A stretch of 64,000 nt of DNA, taken from Vallitalea guaymasensis. GTDB taxonomy: Bacteria; Bacillota; Clostridia; Lachnospirales; Vallitaleaceae. The stretch covers positions 4,650,001 through 4,714,000 of the forward strand of contig NZ_CP058561.1 of the NCBI RefSeq assembly GCF_018141425.1. Direction: 5' to 3'. The translations under genes were made by a program, and so were the position numbers. Within the stretch, counting starts at the first letter, position 1. Every line of letters begins with the position of its first letter. Under the pieces are notes generated by a model that worked only from the letters and a program-made list of their open reading frames with translations, was not told the origin of the DNA and did not search any database. This document shows positions 1 to 64,000 of this stretch, piece after piece.

Positions 1-49
1 AAAACTAAGTATTGTGTAATGTTATTTACGGAAGGAAATGAACAGAGTA

Positions 50-946
50 ATGAATTTTAGTAATGAGCTAAAAGATAAACAGCAAGTAGTAGAAAAGATA
101 TTATTGAAATATATGCCAGAAAATGCTTCACCATATGACCATGTTGTCTATAATGCGATGAAGTACAGTCTAATGGCAAATGGAAAGAGAATACGCCCTA
201 TATTAATGATGGAGTCATATAAAATATGCGGCGGTAACAATATAAGAGAGATAGAAGCATTTATGGCGGCTATGGAAATGATTCACACATATTCTTTGAT
301 TCATGATGATTTACCTGCTATGGATAATGATGATTATAGAAGAGGTATATTGACTTGTCATAAAAAATATGGTGAAGATATAGCGATTCTAGCTGGAGAC
401 GGTCTTCTTAATAGTGCCTACGAAATAATGATTGATGCTTGCTTAAAGGATAATAAGGTCAAAGCTAAGCAAAAATTAACAGCTTGTAAAGAAATAGGAA
501 AAGCCGCAGGAGTAAAAGGAATGATTGGTGGACAAGTAGCGGATGTCATACAAAATGATATCACTATGGACGTTATCAACTATATTCATATCCATAAAAC
601 TTCTGCTATAATAGAAGCTTCTCTCACTGCTGGAGCAGTACTTGCTAATGGTAGTATGCAAAAAGTAGAGACTTTCAGAAAGATTGGTAGATGTATTGGA
701 TTAGCATTCCAGATTCAAGATGATATACTGGATATTGTTAGTACAACAGAAGAACTAGGAAAACAAGTTGGTAGTGATAATAAGAATGGTAAAAATACTT
801 ATGTAACTATAAAAGGTATTGAAGAATCAAGGCAGATAGTTAATGAATTAATTGAAAAAGCCTTAGATAGTTTAAATAGTTTTGATAGCAGTGAAAAAGA
901 ATTTTTGGAAGAATTTATTTTTTATCTGAGAAACAGAAAAAAATGA
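50..946 (+). CDS. ispA: Polyprenyl diphosphate synthase (farnesyl/geranylgeranyl type)
   Basis: This short-chain prenyltransferase condenses isopentenyl diphosphate with allylic diphosphates in the cytosol to give farnesyl (or geranylgeranyl) diphosphate. Both aspartate-rich Mg2+ sites are visible: DDLPAMDNDD near residue 83 and QDDILD near residue 223. The length of about 298 residues is normal for the family. An ATG at 38 lies only 1-2 nt after the GGAAGGA ribosome site, so the ATG at 50 is preferred; it also matches how family members begin. It leads the operon that contains the OLE RNA and dxs, so precursor supply and chain elongation are encoded together. The exact product chain length cannot be read from the sequence. 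Confidence 0.93.
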   Translation: MNFSNELKDKQQVVEKILLKYMPENASPYDHVVYNAMKYSLMANGKRIRPILMMESYKICGGNNIREIEAFMAAMEMIHTYSLIHDDLPAMDNDDYRRGILTCHKKYGEDIAILAGDGLLNSAYEIMIDACLKDNKVKAKQKLTACKEIGKAAGVKGMIGGQVADVIQNDITMDVINYIHIHKTSAIIEASLTAGAVLANGSMQKVETFRKIGRCIGLAFQIQDDILDIVSTTEELGKQVGSDNKNGKNTYVTIKGIEESRQIVNELIEKALDSLNSFDSSEKEFLEEFIFYLRNRKK

Positions 947-956
947 GGTGTATTTA

Positions 957-1400
957 GTGGAGAACTTTTATACTATTACGGAGAATAGAGTTTTATTAGC
1001 TGCAGTTATTGCTTGGTTTGTTTCACAGGGTATTAAATTCTTTACATGTCTAATAAAAACAAGGAAAATTAGAATGGATAGAATTATGGGTTCTGGGGGT
1101 ATGCCTAGTTCTCATACAGCCTCAGTCATGGCAGCTACTTTCTCAGTTGGTGAATTATTAGGATATAATAATCCTGTATTCGGAGGATTGATGATAATAT
1201 CTTTTATAGTAATGTATGATGCTGCTGGAGTCAGAATGGCAGCAGGTAAGCAAGCAAGAGCAATCAATAACATTGTTGAAGCCTTAGGGTCTTATAGATT
1301 AAAGATTGATGGACAGTTAAAAGAATTGCTTGGACATACATATATGGAAGTATTAGTTGGAGCTGCTTTAGGTATTGTAATAGCTCTTTTAATCAATTAA
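957..1400 (+). CDS. Divergent PAP2-family membrane protein (YuiD-like)
   Basis: This is a small integral membrane protein of about 147 residues resembling the divergent PAP2 (DUF212, YuiD) family, related to acid phosphatases and vanadium haloperoxidases. The conserved GGMPSSHTAS stretch near residue 47 and the YDAAGVRMAAGKQA stretch near residue 88 are family hallmarks, and hydrophobic segments flank them. A GTG at 948 falls inside the GAGGTG ribosome site, so the GTG at 957 (about 6 nt spacing) is chosen. It follows ispA by about 10 bp. A role in prenyl-phosphate or lipid phosphate handling is plausible from the neighbours but is inference. Confidence 0.85.
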   Translation: MENFYTITENRVLLAAVIAWFVSQGIKFFTCLIKTRKIRMDRIMGSGGMPSSHTASVMAATFSVGELLGYNNPVFGGLMIISFIVMYDAAGVRMAAGKQARAINNIVEALGSYRLKIDGQLKELLGHTYMEVLVGAALGIVIALLIN

Positions 1401-1469
1401 ATTTGAATATAAATGGTAATAAATGTTAAAATAAAATTATAGATTTGTAAATTTGTTAATTAATGATAC

Positions 1470-1498
1470 TTGATTTATTTTTAAATATGATATATTAT
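1470..1498 (+). promoter_or_regulatory. Candidate sigma-A promoter of the OLE RNA
   Basis: A TTGATT box (1470-1475) and a TATTAT box (1493-1498) are separated by 17 bp. Initiation about 6-8 nt downstream would begin the transcript at the 5' strand of the OLE closing stem. The site is inside the operon, so the RNA could be made both from here and by read-through from ispA. Confidence 0.45.
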
Positions 1499-1503
1499 TG
1501 GAT

Positions 1504-2099
1504 ATACTAAAGATGCAGTATCCTAGTTGGTACCATTAATCTCGAAGACGGGCCTAAAAATCCGTAAAAGGGCATATCGATGAAGTTCCTGGTGTTGGCT
1601 GGTGACGCCCAGTCGCGGGCTTATGCTGGGAGTTAAGACATAAGGGCGATCCACAATGGCATGTGGGCGTGGACCCTTTTGTCGTGGAGACCTGCGTATG
1701 TGGAAACTGTTAGATACAGTTATCTACGGCGCGGGAGTAAACCTGTCATGCGGCGAAAGCTGTGGACAGAGTAGCCTGCCTTGCGTGAAATAAAGGGAAT
1801 AGTAATTTAAGAGCAAAACTTTTGGCCAAAAGTGAAGCAGATATTGTTACTTGAAACTTTTTTTCGCTAAAGAGGCTAGGGATTAAATGGTATCACTGAG
1901 GAAAACTCCTAGGCTGTTCATTTTTTGAAGCTTATTTAGGATTACAGTGTGGTTGTAAGGTGATCTAGCGCTACTTATGGTGACATAGTAGGAATTAATT
2001 TAATGGGGAACCACTTTTTTGGCGACAAAAAAGTATTAATTCGGGAAAACCTGCTGGACTATAAGCCGCAAAATTTACTAAATTTGCTATCTTTAGTAT
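1504..2099 (+). ncRNA. ole: OLE RNA (ornate large extremophilic RNA)
   Basis: This block of about 600 nt carries no ORF, is clearly richer in G+C than its surroundings and lies between isoprenoid genes and the gene for the OLE-associated protein, exactly the known OLE context. Its 5' strand at 1504-1514 is perfectly complementary to 2089-2099, closing the whole RNA with an 11-bp helix. G+C-rich conserved stretches lie inside, for example around 1540-1640 and 1680-1790. OLE RNA is known to form a membrane ribonucleoprotein with OapA and to affect tolerance of stresses such as cold, alcohol and Mg2+; its biochemical activity is unsettled. Assignment rests on context, size and recognised sequence. 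A covariance-model search was not run. Confidence 0.93.
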
Positions 2100-2119
2100 T
2101 AATTCATGTTAATACTAAA
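2092..2119 (+). promoter_or_regulatory. Perfect hairpin at the 3' end of OLE RNA
   Basis: TTTAGTATTAA (2092-2102) and TTAATACTAAA (2109-2119) form an 11-bp perfect stem with a 6-nt loop. The left arm overlaps the 3' strand of the OLE closing helix, so the two helices exclude each other. No T-run follows, so it is not a typical intrinsic terminator. It could be a processing site or a conformational switch ahead of oapA. Confidence 0.6.
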
Positions 2120-2163
2120 TTACATAATAAAATATTTCATAAGAAAAATCGAGGTATAATAAT

Positions 2164-2745
2164 TTGAGTAAAAATAAAACTAAAGTAAAGTTTAGGAGTT
2201 TATATACACATAAAAAAATAAATACTCTTTGGATTGGGATAATAACAGTCATTACGTTAATAACAGCCATATTACTTGGATATATTGCACTAGTACTTAT
2301 GGACAATGTAAGCCTATACGGTGCTATTTTTATTGTATTAGTAATAGTATTGTTAGGTATATTTTTTGATTTGCTAGGTATTGCGGTTACTGCAGCAGAA
2401 GAGACGCCGTTTCATTCAATGGCTGCAAGTAAGGTAAGAGGGTCTAAAGAAAGTATAACTATTATTAGAAATGCTGGAGCTGTAGCTAATTTCTTTAATG
2501 ATGTAATTGGAGATATATCTGGTATTATATCAGGACTCGCCACTGGAGTCATTGTTCTCAAACTAGTAGCTAAATTTGCTATACAAGATACAATCATTAA
2601 TGTACTTCTTACTGGAGTGATTGCTGCTATTACAGTAGGGGGTAAAGCTATAGGTAAAGAAATTGCACTAAGGCACTCTAACTTGATAGTTTATAAATTA
2701 GGTGTAATTTATAGCCTGTTCAGGAAGCAAAACAAGAACAAATAA
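2164..2745 (+). CDS. oapA: OLE-associated membrane protein OapA
   Basis: This 193-residue protein has about four hydrophobic segments (near residues 18-40, 44-66, 120-140 and 150-165) and basic ends. It matches the OLE-associated protein family (BH2780-like) in size, topology and position directly after OLE RNA and before dxs. The central stretch with FFDLLGIAVTAAEETPFHSM and AASKVRGSKES is the recognisable conserved core. Family knowledge: OapA binds OLE RNA and brings it to the membrane. The start is TTG, 8 nt after a GAGGT ribosome site. The track of hydrophobic and basic residues fits RNA binding on the inner face. Its molecular function beyond RNA anchoring is not settled. Confidence 0.9.
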   Translation: MSKNKTKVKFRSLYTHKKINTLWIGIITVITLITAILLGYIALVLMDNVSLYGAIFIVLVIVLLGIFFDLLGIAVTAAEETPFHSMAASKVRGSKESITIIRNAGAVANFFNDVIGDISGIISGLATGVIVLKLVAKFAIQDTIINVLLTGVIAAITVGGKAIGKEIALRHSNLIVYKLGVIYSLFRKQNKNK

Positions 2746-2774
2746 ATTAAAGATAAGTAAAGGTGTTGAAAAAA

Positions 2775-4646
2775 GTGAACGAAATATTAGATGGGATTAG
2801 TAGCCCTAGTGATATTAAAGCTTTAGAAATAGACCAATTGAACATACTAGCAAAAGAACTTAGAGAATATCTAATAAAAGTAGTAAGTAATACAGGTGGA
2901 CATTTAAGTTCAAATTTAGGAGTAGTAGAATTAACATTAGCACTTCATTATTGCTTTAATTCACCATATGATAAATTAATATGGGATGTAGGACATCAGA
3001 CTTATATCCATAAGATGATTACTGGTAGAAAAGAAGAGATTAAGACTGTTAGAAAATTTCAAGGATTAAGTGGATTCCCAAAAAGAGCAGAAAGCGAACA
3101 TGATATATTTGAAACAGGGCATAGCTCAACATCCATTTCAGCTGCCCTTGGTTTTGCAAAAGCTAGAGAATTATTGAATGAGAATAATTATGTGGTACCT
3201 ATAATAGGTGATGGATCAATGACAGGTGGAATGGCTTTTGAAGCATTGAATAATGCTGGAAGGCTAGATTCTAATTTTATTGTGATACTCAATGATAATC
3301 AAATGTCTATTTCCAGAAACGTAGGTGGGTTATCATCTTATTTAGATACAATAAGAACAGGTACAGTATATAAAGAAATGAAAGAAGAAGTTGAGAAAGC
3401 ACTTACTAAAATTCCTAGAATAGGTAAGGAAGTTGTTAAGGTTATAAGAGACGTCAAATCTGGTATCAAACAGTTGGTCATACCTGGAATGCTATTTGAA
3501 GAATTAGGATTTACTTATCTAGGTCCAATAGATGGACATAACATATCTGCATTAATAAAAACACTCAATCAAGCTAAAAGACTAAATGAGCCAGTGCTCA
3601 TACATGTTAATACAATAAAAGGTAAAGGTTATAAGCCGGCAGAACTGAATCCTACCAAATATCATGGAACCAAACCATTCTATATTAAGAATGGCAGACC
3701 TAAGAATTTGCCTTGTTCGGATACCTATTCAAAAGTACTTGGTGATACTCTTATTGATATAGCAGATAATAAGAAGAAAGGTATAGTAGCAATATCAGCT
3801 GCGATGCCAGAAGGTACAGGTCTTGATAAATTCGCAAGAAAATATCCTGATAAATTCATTGATGTTGGGATAGCTGAACAACATGCTGTAACTTATGCTG
3901 CAGGACTTGCAGCTAGTGGCATTAAACCTGTAGTAGCTTTATACTCATCATTCTTACAGAGAGCTTATGACCAGATTATACATGATGTCTGTATGCAGCG
4001 CCTACCAGTAGTATTTGCAATTGATAGAGCAGGTTTGGTAGGTGAGGATGGTGAAACCCATCAAGGTATATTTGACATATCATTTTTGAGCCATATGCCC
4101 AATATGACAGTGATTGCTCCTAAAAATAAAAGTGAATTACAATCTATGATTAAATTCGCTGTAGACTATGAAGCACCTATAGCCATAAGATATCCTAAAG
4201 GTAAAGCTTCAAATGAATTAAAAGAATATAATGAAGAAATTACTTATGGAAAAAGTGAGATCATTAAAAGAGGCAGTAAAATAGCAATTATCGGTGTTGG
4301 AACCTTGACACAGACAGCATACAACGTTTCTGCTATGCTAGAAGAGAATAATATTATGTGTACACTGATTAATGCTAGATTTGTTAAGCCTATTGATAAA
4401 GAATTAATTGAAGAGATTGCAAATAACCATGATTATATATTCACTATCGAGGAAAATGTTGTTTCTGGTGGATATGGGAATAATGTTGTAAAATTTGTAT
4501 CTGATACCCAAGCTAATACAAAAGTTGTTTGTATAGGTATTGAAGATGATTTTATACAACATGGTAAAAGAGATGAATTAATAAAATTATGTAAGTTAGA
4601 TGAAGAAAGTATATATAATAGAATTATGACATACGTAAACAAGTAA
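2775..4646 (+). CDS. dxs: 1-deoxy-D-xylulose-5-phosphate synthase
   Basis: This enzyme condenses pyruvate and glyceraldehyde 3-phosphate with thiamine diphosphate, the first step of the MEP isoprenoid pathway. The thiamine/Mg2+ motif GDGSMTGG with downstream NDNQMS lies near residues 145-175, and the EQHAVTYAAGLA stretch near 370 belongs to the pyrimidine-binding domain. The length of about 623 residues is normal. GTG and TTG codons at 2763-2768 overlap the AAAGGTG ribosome site, so the GTG at 2775 (9 nt spacing) is preferred. It feeds the same pathway as ispA upstream and lies close behind oapA, as in other OLE operons. Confidence 0.96.
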   Translation: MNEILDGISSPSDIKALEIDQLNILAKELREYLIKVVSNTGGHLSSNLGVVELTLALHYCFNSPYDKLIWDVGHQTYIHKMITGRKEEIKTVRKFQGLSGFPKRAESEHDIFETGHSSTSISAALGFAKARELLNENNYVVPIIGDGSMTGGMAFEALNNAGRLDSNFIVILNDNQMSISRNVGGLSSYLDTIRTGTVYKEMKEEVEKALTKIPRIGKEVVKVIRDVKSGIKQLVIPGMLFEELGFTYLGPIDGHNISALIKTLNQAKRLNEPVLIHVNTIKGKGYKPAELNPTKYHGTKPFYIKNGRPKNLPCSDTYSKVLGDTLIDIADNKKKGIVAISAAMPEGTGLDKFARKYPDKFIDVGIAEQHAVTYAAGLAASGIKPVVALYSSFLQRAYDQIIHDVCMQRLPVVFAIDRAGLVGEDGETHQGIFDISFLSHMPNMTVIAPKNKSELQSMIKFAVDYEAPIAIRYPKGKASNELKEYNEEITYGKSEIIKRGSKIAIIGVGTLTQTAYNVSAMLEENNIMCTLINARFVKPIDKELIEEIANNHDYIFTIEENVVSGGYGNNVVKFVSDTQANTKVVCIGIEDDFIQHGKRDELIKLCKLDEESIYNRIMTYVNK

Positions 4647-4693
4647 AATATATACACTAAGAATTTGCTTTAACGGAAGGAATGTATATAATT

Positions 4694-5506
4694 ATGGTAC
4701 AAAAAGAAAGACTTGATATATTACTGTTCAATAAGGGTCTAGCTGATTCAAGAGAAAAGGCAAAATCAATTATTATGACTGGAAATGTTTTCGTAAATGG
4801 TGAAAGAGAAGATAAACCAGGTACCAAATTTGATATTAAGTCGGAAATAATTGTAAAGAAGAACCCTAATCCATATGTAAGTCGTGGAGGATTAAAGTTA
4901 GATAAAGCCGTAAAAGAATTTGGCTTGAAATTAGAGAACAAAGTATGTACTGATGTGGGAGCTTCCACAGGTGGATTCACTGATTGTATGCTTCAAAATG
5001 GTGCAAAGAAAGTATATTCAATTGATGTTGGATATGGACAATTCGCTTGGAAATTAAGACAGGATGAACGAGTTGTATGCATGGAAAAAACCAATGTTCG
5101 TTATGTCACAAAAGATATGGTGGATGACGAAATAGATTTTGTTTCCATAGATGTTTCTTTTATATCTTTAACCAAAGTATTGGAACCTGTTAAAAAATTG
5201 ATGAGTGAGAATAGTGAGATGGTTTGCCTTATAAAACCACAATTTGAAGCGGGAAGAGAGAAAGTTGGTAAAAAAGGTGTTGTAAGGGATAGAGCTGTTC
5301 ACGAAGAAGTTATTGAGAAAATTATGAAATATGTTTTGTCAATAGATTTCTCCATAAAAGATTTAAGTTTTTCTCCAATAAAAGGTCCAGAAGGAAATAT
5401 AGAGTATTTACTTTACCTGACTACTGAAGGACAATCAACAATGGATGATGAAGAAATTATTAGTATTGTGAAAACAGTAGTTGATAAAGCTCACGAAAAA
5501 TTATAA
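4694..5506 (+). CDS. tlyA: TlyA-family rRNA 2'-O-methyltransferase
   Basis: This protein of about 270 residues has an N-terminal S4 RNA-binding domain (residues 1-60; RLDILLFNKGLADSREKAK) followed by an FtsJ-like SAM-dependent methyltransferase domain with a DVGASTGGFTD motif near residue 83 and a DVSFISL strand. TlyA enzymes 2'-O-methylate cytidines of 16S and 23S rRNA; older annotations call them hemolysins. An ATG at 4682 lies directly on the GGAAGG site, so the ATG at 4694 is preferred and fits the usual N-terminus. It sits in the usual dxs-tlyA-nadK-argR-recN order. Confidence 0.92.
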   Translation: MVQKERLDILLFNKGLADSREKAKSIIMTGNVFVNGEREDKPGTKFDIKSEIIVKKNPNPYVSRGGLKLDKAVKEFGLKLENKVCTDVGASTGGFTDCMLQNGAKKVYSIDVGYGQFAWKLRQDERVVCMEKTNVRYVTKDMVDDEIDFVSIDVSFISLTKVLEPVKKLMSENSEMVCLIKPQFEAGREKVGKKGVVRDRAVHEEVIEKIMKYVLSIDFSIKDLSFSPIKGPEGNIEYLLYLTTEGQSTMDDEEIISIVKTVVDKAHEKL

Positions 5507-5598
5507 AATATAAATGTGCCATTATTTAGGAAATGAACATGAGATTCTTATAGAATTCTGTAAAATAAGTATTTCCTGAATTATAGAAGGATGGTTTT

Positions 5599-6462
5599 AT
5601 GAATAAATTTGTAATAATACCTAATCTGACCAAGGATAAAAAACTAGAAACAACAAAGTTAATTGTTGATTGGTTAGAAAAAAATGACTGTAAGATATGT
5701 TTGCCAGCACAAATAGCTAATTATATCAATAAGCAGCAATATAGCTGTTCAGAAAGTGACATGTATAATAATGCTGATTGTGCTATTGTATTAGGAGGAG
5801 ACGGAACGATTCTTAATGCAGCGAGAAATCTGATCAAATATGATTTGCCTATACTTGGTGTTAATCTAGGTAATCTAGGTTTTTTGGCTGAGGTAGAAAA
5901 AAAAGATGCATTAAGTACTTTGTCAAAGATCATTAAAGGTGATTATTATGTCCAAAGAAGAATGATGTTGGATGTAAAAAGATTAATTAATGATAAAGAA
6001 GATTTAATAGGAGTTGCATTAAATGACATTGTAATAGCTAGAACGTCTATATCTAGAATGATGAAATACAGTATTTATGTTAATGATGGACATGTTAACA
6101 ATTATTCTGCAGACGGTATAATAGTTTCCACGCCTACAGGCTCAACAGCATATAATTTGTCTGCTGGAGGTCCTATATTGGACCCTAAGAATGAAATGAT
6201 GGTCATAACACCTATATGCCCTCATACATTGATGTCAAGAAGTATTGTACTTTCAAAAAACGATGTAGTTAAGATATCACTAGAAAACAACAGAAAGAGC
6301 TGGAATGACGATACTATGATTACCATTGATGGTCAAGAGAGTTTTAACATAGACCAAAAAGATAAAATTATAATATCTAACTCTTATAAAAGTGCTAAAC
6401 TAATTACATGTAATAAAAATGGATTTTATACGATTCTAAAAAAGAAATTAGGTAATTGCTAA
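5599..6462 (+). CDS. nadK: NAD kinase
   Basis: This 287-residue enzyme phosphorylates NAD to NADP. The ATP/NAD-binding GGDGTILNAARN motif lies near residue 68, and the glycine-rich TPTGSTAYNLSAGGPI motif near residue 177. Length and motif spacing match bacterial NadK. An ATG follows a GAAGGA ribosome site. NADPH is needed by the MEP pathway reductoisomerase, so its place in this operon makes metabolic sense, though this order is also simply conserved in Firmicutes. Confidence 0.96.
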   Translation: MNKFVIIPNLTKDKKLETTKLIVDWLEKNDCKICLPAQIANYINKQQYSCSESDMYNNADCAIVLGGDGTILNAARNLIKYDLPILGVNLGNLGFLAEVEKKDALSTLSKIIKGDYYVQRRMMLDVKRLINDKEDLIGVALNDIVIARTSISRMMKYSIYVNDGHVNNYSADGIIVSTPTGSTAYNLSAGGPILDPKNEMMVITPICPHTLMSRSIVLSKNDVVKISLENNRKSWNDDTMITIDGQESFNIDQKDKIIISNSYKSAKLITCNKNGFYTILKKKLGNC

Positions 6463-6541
6463 CTTTAGACAGCTATTATAGATTCATCTTATATTTATAG
6501 GGAAGGTATTCCTAATTATTAATGAACTAGGAGGAAAATGG

Positions 6542-7000
6542 ATGAAAATTGAACGCCAAACTAAGATTCTTCAATTAATTAATCACTATGATATTGAGAC
6601 TCAGGAAGATTTAGCAAGTAGACTTATCGAGGAAGGGTTTATAGTAACTCAAGCAACTATATCAAGAGATATCAGAGAATTAAGATTGACTAAGATTGCT
6701 ACATCAGATGGAAAACAGAAATACGTTGTATTAAAGAATAAAGAGACCAAATTAAATGAAAAATTCATAAGAGTATTCAAAGATGGTTTTTCATCTATGG
6801 ACCGGGCAGGTAACATTATTGTTTTGAAGACATTAGTTGGTATGGCTATGGCTGTAGCTGCTGCTATTGATGCACTCAATTTTGATGACATAGTGGGTTG
6901 TATAGCTGGGGATGATACTATTTTCTGTGCAGTAAGAACAGAAAACGATGCCATTAGGATTATGGAAAAAATGAACAAATTGGTTAATAATAATTTATAG
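6542..7000 (+). CDS. argR: Arginine repressor ArgR/AhrC
   Basis: This 152-residue regulator has an N-terminal winged helix (residues 1-70, with TQATISRDIRELRL as the recognition region) and a C-terminal arginine-binding/oligomerisation domain with a GDDTIF motif near residue 122. ArgR hexamers bind arginine and control arginine biosynthesis and catabolism genes. It has an AGGAGG ribosome site and lies between nadK and recN as in many Firmicutes. Confidence 0.95.
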   Translation: MKIERQTKILQLINHYDIETQEDLASRLIEEGFIVTQATISRDIRELRLTKIATSDGKQKYVVLKNKETKLNEKFIRVFKDGFSSMDRAGNIIVLKTLVGMAMAVAAAIDALNFDDIVGCIAGDDTIFCAVRTENDAIRIMEKMNKLVNNNL

Positions 7001-7053
7001 ATTCCATTGAATACGATACTATTATACTTTCTATCAAGTAGGAGGAAATTAAT

Positions 7054-8751
7054 ATGTTAATACACCTTCATGTAAAAAATTATGCGTTAATTGATGAAAT
7101 CAACGTAGATTTTGATGATAACCTAAATATATTAACTGGTGAGACAGGAGCAGGGAAATCCATTATTATTGGTTCTATTAATGCTGTTCTTGGTGGTAAA
7201 GTCAGTAAGGATATGATAAGGACTGGTTGCGATAGCGCATTAATTGAACTTTTGTTCTATGTGGATAATAATGTTGTTTTAAGCAAATTACATGAATACG
7301 ATATTAACATGGATAATAACAAAGAACTCCTAATAACCAGGAAAATAAATATTAATGGTAGAAGTGTCTTTAGAATGAATGGACAAGTTGTTACTACATC
7401 CATAGTAAAGGATATTTCTACTAAGCTTATTGATATACATGGCCAACATGAACATCAATCTTTACTAAATAAGAAGAATCATCTTTCATTATTAGATACT
7501 TTTTGCGGTGTAGATGTTTTAGAGTTAAAAGAAAAACTCAGGGAAAAGTATGCTTATTACATGGAACTCAGTAGTAAGATCGATCATTTCATGCTTGATG
7601 AACACACTAGAAAAAAAGAAATATCTTTTTTGGAATATGAAATAAATGAGATAACATCAGCTAACCTGATAATTGGTGAAGATGAGAAACTCAAGGAAGA
7701 ATACACTTTACTCTCAAATGGTAAAAAGATTATTAAGTCCATGTCAGAAATACATACTTATGTTAATGGAGACAGTACCAATATGACAGGTGCAATAGAC
7801 CAGATTGGGCAAGCTGTAAGGCTACTGTCTGGAATAAAAACACTGGATAAAAATATAATGAACATGGAAGAACAGATTTCAAACATTGAGATTATGTTAA
7901 GTGATTTCAATAGAGATATAAACGACTATATAAGTAGTTTTGAACTGGATGAATCAAGATATTTTGAGATTGAAGATCGAATAGATTTAATTAATAATTT
8001 AAAAATGAAATATGGAGATACTATAGAAGAGATATTAAAATATAAAGAAGAAAAAGAAAAATATCTAGAAGAATTAATCAATCATGAAGAACATTTGAAT
8101 CAGATAAATAAAGAAATAAACACACTAAAAAATGAAATTGAAGTTTATTGTGGTGACTTAACAAGAATTAGAAAAGAAAAAGCTAAACATATCAGTAAAC
8201 TGATTGTAAATGCATTAAGGCACATTAATCTGTTGAACACTAATTTTATTATTGAAGTCAACAGAGCTAACAAATTTAATTCAAATGGATGGGATGAAAT
8301 TGAGTTTTTAATTTCAACTAATGTGGGAGAACCATTAAAATCACTTAGTAAAGTAGCATCAGGAGGAGAGTTGTCAAGAATTATGCTGGCTATCAAATCA
8401 GTTCTAGCTGGTAGTGACGATATTGAATCATTGATTTTTGATGAAATCGATACTGGTATTAGTGGAAAAACTGCAGGACTGGTTGCAGAAAAACTTGTAC
8501 AGATTTCAAAAGAACATCAAGTCATCTGTATAACCCATTTGGCTCAAATAGCTGCTATGGGAGATGCTCACTTCATTATTCAGAAGAAAGTTAAAGATAA
8601 TGTTACACATACTTTAATAAATAAATTAGATAAAGAAAGTTCTATCAATGAATTAGCAAGACTGCTTGGCGGCATAAAAATAACTGATGCTGTTATTGCA
8701 AATGCAAAAGAAATGAAGGACTACGCAGAAGAAGTTAAAAAAATTCAATAA
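7054..8751 (+). CDS. recN: DNA repair protein RecN
   Basis: This SMC-like ATPase of 565 residues acts early in double-strand break repair. The Walker A site GETGAGKS is at residues 29-36, a central coiled-coil region spans roughly 160-380, and the ABC signature ASGGELSRIMLAIK lies near residue 434, followed by the Walker B stretch LIFDEIDTGISG. Length is normal. It has an AGGAGG ribosome site and ends the first transcription unit, being followed by a terminator. Confidence 0.95.
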   Translation: MLIHLHVKNYALIDEINVDFDDNLNILTGETGAGKSIIIGSINAVLGGKVSKDMIRTGCDSALIELLFYVDNNVVLSKLHEYDINMDNNKELLITRKININGRSVFRMNGQVVTTSIVKDISTKLIDIHGQHEHQSLLNKKNHLSLLDTFCGVDVLELKEKLREKYAYYMELSSKIDHFMLDEHTRKKEISFLEYEINEITSANLIIGEDEKLKEEYTLLSNGKKIIKSMSEIHTYVNGDSTNMTGAIDQIGQAVRLLSGIKTLDKNIMNMEEQISNIEIMLSDFNRDINDYISSFELDESRYFEIEDRIDLINNLKMKYGDTIEEILKYKEEKEKYLEELINHEEHLNQINKEINTLKNEIEVYCGDLTRIRKEKAKHISKLIVNALRHINLLNTNFIIEVNRANKFNSNGWDEIEFLISTNVGEPLKSLSKVASGGELSRIMLAIKSVLAGSDDIESLIFDEIDTGISGKTAGLVAEKLVQISKEHQVICITHLAQIAAMGDAHFIIQKKVKDNVTHTLINKLDKESSINELARLLGGIKITDAVIANAKEMKDYAEEVKKIQ

Positions 8752-8815
8752 AAAGTTTAAAAAGGTTTAGTTCAACTTACATAATAAATAAAAACTCATT
8801 ATTATACATAACCTA

Positions 8816-8841
8816 ATCAAGAATCTAATTCTTGATTTTTT
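8816..8841 (+). terminator. Intrinsic terminator after recN
   Basis: ATCAAGAAT (8816-8824) and ATTCTTGAT (8828-8836) form a 9-bp stem with a 3-nt loop, followed by six T residues. It separates the OLE/recN operon from spoIVB. The rest of the 290-bp gap up to 9042 shows no gene; a sigma-G/F-type promoter for spoIVB could not be placed with confidence. Confidence 0.8.
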
Positions 8842-9042
8842 CATGTTTATACGTTATTACAGCATATTTGTATAAAGAATGATTATTATTAAGAGAAATT
8901 CTGGTTTATTTGTATAGTCAATAATTTCATATATTGATTCTATTTACTAGCATAATAAAATTTGCGTAAGGGAATTTTAATAGTACACAAATAATGAGAA
9001 GTATTAAAATCCCCAAAAGAATAGTAAATAGGATGTGAAATA

Positions 9043-10326
9043 ATGAGAAGCAAAGGATACAGATTTAGAATTTTTCTATTTTTTAGTCTATTAGTCATTT
9101 TAGTAATTAATGTTGGATCAGATCTACTTATAAGCAGATATTTACCAGGTGAAATCAAAATTTTAGTTAACGAAGAACGCGACTTCCTATTTAATGTTCC
9201 ATTAGACGCTAAGATAAATGGAAATCTTGAAGGCGTTGTAATGGTTAATCAGGAACCTGTCAAAGATAATCTTGTACTCAATCTACAAAAATCTTTTACA
9301 ATTAAACCTAAAAAAACAGGTGTTATTGATGTAGAACTAAAATTATTTGGTATATTGCCTATAAAAACAGTAAAAGTTGATGTAATAGATAAAAAAAGGG
9401 TTGTTCCAGTAGGTAAAACCATAGGTGTTACAGTATATACAGATGGAATTTTAGTACTTGGAACTGGTTTGGTATATGGTGAAGACGGAAAAAAGTATAA
9501 TCCCGCAAAAGGAAAACTATATACTGGTGATTATATCAAAGCAGTAAAAGGAAAACAAATATCAAGAAAAAAAGAATTAATAGAGATTGTAAAGAAAAAT
9601 CAGGGTGAACAAATAGAACTAGATGTCATAAGAAATGATAAAAAACAAAAAGTTAACATAACTCCTGTTAAAACCATAGAAAATAATCAATATAAAATCG
9701 GAGTTTGGGTTCGAGATGATACTCAAGGAATTGGAACAATGACTTATATGGATTTGGATAAAAAAACTTTCGGGGCATTAGGACATGGTATAACAGATGT
9801 TGACACAAAGCAACTAATAGAAATTGAGACTGGTGAAGTCGTTAATACAATGATTACAACAATTAAAAAAGGTGAAGATGGAGTGCCTGGAGAGATATCT
9901 GGAATCATAGTTGGCGGTGAAGGAAATCGCTTAGGAGAGATAAAGAAGAATACCTCTCACGGTATATTTGGAGAAGCATCCAATGAAGGAATAGACCAAG
10001 TTCTAGAGAATGATATAATACCCATAGGTTTTAGATATGATGTGCATGAAGGTCAAGCCTTTATCAGAAGCGATGTTAGCGGTAAATTAAAGGATTACGA
10101 GATATTGATTAAAAAGATATATTTAGGTGATGAGTCTAATAAAGGTATGATTATTGAAGTTGTTGATGAAGATTTGATAAAAACAACAAATGGAATTATC
10201 CAAGGAATGAGTGGAAGTCCCATTATTCAAGATAATAAATTAATAGGTGCAGTCACACATGTTTTTGTTCAAGATTCAAAAAAGGGTTATGGTGTTTTTA
10301 TAGAAAATATGTTAATTGAGGAGTAA
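9043..10326 (+). CDS. spoIVB: SpoIVB peptidase (family S55)
   Basis: This sporulation serine protease has 427 residues: an N-terminal membrane anchor (residues 8-28), a PDZ-like domain (about 120-205) and an S55 peptidase domain. The catalytic histidine sits in GALGHGITD near residue 247 and the serine in QGMSGSPII near residue 389. In Bacillus it is secreted from the forespore and cleaves SpoIVFA, releasing pro-sigma-K processing. The pairing spoIVB-spo0A is conserved in endospore formers and supports a sporulating host. Confidence 0.95.
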   Translation: MRSKGYRFRIFLFFSLLVILVINVGSDLLISRYLPGEIKILVNEERDFLFNVPLDAKINGNLEGVVMVNQEPVKDNLVLNLQKSFTIKPKKTGVIDVELKLFGILPIKTVKVDVIDKKRVVPVGKTIGVTVYTDGILVLGTGLVYGEDGKKYNPAKGKLYTGDYIKAVKGKQISRKKELIEIVKKNQGEQIELDVIRNDKKQKVNITPVKTIENNQYKIGVWVRDDTQGIGTMTYMDLDKKTFGALGHGITDVDTKQLIEIETGEVVNTMITTIKKGEDGVPGEISGIIVGGEGNRLGEIKKNTSHGIFGEASNEGIDQVLENDIIPIGFRYDVHEGQAFIRSDVSGKLKDYEILIKKIYLGDESNKGMIIEVVDEDLIKTTNGIIQGMSGSPIIQDNKLIGAVTHVFVQDSKKGYGVFIENMLIEE

Positions 10327-10354
10327 TATATAAAGAGAATATGTATCTTGTGCA

Positions 10355-10361
10355 TGTCGAA
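10355..10361 (+). promoter_or_regulatory. Candidate 0A box upstream of spo0A
   Basis: TGTCGAA, the core of the Spo0A binding site, occurs once in the spoIVB-spo0A gap, about 160 bp before the spo0A start. Autoregulation of spo0A through such boxes is known. A 7-bp match can arise by chance, and no clear sigma-H promoter was identified. Confidence 0.4.
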
Positions 10362-10518
10362 TCTTGCGAATATTATTTATTGAATTAATATATAGTTAGT
10401 ATTATAATTATAACATGTCATATGGTAACGTATTCTCTATATAAATGAATAAACAGGATATCATAAGATAATAATATGGAACGTAATATCGTTTCAAGGA
10501 AGAGAAGGGGGAAAAAGG

Positions 10519-11319
10519 TTGAGCGATACAATCAAAGTCTTAATTTCAGATGATAGCGTAAAAATGTGCACTATCTTATCTGAATATTTAAACTCAAAAG
10601 AAGATATCACTGTAGTTGGAGTTGCTAATAATGGTGAAGATGCATGTAAACAAATAAAGGAAAAAGAACCTGATGTTGTTTTACTTGACATTATTATGCC
10701 ACAACTAGACGGGCTGGGAGTATTAGAGAGAATGTACGAAGATAAGGACATAAAGAAAGTTCCTATGTTTATTATGTTGACAGCAGTAGGACAAGAAAAA
10801 ATAACATCTAGTGCACTTAATCTTGGAGCGGAATATTATATAATGAAACCTTTTGATAATGAGACAATCGTTAAGAGAATAAGACAATTAAAAGGTAAAA
10901 TGCAGTTAATTAAACGTGATAGAAGAAATGATTTTGTTTCTGAAACTGAAAAAGGTTATTCAGCAAGAAGTTTAGAAGCTGAAGTAACCAATATAATTCA
11001 TGAAATTGGAGTTCCAGCACATATTAAAGGTTATCAATACCTAAGAGATGCTATAATAATGGCTATTAATGATATGGACATACTTAATTCCATAACTAAA
11101 TTACTATATCCATCTATAGCAAAGAAATTCAATACAACACCTAGCAGAGTTGAGAGGGCTATCAGACATGCAATAGAAGTAGCATGGGGAAGAGGTAAGA
11201 TGGATACCATAGATAAATTGTTTGGATACACAATAAATCATGGTAAAGGTAAACCAACTAATTCGGAATTTATAGCTCTAATTGCGGACAAGTTGAGATT
11301 AGAGCTTAGAGTAGGATAA
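10519..11319 (+). CDS. spo0A: Stage 0 sporulation response regulator Spo0A
   Basis: This is the master regulator of sporulation entry, 266 residues. The receiver domain (1-125) has the acidic pair D11/D12, the phospho-acceptor D57 in LLDIIMP and a KPF lysine near 113. The C-terminal domain contains the conserved recognition helix region [20 protein letters not shown] near residues 213-232. The start is TTG, about 5 nt after a GGGGGAAAAAGG ribosome site. Its presence makes endospore formation very likely. Confidence 0.97.
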
Positions 11320-11584
11320 ATTTGAATTATAAGATGTATATAATTTTGATTTATGGATAAAATAAATATTGTGAAGTTAATGATTAATTTCACTAACTTT
11401 ACGCTGACTTATAAGTGAGGTGTTAGAGCCAATGTACATTTAATAGAAGTTATTAACGTAACTGTTTTAGATGTAATGAGGTAATCAGCATTTATAAGTA
11501 ATAAAGCTAGTAATCGTAACAGATTACTAGCTTTTTAATACCTAACTAACTAGTTGACAATAACCTAAATTATGGAGGGCTATA
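11320..11584 (+). other. Gap after spo0A with a strong terminator
   Basis: No gene is supported in this stretch. Its main feature is the terminator at 11503-11538. The 180 bp between spo0A and that hairpin are long for a simple 3' end, so a small RNA ending there is possible, but no convincing promoter was found. Confidence 0.4.
11503..11538 (+). terminator. Intrinsic terminator
   Basis: AAAGCTAGTAATC (11503-11515) pairs perfectly with GATTACTAGCTTT (11522-11534), with a 6-nt loop and a T-run. It probably ends spo0A transcription. Confidence 0.85.
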
Positions 11585-11731
11585 ATGGCTAAAGAAAAAG
11601 TAAAAGACAAAGGTGGAAGTCTTGGTGGACTATCTAAAAGTTATAACAATAATAGGAGTGTGAATGGTAAAATAAAAAATTCTAAGGATACCACAAGCCG
11701 TAATTCAGATAACTTGAGCCATAAAGATTAA
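11585..11731 (+). CDS. Small hydrophilic hypothetical protein (48 aa)
   Basis: An ATG follows the ribosome site TGGAGGG by a normal distance and opens a 48-codon frame ending in TAA. The peptide is very polar, rich in Lys, Ser, Asn and Gly, with no hydrophobic segment; it contains GGSLGGLSKSYNNNRS. It lies alone after the spo0A terminator and before the tetR promoter. The ribosome site supports translation, but no family is recognised. A stress or spore small protein is possible but unproven. Confidence 0.5.
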   Translation: MAKEKVKDKGGSLGGLSKSYNNNRSVNGKIKNSKDTTSRNSDNLSHKD

Positions 11732-11758
11732 ATTATTTAATATTTTTTGGTATTTTTA

Positions 11759-11807
11759 TTGACACTAGTGACTATAATATTATATAATTGTTTTAGTCAT
11801 TAGTGTC
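11759..11807 (+). promoter_or_regulatory. tetR promoter with overlapping inverted repeat
   Basis: TTGACA (11759-11764) and TATAAT (11783-11788) with 18-bp spacing form a good promoter. GACACTAGTGACT (11761-11773) and AGTCATTAGTGTC (11795-11807) are inverted copies with one mismatch and bracket the -10 box. This is the arrangement expected for TetR-family autorepression. Confidence 0.65.
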
Positions 11808-11854
11808 CATAATAATTACTTACATAATTTTTAGGTCAAAGAAAGGAAATGATT

Positions 11855-12421
11855 ATGCCTAAAATAGTTGATACAGAAGCTATAAGAATAGAGATAATTA
11901 AAAAAGCATTTGATGTTTTTGTTAAGAAGGGCTATTACAAATCAAGTATGACGGATATTACCAAGAGTTGTAATATGAAGCGAACAACCATTTATCACTA
12001 TTTTAAAAATAAGGATGAGATATTTGAACAAACTGTATTATACGTTATAGAAACTCTTGAAAATGATATTATAGATATTTCTAATGATGATGATATGACT
12101 CTAATGAAAAAAATAAAATATCTAACTAATAAATGGGATAATGAATTTAGTAATAACAATATTCTATTACTACTTGTTGAAATGTGGTTTGCCATAAAGA
12201 GAGAAGAAGGAGAATTATTTGATAGAATCAAAAAAAGAATAACCTTGATGAATAAATCTATCAATAAAATTGTGGTACAAAAAGCAAAATATATGGTTAA
12301 TTCTAAGAGAGATAAAAAGCAGTTGATTGAATACTCAATGATAATGTCCATACTTAATCAGGTTTCCCTTGAAAAAGGATTTTTGAGTGAAAGTATAATC
12401 TCTGTTATATCATCTTTTTAA
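11855..12421 (+). CDS. TetR/AcrR family transcriptional regulator
   Basis: This protein of about 188 residues has a TetR N-terminal helix-turn-helix (residues 10-55; KSSMTDITKSCNMKRTTIYHYFKNKDEIF) and a variable all-helical ligand domain. An ATG at 11849 is too close to the GAAAGGA ribosome site, so the ATG at 11855 is chosen. The palindrome in its own promoter suggests autoregulation. Its ligand and other targets are not evident; the next genes downstream have their own Mn2+-type riboswitch. Confidence 0.88.
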   Translation: MPKIVDTEAIRIEIIKKAFDVFVKKGYYKSSMTDITKSCNMKRTTIYHYFKNKDEIFEQTVLYVIETLENDIIDISNDDDMTLMKKIKYLTNKWDNEFSNNNILLLLVEMWFAIKREEGELFDRIKKRITLMNKSINKIVVQKAKYMVNSKRDKKQLIEYSMIMSILNQVSLEKGFLSESIISVISSF

Positions 12422-12518
12422 ATTAATTTACATGTTTAGTAATAATTTATACAAGTTTTATATATATTATAGTAAAGTGTAAAATATTACATATATAAGC
12501 CTATTTAAATAATTTAAC

Positions 12519-12618
12519 CTTGTTGGTAAAAGGGAGTAGCTTCAAAGTTATAAAGTCAACAACCGCGGTATATAATACCTGGCTTTATAGTCCTGTAATG
12601 GAAAGCAAGACTTTTATG
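12519..12618 (+). promoter_or_regulatory. yybP-ykoY (manganese) riboswitch
   Basis: The aptamer shows the two conserved loop motifs of the class: GGGAGTAGC (12532-12540) and GCAAGAC (12605-12611), with the AAAGTC...GGCTTT helix between. The P1 helix pairs TAAAAG (12527-12532) with CTTTTA (12611-12616). The P1 3' strand is also the left arm of the terminator that follows, so P1 formation should block termination: a Mn2+ ON switch. The downstream operon is a radical SAM protein and a TVP38-like membrane protein, not one of the usual TerC, MntP or P-type ATPase targets. Confidence 0.82.
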
Positions 12619-12665
12619 ACAAAATGTAGATAACTAGTCTGCAATTGTCATAAAAGTCTTTTTAA
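12608..12665 (+). terminator. Riboswitch-controlled terminator
   Basis: AGACTTTTATGACAA (12609-12623) pairs with TTGTCATAAAAGTCT (12645-12659), followed by a T-run. It overlaps the P1 3' strand of the Mn2+ aptamer, giving mutually exclusive structures. Confidence 0.85.
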
Positions 12666-12699
12666 ATTATATAAGATAAATTAAAGGAGGTCATTTTTT

Positions 12700-14070
12700 A
12701 TGAAATCACCAAAATCATTTTTTAGTAAAGTAGCTATAAAAGAAGGTATAAAATATTTAGAAAAAGATCCTATAACCAATTTTCCAAAGCTTATTGATTG
12801 GGCAGGTAAGATTCCTATGTTACCAAGCCAAAGACACCAGTATGAGGCAATAATTGATATGTGGCAGGATAAGGACTCCATATGGCACGGTTTTATAGAA
12901 AGAATATTGACAAAGATACATCCCAATATTAGAAAGACACTTTTAATGAATTTTACTATCAATGCTGGAATTGAAGGACTTAAACTAATTGATGCCAACA
13001 AAGAAAAATATGACTGTAACATACCTTGGGCAATTCTAATGGATCCAACTTCTGCATGTAACTTAAAATGTATTGGCTGTTGGGCTGCAGAATACAAGAA
13101 AAATGATTCATTAGACTATGATACCTTGAGTAACATAATAAAACAAGGTAAAGAATTAGGTACATATATGTATATTTACTCTGGTGGCGAACCTATGGTT
13201 AGACGAGATGATATAATAAAACTTGCAAGAGAACATAATGATTGTGTATTCTTGGCATTTACTAATGGTACTCTTTTTGACGAAGATTACGCAAAAAAAC
13301 TTCAGGAAGTCGGGAATGTCACATTTGCTATAAGTATTGAGGGATATGAAGAACAAACAGATATGAGAAGAGGAAAAGGTACATATCAGAAAGTAATCAA
13401 AGGAATGGATATATTAAGGGAACATGGTATTCCTTTTGGATTTTCATCATGCTATCATAACAAAAATGAAGAGATAGTATCTTCAGAAGAATACATAGAT
13501 TTTATGATTGAAAAAGGTTGCTATTTTGGATGGATATTCACTTATATGCCATTAGGAAAAGATGCAGTACTTGACCTATTAGCAACAGCTGAACAAAGGA
13601 AAGATATGTACTATAAAGTACGTGAATATAGAAAAACAAAACCAATATTTACTATGGATTTCTGGAATGATGGAGAATATGTCAATGGATGTATTGCTGG
13701 AGGAAGAAATTATCTTCATATCAATGCAAATGGTGATGTTGAACCTTGCGCATTCATTCATTATTCAAATGCAAATATAAAAGAAGTAAGCTTATTAGAT
13801 GCATTAAGGCAACCTTTATTCAGACAGTATAGAAAACATCAACCCTTCAATGATAACATGCTTAGACCTTGTCCATTACTTGATAATCCAGAAATGCTTA
13901 AAAAGATGGTACATGAGTCAGGAGCTCTTTCAACACAGCCAATGGATAGAGAGGATGTAGATGAACTTACAACCAAAACCAAGGAAGCTGCAGAAAAATG
14001 GGCACCTGTAGCAGAAGAACTTTGGGAAGAATCACATGGATGTATTAATTGTAAAGCTGCTAACCAATAA
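12700..14070 (+). CDS. Radical SAM protein with SPASM-like C-terminus
   Basis: This 456-residue protein has the CxxxCxxC iron-sulfur motif CNLKCIGC near residues 119-126, a GGEPM motif near 166 and a radical SAM barrel to about residue 330. The C-terminal part has extra cysteines (PCAFIHYS, RPCPLLDN, CINC), as in SPASM-type auxiliary cluster domains. The N-terminal 100 residues are a family-specific extension. It is the first gene after a Mn2+-type riboswitch and precedes a TVP38/TMEM64 membrane protein by about 50 bp. The reaction is unknown; a link to metal or membrane homeostasis is inferred only from context. It has a good AAAGGAGG ribosome site. Confidence 0.85.
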   Translation: MKSPKSFFSKVAIKEGIKYLEKDPITNFPKLIDWAGKIPMLPSQRHQYEAIIDMWQDKDSIWHGFIERILTKIHPNIRKTLLMNFTINAGIEGLKLIDANKEKYDCNIPWAILMDPTSACNLKCIGCWAAEYKKNDSLDYDTLSNIIKQGKELGTYMYIYSGGEPMVRRDDIIKLAREHNDCVFLAFTNGTLFDEDYAKKLQEVGNVTFAISIEGYEEQTDMRRGKGTYQKVIKGMDILREHGIPFGFSSCYHNKNEEIVSSEEYIDFMIEKGCYFGWIFTYMPLGKDAVLDLLATAEQRKDMYYKVREYRKTKPIFTMDFWNDGEYVNGCIAGGRNYLHINANGDVEPCAFIHYSNANIKEVSLLDALRQPLFRQYRKHQPFNDNMLRPCPLLDNPEMLKKMVHESGALSTQPMDREDVDELTTKTKEAAEKWAPVAEELWEESHGCINCKAANQ

Positions 14071-14117
14071 TATAATAAAACTATAGCTTTTTCTATACAT
14101 TTTGGGAGGATGGCACT

Positions 14118-14819
14118 TTGAAACGAGACAGGCGAATCAATGCATTATTACTATTTTTAAAATTATTTTCTGTTTTTAATGTTGTGGTCATAGCTATTAT
14201 TATAAGCCACTATTGGGGAAAAATTACACCAGAAGATATTTTTAACTATGTTCCTGATAATTACTTTTTAGCTGCTATTACTATCATAGGGTTATTCTTG
14301 ATTAAATCACTTAGTGTGGTATTACCTTTGATGGCTCTTTATATTAGTTCAGGAATGATATTTTCGCCGTTGTGGGGTATTATTGTTAATCTGATCGGAT
14401 TGTTTGTCAGTTTGACAATACCTTATCTGTTAGGTAGATTTTGTGGAAAAGGTTTATTGGATAGATTATTAGTGAAATATAAAAACATAGAGAAGCTTAG
14501 GACAATTAAGAGTAAGAATGAATGGTTTTTATCATATATACTGCGGATGATTGGTATTCTGCCAGGAGATATAGTTAGTATGTCCCTAGGAGCTATGAAT
14601 ATTAATTACAATAAATATATTGTGGGTTCAATAGTGGGATTATTCCCTAGAATGGTAGCAGCTACATGTCTAGGTTCAACCATAACAGATCCTACTTCAC
14701 CAGTGTTCATACTGTCATGCCTAATTACAGTTGTGCTGACTGTAGGCTCAATGTTCTTGCATCAGAGATATATGAAAAAAGAAGATGAAAGAAATAATGT
14801 TGAAGTAATGACTAGATAA
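14118..14819 (+). CDS. TVP38/TMEM64 family (DedA-like) membrane protein
   Basis: This 233-residue protein has about five to six hydrophobic segments and the VTT/SNARE-associated domain pattern, including GMIFSPLWGIIVNLIG near residue 80 and the GLLPG-type element MIGILPGDIVSMSLGAMN near residue 145. DedA/TVP38 proteins are linked to lipid scrambling and membrane homeostasis. The start is TTG, 7 nt after GGGAGGA. It shares the riboswitch-controlled transcript with the radical SAM gene and is followed by a terminator. Confidence 0.85.
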   Translation: MKRDRRINALLLFLKLFSVFNVVVIAIIISHYWGKITPEDIFNYVPDNYFLAAITIIGLFLIKSLSVVLPLMALYISSGMIFSPLWGIIVNLIGLFVSLTIPYLLGRFCGKGLLDRLLVKYKNIEKLRTIKSKNEWFLSYILRMIGILPGDIVSMSLGAMNINYNKYIVGSIVGLFPRMVAATCLGSTITDPTSPVFILSCLITVVLTVGSMFLHQRYMKKEDERNNVEVMTR

Positions 14820-14828
14820 TAATTTAAC

Positions 14829-14876
14829 AAAAAAGGAGTTTAACTTGATAAGATAATTAAGTTTGCTCCTTTTTGT
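14829..14876 (+). terminator. Intrinsic terminator
   Basis: AAAAAGGAG pairs with CTCCTTTTT, and the inner AACTT/AAGTT pair extends the stem. A T-run closes the hairpin, ending the radical SAM/TVP38 unit. Confidence 0.75.
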
Positions 14877-15026
14877 ATTACCTAATTATAACAAAATAAC
14901 TAAATTAAGTATAAAAATTCTCTTTATGATAATTAATAATTGTGTTAATATTAAGAGTAATGAGTATTAAAAAAATAATATATTCCAAACATCTTTTGGC
15001 AAGTAACGAGTATTGGGGGAATATAG

Positions 15027-16118
15027 ATGCAAGATAATTTTTATTATAGTGAGGAAAAACTATTATTTGATAACGAAGTAAAAGTAAACTATCGTATAGC
15101 AAAAGTTCTATTCTACATTGCTGTGACAGTTATTCCATTAGTGATAGTTCTACAATTACTTGGAGTGTTCATATATTACATGGTTGATGCAATAATGGCA
15201 ATAGTAACTGCTTTTATTCTCTTAATCATGCCTAGAATACTAACAATAGTACATGTACATAAAAAGAAGTGGTTCAAGTATATACTGTTATTTTTAGTTA
15301 TAATGATGTTGCCATTGATTTATTTAGAATATGATTATATGGTATTGATTTTATGGATATTTCCATTATTGATAAGCTGTATGTATTTTTCTAACAGGCT
15401 TAATACCATTACGGTAATTTTTGATGTAGTTGTGTTAGGTTTTACAAGTTATTATAGATCCTATCAAAGATTACAAAACAATTTGATCTCTCAGCGTATC
15501 GGAGGATTGTTCAAAGATTTTATTATAAGCTATATAACTTATGCGATGCTAGTCATGATATCATATGTCATAATATATTTACTGACTAAGAAAACCAATG
15601 AGCTATTACAGGATGCTATAAAAAAGAAGGAATTCGAAATTCTTTCAATAACTGATTCAATGACAGGAATATATAATTATAGATATTTGATGAGTGAATT
15701 AGAAAAAAATCAGGAACTGTTTCATAAGGAGAATATTCCATTTGCAGCTGTTCTTTTTGATGTGGACCATTTTAAAAGCATCAATGATACATATGGTCAT
15801 GTTGAAGGTGATTGTGCATTGCAGGCGATAGTTAAATGTTTGCAGAATATGGTAAGGGAAAATGATGTAATAGGTAGATACGGTGGAGAAGAATTCATGG
15901 TTATCCTATCTGACACTACAGTTAATGAAGCATATATGATAGCTGAAAAATGTAGACAAGCAATATCTAGATTAAAGATAGAAAATCTTGATACATATAT
16001 TTCAATAAGTGGTGGTGTGGCTGAATATAATGGAGAAAACATAAAAGATTATATTAGGAGCATGGATGAGAAAATGTATGATGCCAAGAACAATGGAAGA
16101 AATATAATAATAGCATAG
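15027..16118 (+). CDS. Membrane-bound diguanylate cyclase (GGDEF)
   Basis: This 363-residue protein has an N-terminal membrane part with about six hydrophobic segments (residues 22-190) and a C-terminal GGDEF domain. The active-site variant GGEEF is intact near residue 285, in RYGGEEFMVIL, with the upstream FDVDHFKSINDTYGH metal and GTP site, so it should make c-di-GMP. No RxxD inhibitory site is obvious directly upstream. The membrane part is a probable sensor of unknown signal. It stands alone between two terminators. Confidence 0.93.
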   Translation: MQDNFYYSEEKLLFDNEVKVNYRIAKVLFYIAVTVIPLVIVLQLLGVFIYYMVDAIMAIVTAFILLIMPRILTIVHVHKKKWFKYILLFLVIMMLPLIYLEYDYMVLILWIFPLLISCMYFSNRLNTITVIFDVVVLGFTSYYRSYQRLQNNLISQRIGGLFKDFIISYITYAMLVMISYVIIYLLTKKTNELLQDAIKKKEFEILSITDSMTGIYNYRYLMSELEKNQELFHKENIPFAAVLFDVDHFKSINDTYGHVEGDCALQAIVKCLQNMVRENDVIGRYGGEEFMVILSDTTVNEAYMIAEKCRQAISRLKIENLDTYISISGGVAEYNGENIKDYIRSMDEKMYDAKNNGRNIIIA

Positions 16119-16152
16119 ACTTCTATAAGCTTAAGTGAATATTATATAATGT

Positions 16153-16190
16153 AAAACACTGGTGTTATGGTAATTCATTAGTGTTTTTTT
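16153..16190 (+). terminator. Intrinsic terminator
   Basis: AACACTGGTG and CATTAGTGTT form a stem with a G-T pair, followed by seven or more T residues, after the GGDEF gene. Confidence 0.7.
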
Positions 16191-16324
16191 ATATATAAAA
16201 AGTGGTTTTATAAATTGTTAACTTTAGTAATTAATGGTATAATGTTATAGGTCTTATTTGTCTGCTTAGATAGTAAGATTATTGATAATATACTAAAATG
16301 ATAAGATAAAAATAGGAGATAAAA

Positions 16325-16768
16325 ATGAAGTTTAACAAAAAATTATTGAATATACCAATTGTTTTAATGATAGTCATTGCAGTACTTTGCTTATTGAATG
16401 TTCCGTCAAGAATTAATATGCTGAATGGAATTTCAGGTGCAGAAAAAATAGGTATAATTAATATAAACTATAATACTGAACAACAAAAAAATGAATATGG
16501 TGAAGAGATTTTTGTTACAGATAAGCAGAAATTATTTAATATCATCAATACCATCAATAACGGTAAAATCGATACAGAAGCTACTCCAGACAGGGGTGGG
16601 GCAAATTATGAATTAAGATTTTATAAGGATGGTAAAAGTATCAAAGCAGATTATTGGCAGAATGAAAAATATAATCTAAGTGTTGAAGGGGTTGAGGGAG
16701 AAATAGTCGTTGATAAAAAGTTGGAACAAATTATAGAAACAATAATTCAAGAAAATAGTAATGAGTAA
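16325..16768 (+). CDS. Membrane-anchored hypothetical protein
   Basis: This 147-residue protein has one N-terminal hydrophobic segment (residues 10-28) and a polar extracellular part of mixed alpha/beta character ending in helical, acidic sequence. It has an AGGAG ribosome site. No catalytic motif is seen. It may be a small exported domain of the DUF5301 kind, but that is a guess. The next gene, 30 bp downstream, also encodes an exported protein, so the pair may be one operon. Confidence 0.75.
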   Translation: MKFNKKLLNIPIVLMIVIAVLCLLNVPSRINMLNGISGAEKIGIININYNTEQQKNEYGEEIFVTDKQKLFNIINTINNGKIDTEATPDRGGANYELRFYKDGKSIKADYWQNEKYNLSVEGVEGEIVVDKKLEQIIETIIQENSNE

Positions 16769-16798
16769 GTTGGTTTTTGTTATGGAGGGAAAGTGTAA

Positions 16799-17761
16799 AT
16801 GAAAAAGACAACTACTATAGTTAGTTTATTATTTGCTATCATGCTGATGACATCAAATGTTTTTGCTGGGAATACTGATACACTACAAAATAATTTTGAA
16901 GAGAGTGAGGATATATATATTGAACTAAGTGAACCTATTCTTTTAAAAGCTCGACAATATGTAGACGGACTTATGAATGCTCATTTCGACCAGGTATTTG
17001 CTTATTCTAATGAGGGATTTATGCTGTGTTTATATGAAACTCTTTATGAAGATTCGGATAAATACTTAAATGAAGGCAAAGTTGTTAGTAGTGAAGGTGA
17101 ACAGATTCCATTTTGGGATCCACATCAGGAGAGAATGCTTAGAATTGATAGGTTAGTTAAAGATGGTTATATAATGGAAGATGAGCTTACTATAGAAATA
17201 GATAGAACAGTGATAGCTTCAATACTTTATCGTATTTATAAGGATAAAATACCCTTCAAAGGTTCTGTTGATTATCCGGATACCGAAGATATAGCTCTTA
17301 GATGGGCAGGTGAAGTTGGATTACCAACGTTTGCAGTTAATACAGGATTGAAGATTAAGCCTGAGGATTCTATTAAGAGTGATAAAAATTTTAGCCTTTT
17401 ATACTATCCAAATGATTATCTGAAAATCATTACTTATGCGTACTTAATGTTTCCTAATCCTTATTCTGGTAATTATGTGGACTTAGAATTCATTAAGGAA
17501 GATGTTAATGATATAAAAGCTAAAAAAATTAAGGAATTAATTATGCTGACAAGGAAAGAAGTAATGAAACCCAGATTAGGAGATTTTCGACGTGATGTGT
17601 TGAATAATGAGAATATAGGAAATATAGTTGATTCTTATCAAAAAACTAAGTCATATGAAACTCTCAAGAAAATATATCAAATTATAAAAGACAGTTTTAA
17701 TCTATTTGAATATCAAGATAATATTGGTTACTTAAGCTACAAATTTAGTGTATGTAAATAA
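16799..17761 (+). CDS. Secreted hypothetical protein
   Basis: This 320-residue protein begins with a clear signal peptide (positive start, hydrophobic 6-18, likely cleavage after NVFA near residue 23). The mature part is acidic and mostly helical with no known motif. An ATG follows TGGAGGG. It is probably co-transcribed with the upstream membrane-anchored protein. No function can be given. Confidence 0.78.
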   Translation: MKKTTTIVSLLFAIMLMTSNVFAGNTDTLQNNFEESEDIYIELSEPILLKARQYVDGLMNAHFDQVFAYSNEGFMLCLYETLYEDSDKYLNEGKVVSSEGEQIPFWDPHQERMLRIDRLVKDGYIMEDELTIEIDRTVIASILYRIYKDKIPFKGSVDYPDTEDIALRWAGEVGLPTFAVNTGLKIKPEDSIKSDKNFSLLYYPNDYLKIITYAYLMFPNPYSGNYVDLEFIKEDVNDIKAKKIKELIMLTRKEVMKPRLGDFRRDVLNNENIGNIVDSYQKTKSYETLKKIYQIIKDSFNLFEYQDNIGYLSYKFSVCK

Positions 17762-17839
17762 ATCAAATATATTATCTTATGAAAAATTGTTCTTAGTATC
17801 TATTTATAAATTAGCATGTAATAATATTTGGAGGAAAAA

Positions 17840-18460
17840 ATGACAAGATTATACTTAACAAGACATGGAGAAACTGAATGGAATCTAATTAAAAAAGTTC
17901 AAGGCAGTAGAGATTCCAATTTAACACAGAAAGGCATTATACAAGCAACAAAACTAGGTAAATATCTAGAGAATACTAATATTGACGTGATTTATTCAAG
18001 TTCCAGTGGTAGAGCCTATAATACTGCAAAAATAATAGCTGGTAATAGGAATATAGAAGTAATTAAGATGGATGACTTGAAGGAAATGAACCTGGGTATT
18101 TGGGAAGGTAAAACTTTTGAAGTGATAAAAGAAGACAATGAAGAGATGTATGATACTTTTTGGAACAAGCCTCACTTAGTAAAAGAGTTTCCAGGAGAAA
18201 GCTTCAGTGAGTTTGAAAAAAGGGTTGTAGGAACAGTATTGGATATCGCTGAGAGCAATAAAGGGAAAGATATTTTAATAGTTGCTCATGCTCTAGTACT
18301 AAAAGTTGTTATGAGCTTTTTTGAGAATAGACCATTGGAAAAATTGTTTGAAGATCATTTCATGTATTCAACTTGTCTTAATGAAGTTGAGATATTAGAT
18401 GGTGATTATAAAATAGTAAAATATAATCAAACAGATCATTATGATATTGAAGTTGGTTAA
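17840..18460 (+). CDS. Histidine phosphatase family protein (phosphoglycerate mutase-like)
   Basis: This 206-residue protein has the phosphohistidine motif LTRHGETEWN at residues 6-15, the second arginine region SSSSGRAYNTAKI near 55, and the late catalytic VAHALVLKV near 151. Length fits the cofactor-dependent mutase-like phosphatases (CobC/PhoE type). A TTG at 17828 lies in the ribosome-site region TTGGAGGA, so the ATG at 17840 is the start. The substrate cannot be told from the sequence. Confidence 0.88.
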   Translation: MTRLYLTRHGETEWNLIKKVQGSRDSNLTQKGIIQATKLGKYLENTNIDVIYSSSSGRAYNTAKIIAGNRNIEVIKMDDLKEMNLGIWEGKTFEVIKEDNEEMYDTFWNKPHLVKEFPGESFSEFEKRVVGTVLDIAESNKGKDILIVAHALVLKVVMSFFENRPLEKLFEDHFMYSTCLNEVEILDGDYKIVKYNQTDHYDIEVG

Positions 18461-18583
18461 GTAAGTTATAATTATAAAAAGCATTTTGGAGATAATAATA
18501 AGTATATATGTTGAATAAATAATTGCCATAGAGACAGCGATTATTCAGCTATTCAACTGATAGCTTATACCAAGGAGGTTACT

Positions 18584-20233
18584 ATGAAATCGTTAAGAAC
18601 AATTTTGACAGTAGTATTTAGTTTCGCTGTAGTTGCAGCTGTTATTCTATATACACAAATCAAGAAAATAGCTAGCTCAAATAATCAATCAAAAAAACAA
18701 GTAGATAAACAAGAAAAAGATATAAAGACAACAGCAAAAAGACCTCTTGATTTTTCAGCATTTGAATCGGATCTTAATAAATTAGGAGACCAAAGATACA
18801 AAGAGATTGAAAAATCATTGATTGAATCAGATATTAGATCTATACAAAAAAATATTGAATCAGGAAATCTAACTTATGAAGAACTTGTATTATTTTATAT
18901 AAAAAGAATTAAGGAAATTGATAATAACAGATTAAATACAGTTATACAACTAAATCCAGATGCTGTAGTAGTAGCCAGAGAAATGGATGAAAAGAAAAAT
19001 AATGGTGAAAAACTTAGTGATCTGCATGGTATTCCAGTCCTTCTAAAAGATAATATTGGAACAGGTGATAAACTTACTAATACTGCTGGTGCAAAAGTAT
19101 TAGAAGATTCTTCATGTGATAGAGATGCTTATATTGTTAAGAAACTAAGAGAAGCAGGAGTTATAATATTAGGAAAGACTAATCTAAGTGAATGGGCTAA
19201 TTTTATGAGTATTGATTCATCTAATGGTTATTCTGCACTTGGAGGACAAACCCATAATCCTTATGGTAATTATGATGTTGGAGGGTCTAGTTCTGGTTCA
19301 GGAGCAGGAGTTTCTGCTAATTTTGCTCCATTAGCTATTGGTACAGAGACAGCTGGATCAATTATATCTCCTTCTAGTCAAAACAGTGTAGTAGGAATCA
19401 AGCCTACAGTAGGTCTTTGGAGTAGAGATAGAATTATCCCTCTTGCTATTGACTTGGATACTGCAGGACCTATTGCAAGAACTGTTGAAGATGCTGCTAT
19501 GTTACTAGGCGAATTAGTTGGTGAAGATGAGAATGACATTGCTACTTCTGATGCACCTGAAAAAGAAGATTATACAACATACTTAGATAAAAATGGTTTA
19601 CAAGGTATGAGTATTGGAATAGTAACTAACAAAGAAGTGACTTCTAGTTATCGTAATGATGATAGTGATATTATCAATAGAATTAAGGAAGAATTAATTA
19701 ATCTAGGTGCTGATGTAAAAAATGTTGAATTGGACGATAAAGCTTTCAGGATAGATGGACATGTAGATATGATGGCTTATGAATATAAAACAGGAGTAGA
19801 AGAATATCTGAATGCCATAGGTGACAATGCTCCAGTCAAGACAATAAAAGAAATAACAGGTTTTAACAAAAGAGATTTAGACAGCAGAGCATATTATGGA
19901 CAATACTTCATTGAGAAAGCAAGGGATATCAATATTACAGAGGAAGAAAATACAAAAATTTTGTCCCATAATAGATCAAATACTGGTTCTGCAATAGATG
20001 AAGCACTAGAAAATGACAAAGTTGACGTTTTAATCTCTCTTAATAATTATCTATCAGGGATTTACCCTATAGCAGGTTATCCTGCAATCACAGTACCAGC
20101 AGGATATAGAGATTCTGGTGAGCCTGTAGGTTTAACAATAACCAGTACTAAATTTAGTGAAGGTCTATTAATAAAAGCGGCATATGCTTATGAACAAGGT
20201 ACTAAGCATAGAATACAGCCTAATATGATATAG
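18584..20233 (+). CDS. Membrane-anchored amidase (amidase signature family)
   Basis: This 549-residue hydrolase has an N-terminal hydrophobic anchor (residues 7-25), a Lys-rich linker and the amidase signature domain. The Ser-Ser-Lys triad regions are visible: the lysine in LLKDNIGT near residue 157 and serines in the GGSSSGSGAG stretch near 233, with GTETAGSI after it. The exported anchor suggests extracytoplasmic action on amides or peptides; it is not a GatA, which lacks an anchor. It has a strong AAGGAGG ribosome site. Inverted AT-rich repeats precede it at about 18508-18560. Confidence 0.9.
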   Translation: MKSLRTILTVVFSFAVVAAVILYTQIKKIASSNNQSKKQVDKQEKDIKTTAKRPLDFSAFESDLNKLGDQRYKEIEKSLIESDIRSIQKNIESGNLTYEELVLFYIKRIKEIDNNRLNTVIQLNPDAVVVAREMDEKKNNGEKLSDLHGIPVLLKDNIGTGDKLTNTAGAKVLEDSSCDRDAYIVKKLREAGVIILGKTNLSEWANFMSIDSSNGYSALGGQTHNPYGNYDVGGSSSGSGAGVSANFAPLAIGTETAGSIISPSSQNSVVGIKPTVGLWSRDRIIPLAIDLDTAGPIARTVEDAAMLLGELVGEDENDIATSDAPEKEDYTTYLDKNGLQGMSIGIVTNKEVTSSYRNDDSDIINRIKEELINLGADVKNVELDDKAFRIDGHVDMMAYEYKTGVEEYLNAIGDNAPVKTIKEITGFNKRDLDSRAYYGQYFIEKARDINITEEENTKILSHNRSNTGSAIDEALENDKVDVLISLNNYLSGIYPIAGYPAITVPAGYRDSGEPVGLTITSTKFSEGLLIKAAYAYEQGTKHRIQPNMI

Positions 20234-20253
20234 AAATATGATGAATGTTATAT

Positions 20254-20284
20254 AATATCAATCAGCCTACAACTGATTGATATT
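20254..20284 (+). terminator. Hairpin after the amidase gene
   Basis: AATATCAATCAG (20254-20265) pairs perfectly with CTGATTGATATT (20273-20284). Only a weak T-rich tail follows, so termination may be partial. Confidence 0.5.
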
Positions 20285-20321
20285 GTATTTGAGTTAATCG
20301 GGAATAAAGAAAGGATTATAT

Positions 20322-20612
20322 ATGAATTATATTTATATATGTACAGTAATACTTATAATAATTAGTATCATCTTTTTCATTATTGATACAACTAATATAA
20401 CTTCTTTTATAAGTAATGACTTAAGAGGGTTTAAATTAATTATTAGTATAGCTTTTGCGATTTTATTACCAGTGACGATTCTAAGTGGGGTATATCATCT
20501 TAATGATATATCAGATAATCAATTATATATATGGTTAGTCAAATATCCATGTGTATTCTTGTCTTTTATTGGATTTCAAGTTATATTATATCGAAATAAT
20601 GATATTAAATAA
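20322..20612 (+). CDS. Small membrane protein
   Basis: This 96-residue protein is almost entirely hydrophobic with three predicted membrane segments (about 3-22, 38-58 and 70-88). It has a GAAAGGA ribosome site at normal spacing. No family is recognised. It stands alone between the amidase and dcd-like genes. Confidence 0.7.
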   Translation: MNYIYICTVILIIISIIFFIIDTTNITSFISNDLRGFKLIISIAFAILLPVTILSGVYHLNDISDNQLYIWLVKYPCVFLSFIGFQVILYRNNDIK

Positions 20613-20682
20613 TGCCTATATATGAGATGTTTTTTTATGATATACTATGTAAAATAATATTAGTATAAAGGAGAAGAATAGT

Positions 20683-21201
20683 ATGATATTATCTGGACAG
20701 AAAATAAGAAGCAGATTAGGAAAAGATATTTTTATAGAACCGTATAATGAAGAACAATTGAATCCCAATAGTTATAATCTAAGATTACATAATGAATTAT
20801 TAGTATATGAGAATAATTCATTGGATATGAAAAAGAGTAATGACACTAAAAAGCTTATTATACCAGAAGAAGGATTATTACTGGAGCCAGGTAAATTATA
20901 CTTGGGAAGAACTGTTGAATATACCAAGACCGACAATTATGTTCCAATGTTAGAAGGACGATCTTCTATAGGAAGATTAGGATTATTCATACATGTGACA
21001 GCTGGTTTTGGAGATGTAGGATTCAGTGGATATTGGACTTTGGAAATATTCTGTGTTCAACCTATAAAAGTTTATCCAGAAGTAGAAGTTTGTCAGATAT
21101 ATTATCACACTATTGATGGTGATTATGATAAATATACAAGTGGAAAATACCAAAATAACAAGGGTATACAGCCAAGTTTATTATATAGGGATTTTGAATG
21201 A
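20683..21201 (+). CDS. dcd: dCTP deaminase/dUTPase-family protein
   Basis: This 172-residue protein has the trimeric dUTPase fold motifs. The GRSSIGRLGLFIHVTAG stretch near residues 90-106 carries the Ser-Arg of the dCTP deaminase active site, followed by DVGFSGYWTLEI. Dcd converts dCTP to dUTP (or dUMP in bifunctional forms), feeding dTMP synthesis. Length fits Dcd. It has an AAAGGAGA ribosome site. The next gene encodes a Nudix hydrolase, so a nucleotide-handling pair is possible. Confidence 0.9.
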   Translation: MILSGQKIRSRLGKDIFIEPYNEEQLNPNSYNLRLHNELLVYENNSLDMKKSNDTKKLIIPEEGLLLEPGKLYLGRTVEYTKTDNYVPMLEGRSSIGRLGLFIHVTAGFGDVGFSGYWTLEIFCVQPIKVYPEVEVCQIYYHTIDGDYDKYTSGKYQNNKGIQPSLLYRDFE

Positions 21202-21233
21202 TTATGACTGACACTAGAATTTAGGAGAATTAT

Positions 21234-21650
21234 ATGAAAGTAGAATTTTATAATTTGGATGATTTTAATAACTCTTTGAAATTTGTTGTTATACAAGCTA
21301 GATATAAAGATGAATGGATATTTGTAAGACATAAAGATAGAAACACATGGGAGATACCAGGTGGACATATCGAAAAAGGGGAAATGCCAGATGAAGCTGC
21401 TGCTAGAGAATTATATGAAGAAACAGGGGCTATAGAATACGATTTATCACCTATCTGTAATTATTCTGTAGAAATTAATGAAAGCAAAAGTTTTGGTAGA
21501 TTATACTATGCAGAAGTAAAAAATATCGGTGAGTTAGGTGATTATGAAATCGCTGAGATAATTACAAAAGATGAATTACCTGAAAAATTAACCTACGATA
21601 AGATTCAACCAATATTATATAAAAAAGTATTAGCCAACATTACAATTTAA
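21234..21650 (+). CDS. Nudix hydrolase
   Basis: This 138-residue protein has the Nudix box GHIEKGEMPDEAAARELYEETG at about residues 44-65 with all metal-binding glutamates present. Nudix enzymes cleave nucleoside diphosphate-linked compounds. It lies 32 bp after the dcd-like gene and has a TTAGGAGAA ribosome site. The substrate is unknown. Confidence 0.92.
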   Translation: MKVEFYNLDDFNNSLKFVVIQARYKDEWIFVRHKDRNTWEIPGGHIEKGEMPDEAAARELYEETGAIEYDLSPICNYSVEINESKSFGRLYYAEVKNIGELGDYEIAEIITKDELPEKLTYDKIQPILYKKVLANITI

Positions 21651-21685
21651 TTGTTAAATAAATATTTATTTTAGGAGATGTTATT

Positions 21686-21931
21686 ATGATTATTGTTAGA
21701 GATAGAAAAACATATAAAAAATATATAGTATTAGGAACTGGACTGGGAGCATATAAAGCTGTTCGACCAAGCTTTTTTGGGGGCAACTTGTTCCCACATG
21801 AAGAAGAGGGAACGGTTAAAACTATTGCTGTATGTGATTCAAAGGGTGATATATTTTGGTTTGAGTCAAATTATTTACAAGTAATAGAAGTTGATGGAAT
21901 AAAGATTTCTGAAATAGATTTAGGAGAATAA
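21686..21931 (+). CDS. Hypothetical protein (81 aa)
   Basis: This is a small soluble protein with a mixed beta-strand pattern, the phrases VLGTGLGAYKAVRPSFFGG and VKTIAVCDSKGDIFWFESN, and an acidic end. It has an AGGAGAT ribosome site. The next gene starts 2 bp after its stop, so the two are probably translated together. No family is recognised. Confidence 0.7.
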   Translation: MIIVRDRKTYKKYIVLGTGLGAYKAVRPSFFGGNLFPHEEEGTVKTIAVCDSKGDIFWFESNYLQVIEVDGIKISEIDLGE

Positions 21932-21933
21932 CT

Positions 21934-22626
21934 ATGGACTTACTTGTAATAATTTTGTTCGGTGTAATTTTAATTAGCTGTATCCTTATTAGACTGAAGC
22001 CATTTGAAAAACACAGAAAAATATTTGGTATAGTATTTATTTTAATTCCCCTTATTATAATAATTGTAAGTTATTTTTATGATGAAACTGATAATATATA
22101 TGATTTTATATTTATCAATATTTATTTTATTGTGCTTTTAGTTATATTAACGTTGTTAGAGAAAAAAACTAGAGAAAACACATATTCATATTTTGGGTTT
22201 TTTATAGTATTTTATGTAATAATGTTTTATTCAATTAGAATAATGAATGGAAGATTATTGATATCATTAAATTATATGGTTATTGTTTTAACATTCATTA
22301 CTAATATTAAGAGTATTTATAAAAGAGATGATAGAACAGTAATGATTTTTGCAAATATAATTGGAATCATAATAATAGGTATCATGACTATGATTTATCC
22401 TAAGTCATATTTAACAAGCACAAAGCAAGAACGTATATTGAATGGTTATCTGATAAATGAACAAGAAATTGATGATGAAGATATTATTGAAATAACTGTA
22501 CTATCAAATCCAAGTGTTAATAATGAAAAGAGAATATTTGTCAAAATTAAGGATGAAGGTGCATTTATCTATTATTATAAAAGTGGAGAAATAACAGGAG
22601 TAGAAGAAAAAGACTTTAGTAAGTGA
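21934..22626 (+). CDS. Membrane protein of unknown function
   Basis: This 230-residue protein has five to six hydrophobic segments over residues 1-155, then a polar C-terminal domain of about 75 residues. Translation likely couples to the preceding 81-codon gene. It ends just before the ribosome site of the methyltransferase gene. No motif is recognised. Confidence 0.75.
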   Translation: MDLLVIILFGVILISCILIRLKPFEKHRKIFGIVFILIPLIIIIVSYFYDETDNIYDFIFINIYFIVLLVILTLLEKKTRENTYSYFGFFIVFYVIMFYSIRIMNGRLLISLNYMVIVLTFITNIKSIYKRDDRTVMIFANIIGIIIIGIMTMIYPKSYLTSTKQERILNGYLINEQEIDDEDIIEITVLSNPSVNNEKRIFVKIKDEGAFIYYYKSGEITGVEEKDFSK

Positions 22627-22640
22627 GAGGGGACGACTAT

Positions 22641-23297
22641 ATGAAGTTAGAAGAAATAAGTAGCTTTTTTAATAAAAGAGTAGATGGTTATGAAGAACAT
22701 ATGATGACTTATGTAGATGGAGCAAAAGAATATTATATTGAAACAGCAAAGATAATTCCAAAAGTAGAAGGATTGAAATTACTAGATCTAGGTTGTGGAA
22801 CTGGGCTGGAATTGGATGAAATATTTAAAGTGAATCCAACAATCATGGTTACAGGAATTGATATAGCAAAAAAAATGACAGATAAACTTTTAGATAAGTA
22901 TAGAAATAGAAGTAATCAAATAAATATAATTAATGAAAGTTATCTAGAATATAATATAGGTGAAGATATATATGATGTTGCTCTATCTGTTCAGACACTT
23001 CATCATTTTACTCACAAAGAGAAAACAAAGATCTTTAGTAAGATATTTAGAAGCTTAAAGCATAATGGTATTTATGTAGAAACAGATTATATTGCTCCTA
23101 ATCAAGAATATGAAGATTTTCATTATAGCGAAAATGTTAGAATGAGAAATGAATTAGGTATAAAAGAAGGGTATTATCATTACGATACTCCTTGTACTTT
23201 TGAAAATGAGAAAAATATGTTATATGAAGCAGGATTTAAGTCAGTAGAAAAGATATGGCAAAAAGAAAATACGGTAATTCTAGTGGCTAAAAAATAA
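22641..23297 (+). CDS. Class I SAM-dependent methyltransferase
   Basis: This 218-residue protein has motif I LLDLGCGTGLELDEI near residue 45 and the D-loop aspartate VTGIDIAKKM, followed by VALSVQTLHHF as motif IV. A GTG at 22623 precedes the GAGGGGA ribosome site, so the ATG at 22641 is chosen. It is a small-molecule type methyltransferase; the substrate is unknown. Confidence 0.9.
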   Translation: MKLEEISSFFNKRVDGYEEHMMTYVDGAKEYYIETAKIIPKVEGLKLLDLGCGTGLELDEIFKVNPTIMVTGIDIAKKMTDKLLDKYRNRSNQINIINESYLEYNIGEDIYDVALSVQTLHHFTHKEKTKIFSKIFRSLKHNGIYVETDYIAPNQEYEDFHYSENVRMRNELGIKEGYYHYDTPCTFENEKNMLYEAGFKSVEKIWQKENTVILVAKK

Positions 23298-23340
23298 TAA
23301 TGATGATATTAAAATAATTAAAAAGTGGAGAGTGAAAAGA

Positions 23341-23847
23341 ATGGCTTGGTGTCCAAAATGTAAAAGTGAATACGAAGATAATGTAAAAGTGTGCAAAGAG
23401 TGTAATGTTGAGCTAGTGGACCAATTGGAAAATGATGAGGTTGAATATCAGAATTTTGAGTTTTTAATCAATGTAGGAACAGTCAATGAAGCTAATATTC
23501 TAATTTCTTTATTAGAATCCTATGACATACCTACAATTCATAAGAGTAAAGGTTCTGGAGAATATCTACAAGTAGCTACAGGAATTAATTATCAGGGGGT
23601 GGATATCTATGTACCTGCTGATGTATTAACCAAAGCAAAAGAAATCATTGATTATTCAAATAATGTAGATTTGGATGATGATACTCAGACAGAGAATATA
23701 ATTGAAGATAACAATAATTTTGAAGACGAAGAGCTAGATCAATTAGATAAAAAGAATAGCAGTAAGAGACGAACTGGGTTACTAATATTAATACTATTAT
23801 TCATTGTATTACCTTTACTTATTGTTATTATTAGTTGGTTCATTTAA
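23341..23847 (+). CDS. Zinc-ribbon membrane protein with DUF2007-like domain
   Basis: This protein of about 168 residues starts with a zinc ribbon (CPKC...CKEC, residues 4-21), continues with a ferredoxin-like signal-transducer domain of the DUF2007 type (ANILISLLESYDIPTI near 55) and an acidic linker, and ends with one membrane segment (about 145-165). A GTG at 23332 precedes the ribosome-site spacing, so the ATG at 23341 is preferred. Role unknown; the next gene is another zinc-ribbon membrane protein. Confidence 0.8.
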   Translation: MAWCPKCKSEYEDNVKVCKECNVELVDQLENDEVEYQNFEFLINVGTVNEANILISLLESYDIPTIHKSKGSGEYLQVATGINYQGVDIYVPADVLTKAKEIIDYSNNVDLDDDTQTENIIEDNNNFEDEELDQLDKKNSSKRRTGLLILILLFIVLPLLIVIISWFI

Positions 23848-23877
23848 TATGATGCTATGTTTTGAGGGGGGAGTATA

Positions 23878-24213
23878 ATGGCACATAAAATATGTAAGAA
23901 CTGTGGTGAGTTTAATAGTGCATCCGCCATTTATTGTTGTAATTGTAATAGCTCATTGAGAGATGTAAAAAAGAGGGAAGATGCTATTGATCCCATAAAA
24001 TTCAGCGGGAAAGCTGTAGGTTACAATTATTCTGAAGAGGTAACCTTAGGTGAATGGATAATAATCTTAATTTTATCAGCTATACCTATATTGAACCTAA
24101 TAGTATTAGTATTATTGGCTTTTGTTTGGAATAACACAAGTATAAATAATTTTGGAAAAGCGTCACTGATATTAGTAACAATAGGAATATTAATTTATTT
24201 CTTATTTGGATGA
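23878..24213 (+). CDS. Zinc-ribbon membrane protein (111 aa)
   Basis: The N-terminus has a CxxC...CxxC zinc ribbon (residues 5-24), followed by a short polar linker and two hydrophobic segments (about 60-82 and 93-110). An ATG follows GAGGGGGGAG. It is likely co-transcribed with the preceding zinc-ribbon gene. No specific function is known. Confidence 0.78.
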   Translation: MAHKICKNCGEFNSASAIYCCNCNSSLRDVKKREDAIDPIKFSGKAVGYNYSEEVTLGEWIIILILSAIPILNLIVLVLLAFVWNNTSINNFGKASLILVTIGILIYFLFG

Positions 24214-24350
24214 TGTTTTAGGATAAAATTAATGAATTAGAAATCAAGATGGATATTTTTAAGCATGTATAGTATTATTTTGATTTCTTTTGTAGTTTGT
24301 CTTGTTTTGAGAGGACAAATTAATTATTATAAATATACGGGGATAGATAA

Positions 24351-24947
24351 ATGATGCGGAAAAATAAAAAATTAATATTGATGCTACTAGTAAGTACTAT
24401 AATTTTTTCAATTACAGCATGCAAAAACACAACTGATAATAAAAAATCTTATGAAACTAATAGGTTTTATATGATTACTAATAATACCATATCGCTTACT
24501 TACAATGATGATTTTAGTCATAGCTTTTATTATAAGTTAGATAAGAAGTATAAAATTAAGTTAGAATTGATAATCAAGAAAAAAGAAGAAGTAATAGGTA
24601 GAATAGAATTAGAAGATATTAAAGATGATGTTGCAGATATTGATGGTACTTTTGGTTTGTTGGTAGATAGGGATAAAGATAATAACAAAATTGTCTGGAC
24701 AATAAGACATGATGAAATCACTAAAAAGTTAGAAACGTTAGACTTATTCTTTGATGTAGGTGGTCATACAGGTACTATATGCGATAGCGGCATATTAGAT
24801 GAGGACGGTATTATAGCTATTGGTAATCAATATGATATTAAAAATGAAGAATATGATAACAGAAATGAAAAGTATGATTGGAGTATGGAATTCAAAGTTT
24901 ATGGTATTGAAGTTAATGATGAAATTAACAGTTATATAAATAATTAG
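24351..24947 (+). CDS. Lipoprotein of unknown function
   Basis: This 198-residue protein has a type II signal peptide with lipobox ITAC (lipidated Cys near residue 24), then a polar, beta-rich mature domain without known motifs. It stands alone. A hairpin at 24239-24288 (AGAAATCAA/TTGATTTCT) separates it from the preceding zinc-ribbon gene. Confidence 0.78.
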   Translation: MMRKNKKLILMLLVSTIIFSITACKNTTDNKKSYETNRFYMITNNTISLTYNDDFSHSFYYKLDKKYKIKLELIIKKKEEVIGRIELEDIKDDVADIDGTFGLLVDRDKDNNKIVWTIRHDEITKKLETLDLFFDVGGHTGTICDSGILDEDGIIAIGNQYDIKNEEYDNRNEKYDWSMEFKVYGIEVNDEINSYINN

Positions 24948-25107
24948 AATGATGCTGAATTTTCAATTATTTGACAGAACAATGTCGATATGATAAAATT
25001 TTATGCAATATAACTGTTAAACGGTAACTTTGTTTGAAGTGAAGTACAAATGTTTATTACTGGTTTCAATGTGCTGTATATATTACATTATAGGGAGATG
25101 GAGATTT

Positions 25108-27198
25108 ATGAATGGTAAAATCAAGTGGCTTATTGCGTATGTCATACACTTAATACCAATAACTTTGCTAATAATATTAAGTGTATTTCATGTTGACACA
25201 TCGTTAATTATTTATGTTATACTTTTTGCCTGGACTTTTGCAGGGGTTATCATTACTGGGAAGTTCGTTTTCAAAGTAAAAGAAAAAGATGATTCCTTAA
25301 CAAATAAAATACTTGATTGGAATTTTGAAGATGAACTAGATGAAGATAATAACATTATTGAAACGAATGTAAGGATTATATACAATAACTTTAAGAACTA
25401 TTTTCTCAAATTTGATGAACAGTTCAAGGATGTATATAATATTGCACATCAGCTGGATCAAGTTCTAAACAATATAATAGATACTTCAAACAATATTTCT
25501 CAAGCATCCGAGTACATAGCTAGTGCTTCTGTAAATCAAACCAATGACATTGATTCATGTGTTAATCTAACTGAAGTATTAACTAATAAATTGAATATGT
25601 TGAATAGTATGTCAAAAGAGCTTATAGATGAAGCTGATAAAATGTACGAAACCAGCAGACAAGGTAATATAACAGTTAAAAATCTTTCTGAGCATAATAA
25701 GAAAAATCAAGAGGTCATTAATAAAATAATAGAAGAGATATACCAGTTGGTTGAAAAAACTTCTAACATTAAAAACATTACAGATGTATTATATGATATA
25801 GCTGACCAAACCAATCTATTAGCTTTAAATGCAGCTATTGAAGCAGCTAGAGCGGGAGAAGCAGGAAAAGGCTTTGCAGTAGTTGCTGATGAAGTAAGAG
25901 GATTATCCAATCAAAGTAGGGAAGCTAGTGCTAATATCAATGAAATGATAACCAATATTACAGAAGAACTCAATTATCTTAAGACTATAGTTGACCAATC
26001 ACAAAGTGTTTTTGAAGAAGAGAATCAAGCTGTAAATACAGTTATTGAATCCTTTAATTCCATTAATAACTTTATAGATACATTCATTAACAGGCAAACA
26101 AAATTCGGGAATGCATTTATGGAATTAGATGAATCCAAAGACAATTTTGCCGAAGCAATTGAAAATATGGCTTCTGTGATAGAAGAATCAACTGCTACTA
26201 CTGAAGAATTAGCTTCTTTAACCTTATCCCAGTCCAATACTACTAATGTCGTAAAAGATATTTCTACAAAGCTGTATAGACAGGTTCAAGGTATAAGTAA
26301 GGACTTTGAAAAGATAAAGATAGATAATCAAGAAGAAAATAAGATAAAATTTGCATTAGTATATGACCTTGATTGTGAATTCTGGAATTCTACAGTTAAA
26401 GAAACTAAGAAGACCGCTAACCTATATAATGCTCATGTTGATTTCTATGCACCAAAAACAAGGGAAAATGGTGACGTAGAGATGGAGGAAATATTGGATA
26501 ATATCTTAAATGACAATTACAATGGTATTATCATTAGTCCTATTGACACTCCTAGAATAAAAGAACAGCTTAATACAGCTATCAGTAGAGGCATAAAAGT
26601 AGTACTTCTCAACTCTCCTCTTGAAAGTGTTAAATATGAAGCGCTTATTGAAACAAATGGAGTAAATGCCGGTAAGAAAGCAGGAGAGGTCGTAGTAAAA
26701 TTATTAGGTGGTAAGGGAAAAGTAATACTAGGAGAATGGAATGATATACATATCAGTTCTATCATTGATAGAGGTAAAGGATTTGAACAAGAAGTAAGTG
26801 CAACTTCTGATATTGAAGTAATCAAAGTGCCTGTACCAAGTATACCTAACGAAGCTGAAACAGAAAAAATTATTAAGGATATGTTGAATAAATATCCAGA
26901 CGTAGATTTGTTCTATTCAACCAACAATGATTGGGGTAAAAGGTATGCTGAGTACGTAAGAAAATATAAGGTAGATAAAAAAATAGTCACTATTGATTAT
27001 ATACAAGCTCTAAAACAGGATGTAGTTGATGAAATAATATATTGTGCTGTAGCACAGAGAAACTTTACTTGGGGAGATATTGCAATCAAAATCTTATTTG
27101 ATGCAATGGAAGGAAAGAATACTACCAAGTATAAAGATACTGGTACTTTTGAAGTAACTGCTGGAAATGTAAAAATATTCGAGAATAGATTGAAATAG
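25108..27198 (+). CDS. Chemoreceptor with C-terminal sugar-binding-like domain
   Basis: This protein of about 696 residues has two N-terminal membrane segments (about 5-27 and 32-55), an MCP signalling domain with the hairpin tip [21 protein letters not shown] near residue 235, and then a periplasmic sugar-binding protein-like domain (type I fold, about 410-690). With only N-terminal membrane segments, that binding domain should be cytoplasmic, opposite to normal receptors. An earlier ATG-less start at 25030 is possible, but the ATG at 25108 follows GGGAGATGGAG. It lies just before the maltodextrin locus, so cytosolic sugar sensing is plausible but inferred. Confidence 0.88.
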
Positions 27199-27203
27199 TA
27201 ATT

Positions 27204-27241
27204 AAGGGCAGCCTAGTGAATTGAATAGGCTGCCCTTTTTG
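27204..27241 (+). terminator. Intrinsic terminator between convergent genes
   Basis: AAGGGCAGCCTA (27204-27215) pairs perfectly with TAGGCTGCCCTT (27226-27237) and a T-run follows. It ends the receptor gene and may also act on the opposing amylase gene. Confidence 0.88.
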
Positions 27242-27263
27242 TTCAGATGTCAGCTGTAACAGT

Positions 27264-28592
27264 TTAATATTCAACTCTAAAGATACAAGCTTGTTCACTT
27301 AATGGAAATTCTTGATTCTCTATTTTTACATAATCGTCAGTGATAAGGTTCTTGTAATTTCCATTCTTAAGAGCAGGAATTGGTAAATAGTTATTATCAT
27401 CAATTGATACATCCAATAGACCTGTCTTGCTTCCAACATTAAATATTCCATAGAGAACTTCAGTTGAAGTAGCATAAGTAGCAAAGATAACTCCGTCAAC
27501 ATTCGCTTTATGAATCATATATCTTCCTGTAGCGAAGATAGGTTCTTTTTTTAGCTGGGATAGTCGTTGGATAAGAGATATAAATGGTTTATCCACACTA
27601 GACCAATTGATAGGGTCTTTATCAAATAATGAGGGCTGTTGTTCTGCTTTTACTTCTTGACCAGAATATAAAAGGGCAGCGCCTTTTTCAAAGAACATAA
27701 ATGAAGTCCAAGTAGCTAGTAATGAATCATTTGGTATTAATTTTTTTGCTCTGGGAATATCATGGTTTTCAAGATATCTTAGTTTTACATAATTATCAGG
27801 ATAAATTGCTTCTTGTAATCTTTTTCGTGTCAAAAAATGATCTAGAGTGCATTTCCCACGTAGATAATTTGAGAATTCCCCGTATGTGTCATAGTCATAA
27901 CAAATATCAAAGACTTGATAGGTTTCAGAATCTGAAGCCATAGGAATACCAGCATTTCTAACACTTTCTAAGAAATGGGGTTCAACAGTTTCTGCAAGGA
28001 GTAATATATTAGGATTAATCTCTTCTAATTGTCTGCGTGCTTCAGCCCAAAATTCCATTGGCACAATAGGTGCAACATCACATCTAAATCCATCAACACC
28101 TAAGGAAGCCCATTTTTTAAGAGCATCAATCTGTGATTGCCAAAGTTCAGGATTATTATAATCCAAGTCGATGATGTCTGACCAATCAGCAATCTTATTG
28201 CCATAATTACCTTCTTTTGTTTTGTAGTAATAATCTGGATGCTCTTTTTTATAGATATTGTCATGGGATGTATGGTTATATACGACATCAATCATAACAT
28301 CCATTTCCATACTATGTATAGTTTCTATAAGTTCTTTGAAATCTTCCTCTGTTCCATATTCAGGATTAATCTTGGTGTAGTCACTAATTGAATAAGGGCA
28401 ACCTAAAGTCCCTTTTTTATTTAGTTGACCGATAGGATGTATTGGCATAAACCAGATTATATCTACTCCTAAGTCTTTAATACGTAGCAGATCATTGAAA
28501 ATGTCTTTAAAAGTACCAGTTCTAGTATGATTTCTTACATATATTTCGTAGATAGTTTTGTTTTTTAAAGTTGCAGGACTATTTTTAGCCAT
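27264..28592 (-). CDS. Cytosolic GH13 alpha-amylase family enzyme
   Basis: This 442-residue glycoside hydrolase lacks a signal peptide, so it acts inside the cell. The GH13 motifs are present: VYNHTS (region I), the nucleophile aspartate in GFRCDVAP (region II), the acid/base glutamate in LLAETVEP (region III) and ENHDIPRAK (region IV). It probably cleaves imported maltodextrins. It has an AGGAGG ribosome site, and its promoter region holds two LacI-type palindromes shared with the divergent transporter operon. Confidence 0.93.
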   Translation of the reverse strand: MAKNSPATLKNKTIYEIYVRNHTRTGTFKDIFNDLLRIKDLGVDIIWFMPIHPIGQLNKKGTLGCPYSISDYTKINPEYGTEEDFKELIETIHSMEMDVMIDVVYNHTSHDNIYKKEHPDYYYKTKEGNYGNKIADWSDIIDLDYNNPELWQSQIDALKKWASLGVDGFRCDVAPIVPMEFWAEARRQLEEINPNILLLAETVEPHFLESVRNAGIPMASDSETYQVFDICYDYDTYGEFSNYLRGKCTLDHFLTRKRLQEAIYPDNYVKLRYLENHDIPRAKKLIPNDSLLATWTSFMFFEKGAALLYSGQEVKAEQQPSLFDKDPINWSSVDKPFISLIQRLSQLKKEPIFATGRYMIHKANVDGVIFATYATSTEVLYGIFNVGSKTGLLDVSIDDNNYLPIPALKNGNYKNLITDDYVKIENQEFPLSEQACIFRVEY

Positions 28593-28640
28593 AGTAAACC
28601 TCCTAATGAATAATTGAATGATTTTTAATGAATAATCAGG

Positions 28641-28652
28641 TTAATCGATTAA
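28641..28652. promoter_or_regulatory. LacI-type operator 1
   Basis: TTAATCGATTAA is a perfect 12-bp palindrome with a central CG, typical for LacI-family operators. It lies about 50 bp upstream of the cytosolic amylase start. Confidence 0.65.
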
Positions 28653-28708
28653 TTTAACTATTTATATTAAATCATAAAAAACATTAAATGTAAAGACAAT
28701 ATAATTGG

Positions 28709-28720
28709 TTAACCGATTAT
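28709..28720. promoter_or_regulatory. LacI-type operator 2
   Basis: TTAACCGATTAT resembles operator 1 and lies in the same divergent promoter region, upstream of a TTGACT box (28729-28734) of the transporter operon. It is preceded by GG, as at the other two sites. Confidence 0.6.
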
Positions 28721-28851
28721 ATTTTTTGTTGACTTTTTTAATATTATGGTGTTAAACTATAATTGATTCTATAATAGAAAGTTTTTTGTATAATATAATC
28801 TAACTTTCTGATTATAGTAAAAAATATGATAAATATCAGGGAGGGTTTTTG

Positions 28852-30345
28852 ATGAGAAAATTATTAAGTATTATTATGATTTTAGCGTTGACGTTGTCAT
28901 TGGCAGGATGTAAAAAGAGTGTTACTGCAAAGTTTGAAGATGACTTGAAGTGGGATGATAAATCTCAATCCTATGCTATGGAAAAAGATGCAAAATTGAT
29001 GTTGTGGACAGATAATGATGAATTTGCTGAAAAAGTTATAGAATTATGGGATAAAAAATATCCAGACGTTACATTAGAATATGAGAACGTAGCTGCGAAT
29101 GACAGCGCAAAGAAAATAAAACTTGATGGTCCAGCAGGTCTTGGAGCTGATGTTTTTTATATGCCTCACAATAGTGTGGTTGATACTAGAGAATCTGGTA
29201 CATTGTATAAACTTCCTGAACGTGTTAAAGAAATGGTTATGAATGATATGCAGGAATCAGCATATAAAGTAGCCATGTATGAGAATGATATGTATGCCAT
29301 TCCATCTTCAATAGAAAATATAGCACTAGTATATAACAAACAGTTATTGAAAGCACTTCCAGTTCTGCCAACAACGATTAAAACCAATGCTTCCAATCTA
29401 TTGGAGCAAGTTGAGAATAAAGAGATTTATATGGAAGAACTCTTGGAAGGTATTGCTTCTTGGGGAAACAATTATTCGGGAGCTGGAATAGAAGTACCAT
29501 ATAAGCAAGATCGCTTCTATAAAGGTGATGGTGAAGAAATAAGTGAATCAGAAGATATACATACTATTTTGGCATGGCAACTTTATGATGCATATCATAA
29601 CTATCCATTTCTGACCCGTGATGGATATCGTGTATTTGGTAGTGATAATAATAATCCGGATATGTTTGATATTGATAAACCAGAGGTCAGATCTTCCATT
29701 GAAGCTGTCATTGGTGATTGGTATGGAAATAAAGATGAATCAAGACTATTTCCAGGACTTGCTACATTAGAAGATATGGGATGGGACCAAGCTCCTTCAC
29801 GATTCCAAAAAGGACAAGTGGCTATGACAATAACAGGTCCTTGGGTAATGCAGGATATTAAGAAAAACTGGGATCTATGGATACAAGAGGGCAAATTTGG
29901 ACTTACTCCTGATAGTGAACCTTCAGATATATTTGGAGCAACAGCCCTACCAAAATTTAGTAATGGCAATAATCCTATAACTTTTTCTGGTGTTCAAGTT
30001 ACAGGTATGAATATATATACAAACTATCCTAATGCAGCAATGAACCTGATTAGCTTTTTAGCAAGTGATGAGGTCATGAAGGTTGTATACTCTACATTAG
30101 GTAAAATTCCAGCTGTAAAAGACTCTTCTAAGATACCTGGGCTTAATGAAGATTCTATTTCAAATGGTTTCCTAGAACAAGCAATTTATTCCCATGCTAT
30201 GCCTGTCATTCAAGAAGGTAACTATATGTGGGACCCTCTTCGTGATGTTTGGACAAATATTTTTGTTGAAAAAATGTCAATTGAAGAAGCTCAAGCAAAG
30301 TCTTTGAGTGATTATCAACGTATACTTGAGGATGCTGGTAAATAG
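28852..30345 (+). CDS. malE: Maltodextrin-type ABC transporter binding lipoprotein
   Basis: This protein of about 497 residues has a type II signal peptide with lipobox LAGC (Cys near residue 20), followed by an extracellular solute-binding family 1 domain. The phrase LMLWTDNDEFAEKVIELW and the later TGPWVMQDI are typical. It delivers sugar to the permeases encoded downstream. The ATG at 28852 follows GGGAGGG; a TTG three bases earlier is less likely. Maltodextrin specificity is inferred from flanking GH13 genes. Confidence 0.9.
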   Translation: MRKLLSIIMILALTLSLAGCKKSVTAKFEDDLKWDDKSQSYAMEKDAKLMLWTDNDEFAEKVIELWDKKYPDVTLEYENVAANDSAKKIKLDGPAGLGADVFYMPHNSVVDTRESGTLYKLPERVKEMVMNDMQESAYKVAMYENDMYAIPSSIENIALVYNKQLLKALPVLPTTIKTNASNLLEQVENKEIYMEELLEGIASWGNNYSGAGIEVPYKQDRFYKGDGEEISESEDIHTILAWQLYDAYHNYPFLTRDGYRVFGSDNNNPDMFDIDKPEVRSSIEAVIGDWYGNKDESRLFPGLATLEDMGWDQAPSRFQKGQVAMTITGPWVMQDIKKNWDLWIQEGKFGLTPDSEPSDIFGATALPKFSNGNNPITFSGVQVTGMNIYTNYPNAAMNLISFLASDEVMKVVYSTLGKIPAVKDSSKIPGLNEDSISNGFLEQAIYSHAMPVIQEGNYMWDPLRDVWTNIFVEKMSIEEAQAKSLSDYQRILEDAGK

Positions 30346-30374
30346 ATAATCTTGCTTGTTGATAGGAGGTAAAT

Positions 30375-31745
30375 ATGCAAACAGATATAAACAGCTTGGA
30401 TAAGAAACGTTATTCTAGATGGCAGAAGATATTTGGTGAAAGAATGACTAAATCGGGAATGTTATCCTTATTTATTATGGGTGCAGGACAGCTCAGGAAT
30501 AAACAAAAAGGGAAAGCGCTATTTTTCTTTTCAATACAGCTGGTCTATGTTTTGATTGAAATTCTAACAAGCTCTATAGTAAGTGGTGGATTACCTAATC
30601 AACCAAAAGCTTGGGGATATGGATTTTTTAGAAAAGGTTTGTGGGGATTTTTCACATTAGGAGAGACAACAGGTGGTAGGTTTAGAGATAACTCTCCTGT
30701 GTTGATGATTGAAGGTTTGATTGTGATACTACTATTAGGTATATTGATATTCTTTTGGATAATGAATATCAGAGATGCAAATCAAACTGCTATTGAATAT
30801 GAAAAGTCAGGACAAATCAAATCATCCAAAGAATATTTTAAACATGTGTTTGAGACAAGTTTCGCATATGTAGTTAGTGGACCATCATTGGTACTGTTGC
30901 TCTTAATTTCTATCATGCCTATTTTATTTGCTTTCTTTACAGCATTCACTAATTATGATGCCTATCACAATCCGCCAGCTGATTTGATTGATTGGGTTGG
31001 ATTGGGTAATTTTGTGAAGGTAGTACAGCTTCCTGGATGGAGGACAACCTTTGTAGGTGTTGCCATATGGACATTGGTATGGGCTATAATTGCAACGTTT
31101 ACAACTTTTTTTGGAGGATTATTTCTTGCATTGGTTGTTAATAATCATCGGGTACGTTTTAAAAAAATATGGCGAACTATTTTAATATTACCATGGGCAA
31201 TTCCTGGTATGGTATCTTTGCTTGTGTTCAAAAATTTTTTCAACCAGACTTATGGTCCTTTAAATAGAATGCTGGGTATGAATATTCCTTGGCTCAATGA
31301 TCCAACCCTTGCAAAGGTTACACTTATAGCAGTTAACTTTTGGCTGGGTGTACCTTATTTTATGATGTTGATGACGGGGATACTAACAAGTTTTGATAAA
31401 ACCATTTATGAAGCAGCTAGAGTTGATGGAGCCAATAAAAAACAAATATTCTGGAGGGTCACATTTCCAATTCTCCTAAGTCAGGTTATGCCATTACTTA
31501 TTATGTCATTTGCTGGTAACTTCAATAATTTTGGAGCAGTTTTCTTCTTGACAAATGGTAGTCCAAGAAATATTGCTTATGAATATGCGGGGCACACAGA
31601 TATACTTATTACATGGATCTATAAGATGACAAAAGATTTCAAGATGTACAATATGGCATCCATCATGTCTATTCTCATATTCCTATTAATTGGTGGTATA
31701 TCAACTTGGAACTTTATGCGTACAGATGCATTTAAGGAGGATTAG
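30375..31745 (+). CDS. malF: Maltodextrin-type ABC permease (MalF-like)
   Basis: This 456-residue permease has the binding-protein-dependent transport motif EAARVDGANKKQIFWRVTFPIL near residues 350-370 (the EAA loop that contacts the ATPase) and six or more C-terminal membrane segments. An N-terminal extension of about 170 residues holds two more hydrophobic segments, as in MdxF-type permeases. It lies 29 bp after malE and 4 bp before malG. No ATPase gene is nearby, so a shared MsmX-type ATPase elsewhere is expected. Confidence 0.92.
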   Translation: MQTDINSLDKKRYSRWQKIFGERMTKSGMLSLFIMGAGQLRNKQKGKALFFFSIQLVYVLIEILTSSIVSGGLPNQPKAWGYGFFRKGLWGFFTLGETTGGRFRDNSPVLMIEGLIVILLLGILIFFWIMNIRDANQTAIEYEKSGQIKSSKEYFKHVFETSFAYVVSGPSLVLLLLISIMPILFAFFTAFTNYDAYHNPPADLIDWVGLGNFVKVVQLPGWRTTFVGVAIWTLVWAIIATFTTFFGGLFLALVVNNHRVRFKKIWRTILILPWAIPGMVSLLVFKNFFNQTYGPLNRMLGMNIPWLNDPTLAKVTLIAVNFWLGVPYFMMLMTGILTSFDKTIYEAARVDGANKKQIFWRVTFPILLSQVMPLLIMSFAGNFNNFGAVFFLTNGSPRNIAYEYAGHTDILITWIYKMTKDFKMYNMASIMSILIFLLIGGISTWNFMRTDAFKED

Positions 31746-31749
31746 ATAA

Positions 31750-32625
31750 ATGACTGTATTGACCAATAAAAAAATAAATAATAAGACATTTATTGATAAT
31801 GTGAAAGAGGTTTTAGCATATATAGGGATATATTCAGTATTGCTGATTTTTGCATTTGTGATACTATATCCAGTTATCTGGATTGTAGGTTCTTCATTTA
31901 CTGAAGGTTCATCACTGGCAACTGCTACTGCAATCCCAAGAAATCCTTCCCTACGTAATTATATAAGACTATTAGAAGAAACAAAATATAAACAATGGTA
32001 TCTCAATACTCTAACAATTGCTGTAATAAATATGGGTGTATCAGTGGTGCTCACTGGAACAATGGGATATGTATTTGCTAGATTAAAATTTGCAGGAAAG
32101 AAGTTCGGACTGTTATCAATACTTATTCTCCAGATGTTCCCATCTTTTATGGGGATGATTGCAATATATGTACTATTTTTGAATTTTGGATTATTGGACC
32201 AGCCATTGGCACTTGTTCTAATTTATGCCACTGGTCAGATACCTTATAATACATGGCTTGTTAAGGGTTATTTGAAAAATGTACCTATATCTCTTGACGA
32301 AGCAGCATATATTGATGGGGCAACCAAATTTCAGACATTCAAGAGAATAATACTACCATTAATGTCTCCAATATTAACTTTCGTGGCAGTAACTCAATTT
32401 ATGGCACCTTGGTTTGATTTCATTTTGCCTAGCTTTTTAATATCTTCAGACGAAAAGAAAACCTTGGCAGTTGGATTATATGAACTTATCAATGGACTAG
32501 CCAACAATAATTTTACCATGTTCGCAGCAGGTTCAGTTCTTGTGGCTGCACCAGTAGCATTATTGTACTTATTCTTACAAAAATATCTTGTTGAGGGATT
32601 ATCAGCAGGAGCTAATAAGGGTTAA
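31750..32625 (+). CDS. malG: Maltodextrin-type ABC permease (MalG-like)
   Basis: This 291-residue permease has six membrane segments and the EAA loop DEAAYIDGATKFQTFKRIIL near residue 183. It forms the heterodimeric channel with the MalF-like protein. It starts 4 bp after the previous stop with AAGGAGG inside the end of malF, so translation is coupled. A strong terminator follows. Confidence 0.93.
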   Translation: MTVLTNKKINNKTFIDNVKEVLAYIGIYSVLLIFAFVILYPVIWIVGSSFTEGSSLATATAIPRNPSLRNYIRLLEETKYKQWYLNTLTIAVINMGVSVVLTGTMGYVFARLKFAGKKFGLLSILILQMFPSFMGMIAIYVLFLNFGLLDQPLALVLIYATGQIPYNTWLVKGYLKNVPISLDEAAYIDGATKFQTFKRIILPLMSPILTFVAVTQFMAPWFDFILPSFLISSDEKKTLAVGLYELINGLANNNFTMFAAGSVLVAAPVALLYLFLQKYLVEGLSAGANKG

Positions 32626-32675
32626 AATAAGAGCTACTGTATACAAGTAACTATTGTATATAGTAGCTCTTATTT
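32626..32675 (+). terminator. Bidirectional terminator between convergent genes
   Basis: AATAAGAGCTACT (32626-32638) pairs with AGTAGCTCTTATT (32662-32674), and a further inner stem of TGTATA-type sequence lengthens it. A/T runs lie at both ends, so it can serve both malG and the opposite amylase gene. Confidence 0.8.
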
Positions 32676-32697
32676 GCTTAATTATATTCTTCCATTA

Positions 32698-34035
32698 TCA
32701 CTTTGTAAAAACCAAGTAGGAGAATGGTGCTATGTCAATGGAATATTGTGCTGATAATGAAGTTTTATCAGCACTAAAATATTCCGTATATTCTCCTGCG
32801 TAATCTCCAAAATCACAGGTAGTATTAACAGTCTCATTTGAGAGGTTTATAATTGTTATAACAGTATTGTCGTCCTTTTGTCTTATGTAAATCAATATAT
32901 GATTGTTTGAAGTATTTATAAAAGTCATTTTACTTTGGGTATTATTATTCCAAAGTGCTGGATTCTCTTTTTTGAGATTTATAAGCTTCTTGTAAAAGTC
33001 TTGTTTTGACAAATCAGACCAATCAATTTCATCCTTTTCAAAAAATTCAAGACGTTTATTAAGAGATGCTTCCTGTCCTGAATATATAAGAGGAATTCCT
33101 GGTGAAGTAAATATAAGCACGTTCATAGCATCCACACAATCACCTAAACGTTCTCCAGTGGTACCATTCCATGAATTTTCATCATGGTTTGTTATAAAGT
33201 TCATGGGTAATGAACCATCTGGATAGATTACTGGTACTCTTAGAAGTTCTCTTTTAATGTTGGATGCATACCCATATCCACTAGAGGAATTGTTTATAGT
33301 TCCAAATAATGACCATCCGTAATTTGCTTGAAAACCGTTTGATAGAAGACTCATATTGCTTCCGTCTTCAGCCAACATAAAAATAGGTTTTATTGAATTC
33401 AATTCTGTAATTGCTTTTTTCCAGAAGTCTACAGGAACTCTACCAGCCACGTCACAACGATAACCATCAATATCTGTTTCTCTAATCCAATAGCTGAGAG
33501 CATCAATCATTGCATCCTGCATTTCCAGATTATCATAGTTTAAGTCAGCAACATCTGTCCAGTTGGTACCAGCGGGGTGGATGATCTGACCATCAACTTG
33601 TGTATACCATTCAGGGTGATCATAGATCCACTGATTATCCCATCCTGTGTGATTAGGTACCCAGTCCAAAATAACTTTGAAGTCCATTTCATGACATTCT
33701 TCAACTAGTTCTTTGAATTCTTGAAAAGTACCAAATTCTGAGTTGACAGCTTTGTAATCTTGTACAGAGTAGTATGAACCTAAGGTGCCGTTACGTTTAA
33801 CTTCTGAGATTGGATAAATTGGCATAAACCATAGAATTTCTACTCCTAATTCTTTTAAGCGAGGTAAGTGTTCTCTGAAAGCCGATATTGTGCCATCTTC
33901 GGTGTATTGCCTTAAGTTGACTTCATAGATAACTGCATCATCAAACCAATCTTTGGAATGTGAATAATTTCCACAACAAGTTAGTGAAACAGTTATACAT
34001 AGAATAAGTAAGAATACCTTTTTTTGTAACTGCAT
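32698..34035 (-). CDS. GH13 alpha-amylase lipoprotein
   Basis: This 445-residue enzyme has a type II signal peptide with lipobox LTCC (Cys near residue 20-21), so it is anchored outside the cell. GH13 motifs: DWVPNHTG, the nucleophile in GYRCDVAG, the acid/base in LAEDGS and TNHDEN. It would trim starch or dextrins for import by the neighbouring transporter. It has an AAAGGGTG ribosome site and a promoter abutting a LacI-type operator. Confidence 0.92.
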   Translation of the reverse strand: MQLQKKVFLLILCITVSLTCCGNYSHSKDWFDDAVIYEVNLRQYTEDGTISAFREHLPRLKELGVEILWFMPIYPISEVKRNGTLGSYYSVQDYKAVNSEFGTFQEFKELVEECHEMDFKVILDWVPNHTGWDNQWIYDHPEWYTQVDGQIIHPAGTNWTDVADLNYDNLEMQDAMIDALSYWIRETDIDGYRCDVAGRVPVDFWKKAITELNSIKPIFMLAEDGSNMSLLSNGFQANYGWSLFGTINNSSSGYGYASNIKRELLRVPVIYPDGSLPMNFITNHDENSWNGTTGERLGDCVDAMNVLIFTSPGIPLIYSGQEASLNKRLEFFEKDEIDWSDLSKQDFYKKLINLKKENPALWNNNTQSKMTFINTSNNHILIYIRQKDDNTVITIINLSNETVNTTCDFGDYAGEYTEYFSADKTSLSAQYSIDIAPFSYLVFTK

Positions 34036-34066
34036 AAATGTACACCCTTTCTAAAACATCTCTATT

Positions 34067-34095
34067 ATTATAAAACAAATGTAGTAAAATAGCAA
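34067..34095 (-). promoter_or_regulatory. Promoter of the GH13 lipoprotein gene
   Basis: Read on the minus strand, TTGCTA (34095-34090) and TATAAT (34072-34067) are separated by exactly 17 bp. The operator palindrome lies 2 bp upstream of the -35 box. Confidence 0.65.
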
Positions 34096-34097
34096 GG

Positions 34098-34109
34098 TTA
34101 ATCGGTTAA
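34098..34109. promoter_or_regulatory. LacI-type operator 3
   Basis: TTAATCGGTTAA differs from operator 1 by one base and again follows GG. It lies between the amylase lipoprotein promoter and the lacI gene, so it can control both. Confidence 0.65.
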
Positions 34110-34235
34110 ATATTATTTCGGTTATAGTGCAAGTTTTATATATCAAGATGGGATAGAGTACATGGATTAACTATTGCTATAGAGTATATTTAACGTTATA
34201 ATAAAAAATATCTAAGATAAAGGTGATGAATGGCA

Positions 34236-35273
34236 ATGGCAAAGGTAACTATGAGAGATGTGGCAAAGTATGCAGGTGTTTCTGTAGCAACAGTCTCCAA
34301 TGTATTAAACCACAATGATCATAAAACAACAGAAGCAACGAGAAATAAAGTATTTTCAGCTGTCAAAAAACTTAATTATAGAATGGATATGACAGCAAGA
34401 ACTCTGTCAAAAGGAAAATCTAATCTTATTGGGATTTTTATGCCACAGGTTTATGAAAATAATATACCTGGTACTATATTGAAAGAGAATCCTTATTATA
34501 GTGAGATTATTAGTGGAATAGAATATAGTGCCAGGATGTTGGGTTATGATATTTTAATTGCATGTATTGGTTCTGCGGAACAAGCCATTGAATTGACCCA
34601 TAAAAGAATGCTTGATGGTATTGCTATACTAGGTGGTTATGAAGAGGATTTCTGGGATAAAGTCTATACCCTTGAAGTTCCCATTGTAACCATAGACTCT
34701 TATGATCATGAAAGAAAAGATGTAATAAATGTAGGCATTGATGATGAATTTGGGGCATACCTTGCTACAAAACACTTATTATCACTTGGACATACAAATA
34801 TTGCAATAGGTACAGCAATACTTGATTATTCTCCAGTAAATCAGCAACGGTATAAAGGATTTGTCAGTGCATTAACACAAGAAGGTATAGACATTAAAAA
34901 TTGTCCTGTCATTGAAGAAGAGGTATCTATCAAAGGTGGAATCAATATTGGATATCGTCTTATAAAAGACCATAAAGATGTTACAGCCATATTTATTGTA
35001 GCAGATATAATGGCTTATGGTGTAATAAAGACTTTACACCAATTCGGTAAGAATGTACCTGATGATATTTCTATTATTGGATTTGATGATTTAAGTTTTT
35101 CTAATTATACAATTCCTGCATTGACTACAGTTCGACAAGATATATACACTAAGGGGGTAGAGACATCCAAATTGCTAATAGGATGTATCGAGGGAAATGC
35201 AGAAATTCCCAACTCACTAGTATTGCCGGTTTCAGTAGTAATCAGGGAAACTACTAAGCAAAGAAACAAGTAG
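34236..35273 (+). CDS. LacI-family transcriptional regulator (MalR-like)
   Basis: This protein of about 345 residues has an N-terminal LacI helix-turn-helix (MRDVAKYAGVSVATVSNVLN, residues 5-24), the hinge helix with KLNYRMDMTARTL, and a type I periplasmic-binding effector domain to the end. An ATG at 34230 is 3 nt from the AAAGGTGA site, so the ATG at 34236 is preferred. It is the natural candidate to bind the three TTAATCGRTTAA palindromes of this locus and respond to maltodextrins. Confidence 0.9.
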   Translation: MAKVTMRDVAKYAGVSVATVSNVLNHNDHKTTEATRNKVFSAVKKLNYRMDMTARTLSKGKSNLIGIFMPQVYENNIPGTILKENPYYSEIISGIEYSARMLGYDILIACIGSAEQAIELTHKRMLDGIAILGGYEEDFWDKVYTLEVPIVTIDSYDHERKDVINVGIDDEFGAYLATKHLLSLGHTNIAIGTAILDYSPVNQQRYKGFVSALTQEGIDIKNCPVIEEEVSIKGGINIGYRLIKDHKDVTAIFIVADIMAYGVIKTLHQFGKNVPDDISIIGFDDLSFSNYTIPALTTVRQDIYTKGVETSKLLIGCIEGNAEIPNSLVLPVSVVIRETTKQRNK

Positions 35274-35530
35274 ATAAATAGAATGAGAGCAATAATAAAT
35301 ATAAGCTAGAAATGCACAGAGCTAATTGACATTTTATCCACTATATGGTAATCTTAAGAGGAATAGACGTCCGAACATATTTCGTAATAAAAATCGCATA
35401 TTAATATACATATTAAACATATATTTGAAATAAAACCTAACTTTTTTCAACTATATGTTTTTTTATTCTATTATAAATTTCTAGTATCTAAGTATTATTC
35501 ATATTTTCATTGAAAAATTAAATTTGGGAG

Positions 35531-36013
35531 GTGGTTTGGATTAAAAAGATTATTATTTGGTTTATAGCTAAGATAATAGGAAGAGGGTTACAAGCAACAG
35601 TCAGAATGGATTACAATGCCCGTGAAGAAATTATTAAATGGAAAGATGGTTATACAATTATAATCGACACTTATAAGAATGGACCTAAAATCTGTTTTGT
35701 CAAGCAGGGAAATAGTTTATTAAAAAAGAAATATCAGGATGATATGAAAACTGATATTAGAATAATCTTCAAATATACGAATATAGTATATGAAATATTT
35801 ACAGGACAGATTGGGCTTGACAAGGCATATGCCCAGAATAGAATGATTGTGAAGGGAGATATATTTCAAACACTAAAAATAGTTAGAATGTTTTATATAT
35901 GTGAATGTTATTTATTTCCAAAATTCATTTGGAAAAAAATTATTACTGAGAAGCCTATATTGACTTCTAATACATTTAACATATATATGGGTACAATATT
36001 CGGGTTAAAATAA
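35531..36013 (+). CDS. SCP2-like hypothetical protein
   Basis: The frame encodes up to 160 residues. The middle (RIIFKYTNIVYEIFTGQIG... KAYAQNRMIVKGDI near residues 75-110) resembles the sterol carrier protein 2 fold, with a hydrophobic N-terminus. The start is uncertain: the GTG at 35531 sits inside the GGGAGGTG ribosome site, and the next in-frame near-start is an ATT at 35540 (about 6 nt spacing). The next gene, 18 bp on, is an alcohol dehydrogenase, suggesting one operon. Role unknown. Confidence 0.65.
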   Translation: MVWIKKIIIWFIAKIIGRGLQATVRMDYNAREEIIKWKDGYTIIIDTYKNGPKICFVKQGNSLLKKKYQDDMKTDIRIIFKYTNIVYEIFTGQIGLDKAYAQNRMIVKGDIFQTLKIVRMFYICECYLFPKFIWKKIITEKPILTSNTFNIYMGTIFGLK

Positions 36014-36031
36014 GGAAGGAGGAGAGACAAT

Positions 36032-37213
36032 ATGAATTCAGAGTATTTTGAATATCAAAACCGTGGGAAACTACTTTCAGGAAAAAATGCTATAGACCAT
36101 ATAGCTTATGAACTTAATAATATGATGTGTAAGAAACCGCTTATTATTACTGATAAGATGTTAGTTAAATTTGGTCATGTAAATATATTATTGAAAGCCT
36201 TAAAAGAAGGGGATATAGATAATCCATTAATATATGATGATGTACCAGCGGATTCAAGTGTAGAAGTCTGTAATGCTATTGCCAGTATTTATAGAGAAAA
36301 TGAATGCGATTGCTTGATAGCACTTGGAGGAGGTTCGGTTCTAGATACTTCCAAAGGAGTTAATTTGACACTATCATCGGGAGCAGATAACTTATTGGAT
36401 ATAATGGGACTTGGTATCATACAAAGAAAAACTGTACCGTCGATTATGATACCAACTACTTCAGGAACAGGTTCAGAAGCAACTTTAGTAGCGGTAATAG
36501 CTGATAAATTACAAAATGTAAAAATGGAATTTATCTCATATAATTTAGTCCCAGATGTAGCTATACTGGACCCAAGAATGACATTGACACTACCACCAAA
36601 ATTAACAGCGGCAACTGGTTTTGATGCTTTAGTTCATGCTATTGAGGCTTATACATGTAAACAAAAGAATCCAATAAGTGATGTTTTTGCTATAAGAGCT
36701 ATAAAATTCATTTGCGACAATCTAATAAGAGGAGTAGTTGATGGTAAGGATGAAGATGCCAGACTTGCTTTAGCTAATGCATCATATATGGCTGGTACAG
36801 CTTTTTCTAATTCCATGGTTGGTATGGTTCATGCAATAGGTCACGCCCTTGGAGGAGTTTGTCATATACCCCATGGATATGCAATGTCTATTTTACTTCC
36901 TTACTGTATGGAATATAATTATGATGCGGTTGGTAATCTTTATGGTGAACTTTTACAATATTTTGTAGGAATAGAAGAAACAGCTGTAACCCCAAGGAAT
37001 GAACGTGGAAAAAGATGTATTGAAGAAATCAGGGAAATGTTGAAAAAGTTGAATGAAGTGGGTGGATTACCTATCCGCCTTAGAGATGTGAATGTTTCAA
37101 AAGATGACTTTGAAAAAATAGTTGAAAATGCCATAAATGATGGAGCAGCAATAGTTAATTATAGAAATGTAAGTAAAGAAGCAGTGTTTGCCATATTAAA
37201 TCAAGCTTATTAA
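36032..37213 (+). CDS. Iron-containing alcohol dehydrogenase
   Basis: This 393-residue group III dehydrogenase has the nucleotide motif GGGSVLDTSKG near residue 98 and the metal ligands in ATGFDALVHAIEAY (Asp, His near 195-205) and GMVHAIGHALGG...PHGYAM (His near 270 and 285). It reduces aldehydes or oxidises alcohols with NAD(P). It has an AAGGAGGAG ribosome site. The exact substrate is not determined. Confidence 0.93.
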   Translation: MNSEYFEYQNRGKLLSGKNAIDHIAYELNNMMCKKPLIITDKMLVKFGHVNILLKALKEGDIDNPLIYDDVPADSSVEVCNAIASIYRENECDCLIALGGGSVLDTSKGVNLTLSSGADNLLDIMGLGIIQRKTVPSIMIPTTSGTGSEATLVAVIADKLQNVKMEFISYNLVPDVAILDPRMTLTLPPKLTAATGFDALVHAIEAYTCKQKNPISDVFAIRAIKFICDNLIRGVVDGKDEDARLALANASYMAGTAFSNSMVGMVHAIGHALGGVCHIPHGYAMSILLPYCMEYNYDAVGNLYGELLQYFVGIEETAVTPRNERGKRCIEEIREMLKKLNEVGGLPIRLRDVNVSKDDFEKIVENAINDGAAIVNYRNVSKEAVFAILNQAY

Positions 37214-37760
37214 GTTTATTGCCATAATTTTATTAGGCTGTCTTATAATAAGTTTAGTATCATCGTATAAGAAATATTTTATATTCTTTATGATGATGTT
37301 AAATAATTATTATGAGATAGTCTTTTTTTATTATATAATAAGTTGCTAGAACAGTAGTTAAGCAGGATAAATTAGTATCATATATTGAAATTCAAATATT
37401 GTTATATAATTATAAGATATTAAGATGTAACAACAATATTAATATCTTATGGTTGTGTAAAATATTTCTAAAAGTATATAATACTACTTGAATAAAGGAG
37501 TATTTTTGTATTAAATATAAAGATTTCAATATAAAATAATTATTTTTTAATAGAAACAAATACATAATAATTGTTTATGGGGAAGGTTATATAGTTATTT
37601 GTTACTTAGCTTATATGTGAACTGTCTTTTGAGATGGATAAGTAGAAAGGAGGAAAGTGAAAATATTAAGTTATTAAATTTATATATGTAAATTATCCAT
37701 TTCCACAGTTTATTCCACATATAGATACATTAAAATTTATAGGCTTGGGAGGAAAATTAT
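37214..37760 (+). other. Gene-free stretch between alcohol dehydrogenase and lyase genes
   Basis: No ORF is supported here. A long imperfect terminator hairpin occupies 37235-37328. The remaining 430 bp are A+T-rich, with a possible extra ribosome site AAAGGAGG at about 37647-37654 that is not followed by a useful ORF. This long leader probably holds the regulatory region of the secreted lyase, but no known riboswitch pattern is seen. Confidence 0.5.
37235..37328 (+). terminator. Long terminator hairpin
   Basis: AGGCTGTCTTATAATA pairs with TATTATGAGATAGTCT with G-T pairs, enclosing a second nested stem around ATCATCGTATAAGAA/TTCTTTATGATGAT. Seven T residues follow. Confidence 0.7.
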
Positions 37761-40700
37761 ATGAAGAAAATGGTAGGAGTTTTTATGGCTTTAATTATGC
37801 TGGTGGGTACATTAGCATATAGTGAACCAATAAAAGTAATGGCTGCAGATGATGATTATTCAAGATGCCAAGATTTTGAAGGTGCTAATGTTCCTAGTAA
37901 TTGGCAAACTGTTAATGGTGGTTCTGTTGAAGTAAGTGATAATCATTATAAACATGGGACCAATTCACTTTTATGGAACTTTGTTTCCGATTCTAAGTTA
38001 AGGGTAGACAATCCACTATATCTTAGTGAAGCAGGTGCTAAGAAAAGAGGCGGAATGAAAATATGGATATATAATGAAAATCCAATAAATGATAAGGTTA
38101 CCTTTAAATTCGGTGGTGAATCTTCTCTAGATATAGACAATCCACATTATAAATTTGATGTAAATATTAACTTCAAAGGTTGGAGAGCTATATGGGTCAA
38201 ATTTCAGCAAGAAGGTGATAACCCTAATTATAGTGGCAATGACAATGATCCACTAGAGATCATGGATATAGTCGCTCCTAGTGAAGCAGGAAGTCTTTAT
38301 TTTGATATTGTTGAATTTGTTAATGAAATGCCAAAAAGCCGTAGTGCAGATTATCAAATGCCAAAAGTAGGAGTATCAGATATTGAAACTGCAATGTATT
38401 GGGATATGGCATATTATTATAGTGAGTTAACACCATCTTTGCCAGAAGAGACAGAGATTACTCAAGAACAAATTAACGCCTTTAATAATATTGAAGCAAA
38501 ATATGAAAAATGGATTTTTGGTGAAAATATAGATTTGACAAAAGAACCTCTAAGTATAAGAAATAATGCTTTACAACAATTCATTACAGAAGGTTTGCAA
38601 GCATATGAGAAATTAAATATTGTTAAACATGCTGATGGCAGAATTACAGGAGAACCACTATTCTCATCTCGTGACCCACATTTAATGAAATTTGGTGTAG
38701 ATGTAAGTAGAGCAGTATTACTACCATTAGTCTATGATTATAAAATAAATGGAAATGATTCAAGTAAAGAAAAATTCTTTGATACTCTAGATTATATGAA
38801 TGACCAAGGTTGGGCATATGGAAGCGGACTTGGAACAATGGATCATGAAACAAATAAGCATAATGGATATTTTCATGCTATATATTTGATGAAGGATGAG
38901 TTAGCTGCAACTAATAGACTTGAAAGAGAAAGAGAGACTATTTTTTGGCAAACAATCTTTGGTAAAACATTTGAGGAGAATATAGACCAAGAAGAAGTAA
39001 CATCAGATGAATTAAGAACAAAATTCATGTATAACCTATTATATGTACTTATCATGGAAGATACTCCAGAGAAGGTACGTTATATGAAAGGGTTAGTTAA
39101 TTACTATAATATAGCTCTTACAATAGCACCAGGGTATTCTGATACAATAAAGAGTGATTATTCATTATATCACCATAGAGGTACTTATCTTTCTGCATAT
39201 GGTGTAAATGGTATTCATATGGCATCATTGATAGCTTATTTGTTAAGTGATACTACATTTGCTTTATCAGAAAATAGTACTAATAATATAAAAAATTCTT
39301 TATTACATGCACGTATATATGCAAACCAGTATAACGTACCAGCAGGAGCTAGTGGTAGATTACCAGATGTTACAGGAGTAGTTTCAAAACTTGTACCAGC
39401 ATATGCTTATATGGCACTTGCAGCTAATCCTATTGATGAAGAGATGGCTACAGCTTTTATGAAATTATGGAAACCTGATTCAACATATCTAAAAGATGGA
39501 TTGTTCCCATTAGCTAATACATATTCTGTTCATTACTTAAATACAATGGGTGGGTTGCAATTAGCAGTTGAATTATCAGAAAGGGGATATCAAGCTGAAA
39601 GTACACCACAGGGAACTTGGGTATATCCATATTCAAGTCTAGCAATAAACAGGCAAGGAGAAGCTATGGTGGCTGTAAAAGGATATAGCCAATATGTCTG
39701 GGATTATGAATCATCTAATAAATTTGACCCACAAACGTTAACTCAATTAAAAGAAAATGTATATGGTAAATATCAATCATATGGAAGTATACAGATTAAT
39801 GGAAGCGGTAATCCAATAGGAACAATAGAAAGCGGTTATAACCTAGATAATGGTTGGGATTGGAATAGATGGCCTGGAGCAACAACAAAACATTTACCAT
39901 TATCAGAACTTATATTTACTGGTGGTCATGCGAATCATAGACGTTTCAGCGACCAAACTTTTGTTGGTGGGAGTACATTGCAGAATCAGTATGGTGTTTT
40001 TGGTATGAAATTACATGACATCCATGATGACACAAGTTTTAGAGCTAATAAATCAATTTTCTTCTTAGGAGATACAATAGTATGTTTAGGTTCAGATATT
40101 GAAAATAATGATAGTATCAATCCAACTGAAACAACATTATTCCAAGCATATATGAACAATAGTACAATGCCATTTTGGTATAATTCCAGTAACGAGATTA
40201 CTAGTGATACTTATTCAGAACAAGTAAATACTCATGACTCAGCTTGGTTGATTGACCCATACAATAACGGATATTATATACCAGATGCCAATGGACTTTT
40301 TATACAAAGAGGAGTTCAAAACTCTAGGGATAATAGAGATTCTTTAGATACTTCAGGAAATTATACAACAGCTTGGATTAATCATGGAACAAATCCTAAT
40401 GGTGAAGGTTATGAATATGCCATTAAATTAGGCGCTACTCCACAACAGATGGAAACATTTGTTAGTAATCCATCATATCAAGTGCTACAAAAAGACGTTG
40501 ATGCACATATTGTAACTGATTCATCCTTGAATGTTACAGGATATGCAATAATGAATCAAAACAATGTTATAGATCATGGATATTTAAAAAATGTAAGTGT
40601 ACCTTGTATGGTAATGACTAAAGATCTCAATGAAGACGAAATAGTACTTAGTATGAGTGATCCAGACCTTAGGTTACCAAAGTTTGATAAACATAAAGAT

Positions 40701-41384
40701 ATAACTTCTGATGCCATTAGAGTACCAAGTACTCAAAATATAGCTACTCTTACAATAAGAGGAGAATGGCAGCTTAAGAATCCATCTGATGAAGCTAGGA
40801 TTATAACTTCTAATACAGATACAACAATTGAATTTGATTGTGTTGATGGTAAAAACATAGAAATAGAATTGGTAAAGGGTTCAGGAAATGGTCAAACTCC
40901 AACACCAGTAACATTGAATCCTACAGAGGATACTTATGTTAGAGATGGTAATTATGGAGATCAGAATTATGGGACAGTAGCATTAAGAGTAAAAGGTGGT
41001 TCCACTAATAATAATAGAGAAACTATCATGAAATTTGATATGACCAATGTTAGCGTAGATGCTAAAACTGCTGAACTTAAAATATATCCTACAAAAGTGA
41101 CAGGAGTAGTACCAGTATCCATCTATGCTGTAACAGATGATTCATGGAATGAAAGCAGTATATCCTATAATAATAAACCAGATGTGACTACCAAAATTAC
41201 TACTGTCAATATAGATGAGCCAAATAAATGGTATACATTTGATATAACTCAATTCGTTAATAGTGAATTGCAAGGGGATAAAGTGATGACATTGTACTTT
41301 GTAGATGATACTGTATCTGGTAATACATTGGTTTTTGATAGTAGAGAAGACATTAATGGTCCACAATTAACTATATCATATTAG
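37761..41384 (+). CDS. Secreted chondroitinase-like polysaccharide lyase with DNRLRE domain
   Basis: This 1207-residue protein has a signal peptide (cleavage likely after VMAA, near residue 29), an N-terminal jelly-roll lyase domain (30-190), a helical PL8-type catalytic domain with the HHRGTYLSAYGVNGIH motif near residue 470 (His and Tyr of the lyase active site), beta-sandwich domains to about 1040, and a C-terminal DNRLRE/CBM96-type domain (1050-1207; TYVRDGNYGDQNYG). This order matches chondroitin sulfate ABC-type lyases, which depolymerise glycosaminoglycans by beta-elimination. Exact substrate is uncertain. No sulfatase or unsaturated glucuronyl hydrolase is nearby. Confidence 0.85.
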   Translation: MKKMVGVFMALIMLVGTLAYSEPIKVMAADDDYSRCQDFEGANVPSNWQTVNGGSVEVSDNHYKHGTNSLLWNFVSDSKLRVDNPLYLSEAGAKKRGGMKIWIYNENPINDKVTFKFGGESSLDIDNPHYKFDVNINFKGWRAIWVKFQQEGDNPNYSGNDNDPLEIMDIVAPSEAGSLYFDIVEFVNEMPKSRSADYQMPKVGVSDIETAMYWDMAYYYSELTPSLPEETEITQEQINAFNNIEAKYEKWIFGENIDLTKEPLSIRNNALQQFITEGLQAYEKLNIVKHADGRITGEPLFSSRDPHLMKFGVDVSRAVLLPLVYDYKINGNDSSKEKFFDTLDYMNDQGWAYGSGLGTMDHETNKHNGYFHAIYLMKDELAATNRLERERETIFWQTIFGKTFEENIDQEEVTSDELRTKFMYNLLYVLIMEDTPEKVRYMKGLVNYYNIALTIAPGYSDTIKSDYSLYHHRGTYLSAYGVNGIHMASLIAYLLSDTTFALSENSTNNIKNSLLHARIYANQYNVPAGASGRLPDVTGVVSKLVPAYAYMALAANPIDEEMATAFMKLWKPDSTYLKDGLFPLANTYSVHYLNTMGGLQLAVELSERGYQAESTPQGTWVYPYSSLAINRQGEAMVAVKGYSQYVWDYESSNKFDPQTLTQLKENVYGKYQSYGSIQINGSGNPIGTIESGYNLDNGWDWNRWPGATTKHLPLSELIFTGGHANHRRFSDQTFVGGSTLQNQYGVFGMKLHDIHDDTSFRANKSIFFLGDTIVCLGSDIENNDSINPTETTLFQAYMNNSTMPFWYNSSNEITSDTYSEQVNTHDSAWLIDPYNNGYYIPDANGLFIQRGVQNSRDNRDSLDTSGNYTTAWINHGTNPNGEGYEYAIKLGATPQQMETFVSNPSYQVLQKDVDAHIVTDSSLNVTGYAIMNQNNVIDHGYLKNVSVPCMVMTKDLNEDEIVLSMSDPDLRLPKFDKHKDITSDAIRVPSTQNIATLTIRGEWQLKNPSDEARIITSNTDTTIEFDCVDGKNIEIELVKGSGNGQTPTPVTLNPTEDTYVRDGNYGDQNYGTVALRVKGGSTNNNRETIMKFDMTNVSVDAKTAELKIYPTKVTGVVPVSIYAVTDDSWNESSISYNNKPDVTTKITTVNIDEPNKWYTFDITQFVNSELQGDKVMTLYFVDDTVSGNTLVFDSREDINGPQLTISY

Positions 41385-41512
41385 TATAAATATTCATTTC
41401 ACCTTTTGTTTTTTACAGCATTGTAGTATAATAATGAATTAATAAATGATTTGTACTAATTCGTATTAATTATATTAATAATTATTTACTATAAATAGAA
41501 AAGGTGATCGAA

Positions 41513-42439
41513 ATGCCAATTAAAGTTGACAATAATTTACCAGCTAAACAAGTTCTAAAGCAAGAAAATATATTTGTAATGGATGAAGATAGAGCTATGC
41601 GTCAGGATATACGTCCTTTGCAGATTGCTATACTTAATTTGATGCCATTAAAACAGGCTACAGAGACTCAGTTGTTACGTCTACTCAGTAATACACCTTT
41701 ACAAGTTGAAATTACTCTATTGCATCCTGAATCTTATGAGTCCAAAAATACATCCAAGGAGCATTTATTGAGTTTTTATACAATCTTTAAGGAGATAAGA
41801 CATAGAAAATTTGATGGTATGATAATAACTGGTGCACCAGTGGAACATATGGATTATGAACAAGTTGGATATTGGGATGAGTTAAAAGAGATTATGGAAT
41901 GGACTAAAACCAATGTTACATCAACTTTTCACATATGTTGGGGAGCACAAGCGGGATTATATTATCATTATGGAGTTAATAAGCATATGCTTTCTAATAA
42001 AATGTTTGGTATATTCAAGCATAATGTATTAAAGCCTAACTATAAATTATTACGAGGATTCAATGATAGCTTTTTTGTTCCACATTCAAGACATACAGGA
42101 GTTAATAGAGAGGATATCATTAATAATCCTGAATTAGAACTTTTATCGGAATCCAATGAGGCAGGAGTATATATTGTTATGTCCAAAGATGCTAAACAGA
42201 TATTCGTTACTGGACATTCAGAGTATGATCCTCTTACTTTAAAACAAGAATATTTTAGAGATAAGGAAAAAGGTATGGACGTGAAGTTACCTAAGAACTA
42301 TTTTCCTTACGATGATGAAAATCAGTATCCTAAGGTATCTTGGAGAGCACATGCTCATCTTATATATTCAAACTGGTTGAATTATTATGTATATCAGCAA
42401 ACGCCATACCAAATGGAAGAAATTGGTGAGGAAAGCTAG
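41513..42439 (+). CDS. metA: Homoserine O-acetyltransferase/succinyltransferase MetA
   Basis: This enzyme of about 308 residues activates homoserine for methionine synthesis. The catalytic cysteine lies in [15 protein letters not shown] near residue 142, with the late histidine in VTGHSEYD near 235. Firmicute MetA proteins mostly use acetyl-CoA. A GTG at 41504 overlaps the AAAAGGTGA ribosome site, so the ATG at 41513 is used and matches the family N-terminus [11 protein letters not shown]. No SAM riboswitch or T-box is visible in the 120 bp upstream. Confidence 0.94.
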
Positions 42440-42510
42440 GTTTTACAGGGGTTACAGCGATTATTGAAACTCGTAAAGTATCGTAAGTTATCGTAGCTTA
42501 TGGGGCCAAA

Positions 42511-42562
42511 TTGGTGTCATTTGGTGTCAAAATGGTGTCGGAAGGTATTGAATTGGTGTCAA
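42511..42562. repeat. Four helically phased TTGGTGTCA-type direct repeats
   Basis: GGTGTC occurs at 42513, 42523, 42534 and 42555, at spacings of 10, 11 and 21 bp, mostly within the longer TTGGTGTCA. The spacing equals one, one and two DNA turns, so a protein would meet all copies on one face. Such arrays occur as integrase arm sites, replication iterons or regulator arrays. Confidence 0.7.
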
Positions 42563-42642
42563 AAATTTTGATGTATTTAATTAATATTTTAATGATATTG
42601 AACTTATAATGGTTATATAATTTATAGTGAAATTTTAAATGA

Positions 42643-42684
42643 AAAACGAGAACTCTGGTAATTATCAGTTGCTCTCGTTTTTTT
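42643..42684 (+). terminator. Intrinsic terminator
   Basis: AAAACGAGA (42643-42651) pairs with TCTCGTTTT (42673-42681), with further pairing inside (CTGGTAATTATCAG) and a T-run. Confidence 0.75.
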
Positions 42685-42894
42685 ATTGAAAGATAATTAT
42701 TCAAAAATAATTAACAAAGTGGGTAAGTAATAATTTCTGTAATCTGTTGAAGACTGTAGTACGACTACGTCGTCAAACCCATTAATTTTACTAGTGTTTA
42801 AGGAGTTTTATGATTTGCCAGTTTTCTGTTACTTTTTTTTATTATTAAAAATTGTCATGAAAATCCATAGCAAAAATTCTCAGGATATTTTTAT

Positions 42895-42923
42895 TTGACA
42901 AAAATGATATATGGTGATAAAAT
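42895..42923 (+). promoter_or_regulatory. Promoter of the T-box leader
   Basis: TTGACA (42895-42900) and TAAAAT (42918-42923) with 17-bp spacing, just upstream of the T-box leader. Confidence 0.65.
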
Positions 42924-42929
42924 TATGGA

Positions 42930-43206
42930 AATAAATAATAAAGGCGAAGAAGAGAAGTAGTAAATATACTTGTATTGTTCAGAGAGAAGATGGGTGGTGC
43001 GAATCTTCACAAGCAATATATTGAAGCAGTCTCGGAGCTTTGAACCGAAATAATAGTAGACTTCAACGGAAATCCACCGTTATCATAGGATAGAGTATCG
43101 GTAATTGAGTTGCCTGTACTTGATGAGTGTAGAGATTATCTCTGAATTTAGGTGGTACCACGGATTAAGAATTCGCCCTAAGCTATTAAAAGCTTAGGGT
43201 TTTTTG
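42930..43206 (+). promoter_or_regulatory. T-box leader, probably alanine-specific
   Basis: Stem I features are visible: the AGAGAG element and the distal loop region GGTGGTGCGAATCTTC (about 42990-43010), followed by GAAGCAGTCTCGGAGC. The GCA after GAA (43026-43028) is a good alanine specifier codon. The T-box core AGGTGGTACCACGG lies at 43150-43163, followed by the terminator CCCTAAGCT/AGCTTAGGG (43176-43199) with six T residues. Uncharged tRNA-Ala would favour the antiterminator. The expected target, the alanyl-tRNA synthetase gene, is now about 760 bp downstream behind an IS. Confidence 0.88.
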
Positions 43207-43945
43207 TATTAATGAATACCACAGGCTATGCCTGTGGTTCTAAAAAGCTTATAGCTATGAGTAGAAAAAAATAACCTCCAATGCTAAGATAGAAGCAGGT
43301 TTGCCGACCGCATCTATAATAGACAAAGGAGGAAGTCCAAATGGACAACAAAAGTTTAGCACATACCAAATGGAATTGCAAATATCATATAGTATTTGCA
43401 CCAAAATACAGACGTCAAATAATTTATGGAAAGATAAAAAAAGATATTGGGCAGATAATTCGTAAATTATGTGAGTATAAAGGCGTAGAAATAATAGAAG
43501 CAAATGCATGTAAAGATCACATACATATGTTAGTAAGTGTACCACCTAAATTAAGTGTATCACAGTTTGTAGGATATCTAAAAGGAAAAAGTTCGCTGAT
43601 GATATTTGACAGACATGCTAATTTAAAATATAAATATGGGAATAGAAAATTTTGGTGTAAAGGATATTTTGTAGATACAGTAGGAAGGAACAAGAAGGCA
43701 ATAGAACAGTATATAAGAAATCAATTACAAGAAGATATAGCCTCAGATCAATTAAGTCTGAAGGAATATATTGACCCGTTTACGGGTAAGCCGATAATAA
43801 AAGGCTAATGAAAACACCTTTAGGTGTAACTTGAGAATAGATGCAGTTGGCAGACTATTCAATGAGTCTTGAGACTCAGCTAGTAATATACCCTTATAGG
43901 GTAAGTGCAAACCACCCGTTTTACGGGTGGTGGTGATTAATGCAA
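43207..43945 (+). mobile_element. IS200/IS605-family insertion (tnpA only)
   Basis: The element carries one Y1 transposase gene and subterminal hairpins. The left hairpin is ACCACAGGC/GCCTGTGGT at 43218-43238 and the right one ACCACCCGT/ACGGGTGGT at 43911-43931, as recognised by TnpA of this family. No inverted terminal repeats or target duplication are expected. The exact ends are uncertain by some tens of bases. It lies between the T-box terminator and the alaS ribosome site, in the same direction. Confidence 0.85.
43341..43808 (+). CDS. tnpA: IS200-type Y1 transposase TnpA
   Basis: This 155-residue HUH transposase has the HIH motif at residues 60-62 (KDHIHMLVSVPPK) and the catalytic tyrosine in KKAIEQYIRNQ near residue 124. 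It appears intact, so the element may be active. It cuts and joins single-stranded ends at the subterminal hairpins. It has a GGAGGAAG ribosome site. No tnpB is present. Confidence 0.95.
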   Translation: MDNKSLAHTKWNCKYHIVFAPKYRRQIIYGKIKKDIGQIIRKLCEYKGVEIIEANACKDHIHMLVSVPPKLSVSQFVGYLKGKSSLMIFDRHANLKYKYGNRKFWCKGYFVDTVGRNKKAIEQYIRNQLQEDIASDQLSLKEYIDPFTGKPIIKG

Positions 43946-43968
43946 TCTTATAAGAAAGGATAATGGTT

Positions 43969-45744
43969 ATGACAGCAAATGAATTAAGAAAACTATATGT
44001 ATCATACTACAAAGAAAGGGGACATCAGTTAGCCGCAGCTGCATCTTTAGTGCCTGAAAATGATGCAAGTGTATTATATACCTCAGCTGGCATGCAACCA
44101 CTTGTTCCTTATCTTTTAGGAAAAGAGCATCCATTGGGGAAACGTCTTGTGAATGTACAAAGATGTGTAAGAACAGGAGATATAGAGGAGGTAGGTGATG
44201 ATTATCACTTAACTGTCTTTGAAATGCTAGGAAACTGGTCTTTAGGTGATTATTTTAAAAAAGAGGCAATTACTATGAGCTTTGAATTTCTTACAGAGAA
44301 ACTTAATATACCTGTTTCTAACCTTGCAGTAACAGTTTACAAAGGAAATGATAAAGTGCCATATGATGCTGAAGCTATTCAGACATGGTTAGAGCTAGGA
44401 TTAAGTAAAGAACAGATTTTTTGTTATGGAGATGATGAAAACTGGTGGGGACCGGCTGGAGAGACAGGTCCATGTGGTCCTGATTCAGAAATGTTCTATG
44501 TAAATGATTTACCTGATTGTAGTGAGGAGTGTGGACCAGACTGTAGTTGTGGAAAGTATGTTGAATTAGGGAATAATGTTTTTATGACATATAACAAAGA
44601 TAAAGATGGTAATCTTACTGAACTAAAGCAAAAGAACGTTGATGTGGGTTTAGGATTTGAAAGATTATTAATTCTAGCAAATAATCTACAAAATGTATAT
44701 GAAACAGATTTATTTGTTCCATTAATCAATAAATTGGAAGAAATAAGTGAGGTATCATATGATAAAAGCAATGAAAAGACTTATAAAATCATATGTGAAC
44801 ATACTAGGGCTGCTGTATTTATTCTTGCTGATCCAAAGAATATTGTTCCATCAAATTCAGAACAAGGCTATATACTTAGACGACTTATTCGACGTACTAT
44901 TCGTATGATTCATAAGTTAGGTGTTAAAAAGAATATATTACCTGAATTAGCGCAAGAAGTTATTGAAATATATGGAGAAGCATATCCTGAGATTAAGTTA
45001 TGCAGAGAAACTATCATTGAAGAGTTGAAAAAGGAATATGATAAATTCGATAAAACTCTTCAAAGTGGATTGAAAATGGCAAACAAATATTTTGGGAAAT
45101 TACAAGCTGGTGAATGTTTGAACGGTCAACAAGCTTTTAAATTATACGATACCTATGGTTTCCCTATTGAATTCACATTAGAATTAGCAGGGGAAAAAGA
45201 AATTATTGTTGACGTAGAGGGGTTTAAAGGAAAGTTTGAAGAGCACCAGGAGAAATCCAGAAGTGGAGCTGCTGGGAAATTCAAAGGAGGGTTGGCAGAA
45301 CATAATCGTAACAGTGTTAGACTACACACCGCAACGCATTTGCTCAATAGTGCGCTTCGTCAAGTTCTGGGAGATTCGGTTTTTCAAAGAGGAAGCCACA
45401 TCAATTCTGAACGACTAAGATTTGATTTTTCTTTTCATAGAAAGTTATCTGAAGAAGAGATAAGTCAGGTAGAAAGCATTGTTAATAAGGCTATCAATGA
45501 GAGTATTGATATTAATTGTATTGAAATGAATGTAGAAGATGCTAAAGAAAGTGGAGCAATAGGAATCTTTGAATCAAAATATGGTGACGTTGTTAAAGTT
45601 TATGTTATTCCAGGATATTCATTAGAAATATGTGGTGGACCACATGTTTCTAATACAGCTGAACTTAGGTATTTTAAAATAATTAAAGAGCAAAGTTCTT
45701 CTTCAGGTGTAAGAAGAATAAAAGCTATTGTTGATTTGGATTAA
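43969..45744 (+). CDS. alaS: Short alanyl-tRNA synthetase lacking the C-Ala domain
   Basis: This protein of about 591 residues has the class II AlaRS catalytic domain (1-240, with GNWSLGDYF and the late GLGFERL), the middle tRNA-binding part, and the editing domain with zinc-binding HTATH near residue 453 and CGGPH near 554. Full bacterial AlaRS has about 870 residues; here the C-terminal DHHA1/C-Ala part is absent and the frame ends normally. Such short paralogues exist in some Clostridia beside a full AlaS. An ATG at 43963 is 2 nt from AAGAAAGGA, so the ATG at 43969 is used. The T-box upstream is separated from it by an IS. Confidence 0.88.
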
Positions 45745-45958
45745 TGTAACAACTGAAGAAGAATAAGTATACCGTATAGAAAAATATAGTTTTTTAAATC
45801 GTACTTTCCCCCAATAATCTTTAATAGTTTTCTATACAATTGTGATGTTCCAAGAATATATTTTAAGGAAAATAAACGGTATAAAATAATATGTTTAGAT
45901 GTAAACCTAGAAGTTAGGTAACAGAATCAATTAGTATTCTATTCTGCACGAAATTTAT

Positions 45959-45987
45959 TTGACATAAAGTTGTATTTTAGCAATAAT
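45959..45987 (+). promoter_or_regulatory. Candidate promoter of the HExxH cassette
   Basis: TTGACA (45959-45964) and AATAAT (45982-45987) with 17-bp spacing, about 45 bp before the first gene of the pair. Confidence 0.45.
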
Positions 45988-46031
45988 AGGAAGTATGACA
46001 GACAAATTTATATGTTAATTACGGAGGTATT

Positions 46032-46379
46032 ATGGATAAAGACTTTGAAAAAGTAATACAAGAATTAAAATTACAACTGTTGCCTAATGACATATGGGAT
46101 AATCTTCCTAGCGGAGATTTTCCTCTTAACGTAGGAAATTATCAGAAATTTAATTTTGAAATTAGACCTCGTGAAAAATGTCACTATAAAGGACATTTCC
46201 ACGTTAAAGCAGGTGAATTCAGTGGAAGTTATTTAATTGTACCTGTCCAAAAAAGGGATGGTAATTTTTCTTCGAAGGATAATAAAATAATTATAAATTG
46301 GGGAATTGCACATCAAGATATACTAATTTGTAAATGGAATTCACTTCATCCTGACAAGGAGATAATAATTAATGGATAA
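46032..46379 (+). CDS. Hypothetical protein, first gene of the HExxH cassette
   Basis: This 115-residue soluble protein contains NFEIRPREKCHYKGHFHVKAG and IINWGIAHQDILICKW; the pattern suggests a beta-rich fold with several His and Cys residues. An ATG follows ACGGAGG. The last 8 bp overlap the next gene, so translation is probably coupled. No family is recognised. Its pairing with a metalloprotease-like protein suggests a partner, inhibitor or sensor, but this is only inference. Confidence 0.68.
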   Translation: MDKDFEKVIQELKLQLLPNDIWDNLPSGDFPLNVGNYQKFNFEIRPREKCHYKGHFHVKAGEFSGSYLIVPVQKRDGNFSSKDNKIIINWGIAHQDILICKWNSLHPDKEIIING

Positions 46380-47379
46380 TACTTTTCTTCAAAAAAGCTG
46401 TAATTATTCGTGGTTTAGTGGGACCGATATAATTGTATATGATTTGTATAAAAAATATGCAGAATCGTACTTAATTACAAAAGGAATTCAAAAATTATTG
46501 ACTTTTGACTATATACGATCTCCTTATATTGATGCCGTAATTAATACAATGGATAACAAAAAAATAAAATTATATGTAACCGAAGGAACATTATTAAGAA
46601 TATACGAAATCTTTTATAAGCTTAATCTATGTACAGATATATGTCAATGTAAGTTTACTTATTCTAAGGAAAATATTAAAAGAATAAAACTAATATCAAG
46701 AGATGAAGAAAACAGAGAAATTCCTGTTATTTTCCACATTAATGCTGATAGTAGAGTAAATGCAATAGCTGAATATATGTCAATGTTTGCTGTCAAGTTT
46801 GTTATTTTACATGAACTAGGTCATTATTTAAATGGCCATTGCGGATATTCAAGATCAGTTAACCAAAACAAATTTACATTTCATCTAAACGAACCAATAC
46901 ATATTAAGCTATCCTCTAAACAATCTAAAGCATTAGAAGTAGATGCGGATTCATATGCTGCTTGTTTTCTTTTTCAAGAAATGGAAGAATTAATAAAAAA
47001 TGATGATTATATTCTTTCTTTAGTTGAAGGTAAAATTGATGTTTACAGGCTTTTTGCAGCGGGCATACAAGGTGTATGTTGTCTGATGGGCATCGATAAC
47101 AAAATAAGCAATACTCATCCTAAGTCATCAGTAAGAGCTTGTTTATGCATAGATGGAGCATGTAGACTAATAAATGATAATGATTATAAAGACGAAATAT
47201 TTAAAACTATTGCCAACGTTGTTAGTTTTTTTAATACTTTAAATAATGTAGATAAGGATAAATTTGTTAACGATATGGTGTCTTATGGCAGAGAGGCAAA
47301 AGAGATTGAAGATTGTTGGCGCAAAGATATGTATTATAAAGTAAAACAATTTGCCTTATCATATATTTCTAATTATTAA
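46372..47379 (+). CDS. Putative HExxH zinc metalloprotease
   Basis: This 335-residue protein has a zincin motif HELGHYLNGH near residues 147-156 and a downstream ALEVDADSYAA near residue 188, where E or D can give the third zinc ligand as in gluzincins. No membrane segment or signal peptide is seen, so it is likely cytosolic. The N-terminal 140 residues match no family I know. ImmA/IrrE-type regulators and Lit-type (U49) phage-exclusion proteases share the motif style but are not clearly matched. It sits next to a mobile element, which fits a defence or regulatory role; that is inference. Confidence 0.72.
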   Translation: MDNTFLQKSCNYSWFSGTDIIVYDLYKKYAESYLITKGIQKLLTFDYIRSPYIDAVINTMDNKKIKLYVTEGTLLRIYEIFYKLNLCTDICQCKFTYSKENIKRIKLISRDEENREIPVIFHINADSRVNAIAEYMSMFAVKFVILHELGHYLNGHCGYSRSVNQNKFTFHLNEPIHIKLSSKQSKALEVDADSYAACFLFQEMEELIKNDDYILSLVEGKIDVYRLFAAGIQGVCCLMGIDNKISNTHPKSSVRACLCIDGACRLINDNDYKDEIFKTIANVVSFFNTLNNVDKDKFVNDMVSYGREAKEIEDCWRKDMYYKVKQFALSYISNY

Positions 47380-47564
47380 AAATTATGATATTAGGGTATC
47401 AACAATAAAAACAACCACTGTTTTTAGGTGTCTATGAGGCTTTTATATATTATTCTAATTCAATTGATATAGAATAGTTAATAGCTACATAAAGAGAGCA
47501 CTTTTTTAGTACATAATTGAACTTAGGTTAATGTTTTAAATAGGCAAATTAAACGATTTTTAAT

Positions 47565-47710
47565 TAATGGCTAATGGCAGCTTCCATTGATTCCATCACC
47601 TAACAAAATGTCTCCGTACGCTACGCACATTCCTTAACTGGGTGCGAGCATTGCCAAGAAGAGGGGCTCAGCGGGTCCAGTTCAGTAACGTTGGAAACAA
47701 GGTACGATAT
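47565..47710 (+). ncRNA. G+C-rich structured block, candidate noncoding RNA
   Basis: The block is about half G+C in a roughly 30% background and has no ORF. Four helices nest perfectly: 47615-47619 with 47702-47706, 47630-47633 with 47693-47696, 47636-47641 (AACTGG) with 47677-47682 (CCAGTT), and 47646-47649 (GAGC) with 47666-47669 (GCTC). A hairpin AATGG/CCATT lies just before. A terminator follows within 20 bp. It resembles a short structured transcript, but strand and function are unproven. Confidence 0.4.
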
Positions 47711-47727
47711 GAATGACTAATATAAAG

Positions 47728-47770
47728 TCCTAAGAAGTAGATAAAAGAGTCTATTTTTTAGGATTTTTTT
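47728..47770 (+). terminator. Intrinsic terminator before parA
   Basis: TCCTAA (47728-47733) pairs with TTAGGA (47758-47763), with inner TAGA/TCTA pairing and seven T residues. It ends whatever is transcribed from the structured block or from the HExxH cassette. Confidence 0.65.
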
Positions 47771-47895
47771 ATTTGATATATAAACTGCAATAAATCTTGC
47801 CAATCATAATACAAACAAAAACGATGAAACCTTGAGATAGGTTGTCTAACATAGGTATAATCAAATTATAGAGAAGATAAAAAGGAGGATAAACC

Positions 47896-48672
47896 ATGAG
47901 TAAGATAATAGCTATTGCATCACAGAAGGGTGGCGTTGGTAAAAGTACAACCTGTAGAAATTTAGCAACTATATTAGCTAATCAAGGGTATAGGGTATTA
48001 GCAGTTGATTGTGACAATCAAGCGAGCATGACGGATTGCTTTGGAATAGAGAACCCTCATAAGTTAGATAATACGTTATATCATCTAATGATGAAGGTTA
48101 TAACAGATAATGACCTTCCACCTAGGGAAGAATACGTTATCAAAAAAGAAGGTGTGGATATAATACCAAGTAGTATAGAATTATCGGCAGTAGATATTAA
48201 CTTAGTATCAACAATGAGTAGGGAATATGTGCTTAAGACAATCATTGACGAGATAAAGGACTATTATGATTACATTCTTCTTGATTGTATGCCCTCATTA
48301 GGACTAATGACAGTCAATGTGTTAGCAACTTGTGACAGTGTATTAATTCCTGCAACACCAGAATATCTATCTGCAAAAGGACTTGAGCTTCTGCTAATAA
48401 CAATATATAAACTCAAAAGACGTATTAACAAAAGAATCACATTTGAGGGTATACTCTTAACCATGTTTGATGATCGGACGAATTTATCTAAGAATATATA
48501 TAAAATGCTTCAAGACTCCTATGGCGAGAATATCAAGATATTTAATACTAAGATACCAAAGTCAGTTAAAGTGGGGGAAGCCAATCTTAAAAGCATGAGC
48601 ATTGTAGAGTATATGCCAAATAATAAAGCAGCTAAAGCTTATCAAGAATTTGCACAAGAATTGGTAAGTTAA
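47896..48672 (+). CDS. parA: ParA/Soj-family partition ATPase
   Basis: This 258-residue ATPase has the deviant Walker A KGGVGKSTTCRN at residues 11-22, Walker A' DCDNQASMT near 41 and Walker B YILLDCMPSLG near 125. With a ParB partner it maintains or segregates the element. It has an AAAGGAGG ribosome site and is followed by a terminator. It is the first gene of the conjugative element module in view. Confidence 0.95.
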   Translation: MSKIIAIASQKGGVGKSTTCRNLATILANQGYRVLAVDCDNQASMTDCFGIENPHKLDNTLYHLMMKVITDNDLPPREEYVIKKEGVDIIPSSIELSAVDINLVSTMSREYVLKTIIDEIKDYYDYILLDCMPSLGLMTVNVLATCDSVLIPATPEYLSAKGLELLLITIYKLKRRINKRITFEGILLTMFDDRTNLSKNIYKMLQDSYGENIKIFNTKIPKSVKVGEANLKSMSIVEYMPNNKAAKAYQEFAQELVS

Positions 48673-48710
48673 CATTGTTCACTGAGTAAATTCATATAAA
48701 AATATTATGA

Positions 48711-48765
48711 AGGACAACGGTTTAAATTCCTATTCTTTTCACTGAATAACCGTTGTCCTATTTTT
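48711..48765 (+). terminator. Intrinsic terminator between parA and parB
   Basis: AGGACAACGGTT (48711-48722) pairs perfectly with AACCGTTGTCCT (48748-48759), followed by a T-run. Confidence 0.82.
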
Positions 48766-48842
48766 ATGTTTAAAACCAAGTTTGTAAGTTTGAGAGCATC
48801 AATAATTAAAAGAAAATATGATTTGTGGAAGGAGATGTTAAA

Positions 48843-48899
48843 TTGAATAAAGCTGATATCAAAAAAGGTGAAGCTCTTCATGACGATATTTGGAGATGA
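48843..48899 (+). CDS. Possible 18-residue leader peptide
   Basis: A TTG 8 nt after a good GAAGGAG ribosome site opens 18 codons ending in TGA, about 60 bp before parB. It could be a leader peptide or a remnant of a longer gene. There is no conservation evidence. Confidence 0.2.
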   Translation: MNKADIKKGEALHDDIWR

Positions 48900-48958
48900 T
48901 TGTGTTAAGAAAGCAAAAAATACTTAAGATGAACAGTTAAGTAAGGAGTTGATAAAAA

Positions 48959-49999
48959 TTGGGAAAAGATGAAGCAAAAAAGGTACAGCCTTTTATGGCA
49001 ATTTTCGGTGAGGATTATGAAAATGAAATAGAAAATAAAGATGAAAAAATTAATCAAGATATGATAAAGATAGAACAACTAGTACCATTTAAAAACCATC
49101 CTTTTAAGTTATATGAGGGAGATAGGTTTAATGAAATGGTAGAGAGCATAAAACAATTTGGTGTAATTGTACCTATTGTGGTAAGAAAGCAAAAACTTAG
49201 ATTTGAAATACTCTCAGGACATAATAGAGTCGAAGCTTGTAAGGCATTGGGACTTAGTGAAATACCAGGTATTGTTAAGGAAGGGTTAACAGAAGAAGAA
49301 GCACTCCTTATAGTAACTGAAACTAATACAATGCAACGATCCTTTACTGATTTACCTCATTCAGAAAGGGCAACAGTAGTTGCAGTAAGACATGAAGCTA
49401 TGAAGAAACAAGGAGTTAGAACAGATTTATTAAAGGAGATAGAGAAGTTATCTAAATCACCAAGCATAGATCAAGGAACTTCTTCCCCACTGGGGAAGAA
49501 GTTAGAAACCAGTATGGGAAAAGTAGGACAAGAATATAATCTATCAAAAAATTCAGTAGCAAGATATTTACGTATAGCTAAACTTCCAAAGGAATTTAAA
49601 GAATTAGTGGACATTGGACAAATAGCTATTAGAGCAGGTGTTGACTTATCTTATCTAAGAGAAGAGAGTCTTGATATTGTTCACGCTATTGTAACAGAAG
49701 AAAATTTTAAGATTGATATGAAAAGAGCTAGAAATCTACGAGGAGCAGATAAAAAAGAACCTTTAACTTTTGAATCAGCACATGCAATTATCAGAGGAGA
49801 AAATAAAGATAAAGAAAAAAAGCCTAAACCACCGAAATATTGGAATAAAGTTTTTATAAAACATTTCAAACCCGAACAGGATGAACAAGAAGTAATGAGT
49901 ATAATTGAAAAGGCATTAGCTATGTATTATAAATCTACACAGTATGAAGATGTAAATATAGAAAGTGATGAATCAGAAAATGAAGAATTAGATATGTAA
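48959..49999 (+). CDS. parB: ParB-family DNA-binding protein
   Basis: This 346-residue protein has the ParB/Srx-like nuclease-type domain (residues 40-120) with the box [14 protein letters not shown] near 83, followed by a helix-turn-helix region around the [17 protein letters not shown] stretch near 190. The start is TTG, 10 nt after AAGGAG. It works with ParA on a centromere-like site on the element; no parS match was sought. It ends 16 bp before the helicase gene, so it leads that operon. Confidence 0.92.
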
Positions 50000-50015
50000 G
50001 GAAAGGAGGCTAGAC

Positions 50016-53000
50016 TTGAGACGATACAACAAAGTAAAGGATATATATGATTATACTCTTTTAGAGATAGTTAAAGATCGTAAAGAGTGGATGCTATTCC
50101 TAAACTTTCATGGTAGTGTATATAAACATACTTTTGATGATGCAGTTTTAATCTATGCTCAAAGACCTGATGCTACTTTCGTTGCTGATATGAAAACGTG
50201 GAATCAGAAAGTAGGTAGATGGATAAAAAAAGGAGCAAAATCCATTGCTGTATTTGACCATTCTAACAATTTACCTACTCTAAAAAATTACTTTGATATA
50301 AAGGATACAACAGTTAGAGAAGAAAATAGATTTAGCTATCCAACCTATTGGAGAATTAATGAAAAAAATGAACAATTCCTTTTAAATCGCATTAATAGAT
50401 ATTATGATGTAAATACAGTAGATGATTATCTTAAAGAACTAAGTTTAATTGGACTTCAAAAAAGAGAACAGATTATATTTAAGAATTTTAAAAAAGATAT
50501 AGAAGATAGTCACTTAAGCACTTTTGATTTAGAAAGAGTAAAAACTCAATTTTATACTACTTTACTAGAAAGTATTTATTACATGACAGCCACTAGATGT
50601 GGATTTAAAGTAACACCAGATTTTAAAGTTATAAGTTATTTCAATACAAAACCTTTAATCTTTAGAATGGGAAGTATTGTTAGTAATATAGCAGAAAATA
50701 TTCTTAGGGATATTGAAAAAGAAGTTAAAGCAATCCAAAGGGAAAGGAGTGTTGCAAGTGAATCCAATAACATTAGATTACAAAATGACCGAGCAGGGAT
50801 ATCTAGAACCAATACTGGAAGTAACGAACAAACAACTAGAAATAGGGAAGTACGGAAACAAAGCATTGACTTATCTGAAGGAAGAATACCCACACAGATA
50901 CAGTTATCTCAGAGCAGAAGGAATATTGCTGAAAACCATGTACAAGGTAAACGAGGAAGCTCATCAAAGGATGGAGCTATTACAACAACTAATGTTGACA
51001 ACAGAACCGATAAAGAATCCAGAAAACTTTTACGAGAGTTACAGACACAGGGAAATGATAAGAACAAGAGCAGAGGAAATAGTACTTCACGAAATAGTAT
51101 ACAAACCAAGATAGGAACACAATCAGAGTCGTCGTATGATGGCTCTTTTCTTTTGAACAAAAGTACTAATGAAAATAAAAACATACCTAATGAGATAGAT
51201 GAAATGAAGGAATCAAAAACTAAATCTAAAGTAGATACTTACTTGAAAGACAATATTAATAATGCTACAGATATTGACAATATTGTATATGACCTTGACG
51301 AACCTAGTAATGTAATAGACGAAGATGATTTAGATTCTAGTGATGAAAATAATATACCTAAAATAAATTATATCTATAATGCTAAAGATGGTATCGGTAT
51401 AGGTGGAGCAAAAACTAAATATAAGCAAAATATAGAAGCCATTAAGACACTTAATGTTATTGAGAAAGAAAACAGATCGGCTACACCAGATGAGCAAATT
51501 ATTTTAGCAAAATATAATGGATGGGGTGGACTTGCAAATGTATTTGATAGTCATAATAATCAATGGTGTAATGAATACCATGAGTTGAAAGATTTATTGT
51601 CACCAGATGAATATGTAAGTGCCAGAGAATCAACTCCAAATTCCCACTATACTTCACCAGTTGTTATTAAAGCCATATATAAGGCATTAGAGCAAATGGG
51701 TTTTAAGAAAGGAAGTATCCTAGAACCAAGTATGGGAGTGGGTAACTTTTTTGCTCACCTACCTAATAGCATGAAAGATTCTAAGCTTTATGGTATAGAA
51801 TTGGATAATTTATCAGGAAGAATAGGGAAACAGTTATATCAAAGAGCAGATGTTACTATTAGTGGTTATGAGAAAGCTGATCTGAAAGATAATTTTTATG
51901 ATGTAGCTATTGGTAATATTCCGTTTGGTAATTATAAGGTATATGATAGGCAGTATAATAAACATAATTTTCTTATTCATGACTTTTTCTTTGCCAAGAC
52001 AATAGATAAAGTTAGACCTAACGGTATAATTGCACTTGTTACGTCAAGGGGTACATTGGATAAAGCTGATTATAAAGTTAGAAAGTATATAGCTGAGAGA
52101 GCTGAACTTTTAGGAGCTATACGATTACCTAACACAGCTTTTAAGGAAGTAGCAGGAACAGATGTAACATCAGATATCATATTTTTAAAGAAACGTGAAA
52201 GAATATCAGTAGAAAATCCAAGTTGGATTGAAGTAGGAAAAAATGAAAATGGTGTACCCATAAATAATTATTTCTTAGAAAATCCACATATGTGTTTAGG
52301 TAATATGGAGTTTGATACAAGGATGTATGGTGAAAATAGTAATTACACTACATGTGTTGTTATAGATAAAACATTCAACTTAGAAGAAAGCTTGAACCAA
52401 GCTGTTAGTTATATAAAAGGTTCAATAGGTGAGTATAAGAGAGAAGTTGTTGAAAGTGATAATAATGAAATACTTGTAGCTGCTAATCCTAATGTTAAAA
52501 ACTATACTTATGCATACTTAGATAATAATCTTTATTATCGTGAAAACAGTCATATGAGAAGGATAGATATTACTGGTAAGAAATTAGAACGTATCAAAGG
52601 TATGATAGAACTCAGGGAAATTACAAGGAACTTAATAAACATACAAGTAGAAGGTTGTACAAAAGAGAAATTGCAATATACACAATCTATACTCAATAAT
52701 AAGTATGACGCATTTGTTAAAAAGCATGGAGCAATCTCATCTAAAACCAATATGCAAGCCTTTAGAGAGGATAATGACTATCCTCTTTTATGTTCTTTAG
52801 AAGTGATAGACCAAGATAGAAATATTAAGAAAGCTGATATCTTTACAAAGCAGACCATAAAACCTATAGAAAAGATAACTTCTGTAGATACAGCAAGAGA
52901 AGCTCTAACAGTATCTCTTAATGAAAAGGGAGAAGTAGATCTTGGTTATATGTCAGAGTTATATGATGAAGAAAAAGATGATATTATACAAGAACTTCAA

Positions 53001-56000
53001 GGAGAAATATTTCTAAATCCTATTAGATATGACAAGGATAATCCCTATGTAGGTTATGAAACCTATGATGAATACTTATCTGGAAATGTTAGAGAGAAGC
53101 TTAAGTTTGCTAGAGTCTATGCAGAGACTAATCCTGAGCTATTTCCATTAAATATAACTGCATTAGAAAAAATACAACCTAAAGATTTAGATGCTAGTGA
53201 GATTGATGTAAGGCTAGGAACTACATGGATTAATAATAAGGACTATGAGCAGTTTATTTACGAACTCTTAAAGACACCTAATTACTATAAAAATAGAACA
53301 GGTGATAGAGATGAGATATGCCTTACATATAATAATTACAATACCAACTATACTATAAATGGTAAAGGATTAGATGGAAGGTCGGTAGCTGCTAGAGAAA
53401 CATATGGAACAAAACGAATGAATGCTTATTATATTATTGAGGATACTCTTAATCTCAAAAATGTCACAGTAAAAGATAGAGTAGAAGAAGGGGACAAAGT
53501 CAAATATGTTCTCAACAAGAAAGAAACTATGTTAGCTAGAGAAAAGCAAAGCCTTGTAAAACAAGCATTTAAGGAATGGATATTCAAAGAGGCAGAGCGT
53601 CGCAAAAAATATGTAGACTTCTATAATCAAAATTTCAACAATATAAGATTACGAGAATATGATGGTAGCCATCTTACTTTTCCTGAAATGAATAACGATA
53701 TCAAGTTAAGACCACATCAAGTTAATGCTATTGCCAGAACAATCTATGGAGGAAATACACTTCTTGCACATGTAGTTGGTGCAGGAAAGACATTTGAAAT
53801 GATTGCTAGTTGTATGGAACAAAAGAGAATGGGAATTCTTAAAAAAGCTATCTTTGTTGTTCCTAATCATATTACACAGGATTTTGGCTCAGAATTTCTA
53901 AGATTATACCCCAATTCAAAGGTACTTGTTACCACCAAGAAGGATTTTGAGAAAAAGAATAGACAAAGATTTGTATCAAGGATTGCTACAGGGAGTTATG
54001 ATGCCATTGTTATTGGTCATAGTCAATTTGAGAAGATACCTGTTTCTATAGAACGTCAAGAATTAATGATACAAAAACAGATCAATGAACTTATGCATGG
54101 TATCGATCAATCAAAAACTAAAAAAGGACAAAACTGGTCAGTTAAACAGATGGAAGCTGAGAAGAAGAAGCTAGATGTAGAATTAAAGAAGTTACATGAC
54201 ACGCCTAAAGATAATGTCATTAACTTTGAAGAGCTGGGTGTTGATGCTATTTATCTTGATGAAGCTCACTATTATAAGAATTGTGCAGTTTTTTCTAAGA
54301 TGCGTAATGTAGGAGGCATAGGACAATCAAGAGCAAAAAAAGCAAGTGATATGCTCATGAAAACTCAATGTATCCAAGAATTAAAGGGTGGAGAAAAGGG
54401 AGTTGTTTTTGCAACAGGTACACCAATAAGTAATTCCATGACAGAGCTATATGTTATGCAGAGATATCTTCAAAATAAGGAATTAGAAAGTAGAGGATTA
54501 AAGCATTTTGATAGTTGGGCAGCACAGTTTGGAGAAGTTGTTTCGGCATTGGAGCTTGCCCCAGAAGGAACAGGATATCGTATAAAGAATAGATTTGCTA
54601 AGTTTACTAATTTACCAGAGCTTATGACTATGTTTAAGAATGTTGCTGATATTCAAACAGCTGATATGTTAGATTTACCAGTACCTAAGTTAAAGGATGG
54701 AAAAGCAAAAATAATTGTAGCTGAAAGTAATGATTATATTACTAATAAGATGGATGATTTTGCAAAACGAGCAGAGAAGATAAGGGCAGGAAAAGATCCG
54801 AGGATTGATAATATGTTGAAAGTCACTAATGAAGCAAGGCTTCTAGGATTAGACCCACGTACTCTTGACCCTAATGCACCAAACTATCCAGATTCAAAGG
54901 TTAATCGTTGTATAGAAGCTATCTATCAAGAATATATAGCGAGTAATAGTACTAAAGGTACACAGATAATTTTTTCTGACACAGGAACGCCCACAACTGA
55001 TGGGCGTTTTTCAGTATATCCATATATTAAAAACGAGCTAATAAAAAAGGGTATACCAGCAACTGAAATATGTTTTATTCATGATGCAAAAACAGATGTT
55101 CAAAGAGAAGCACTATTTGCAGATATGAGAAGTGGTAATAAAAGAATACTTATAGGTTCTACATCTAAATGTGGTACAGGAACCAATATTCAAGCGAAGC
55201 TAATTGCTCTTCATCATCTTGATTGCCCTTGGAGACCTGCGGATTTGGAACAACGTGAAGGTCGTATACTAAGGCAAGGGAATGAAAATGAAGAAGTTAC
55301 TATCTATAAATATGTGACTAAGTCAACCTTTGATAGCTACATGTGGCAACTAGTAGAAAATAAACAGCGATTTATATCACAGATAATGACCTCTAAATCG
55401 GTGACAAGAAGTGCTGAGGATATTGATGAAACAGTATTATCCTATGCAGAGGTTAAAGCCATAGCCACAGGTAACCCTTTAATCAAGGAGAAAATGGAAA
55501 TAGATAATGAGGTAGCCAGACTTACCCTTTTAAAAGGAGCCTATGATAGTAACAAGTATTCATTGGAAGATAGATTTTTATACAGGTATCCAAGTGAAAT
55601 TAAGAAGCAGAAAGAAATTATTGAATGTCTTGTTAAAGATATTGAAAAAAGAGATATGACAAGTTCTAATGATTTCAAGATTACTATTGAGGGCAAAGTT
55701 TTTAACGAAAGAGAGAGGGCAGGTACATATGTGCTAGCACTATTACAAGGTATGAAGGCAGGTGATACAAAGGCTATAGGTAATTTCAAAGATTTTGAAC
55801 TATCAATAACTAGTAGTATGTTTAGCAATGAAAATGGAATGTTGCTACATGGTAGTAAAACATATTTTGTTAGTTTTTCAAATAGTACTCATGGAAATAT
55901 GATTAAATTAGAAAATATTCTTGATAGCTTGGAAAAACGAATAGAGGATAGTGAAATGCGTATTGATGAATTAACAAGAAACATGGAGCAGGCTAAAGAA

Positions 56001-56189
56001 GAATTTGAGAAACCTTTTGTGCATCAAGCAAATCTACAAAGACTTGTTAAGAGACAAGCAGAGCTTAATGTTTTACTAGACATGAACAAAGAGTCAGACA
56101 CACCTGTAGTTGATGAGCAAAATAATATCAAAAATAGTAAAAAAATTAAGAGTGTGTCAATAGAACAAGAAATAGAGGAAGATTTATAA
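50016..56189 (+). CDS. Giant DNA methylase/SNF2 helicase of conjugative elements
   Basis: This 2057-residue protein combines an ArdC-like N-terminal domain (residues 1-110; [20 protein letters not shown]), a polar low-complexity linker (about 245-400), an N6-adenine methylase-like domain with NIPFGNY near 632 (in place of NPPY), and an SNF2-type helicase with Walker A GAGKT near 1253, DEAH near 1412 and RQGNENEEV near 1753. Such proteins are standard in Tn1549-like elements, probably acting in DNA processing and anti-restriction. The start is TTG, 6 nt after AAAGGAGG. Part of the linker is overprinted by a second gene. Confidence 0.92.
50758..51114 (+). CDS. tnpV: TnpV-family protein nested inside the helicase gene
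   Basis: In the +1 frame relative to the helicase gene, a GTG at 50758 follows GGAAAGGAG by 8 nt and opens 118 codons. The protein ([19 protein letters not shown], then [10 protein letters not shown], ending [18 protein letters not shown]) matches the TnpV family of transposon-encoded proteins in length and end motif. Codon use is normal in this frame, while the helicase frame here encodes only polar linker (residues 248-366). TnpV function is unknown. This is an overlapping gene pair, not an ORF shadow. Confidence 0.78.
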
Positions 56190-56234
56190 ATCTCTTATAA
56201 CAATTAATTAATAACAAAAGGAGATGATAAAACA

Positions 56235-56483
56235 ATGGAAAAAAATTATGTACAAATAACGTTGCTACAGGCAATTGAAGTATTAACTAATCCACAACCA
56301 AAGGATAAAAGCATTATAGAAGAAGCAATTAGAGTATTAGGTATAAGGACATTTCTATTAAATATTGATTCATATGATATTTCAGAACCTGTTAAGGAAA
56401 AGCTAATTGATTTAAGTAATATTGTAGAAGAATTCATTAATAATTTACCTGATAAAAATCAAGGTGGTGGTAATATTGGTTAG
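56235..56483 (+). CDS. Hypothetical element protein (82 aa)
   Basis: This is a small acidic, mainly helical protein with a glycine-rich tail, preceded by AAAGGAGATGA. Its 3' end overlaps the start of radC, so the two are probably translated together. It is not recognised. Confidence 0.65.
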   Translation: MEKNYVQITLLQAIEVLTNPQPKDKSIIEEAIRVLGIRTFLLNIDSYDISEPVKEKLIDLSNIVEEFINNLPDKNQGGGNIG

Positions 56484-57195
56484 GAGAAAAGAAGATTCTG
56501 AGATATTTATAAAGAGTCTAAATGCTTTAACAGGTATTTCTCTAAAAAAGATAAAAAACTACTCAAAAGGCAATACTCCATTTAATATTCTTGAACATCC
56601 AATGGTTGTTGAACCTAATGAAAAGCAACTAACAAAAATAAATATGTTAAATGAATTTATTTCTTCTTATAAAGTATTAAGAATGAAAGAAGAACAAGAA
56701 CAAATCAGATTTGGTTGTCCAAGTGAGTCAGGGGAATACTTCTTATCATTACTTGGCGGTATGAAAGATAGAGAACGTTTTATGATAGCTTTTTTAGATA
56801 ATAATAATCATATTATAGAAACAAGGGTAGTTTCAGAGGGAACAGTTGATATGGCAGCAGTTTATCCAAGAGATATTTTGAAAATAGCTATTGCTAATGA
56901 TTGCAGTGGCATGATACTTTCACATAATCATCCAGGCAAATCTCTTATATTTTCTAGAGAGGATATTGAGATAACACAAAAAATGGTTGATATTTTTCAT
57001 CCACTTAATATAAGAGTTCTTGATCATATTGTTGTTGGGGGCAATCAATATTCATCTTTAGCTGAAAAAGGATGTTTGCCTAATATGCCACTTAATAAAG
57101 CTAGATATGAGCCTATACCATTGAGCGATATGATAAAAGAAGATATAGAAGATGATTCACTATATTATGATGACGATGAAGAGCTAGGACTATAA
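56476..57195 (+). CDS. radC: RadC-family JAB/MPN protein
   Basis: This protein of about 239 residues has the metal-binding JAMM motif HNHPGKSLIFSREDI near residue 149 (H-x-H...S-x-x-D), typical of RadC. A GTG at 56464 sits within the AAGGTGGT ribosome site, so the TTG at 56476 is preferred and overlaps the previous gene by 8 bp. RadC proteins are common in mobile elements; the activity is not well defined. The acidic C-terminal tail (DDDSLYYDDDEE-like) is notable. Confidence 0.9.
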   Translation: MVRRKEDSEIFIKSLNALTGISLKKIKNYSKGNTPFNILEHPMVVEPNEKQLTKINMLNEFISSYKVLRMKEEQEQIRFGCPSESGEYFLSLLGGMKDRERFMIAFLDNNNHIIETRVVSEGTVDMAAVYPRDILKIAIANDCSGMILSHNHPGKSLIFSREDIEITQKMVDIFHPLNIRVLDHIVVGGNQYSSLAEKGCLPNMPLNKARYEPIPLSDMIKEDIEDDSLYYDDDEELGL

Positions 57196-57209
57196 TGGGG
57201 TGATGATAG

Positions 57210-58166
57210 ATGTACAAGGAAAAGCGTTTTTCAGAAGAACAATTAAAAGAAGCAGATGATATCAATATAATTGCCTTGGCTAGAAGTCATGGTTACGATG
57301 TGAAGAAAATAACACCTCATTCCTACAAGATACCTAGCTATGGTGGTTTATACATTAAAGCAGATGGTTCAAAATGGAACTGGTTTTCTCACGGAAAAGG
57401 TGGTGGAGCTATACAGTTTCTAATGGAGCTAGAAAACAAATCGTGGGTGGATGCAGTAAAAGAATTATTAGGTATAAACAATGAAGAACTGCCTTATGTT
57501 GAACCACTACCGAAAAATATTGATAAGAAGGGTAAACTAGTATTACCTAATAAAAATAAGACTTACAAACATATCTTTGCCTATCTTATACAGACTAGAA
57601 AGATTGATAGTAATGTAGTAAAAGAATTTGTTAAGAATAAACAACTCTATGAAGATGAAAAGAATAACTGCGTATTTGTAGGCTATAACGAATCAGATGA
57701 ACCTAGATTTGCAAGTCTAAGAGGTACAAGTTTAAAACGATTTAGAAAAGATTTATATGGTTCTGATAAAACCTATCCTTTTAATAGAGAAGGAACAAAT
57801 GAAGTACTTATGATATTTGAAAGTGCTATTGATCTTATGAGTTATATGACGTTAGTACAATTATATGATGTAAAAGACTTTAAACATCATATGATATCTA
57901 TGGGTGGTACATCTTATCTACCTATTAAGTATTATACAAATAAATATCCAAATATAAAGAAAATGATTCTCTGTCTGGACAATGACGAAGAGGGTCATTT
58001 TTTTTCACAACAAATTCATGACCGTTATAGAGATAAATTTCAAATTACAAAGCATGTACCAGTACACAAGGATTTTAATGAAGACTTAATCAATATTCAT
58101 AACAAACCAATAGAGCTTAATAATATAGAGGTAGATATATGTGTTGATGAAGAAATAGTAATTTAG
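57210..58166 (+). CDS. DUF3991/Toprim domain protein
   Basis: This 318-residue protein has an N-terminal DUF3991-type domain (residues 12-100; PSYGGLYIKADGSKWNWFSHG) and a C-terminal Toprim domain with MIFESAIDLMSY near 203 (conserved Glu) and LCLDNDEEG near 257 (DxD). It resembles primase-like proteins of Tn1549-like elements. It lies 14 bp after radC with a GGGGTGATGA ribosome site. It probably primes or processes element DNA in transfer. Confidence 0.9.
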   Translation: MYKEKRFSEEQLKEADDINIIALARSHGYDVKKITPHSYKIPSYGGLYIKADGSKWNWFSHGKGGGAIQFLMELENKSWVDAVKELLGINNEELPYVEPLPKNIDKKGKLVLPNKNKTYKHIFAYLIQTRKIDSNVVKEFVKNKQLYEDEKNNCVFVGYNESDEPRFASLRGTSLKRFRKDLYGSDKTYPFNREGTNEVLMIFESAIDLMSYMTLVQLYDVKDFKHHMISMGGTSYLPIKYYTNKYPNIKKMILCLDNDEEGHFFSQQIHDRYRDKFQITKHVPVHKDFNEDLINIHNKPIELNNIEVDICVDEEIVI

Positions 58167-58178
58167 AGGAGAGATGCT

Positions 58179-58991
58179 ATGGGTCTAGTAAAAGACTTTT
58201 TGGAGAAATTGAAATACCGTAATAGTCTAAAACAGATAGATTATCAAGACTTAAATAAAATGCAGGTTAATGAAGTAATGGAAGGGTTAAGAGTAGGACT
58301 TGCAGTATCACAAATTAAAATGTATTCACATGATATTTTAAATGATAAGCAGATGAAGGAGATTAGAACAGGTATGGAGAATGGATTAAGTAAATTACAG
58401 GTAGCACTATATGCTAATAAACCAATGCTCACTCATATCCAAATGAGAGAAGTAAGGCTTGGTCTTGAAGGTAATCTAAGTAATTCACAAGTTGAAATGT
58501 ATGCTAAAGCAACGTTATTACCTGAACAGATGAAGGAAATAAGAAAAGGATTTGAATATGGGCTTAATAAAGAACAGGTAGAGTTTTTGATTGACAAATC
58601 CTTTTTAACACCTCAGCAGATGAGAGAAGTCCGTATTGGTCTTGAAAATGAATTACCTTTGGATCTTCTCAAAAAATGCATAAAACAAGAAAACGGTAGA
58701 GTTAGAGGAGCAAAAGAAATAGAGGGAATTAGAAAAGTATTTGAAGAAGGCAAGGCAGAGATATCAAAAAAAAATATTGAAGCTCTGAAAACCAATTTAT
58801 TTAAAAAATTAGAAACAGAAAAACCAAAATCATCTAAAGTTAGTGAGGAAAAGCAAAATGACAAATCAGAAACTCAATCTACACCAGAGAAGAATAATGC
58901 ACAGGTATATAAACAGCATTATGATGAAATGATGAAAAGTTATCTTAATGAAGCATATGCTCAAGAAGAGGGAGATGAAATAGCTATTTAA
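58179..58991 (+). CDS. Repeat-containing hypothetical protein of the element
   Basis: This 270-residue protein has about five tandem helical repeats of 29-30 residues (20-165), each with a QMxEIRxGLENGLSxxQVxxYA core, followed by a Lys/Glu/Ser-rich coil. The repeats differ only at few positions, suggesting duplication of one unit. It ends in a disordered, polar tail. It starts 12 bp after the Toprim gene. Function unknown; a protein-binding scaffold is plausible. Confidence 0.75.
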   Translation: MGLVKDFLEKLKYRNSLKQIDYQDLNKMQVNEVMEGLRVGLAVSQIKMYSHDILNDKQMKEIRTGMENGLSKLQVALYANKPMLTHIQMREVRLGLEGNLSNSQVEMYAKATLLPEQMKEIRKGFEYGLNKEQVEFLIDKSFLTPQQMREVRIGLENELPLDLLKKCIKQENGRVRGAKEIEGIRKVFEEGKAEISKKNIEALKTNLFKKLETEKPKSSKVSEEKQNDKSETQSTPEKNNAQVYKQHYDEMMKSYLNEAYAQEEGDEIAI

Positions 58992-59080
58992 TAAGTATAA
59001 TAAATTATTAATTACATATGATACTATTAGTTTCTTATGTTTCCTTAAGTGGCTATAAAACAATTAATCATTCGTATAAT

Positions 59081-59106
59081 CTTATAGTAACTAATACAAC
59101 TATAAG
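59081..59106. promoter_or_regulatory. Inverted repeat operator of the Xre gene
   Basis: CTTATAGT (59081-59088) and ACTATAAG (59099-59106) are perfect inverted copies with a 10-bp spacer, immediately after a TATAAT box (59075-59080) and before the ribosome site. This fits autorepression by the Xre-type protein; no good -35 box is seen. Confidence 0.55.
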
Positions 59107-59121
59107 AAACGGGAGGGTGCT

Positions 59122-59463
59122 ATGGAAGTAAATAAAGTCATGTTTGGAAAAAGGTTAAAGGAAGTTAGAAAGTTACGAAATATAACGTCTAATAAATTAG
59201 CAGAACTATGTGGAATAGAACCATCATTTGTTAGGCAAATTGAAAGTGCAGCTAAATATCCAAGTATACCTGTGTTTGTTAAGTTATGCAATGCACTTAG
59301 CATTTCTCCTGATTATCTGTTGAAAGATAGCTTAATAGAGATTAAAGAACCTGATAATCTTAAAGCTTTATATAATAAAATAAAAATACTAACGCCAAAT
59401 GAAATCGAATTAGCTACAGATATTATAGAGAATATTTCTAAGCATAGACAAAGATATTTATAA
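59122..59463 (+). CDS. Xre-family helix-turn-helix regulator
   Basis: This 113-residue protein has a Xre/Cro helix-turn-helix (residues 8-62; LRNITSNKLAELCGIEPSFVRQIE) and a short helical C-terminus. It has a GGGAGGG ribosome site and an inverted repeat at its own promoter. It likely controls the mobilisation genes that follow. Confidence 0.92.
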   Translation: MEVNKVMFGKRLKEVRKLRNITSNKLAELCGIEPSFVRQIESAAKYPSIPVFVKLCNALSISPDYLLKDSLIEIKEPDNLKALYNKIKILTPNEIELATDIIENISKHRQRYL

Positions 59464-59648
59464 TGCAGATATATTTAATATAATTATTATATAGCTAATT
59501 AATAATCAAATAGAAAAATAGTCACTATAAGTAATCAAAACAACTATCAGTACTTAAATTAATAATTTATAAAAAAATTCAATTAAACCATTTATAGACA
59601 TTTCAATACCTACATTCTATTATTTACATATAGAATGGGGGTGATTTA

Positions 59649-59960
59649 ATGAGTGATTATATTGATGAACTAACTGATTTATTTGAAGCATTTTCAAGAT
59701 TTACTGAAACGATGAAAAATGCTGCTAGAAATGATATGTTACAAAGACATCCTTTCTATAATGAATTAGTTGAAGAGTTGGAGGAAAAGGAAAAGGTTGT
59801 AGATAAGCTACTCAATGAATTATCAGAGAAATATAAAGAAGCTATATCTGATTATGTAGTAGATTTAAAAGATATGCATTATTTTGAAGGTGATTACTTT
59901 TATATGAGAGGATATAGTGATTGTATTAGACTGTTTCATAGATTTAACTTGTTAAAGTAG
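59649..59960 (+). CDS. Hypothetical element protein A (DUF6809-like?)
   Basis: This 103-residue protein is helical, with a polar coiled N-terminal part and a conserved-looking end FEGDYFYMRGYSDCIRLF. The same pattern (EGxxxYxxGxxDGxRxL) recurs in the gene at 60236, so the two are paralogues. The ending resembles DUF6809 proteins. Function unknown. Confidence 0.65.
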   Translation: MSDYIDELTDLFEAFSRFTETMKNAARNDMLQRHPFYNELVEELEEKEKVVDKLLNELSEKYKEAISDYVVDLKDMHYFEGDYFYMRGYSDCIRLFHRFNLLK

Positions 59961-60043
59961 AAGTTGATATAATTTATGTATCTCACTTTTAAACAATAAA
60001 CTAGAGAAGACTAAAAGATTACTTATTCAATACCCAATAAAAA

Positions 60044-60151
60044 CCGCAGTCCTAGGAAGGCTTTGCCTTCCTGCGGGCAAGCTTCCACTTTGTTAAACAA
60101 AGTCGCTTGCTGGGGATATCCCCAGTCCCCTTAATATTGGGCTTTGCCCAA
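60044..60151 (+). other. oriT: Hairpin cluster, candidate oriT
   Basis: Four hairpins follow each other in 108 bp of G+C-rich DNA: CCGC plus AGGAAGGC/GCCTTCCT (60044-60076), GCAAGC...CTTTGTT/AACAAAG...GCTTGC (60077-60110), the palindrome CTGGGGATATCCCCAG (60110-60125) and TTGGGC/GCCCAA (60137-60151). It lies about 450 bp upstream of mobC and the relaxase gene. Similar hairpin-rich, C-run sequences precede MOBP relaxase genes in related elements. The nic site is not determined. Confidence 0.55.
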
Positions 60152-60235
60152 ACCCATAAAATATTTTTATCCAAAACTAGATTTTTGACTTCCTAAAGAT
60201 TAAAATATTTATATTAGCTTTAGGGAGGTGTATAG

Positions 60236-60550
60236 GTGGATGATATAATAGATGAGAAACTATTCTATGAAAATCTAGAACAATTTCATACAGAGTATAG
60301 AGAAGAAATATTAAAGAGTTTCAAAAAAAATAATAAAGAATATAGAATGCTTCGGAATGAGTTTGGCGAAGTACTTCATAGGTTAGAATGTTTGTCTGAG
60401 GAAGTAAGTAAACAAAATAGAATACTTATAGAAAAATTTATAGAGTTATATAGTATAGTTGCAGTTATGGAAGGTAGCCAAATTTATTTACAAGGACAAA
60501 TTGATGGAATGAGAATACTGAAAAGATTAAGTGTTATAAAGATTAGCTAG
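60236..60550 (+). CDS. Hypothetical element protein B (paralogue of protein A)
   Basis: This 104-residue helical protein starts with GTG, 5 nt after TAGGGAGGTG. The end EGSQIYLQGQIDGMRILKRL mirrors the end of the protein at 59649, while the N-terminal parts are diverged. The pair brackets the hairpin cluster. Function unknown. Confidence 0.65.
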   Translation: MDDIIDEKLFYENLEQFHTEYREEILKSFKKNNKEYRMLRNEFGEVLHRLECLSEEVSKQNRILIEKFIELYSIVAVMEGSQIYLQGQIDGMRILKRLSVIKIS

Positions 60551-60590
60551 TGACTTTATTGTTACTAGCTTTTAGTTATGCTAAAAGGAG

Positions 60591-60920
60591 ATGAGGATAA
60601 TAAAAAAAGATAGATTTATAGGTCTTAGAGTAACTGATGTAGAGTATCGTGTGATTGAAAGAAAAGCCAAGAAAGCCAAAATGAATATGAGTCAATATGT
60701 ATCTCTCCAAGCTCTTGAGAGGGATATTACTATTTATGAGGGATTAAATGAATATACGCATCAATTGTCAAAGATAGGAGCTAATTTGAATCAAGCCTTA
60801 ATATTAGTACATCAAGGAAAGCTAAATACTATAGATATAATGCCTGTGAAAAAGGAGATACATAAGGTATGGCAATTATTGAACAAATTAACGGAAGAAA
60901 TAAGACGTATACAGGGTTAA
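60591..60920 (+). CDS. mobC: MobC-like relaxosome protein
   Basis: This 109-residue protein has a ribbon-helix-helix start (FIGLRVTDVEYRVIERKAKKA) and the MobC-type ISKIGANLNQALIL core, here LSKIGANLNQALILVH near residue 65. MobC assists the relaxase at oriT. The ATG at 60591 follows AAAAGGAG with no gap, so the true start may be a nearby non-ATG codon. Its 3' end overlaps the relaxase gene by 52 bp. Confidence 0.88.
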   Translation: MRIIKKDRFIGLRVTDVEYRVIERKAKKAKMNMSQYVSLQALERDITIYEGLNEYTHQLSKIGANLNQALILVHQGKLNTIDIMPVKKEIHKVWQLLNKLTEEIRRIQG

Positions 60921-61837
60921 GTAGAGTAATAGATTATATACTTCGTGATGATAAAACAGAATTAGGACTCTATGGAGGATTTAACTGTGATGCTGATAAT
61001 GCCTATAATGATTTTATAATGACTAAGAGAAATTATAACAAAGAGACTGGACGACAATATATTCATTTTGTCCAGTCTTTTTCTAATCATGAAAATATAT
61101 CAGCAGAAAAAACTAAAGCTGTTGCAGATGAATTATTATTAATGAATAAGTTTAAAGGTTTTCAAGTAGTTTATTCAACTCATAAAGATACGGATAATTT
61201 ACATACTCACTTTGTATTGAACACAGTTAATTGTTATACAGGTATGAAATGGAAAATGAGTAAAGAGGAACTTCAAGAGTTAAAGGATTATTCAGATGAA
61301 ATCTGTAGGAGATATGGTCTTATCATCACTCATGGTAAATTAGGTTCACATATAAATCGAGGTGAGTACCGTTCTAAAGAAAATGCTAGAAGCTGGAAGT
61401 ATGAATTATATCTAGCTGTCAAAGAAGCTAGGAAATATGCAATTTCTAGAAATGACTTTATTGTCAAATTAAAAAAGTTAGGTTATGAAACTCAATGGTC
61501 TGATAGTAGGAAATATATTACCTTTACCAATATTGATGGTAAGAAATGCAGAAATAGAAAATTATATCCCCCTGAGCAGTTTACAAAGGAAGCATTAGAA
61601 AAGAGATTTGAACTTAATGCACAGCAGTTAGAAAAGCATGTAGCTGATACAAAATTTGAGAGTTTACTATCGACTATTAAATTATTTCAGAATAACCACA
61701 ATGATGTTGATAGTAGCAATAATAGATATCCGCTTAGTGGTATGGAGAGTACATCTAAAAAAGATTATATTGCAGATGTAAAGAAGAACGCAGGTCTTAA
61801 CTGGGGAAAAGAAAAAAATAAAAGTGAAGTTATGTAA
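60869..61837 (+). CDS. mobA: MOBP-type relaxase (mobilisation nuclease)
   Basis: This 322-residue relaxase has the MOBP pattern: an N-terminal catalytic tyrosine region (GLSRVIDYILRDDKT near 17-31), QYIHFVQSFS with the first histidine near 64, and the metal triad HKDTDNLHTHFVLNTVN near residue 103-119. It nicks and carries the transferred strand. It is shorter than the usual 450-550 residues, so the C-terminal helicase or primase-like tail is reduced. The ATG lies within mobC. Confidence 0.9.
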   Translation: MAIIEQINGRNKTYTGLSRVIDYILRDDKTELGLYGGFNCDADNAYNDFIMTKRNYNKETGRQYIHFVQSFSNHENISAEKTKAVADELLLMNKFKGFQVVYSTHKDTDNLHTHFVLNTVNCYTGMKWKMSKEELQELKDYSDEICRRYGLIITHGKLGSHINRGEYRSKENARSWKYELYLAVKEARKYAISRNDFIVKLKKLGYETQWSDSRKYITFTNIDGKKCRNRKLYPPEQFTKEALEKRFELNAQQLEKHVADTKFESLLSTIKLFQNNHNDVDSSNNRYPLSGMESTSKKDYIADVKKNAGLNWGKEKNKSEVM

Positions 61838-61844
61838 AAGGGTG

Positions 61845-62009
61845 GTGTTTAATATAGGAATTACATTTACTAAGAGTAACTGCAAGTGCGATAGTTGTAT
61901 ATTCTTATTACATAAACAAAAAATTAAGGATTGTGATGGCAATATAAAAATCAAGTATTACTGTATGATAAAAAATTGTGTAAAGAAGGATGATAAAAGT
62001 AATGAATAA
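61845..62009 (+). CDS. Small cysteine-rich protein
   Basis: The frame encodes about 54 residues with five or six cysteines (CKCDSC near residue 13, then YYCMIKNC), a pattern that may bind zinc. The start is uncertain among clustered GTG codons near AAAGGGTGGTG. It overlaps the VirD4 gene by 8 bp, so it is part of the operon. Function unknown. Confidence 0.5.
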   Translation: MFNIGITFTKSNCKCDSCIFLLHKQKIKDCDGNIKIKYYCMIKNCVKKDDKSNE

Positions 62010-64000
62010 AAAGAAGAAGCTATTTATTAGTATCTTCATATTAATAGTAGGAACATTATTTAATTTGGTATTTACAACTAATCTTCATTACTTATTAAAA
62101 GGAAAGATTAGAAATTTACAGTTGTTTAGTATATATATAATCTTTGCAAGCATGAAAAATAATAAAGAACACTTGCTATTATTTCTAGCTTTTAATGGGA
62201 TTGCCCTGTTAGGAGCTATTTTTTATTATATTCTAAACCATAAACCTTATCAGAGTGAATTAGTAGAAATAACACCAATGATAAAAACACCTGTTTCAGC
62301 TGGACAAAAGCAATTTGGGTCTGCTAGATGGCTTACAGATAATGAAAAAGATAAGAACTTTAAATCGGTAGTTTTGGATGCCAATGATAAGAAAATAAAG
62401 GGACTTAACAAACTGGCTGAGGATGAAGTGGATAGAATAAATCAAGGAGATGAAAAAACTAATGAAGAAAAGGAAGAAGTATCAGGATTCAAAGAATATG
62501 AAAATAAACTATATGAAGAAAGCCAAAGTATTTATGCAAAGCAGGCAGATATTACGCAATCCAAAGAAAATGAAACGTTAGAAAGCGGTGGTATTATATT
62601 AGGTATGAAAAAAGAAGGAGGGAAAGAACGTGTTTATTATATTGATGATGATACCCATACTCTTTGTATTGGTGCTACTCGTAGTGGAAAGTCAAGGTGT
62701 ATAGTGCTTGAAACAATAGGCTTATTAGGTCTATCAGGAGAAAGCATAATAGTATCTGATCCAAAAGCTGAGCTTTATAACTATACAGCTCCCTACCTTA
62801 GAAATTTAGGATACGAAGTTATAGCATTAGATTTCAAAATCCCTTTAAAATCAAATAGGTATAACTACTTACAACCCATTATTGATGCAATTGATGAAGA
62901 TGATCTTCCAAGAGCAATTGAAGCTACATGGGACTTAACGGCTGCACTTGTTCCAGAGGATTCTCACAATGAAAAGATATGGAGTAATGGTGAAGCTAGT
63001 ATAATTGCAGCTGCAATCATGGCAGTAGTATATGACAATAGAGATAATCATAATGCCGGTAATAGGAAGTACCAAAATATGAGCAACGTATATTATTTTA
63101 TTTCAGAAATGTGTAAAACAATCAATGGTAAACTACCACTTGAGAATTATTTAAAAACTATACCAAGTAGCCACCCAGCACGAGGTCTTCTTGCCATATC
63201 AGAGGTTGCACCCAGCAAGACACGTGGGAGCTTTTTTACATCGGCTTTAACAAATCTAAGATTATTTACTAACCCTCTAATATGGTCAATGACTAGTACA
63301 AGTGATTTTAATCCAAAAGACCTTAGTAGCAAAAAAACAGCTTTGTTTATTATATTACCTGATGAAAAAAGAACGTATTATAGCTTAGCAAGTCTATTTG
63401 TAAATCAATGCTATATGTCACTTGTAAAGGTAGCTGACAATAGAGGCGGACGATTACAAAATAGAGTAAACTTGGTACTTGATGAATATGGGAATTTTAC
63501 CAAAATACCTGACTTTGCCAATAAGTTAACGGTAGGTGGCGGTCGTGGAATTAGATTCTCATTGTTTGTTCAAGCCTTAGCTCAGTTGGATGAAACCTAT
63601 AATAAAGAAGTAGCACAGACAATAAAGAGTAACTGTGAAACATGGATATACTTACAAGCAGATGACTTAGGAACACTAGAAGAAATCTCAAAAAAGTTAG
63701 GTAATTATACTGTTTCAACTTATTCTCTAAGTAGTTCTCATGGAAAATATACAACACCTTCCTCATCTCATTCGACAAATTTAACCCACAGAGCATTATT
63801 AACTACAGATGAAGTTAAATTGATAAACAGACCTTATGCATTAGTTCTGTCACGTAATCATCCAGCTATGATGAAAATTCCTGATCTATCAAAATGGAGT
63901 TTTAATAGTTTATTTGGTTTAGGTAATAGGGAGCATAATCGTAAGGTGAGAGAGTTTAGAGAAAAGCAAAGATTTGAAAAGGAGAGTGTAAGCTATATTG
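62002..64000 (+). CDS. virD4: VirD4/TraG-type coupling protein (partial, runs off the window)
   Basis: The frame is open from the ATG at 62002 to the window end (at least 666 residues). It has two N-terminal membrane segments (about 8-27 and 55-80), the GSARWLTDNEK stretch near 115, Walker A GATRSGKS near 223 and the VSDPKAELYNY motif near 248, typical of type IV secretion coupling ATPases. It docks the relaxase-DNA complex to the channel. The 3' end and the channel genes lie beyond the window. Confidence 0.95.
   Translation, partial: MNKKKKLFISIFILIVGTLFNLVFTTNLHYLLKGKIRNLQLFSIYIIFASMKNNKEHLLLFLAFNGIALLGAIFYYILNHKPYQSELVEITPMIKTPVSAGQKQFGSARWLTDNEKDKNFKSVVLDANDKKIKGLNKLAEDEVDRINQGDEKTNEEKEEVSGFKEYENKLYEESQSIYAKQADITQSKENETLESGGIILGMKKEGGKERVYYIDDDTHTLCIGATRSGKSRCIVLETIGLLGLSGESIIVSDPKAELYNYTAPYLRNLGYEVIALDFKIPLKSNRYNYLQPIIDAIDEDDLPRAIEATWDLTAALVPEDSHNEKIWSNGEASIIAAAIMAVVYDNRDNHNAGNRKYQNMSNVYYFISEMCKTINGKLPLENYLKTIPSSHPARGLLAISEVAPSKTRGSFFTSALTNLRLFTNPLIWSMTSTSDFNPKDLSSKKTALFIILPDEKRTYYSLASLFVNQCYMSLVKVADNRGGRLQNRVNLVLDEYGNFTKIPDFANKLTVGGGRGIRFSLFVQALAQLDETYNKEVAQTIKSNCETWIYLQADDLGTLEEISKKLGNYTVSTYSLSSSHGKYTTPSSSHSTNLTHRALLTTDEVKLINRPYALVLSRNHPAMMKIPDLSKWSFNSLFGLGNREHNRKVREFREKQRFEKESVSYI

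Follow-up and report, generated by a model that had tools for sequence, protein, structure and literature searches.

A tnpV gene nested out of frame in a giant helicase gene of putative conjugative elements in Firmicutes

A gene of the TnpV family lies fully enclosed, on the same strand and in a different frame, in an open giant helicase gene within a stretch of 64,000 nucleotides of Vallitalea guaymasensis (NZ_CP058561.1, positions 4,650,001 to 4,714,000; hereafter, the window, whose internal numbering is used throughout). The arrangement very probably goes back to one ancient nesting of tnpV in the helicase of a conjugative-element family, followed by translation from an internal start, selection on the TnpV frame and repeated exits. 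According to this explanation, tnpV would have resided for long in the +1 frame of the helicase gene, and the one frame and one place that it occupies point to a single origin. Ribosomes translating the helicase frame would cross tnpV and produce a flexible, disordered linker, and other ribosomes would begin at an internal ribosome site, predicted from the sequence, to give the small folded TnpV. The substitution pattern and the avoidance of stops show that selection acts on the TnpV frame as a protein and on the helicase frame mainly for freedom from stops. As trees and gene order indicate, tnpV may occasionally have moved out, either to a separate position upstream of the helicase or elsewhere, to different loci.

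The nested gene, its host and the element

The host gene (50016..56189, + strand) starts with TTG and encodes a giant SNF2/DEAD-type helicase of 2057 amino acids, for which the Pfam families Helicase_C, ResIII and SNF2-rel_dom score above their cut-offs. The N-terminal folded domain comprises host residues 1-247 (50016..50756, +), as delimited by a profile of this domain (profile A1, described below) and by AlphaFold pLDDT. In an AlphaFold2 prediction of the first 495 residues, based on an alignment of 16 rows, residues 1-250 reach pLDDT values of 77-97 per block, with one block at 64. The values lie below 50 for residues 261-495, which span nearly the whole tnpV overlap, and the stretch downstream of the overlap is low too in this alignment of only 16 rows. 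The host codons overlapping tnpV (host residues 248-367; 50757..51116, +) encode a hydrophilic linker that is predicted to be disordered; the blocks between residues 261 and 370 have pLDDT values of 29-39. Over 103 nested loci, the mean hydrophobic fraction of the host overlap is 0.19, compared with 0.41 in TnpV and with 0.39 in the host N-terminal part of those loci that have enough sequence; the overlap is enriched in G, S, R, E and D. The helicase frame had been described as low-complexity in this stretch, which agrees with its hydrophilic and predicted disordered character.

The tnpV gene (50758..51114, +) begins with GTG and encodes 118 amino acids in the +1 frame relative to the host. 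The protein matches the Pfam family PF14198 with 72.9 bits (cut-off 27) over its full length (profile positions 5-111 of 111); a search of NCBIfam with the TnpV frame gave no match up to E 1. A Shine-Dalgarno sequence, AAAGGAG (50743..50749, +), is located 8 nt ahead of the GTG and has a counterpart in most nested loci. In the closest of 18 aligned relatives (L074, TnpV 82% identical), ATG stands where the window has GTG. The preliminary description had placed here a TnpV-family gene with a strong ribosome site, on the same strand and in the +1 frame of the helicase; start, end, frame, ribosome site and the coordinates of both reading frames proved correct, and the search with a TnpV hidden Markov model, named beforehand as a possible refuter, returned the match given above.

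A chance ORF as the source of the tnpV frame is ruled out by the family score and by conservation. The longest open run in the +1 frame of the entire helicase gene is that of tnpV, with 140 codons (runner-up 49), and the tnpV frame is open in 0.58% of 20000 re-draws of the helicase synonymous codons; the family match is far stronger evidence for the gene than this re-draw.

The AlphaFold2 model of TnpV (pLDDT 90.6, pTM 0.71; 111 rows) comprises one beta-hairpin and four helices. A Foldseek search of the PDB with this model, run up to E 10, yielded 49 matches, and the viral library yielded 173; in neither set did any match reach 0.001. In the VIA second look at the fold, which covered 219 chains, the best Z was 6.4 over 61 residues, which is not informative; the predicted fold had no clear counterpart in these searches. 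The TnpV sequence gave 28 matches in the PDB up to E 10, the best of which (E 0.012) is a designed protein. The only other PF14198 match listed in the same genome (G000:C1:222463-222729, - strand) reaches 23 bits, which is under the cut-off of 27.

The helicase gene is accompanied by genes, all on the + strand, for a ParA-like ATPase of the element (47896..48672), a ParB-like protein (48959..49999), a RadC/JAB protein (56464..57195), a DUF3991/Toprim protein (57210..58166), a NikA/MobC-like mobilisation protein (60591..60920) and a MobA/VirD2-like relaxase (60869..61837); a coupling protein and a TraG-like ATPase follow beyond the window. Judged by its genes, the window element is a conjugative element. 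Among known systems, the Tn1549/CD1107-type conjugative elements come close. The plasmid NZ_CP135064.1 of Streptococcus suis, which has genes annotated as CD1107 and CD1108 family, contains a nested +1 tnpV in an annotated helicase. The window element, with its ParA, ParB, RadC, Toprim, MobC, relaxase, coupling protein and TraG-like ATPase, is a candidate member of this group. Genes for type I restriction-modification (hsdM, hsdS and hsdR) begin about 38 kb past the window end (L265, G000:C1:4750000-4769999, at 1543-8498).

TnpV is otherwise known from elements of the Tn4451/Tn4453 type, whose TnpV belongs to the same family, PF14198, as that of the window. According to PMC3158075, TnpV of Tn4451 has been postulated, from its likeness to lambda Xis, to act in excision, which is the only lead to a function that was found; the paper also reports homologues of tnpV in Tn6104, Tn6105 and Tn6106, all of which carry large serine recombinases. 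In those elements tnpV is described as a gene of its own on serine-recombinase elements, whereas the tnpV of the window is found inside a helicase gene. Among 20 scanned ORFs of the element, 10 within the window and 10 past its end, no serine recombinase was detected. Free-standing tnpV copies are flanked by 71 listed ORFs; the 10 of these that were scanned with Pfam included one Mob_Pre protein and no serine recombinase.

Occurrence of the nested arrangement

PF14198 was found in 38 of 96 related genomes and in at least 140 of 391 genomes of the class, and 30 new loci from the class-level TnpV matches listed were initially taken into the set. Many of the loci in the set have no stop over hundreds of codons in the frame that is offset by two bases from tnpV. 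Relatives of the helicase were retrieved with profile A1, which was built from 18 rows of the helicase N-terminal domain. It matched in 28 of the 96 relatives and 96 of the 391 class genomes (threshold 1e-10) and in 25 of 398 phylum genomes (threshold 1e-15); named genome contigs, which were scanned as well, contributed 26 loci. The final census contained 163 distinct N-terminal matches, identical stretches having been merged, which is probably why L144 is missing from it. Removal of 16 matches that covered fewer than 140 positions, and of 4 that were followed by less than 800 nt, left 143 testable loci.

In 134 of these 143 loci, tnpV is nested and intact and the host frame is uninterrupted; one locus has a stop in the host (L202), one has a broken tnpV (L175), and seven have no tnpV just downstream. 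The nesting is thus not the rare case that the preliminary description took it for, and a broken tnpV frame, which it considered as a possible refutation, was encountered once among the 136 relatives that have both tnpV and host. In 136 of 136 cases tnpV behind the helicase N-terminal domain is in the +1 frame, and it is placed just after this domain. The loci added after the profiles were built include 42 tnpV copies, 32 of them previously unseen and 42 of 42 nested in +1, together with 12 more N-terminal matches without tnpV (11 short, and the weak L252). In the locus L202 (G148:C50), the host is divided into two ORFs of one frame, the first for the N-terminal part and the second for the helicase, and the stop that separates them falls inside an intact tnpV. 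In L144 (G169:C216), tandem tnpV copies follow one N-terminal domain, one of them broken and the other with host stops.

The 102 nested loci of known origin are distributed over 38 family codes and 67 genus codes. The hosts include Maledivibacter halophilus, Alkaliphilus pronyensis, Alkaliphilus serpentinus, Clostridium manihotivorum, Fusibacter, Sporosalibacterium faouarense, Agathobaculum desmolans and Ruminiclostridium papyrosolvens; outside the class, nested tnpV occurs in six family codes of the phylum and in the S. suis plasmid. Diverged nested copies were detected only by a broader profile, and because this profile was made from nested copies their family membership is partly circular, which does not apply to their frame. 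Diverged tnpV-like +1 genes were observed in helicases of other families (L182-L184, L186-L189, L191, L195 and L197). The counts of nested and free-standing loci do not represent prevalences, since most nested loci came from the search with the N-terminal profile of the helicase and most free-standing ones from among the best-scoring Pfam matches. On these sequences, the nesting seems to be a long-standing trait that helicases of a conjugative-element family have in common, and not a local accident.

Translation start and selection on the two frames

A ribosome-site motif of at least 5 nt, at 3-12 nt (median 8) from the start codon, precedes 99 of 103 nested tnpV genes and 30 of 36 free-standing ones. 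It was found in 14 of 102 control windows 400 nt upstream, which were examined with the same best-of search because the tnpV starts had been picked for good motifs. Of the individual +1-frame codons that resemble starts in the host N-terminal part, 47 of 2032 have the motif. The 103 start codons comprise 100 ATG, 2 GTG and 1 TTG. A stop in the tnpV frame occurs at most 2 codons upstream of the start in 18 of the 103 genes and at most 10 codons upstream in 43.

These data bear on a programmed +1 frameshift from the helicase, in which the purine-rich site would act as stimulator and a fusion of the N-terminal domain with TnpV would be the product. The invariable +1 frame and the ribosome-site-like motif at the junction would fit such an event. 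The motif, however, keeps the same spacing from a start codon as in free-standing tnpV, and where the in-frame stop is within 2 codons upstream, tnpV can therefore hardly be an extension by an earlier frameshift. As a general route to TnpV, frameshift fusion was rejected on the start-linked motif and the near-upstream stops, and we consider this explanation improbable.

Alternatively, the helicase frame might not be truly read through, so that the N-terminal protein, TnpV and the helicase would be two or three separate products and the open frame would be incidental. The split locus L202 is in line with this, as are the cut hosts: in 16 loci the host ORF is shorter than 1300 codons, and tnpV is mostly still open there. 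Nevertheless, 135 of 136 loci have no host stop across tnpV, as opposed to stops in 37 of 37 free-standing copies (mean 6.6) in the frame equivalent to that of the host. A host-frame start with a ribosome site soon after tnpV is no commoner (5 of 101) than in a control stretch (4 of 101), and a downstream restart of the helicase was rejected on this count. We regard separate products as very improbable. Given the 16 cut hosts with a mostly open tnpV, the full fusion protein may not always be needed. Hosts cut short after an open tnpV include L119, L121, L140, L158, L159, L161, L164 and L213, among others, and in some of them the long frame resumes past the stop.

In the +1 nest, position 3 of a TnpV codon corresponds to position 1 of a host codon, and TnpV position 2 to host position 3. 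In 34 disjoint pairs of nested tnpV genes, 700, 482 and 1147 substitutions fall on TnpV positions 1, 2 and 3 (30/21/49%); thus, within the overlap, host position 1 is the most changed and host position 3 the least. The corresponding numbers for 13 pairs of free-standing tnpV are 382, 230 and 662 (30/18/52%), and the host N-terminal part, in its own frame, shows 1402, 996 and 2316 (30/21/49%). Because the nested pattern is much like that of free-standing tnpV, the shared DNA evolves like a tnpV gene, and the constraint in it sits on the TnpV frame. The mean amino acid identity of the 34 nested pairs is 0.75 in TnpV and 0.60 in the host frame, compared with 0.67 and 0.43 in the same two frames of free-standing pairs, and the host frame may therefore have some extra conservation beyond that imposed by TnpV and the ban on stops.

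TnpV codons that end in T before AA, AG or GA, and so create a stop in the host frame, make up 246 of 904 in free-standing copies and 0 of 2352 in nested ones; although their absence from the latter is built into how nested copies were defined, only 2 intact tnpV genes behind an N-terminal domain were dropped on account of a host stop. When the synonymous codons of each tnpV are shuffled, the host frame is left open by 9% of the shuffles on average, and when the host codons are shuffled, the tnpV frame is left open by 7%. Constraint on the TnpV frame without constraint on the helicase frame fits a founding insertion and a read-through fusion of neighbouring genes, the two origins put forward in the preliminary description, equally well, and this pattern argues against an origin of TnpV from a helicase segment that was under constraint. 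In these giant helicases, the part of the linker that tnpV overlaps should not be taken for a protein feature in its own right. It is perhaps another gene's shadow, which has stayed open during a large part of the elements' history and is easily missed by annotation.

History of the arrangement and related systems

Pairwise distances of TnpV and of the host N-terminal part are correlated over 102 loci (Spearman 0.766, with 0.187 as the highest value in 500 permutations). That a mobile tnpV inserted recently, or several times, into helicase genes whose frame stayed open by luck can be given hardly any credence: TnpV genes do occur on mobile elements, and a passage of PMC9815147 reports mobilizable elements of S. 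suis with tnpV that insert into an snf2 gene, but separate insertions should hit three frames and varied places instead of one of each, and tnpV co-diverges with its host across the family and genus codes given above, so a recent mobile insertion is not supported.

The history of a long-resident tnpV was followed with two TnpV trees, both unrooted, of only 112 columns and with partly weak supports. The quick tree has 138 rows (101 of 103 nested and 35 of 37 free-standing copies, partial or short ones being omitted, with L199 and L207 added) and requires 9 changes of label between nested and free-standing. The careful tree, from which 45 of the 138 rows were omitted as long or near-identical and to which L198 was added, has 94 rows and requires 10 changes (9-11 in the bootstraps for the nested label), at least 5 of which are forced by well-supported branches. 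Free-standing copies are scattered at several places among the nested ones.

Among the seven un-nested testable loci, L198, L199 and L200 have good N-terminal matches (177-193 bits); L103 (120 bits) has a broken host, and L108, L109 and L252 are weak (48-82 bits) with short host frames. In L198, tnpV is directly upstream of the helicase, 92 nt before it and on the same strand. In L199, the order is parA-parB-tnpV-further ORFs-helicase, with tnpV 1.4 kb upstream on the same strand. The contig of L200 was searched for tnpV and none was found. In the host tree, L198, L199 and L200 are positioned among nested hosts in two places, with SH-aLRT values of 86 and 94, both short of a star.

One nesting followed by several exits is the simplest history because all nested copies share frame and place, a point that the unrooted trees alone cannot show. 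It is tempting, at slightly less than even chances, to go further and see in the helicase linker the ancestral home of the sampled TnpV diversity: a single nesting in an early conjugative element of Firmicutes would have been followed by several independent exits. These would account for the tnpV genes that stand free at other mobile loci as well as for the un-nested copies that stayed upstream of the helicase. The same-strand position of tnpV upstream of the helicase in two un-nested cases suggests that the two proteins may have a common task in the handling of element DNA. The likeliest role of TnpV, although with the odds rather against it, would be that of an accessory in this handling that is made from the same message as the helicase.

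Out-of-frame nested pairs include Rz/Rz1 of phage lambda and comS in srfA of Bacillus subtilis. As in these pairs, the nesting in the window is complete, on the same strand and in another frame, with a start of its own. By contrast, the host segment in the window is predicted to be a disordered linker and shows hardly any constraint in its own frame, and the family to which the nested gene belongs has free-standing members too. To our knowledge, the known cases of nested genes in bacteria are few and mostly young. A well-folded TnpV family with free-standing kin constitutes a natural control for nesting, and 134 nested copies provide the power to measure the cost of a second frame.

The literature searched, which included PMC10782964, PMC5633684 and PMC6435816 and covered few subscription journals, showed no report of a tnpV inside a helicase gene. 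According to PMC7103648, the annotation of prokaryotic genomes systematically leaves out long nested genes. TnpV genes are probably under-counted, with an S. suis and a Monoglobus record as examples; the gene tables of both describe themselves as incomplete. PF14198 matches are present in 34 plasmid records, four of which were inspected. Phage records hold 6 TnpV matches, all without annotation, and 126 stretches of viral contigs fitted a pattern, none of which was confirmed. In the annotated S. suis record, the nested tnpV copy has no listed gene. In the Monoglobus record (L206, NZ_OY725736.1), a TnpV gene is listed at 8022-8354, and the next listed gene is SNF2 at 10271, 1.9 kb on.
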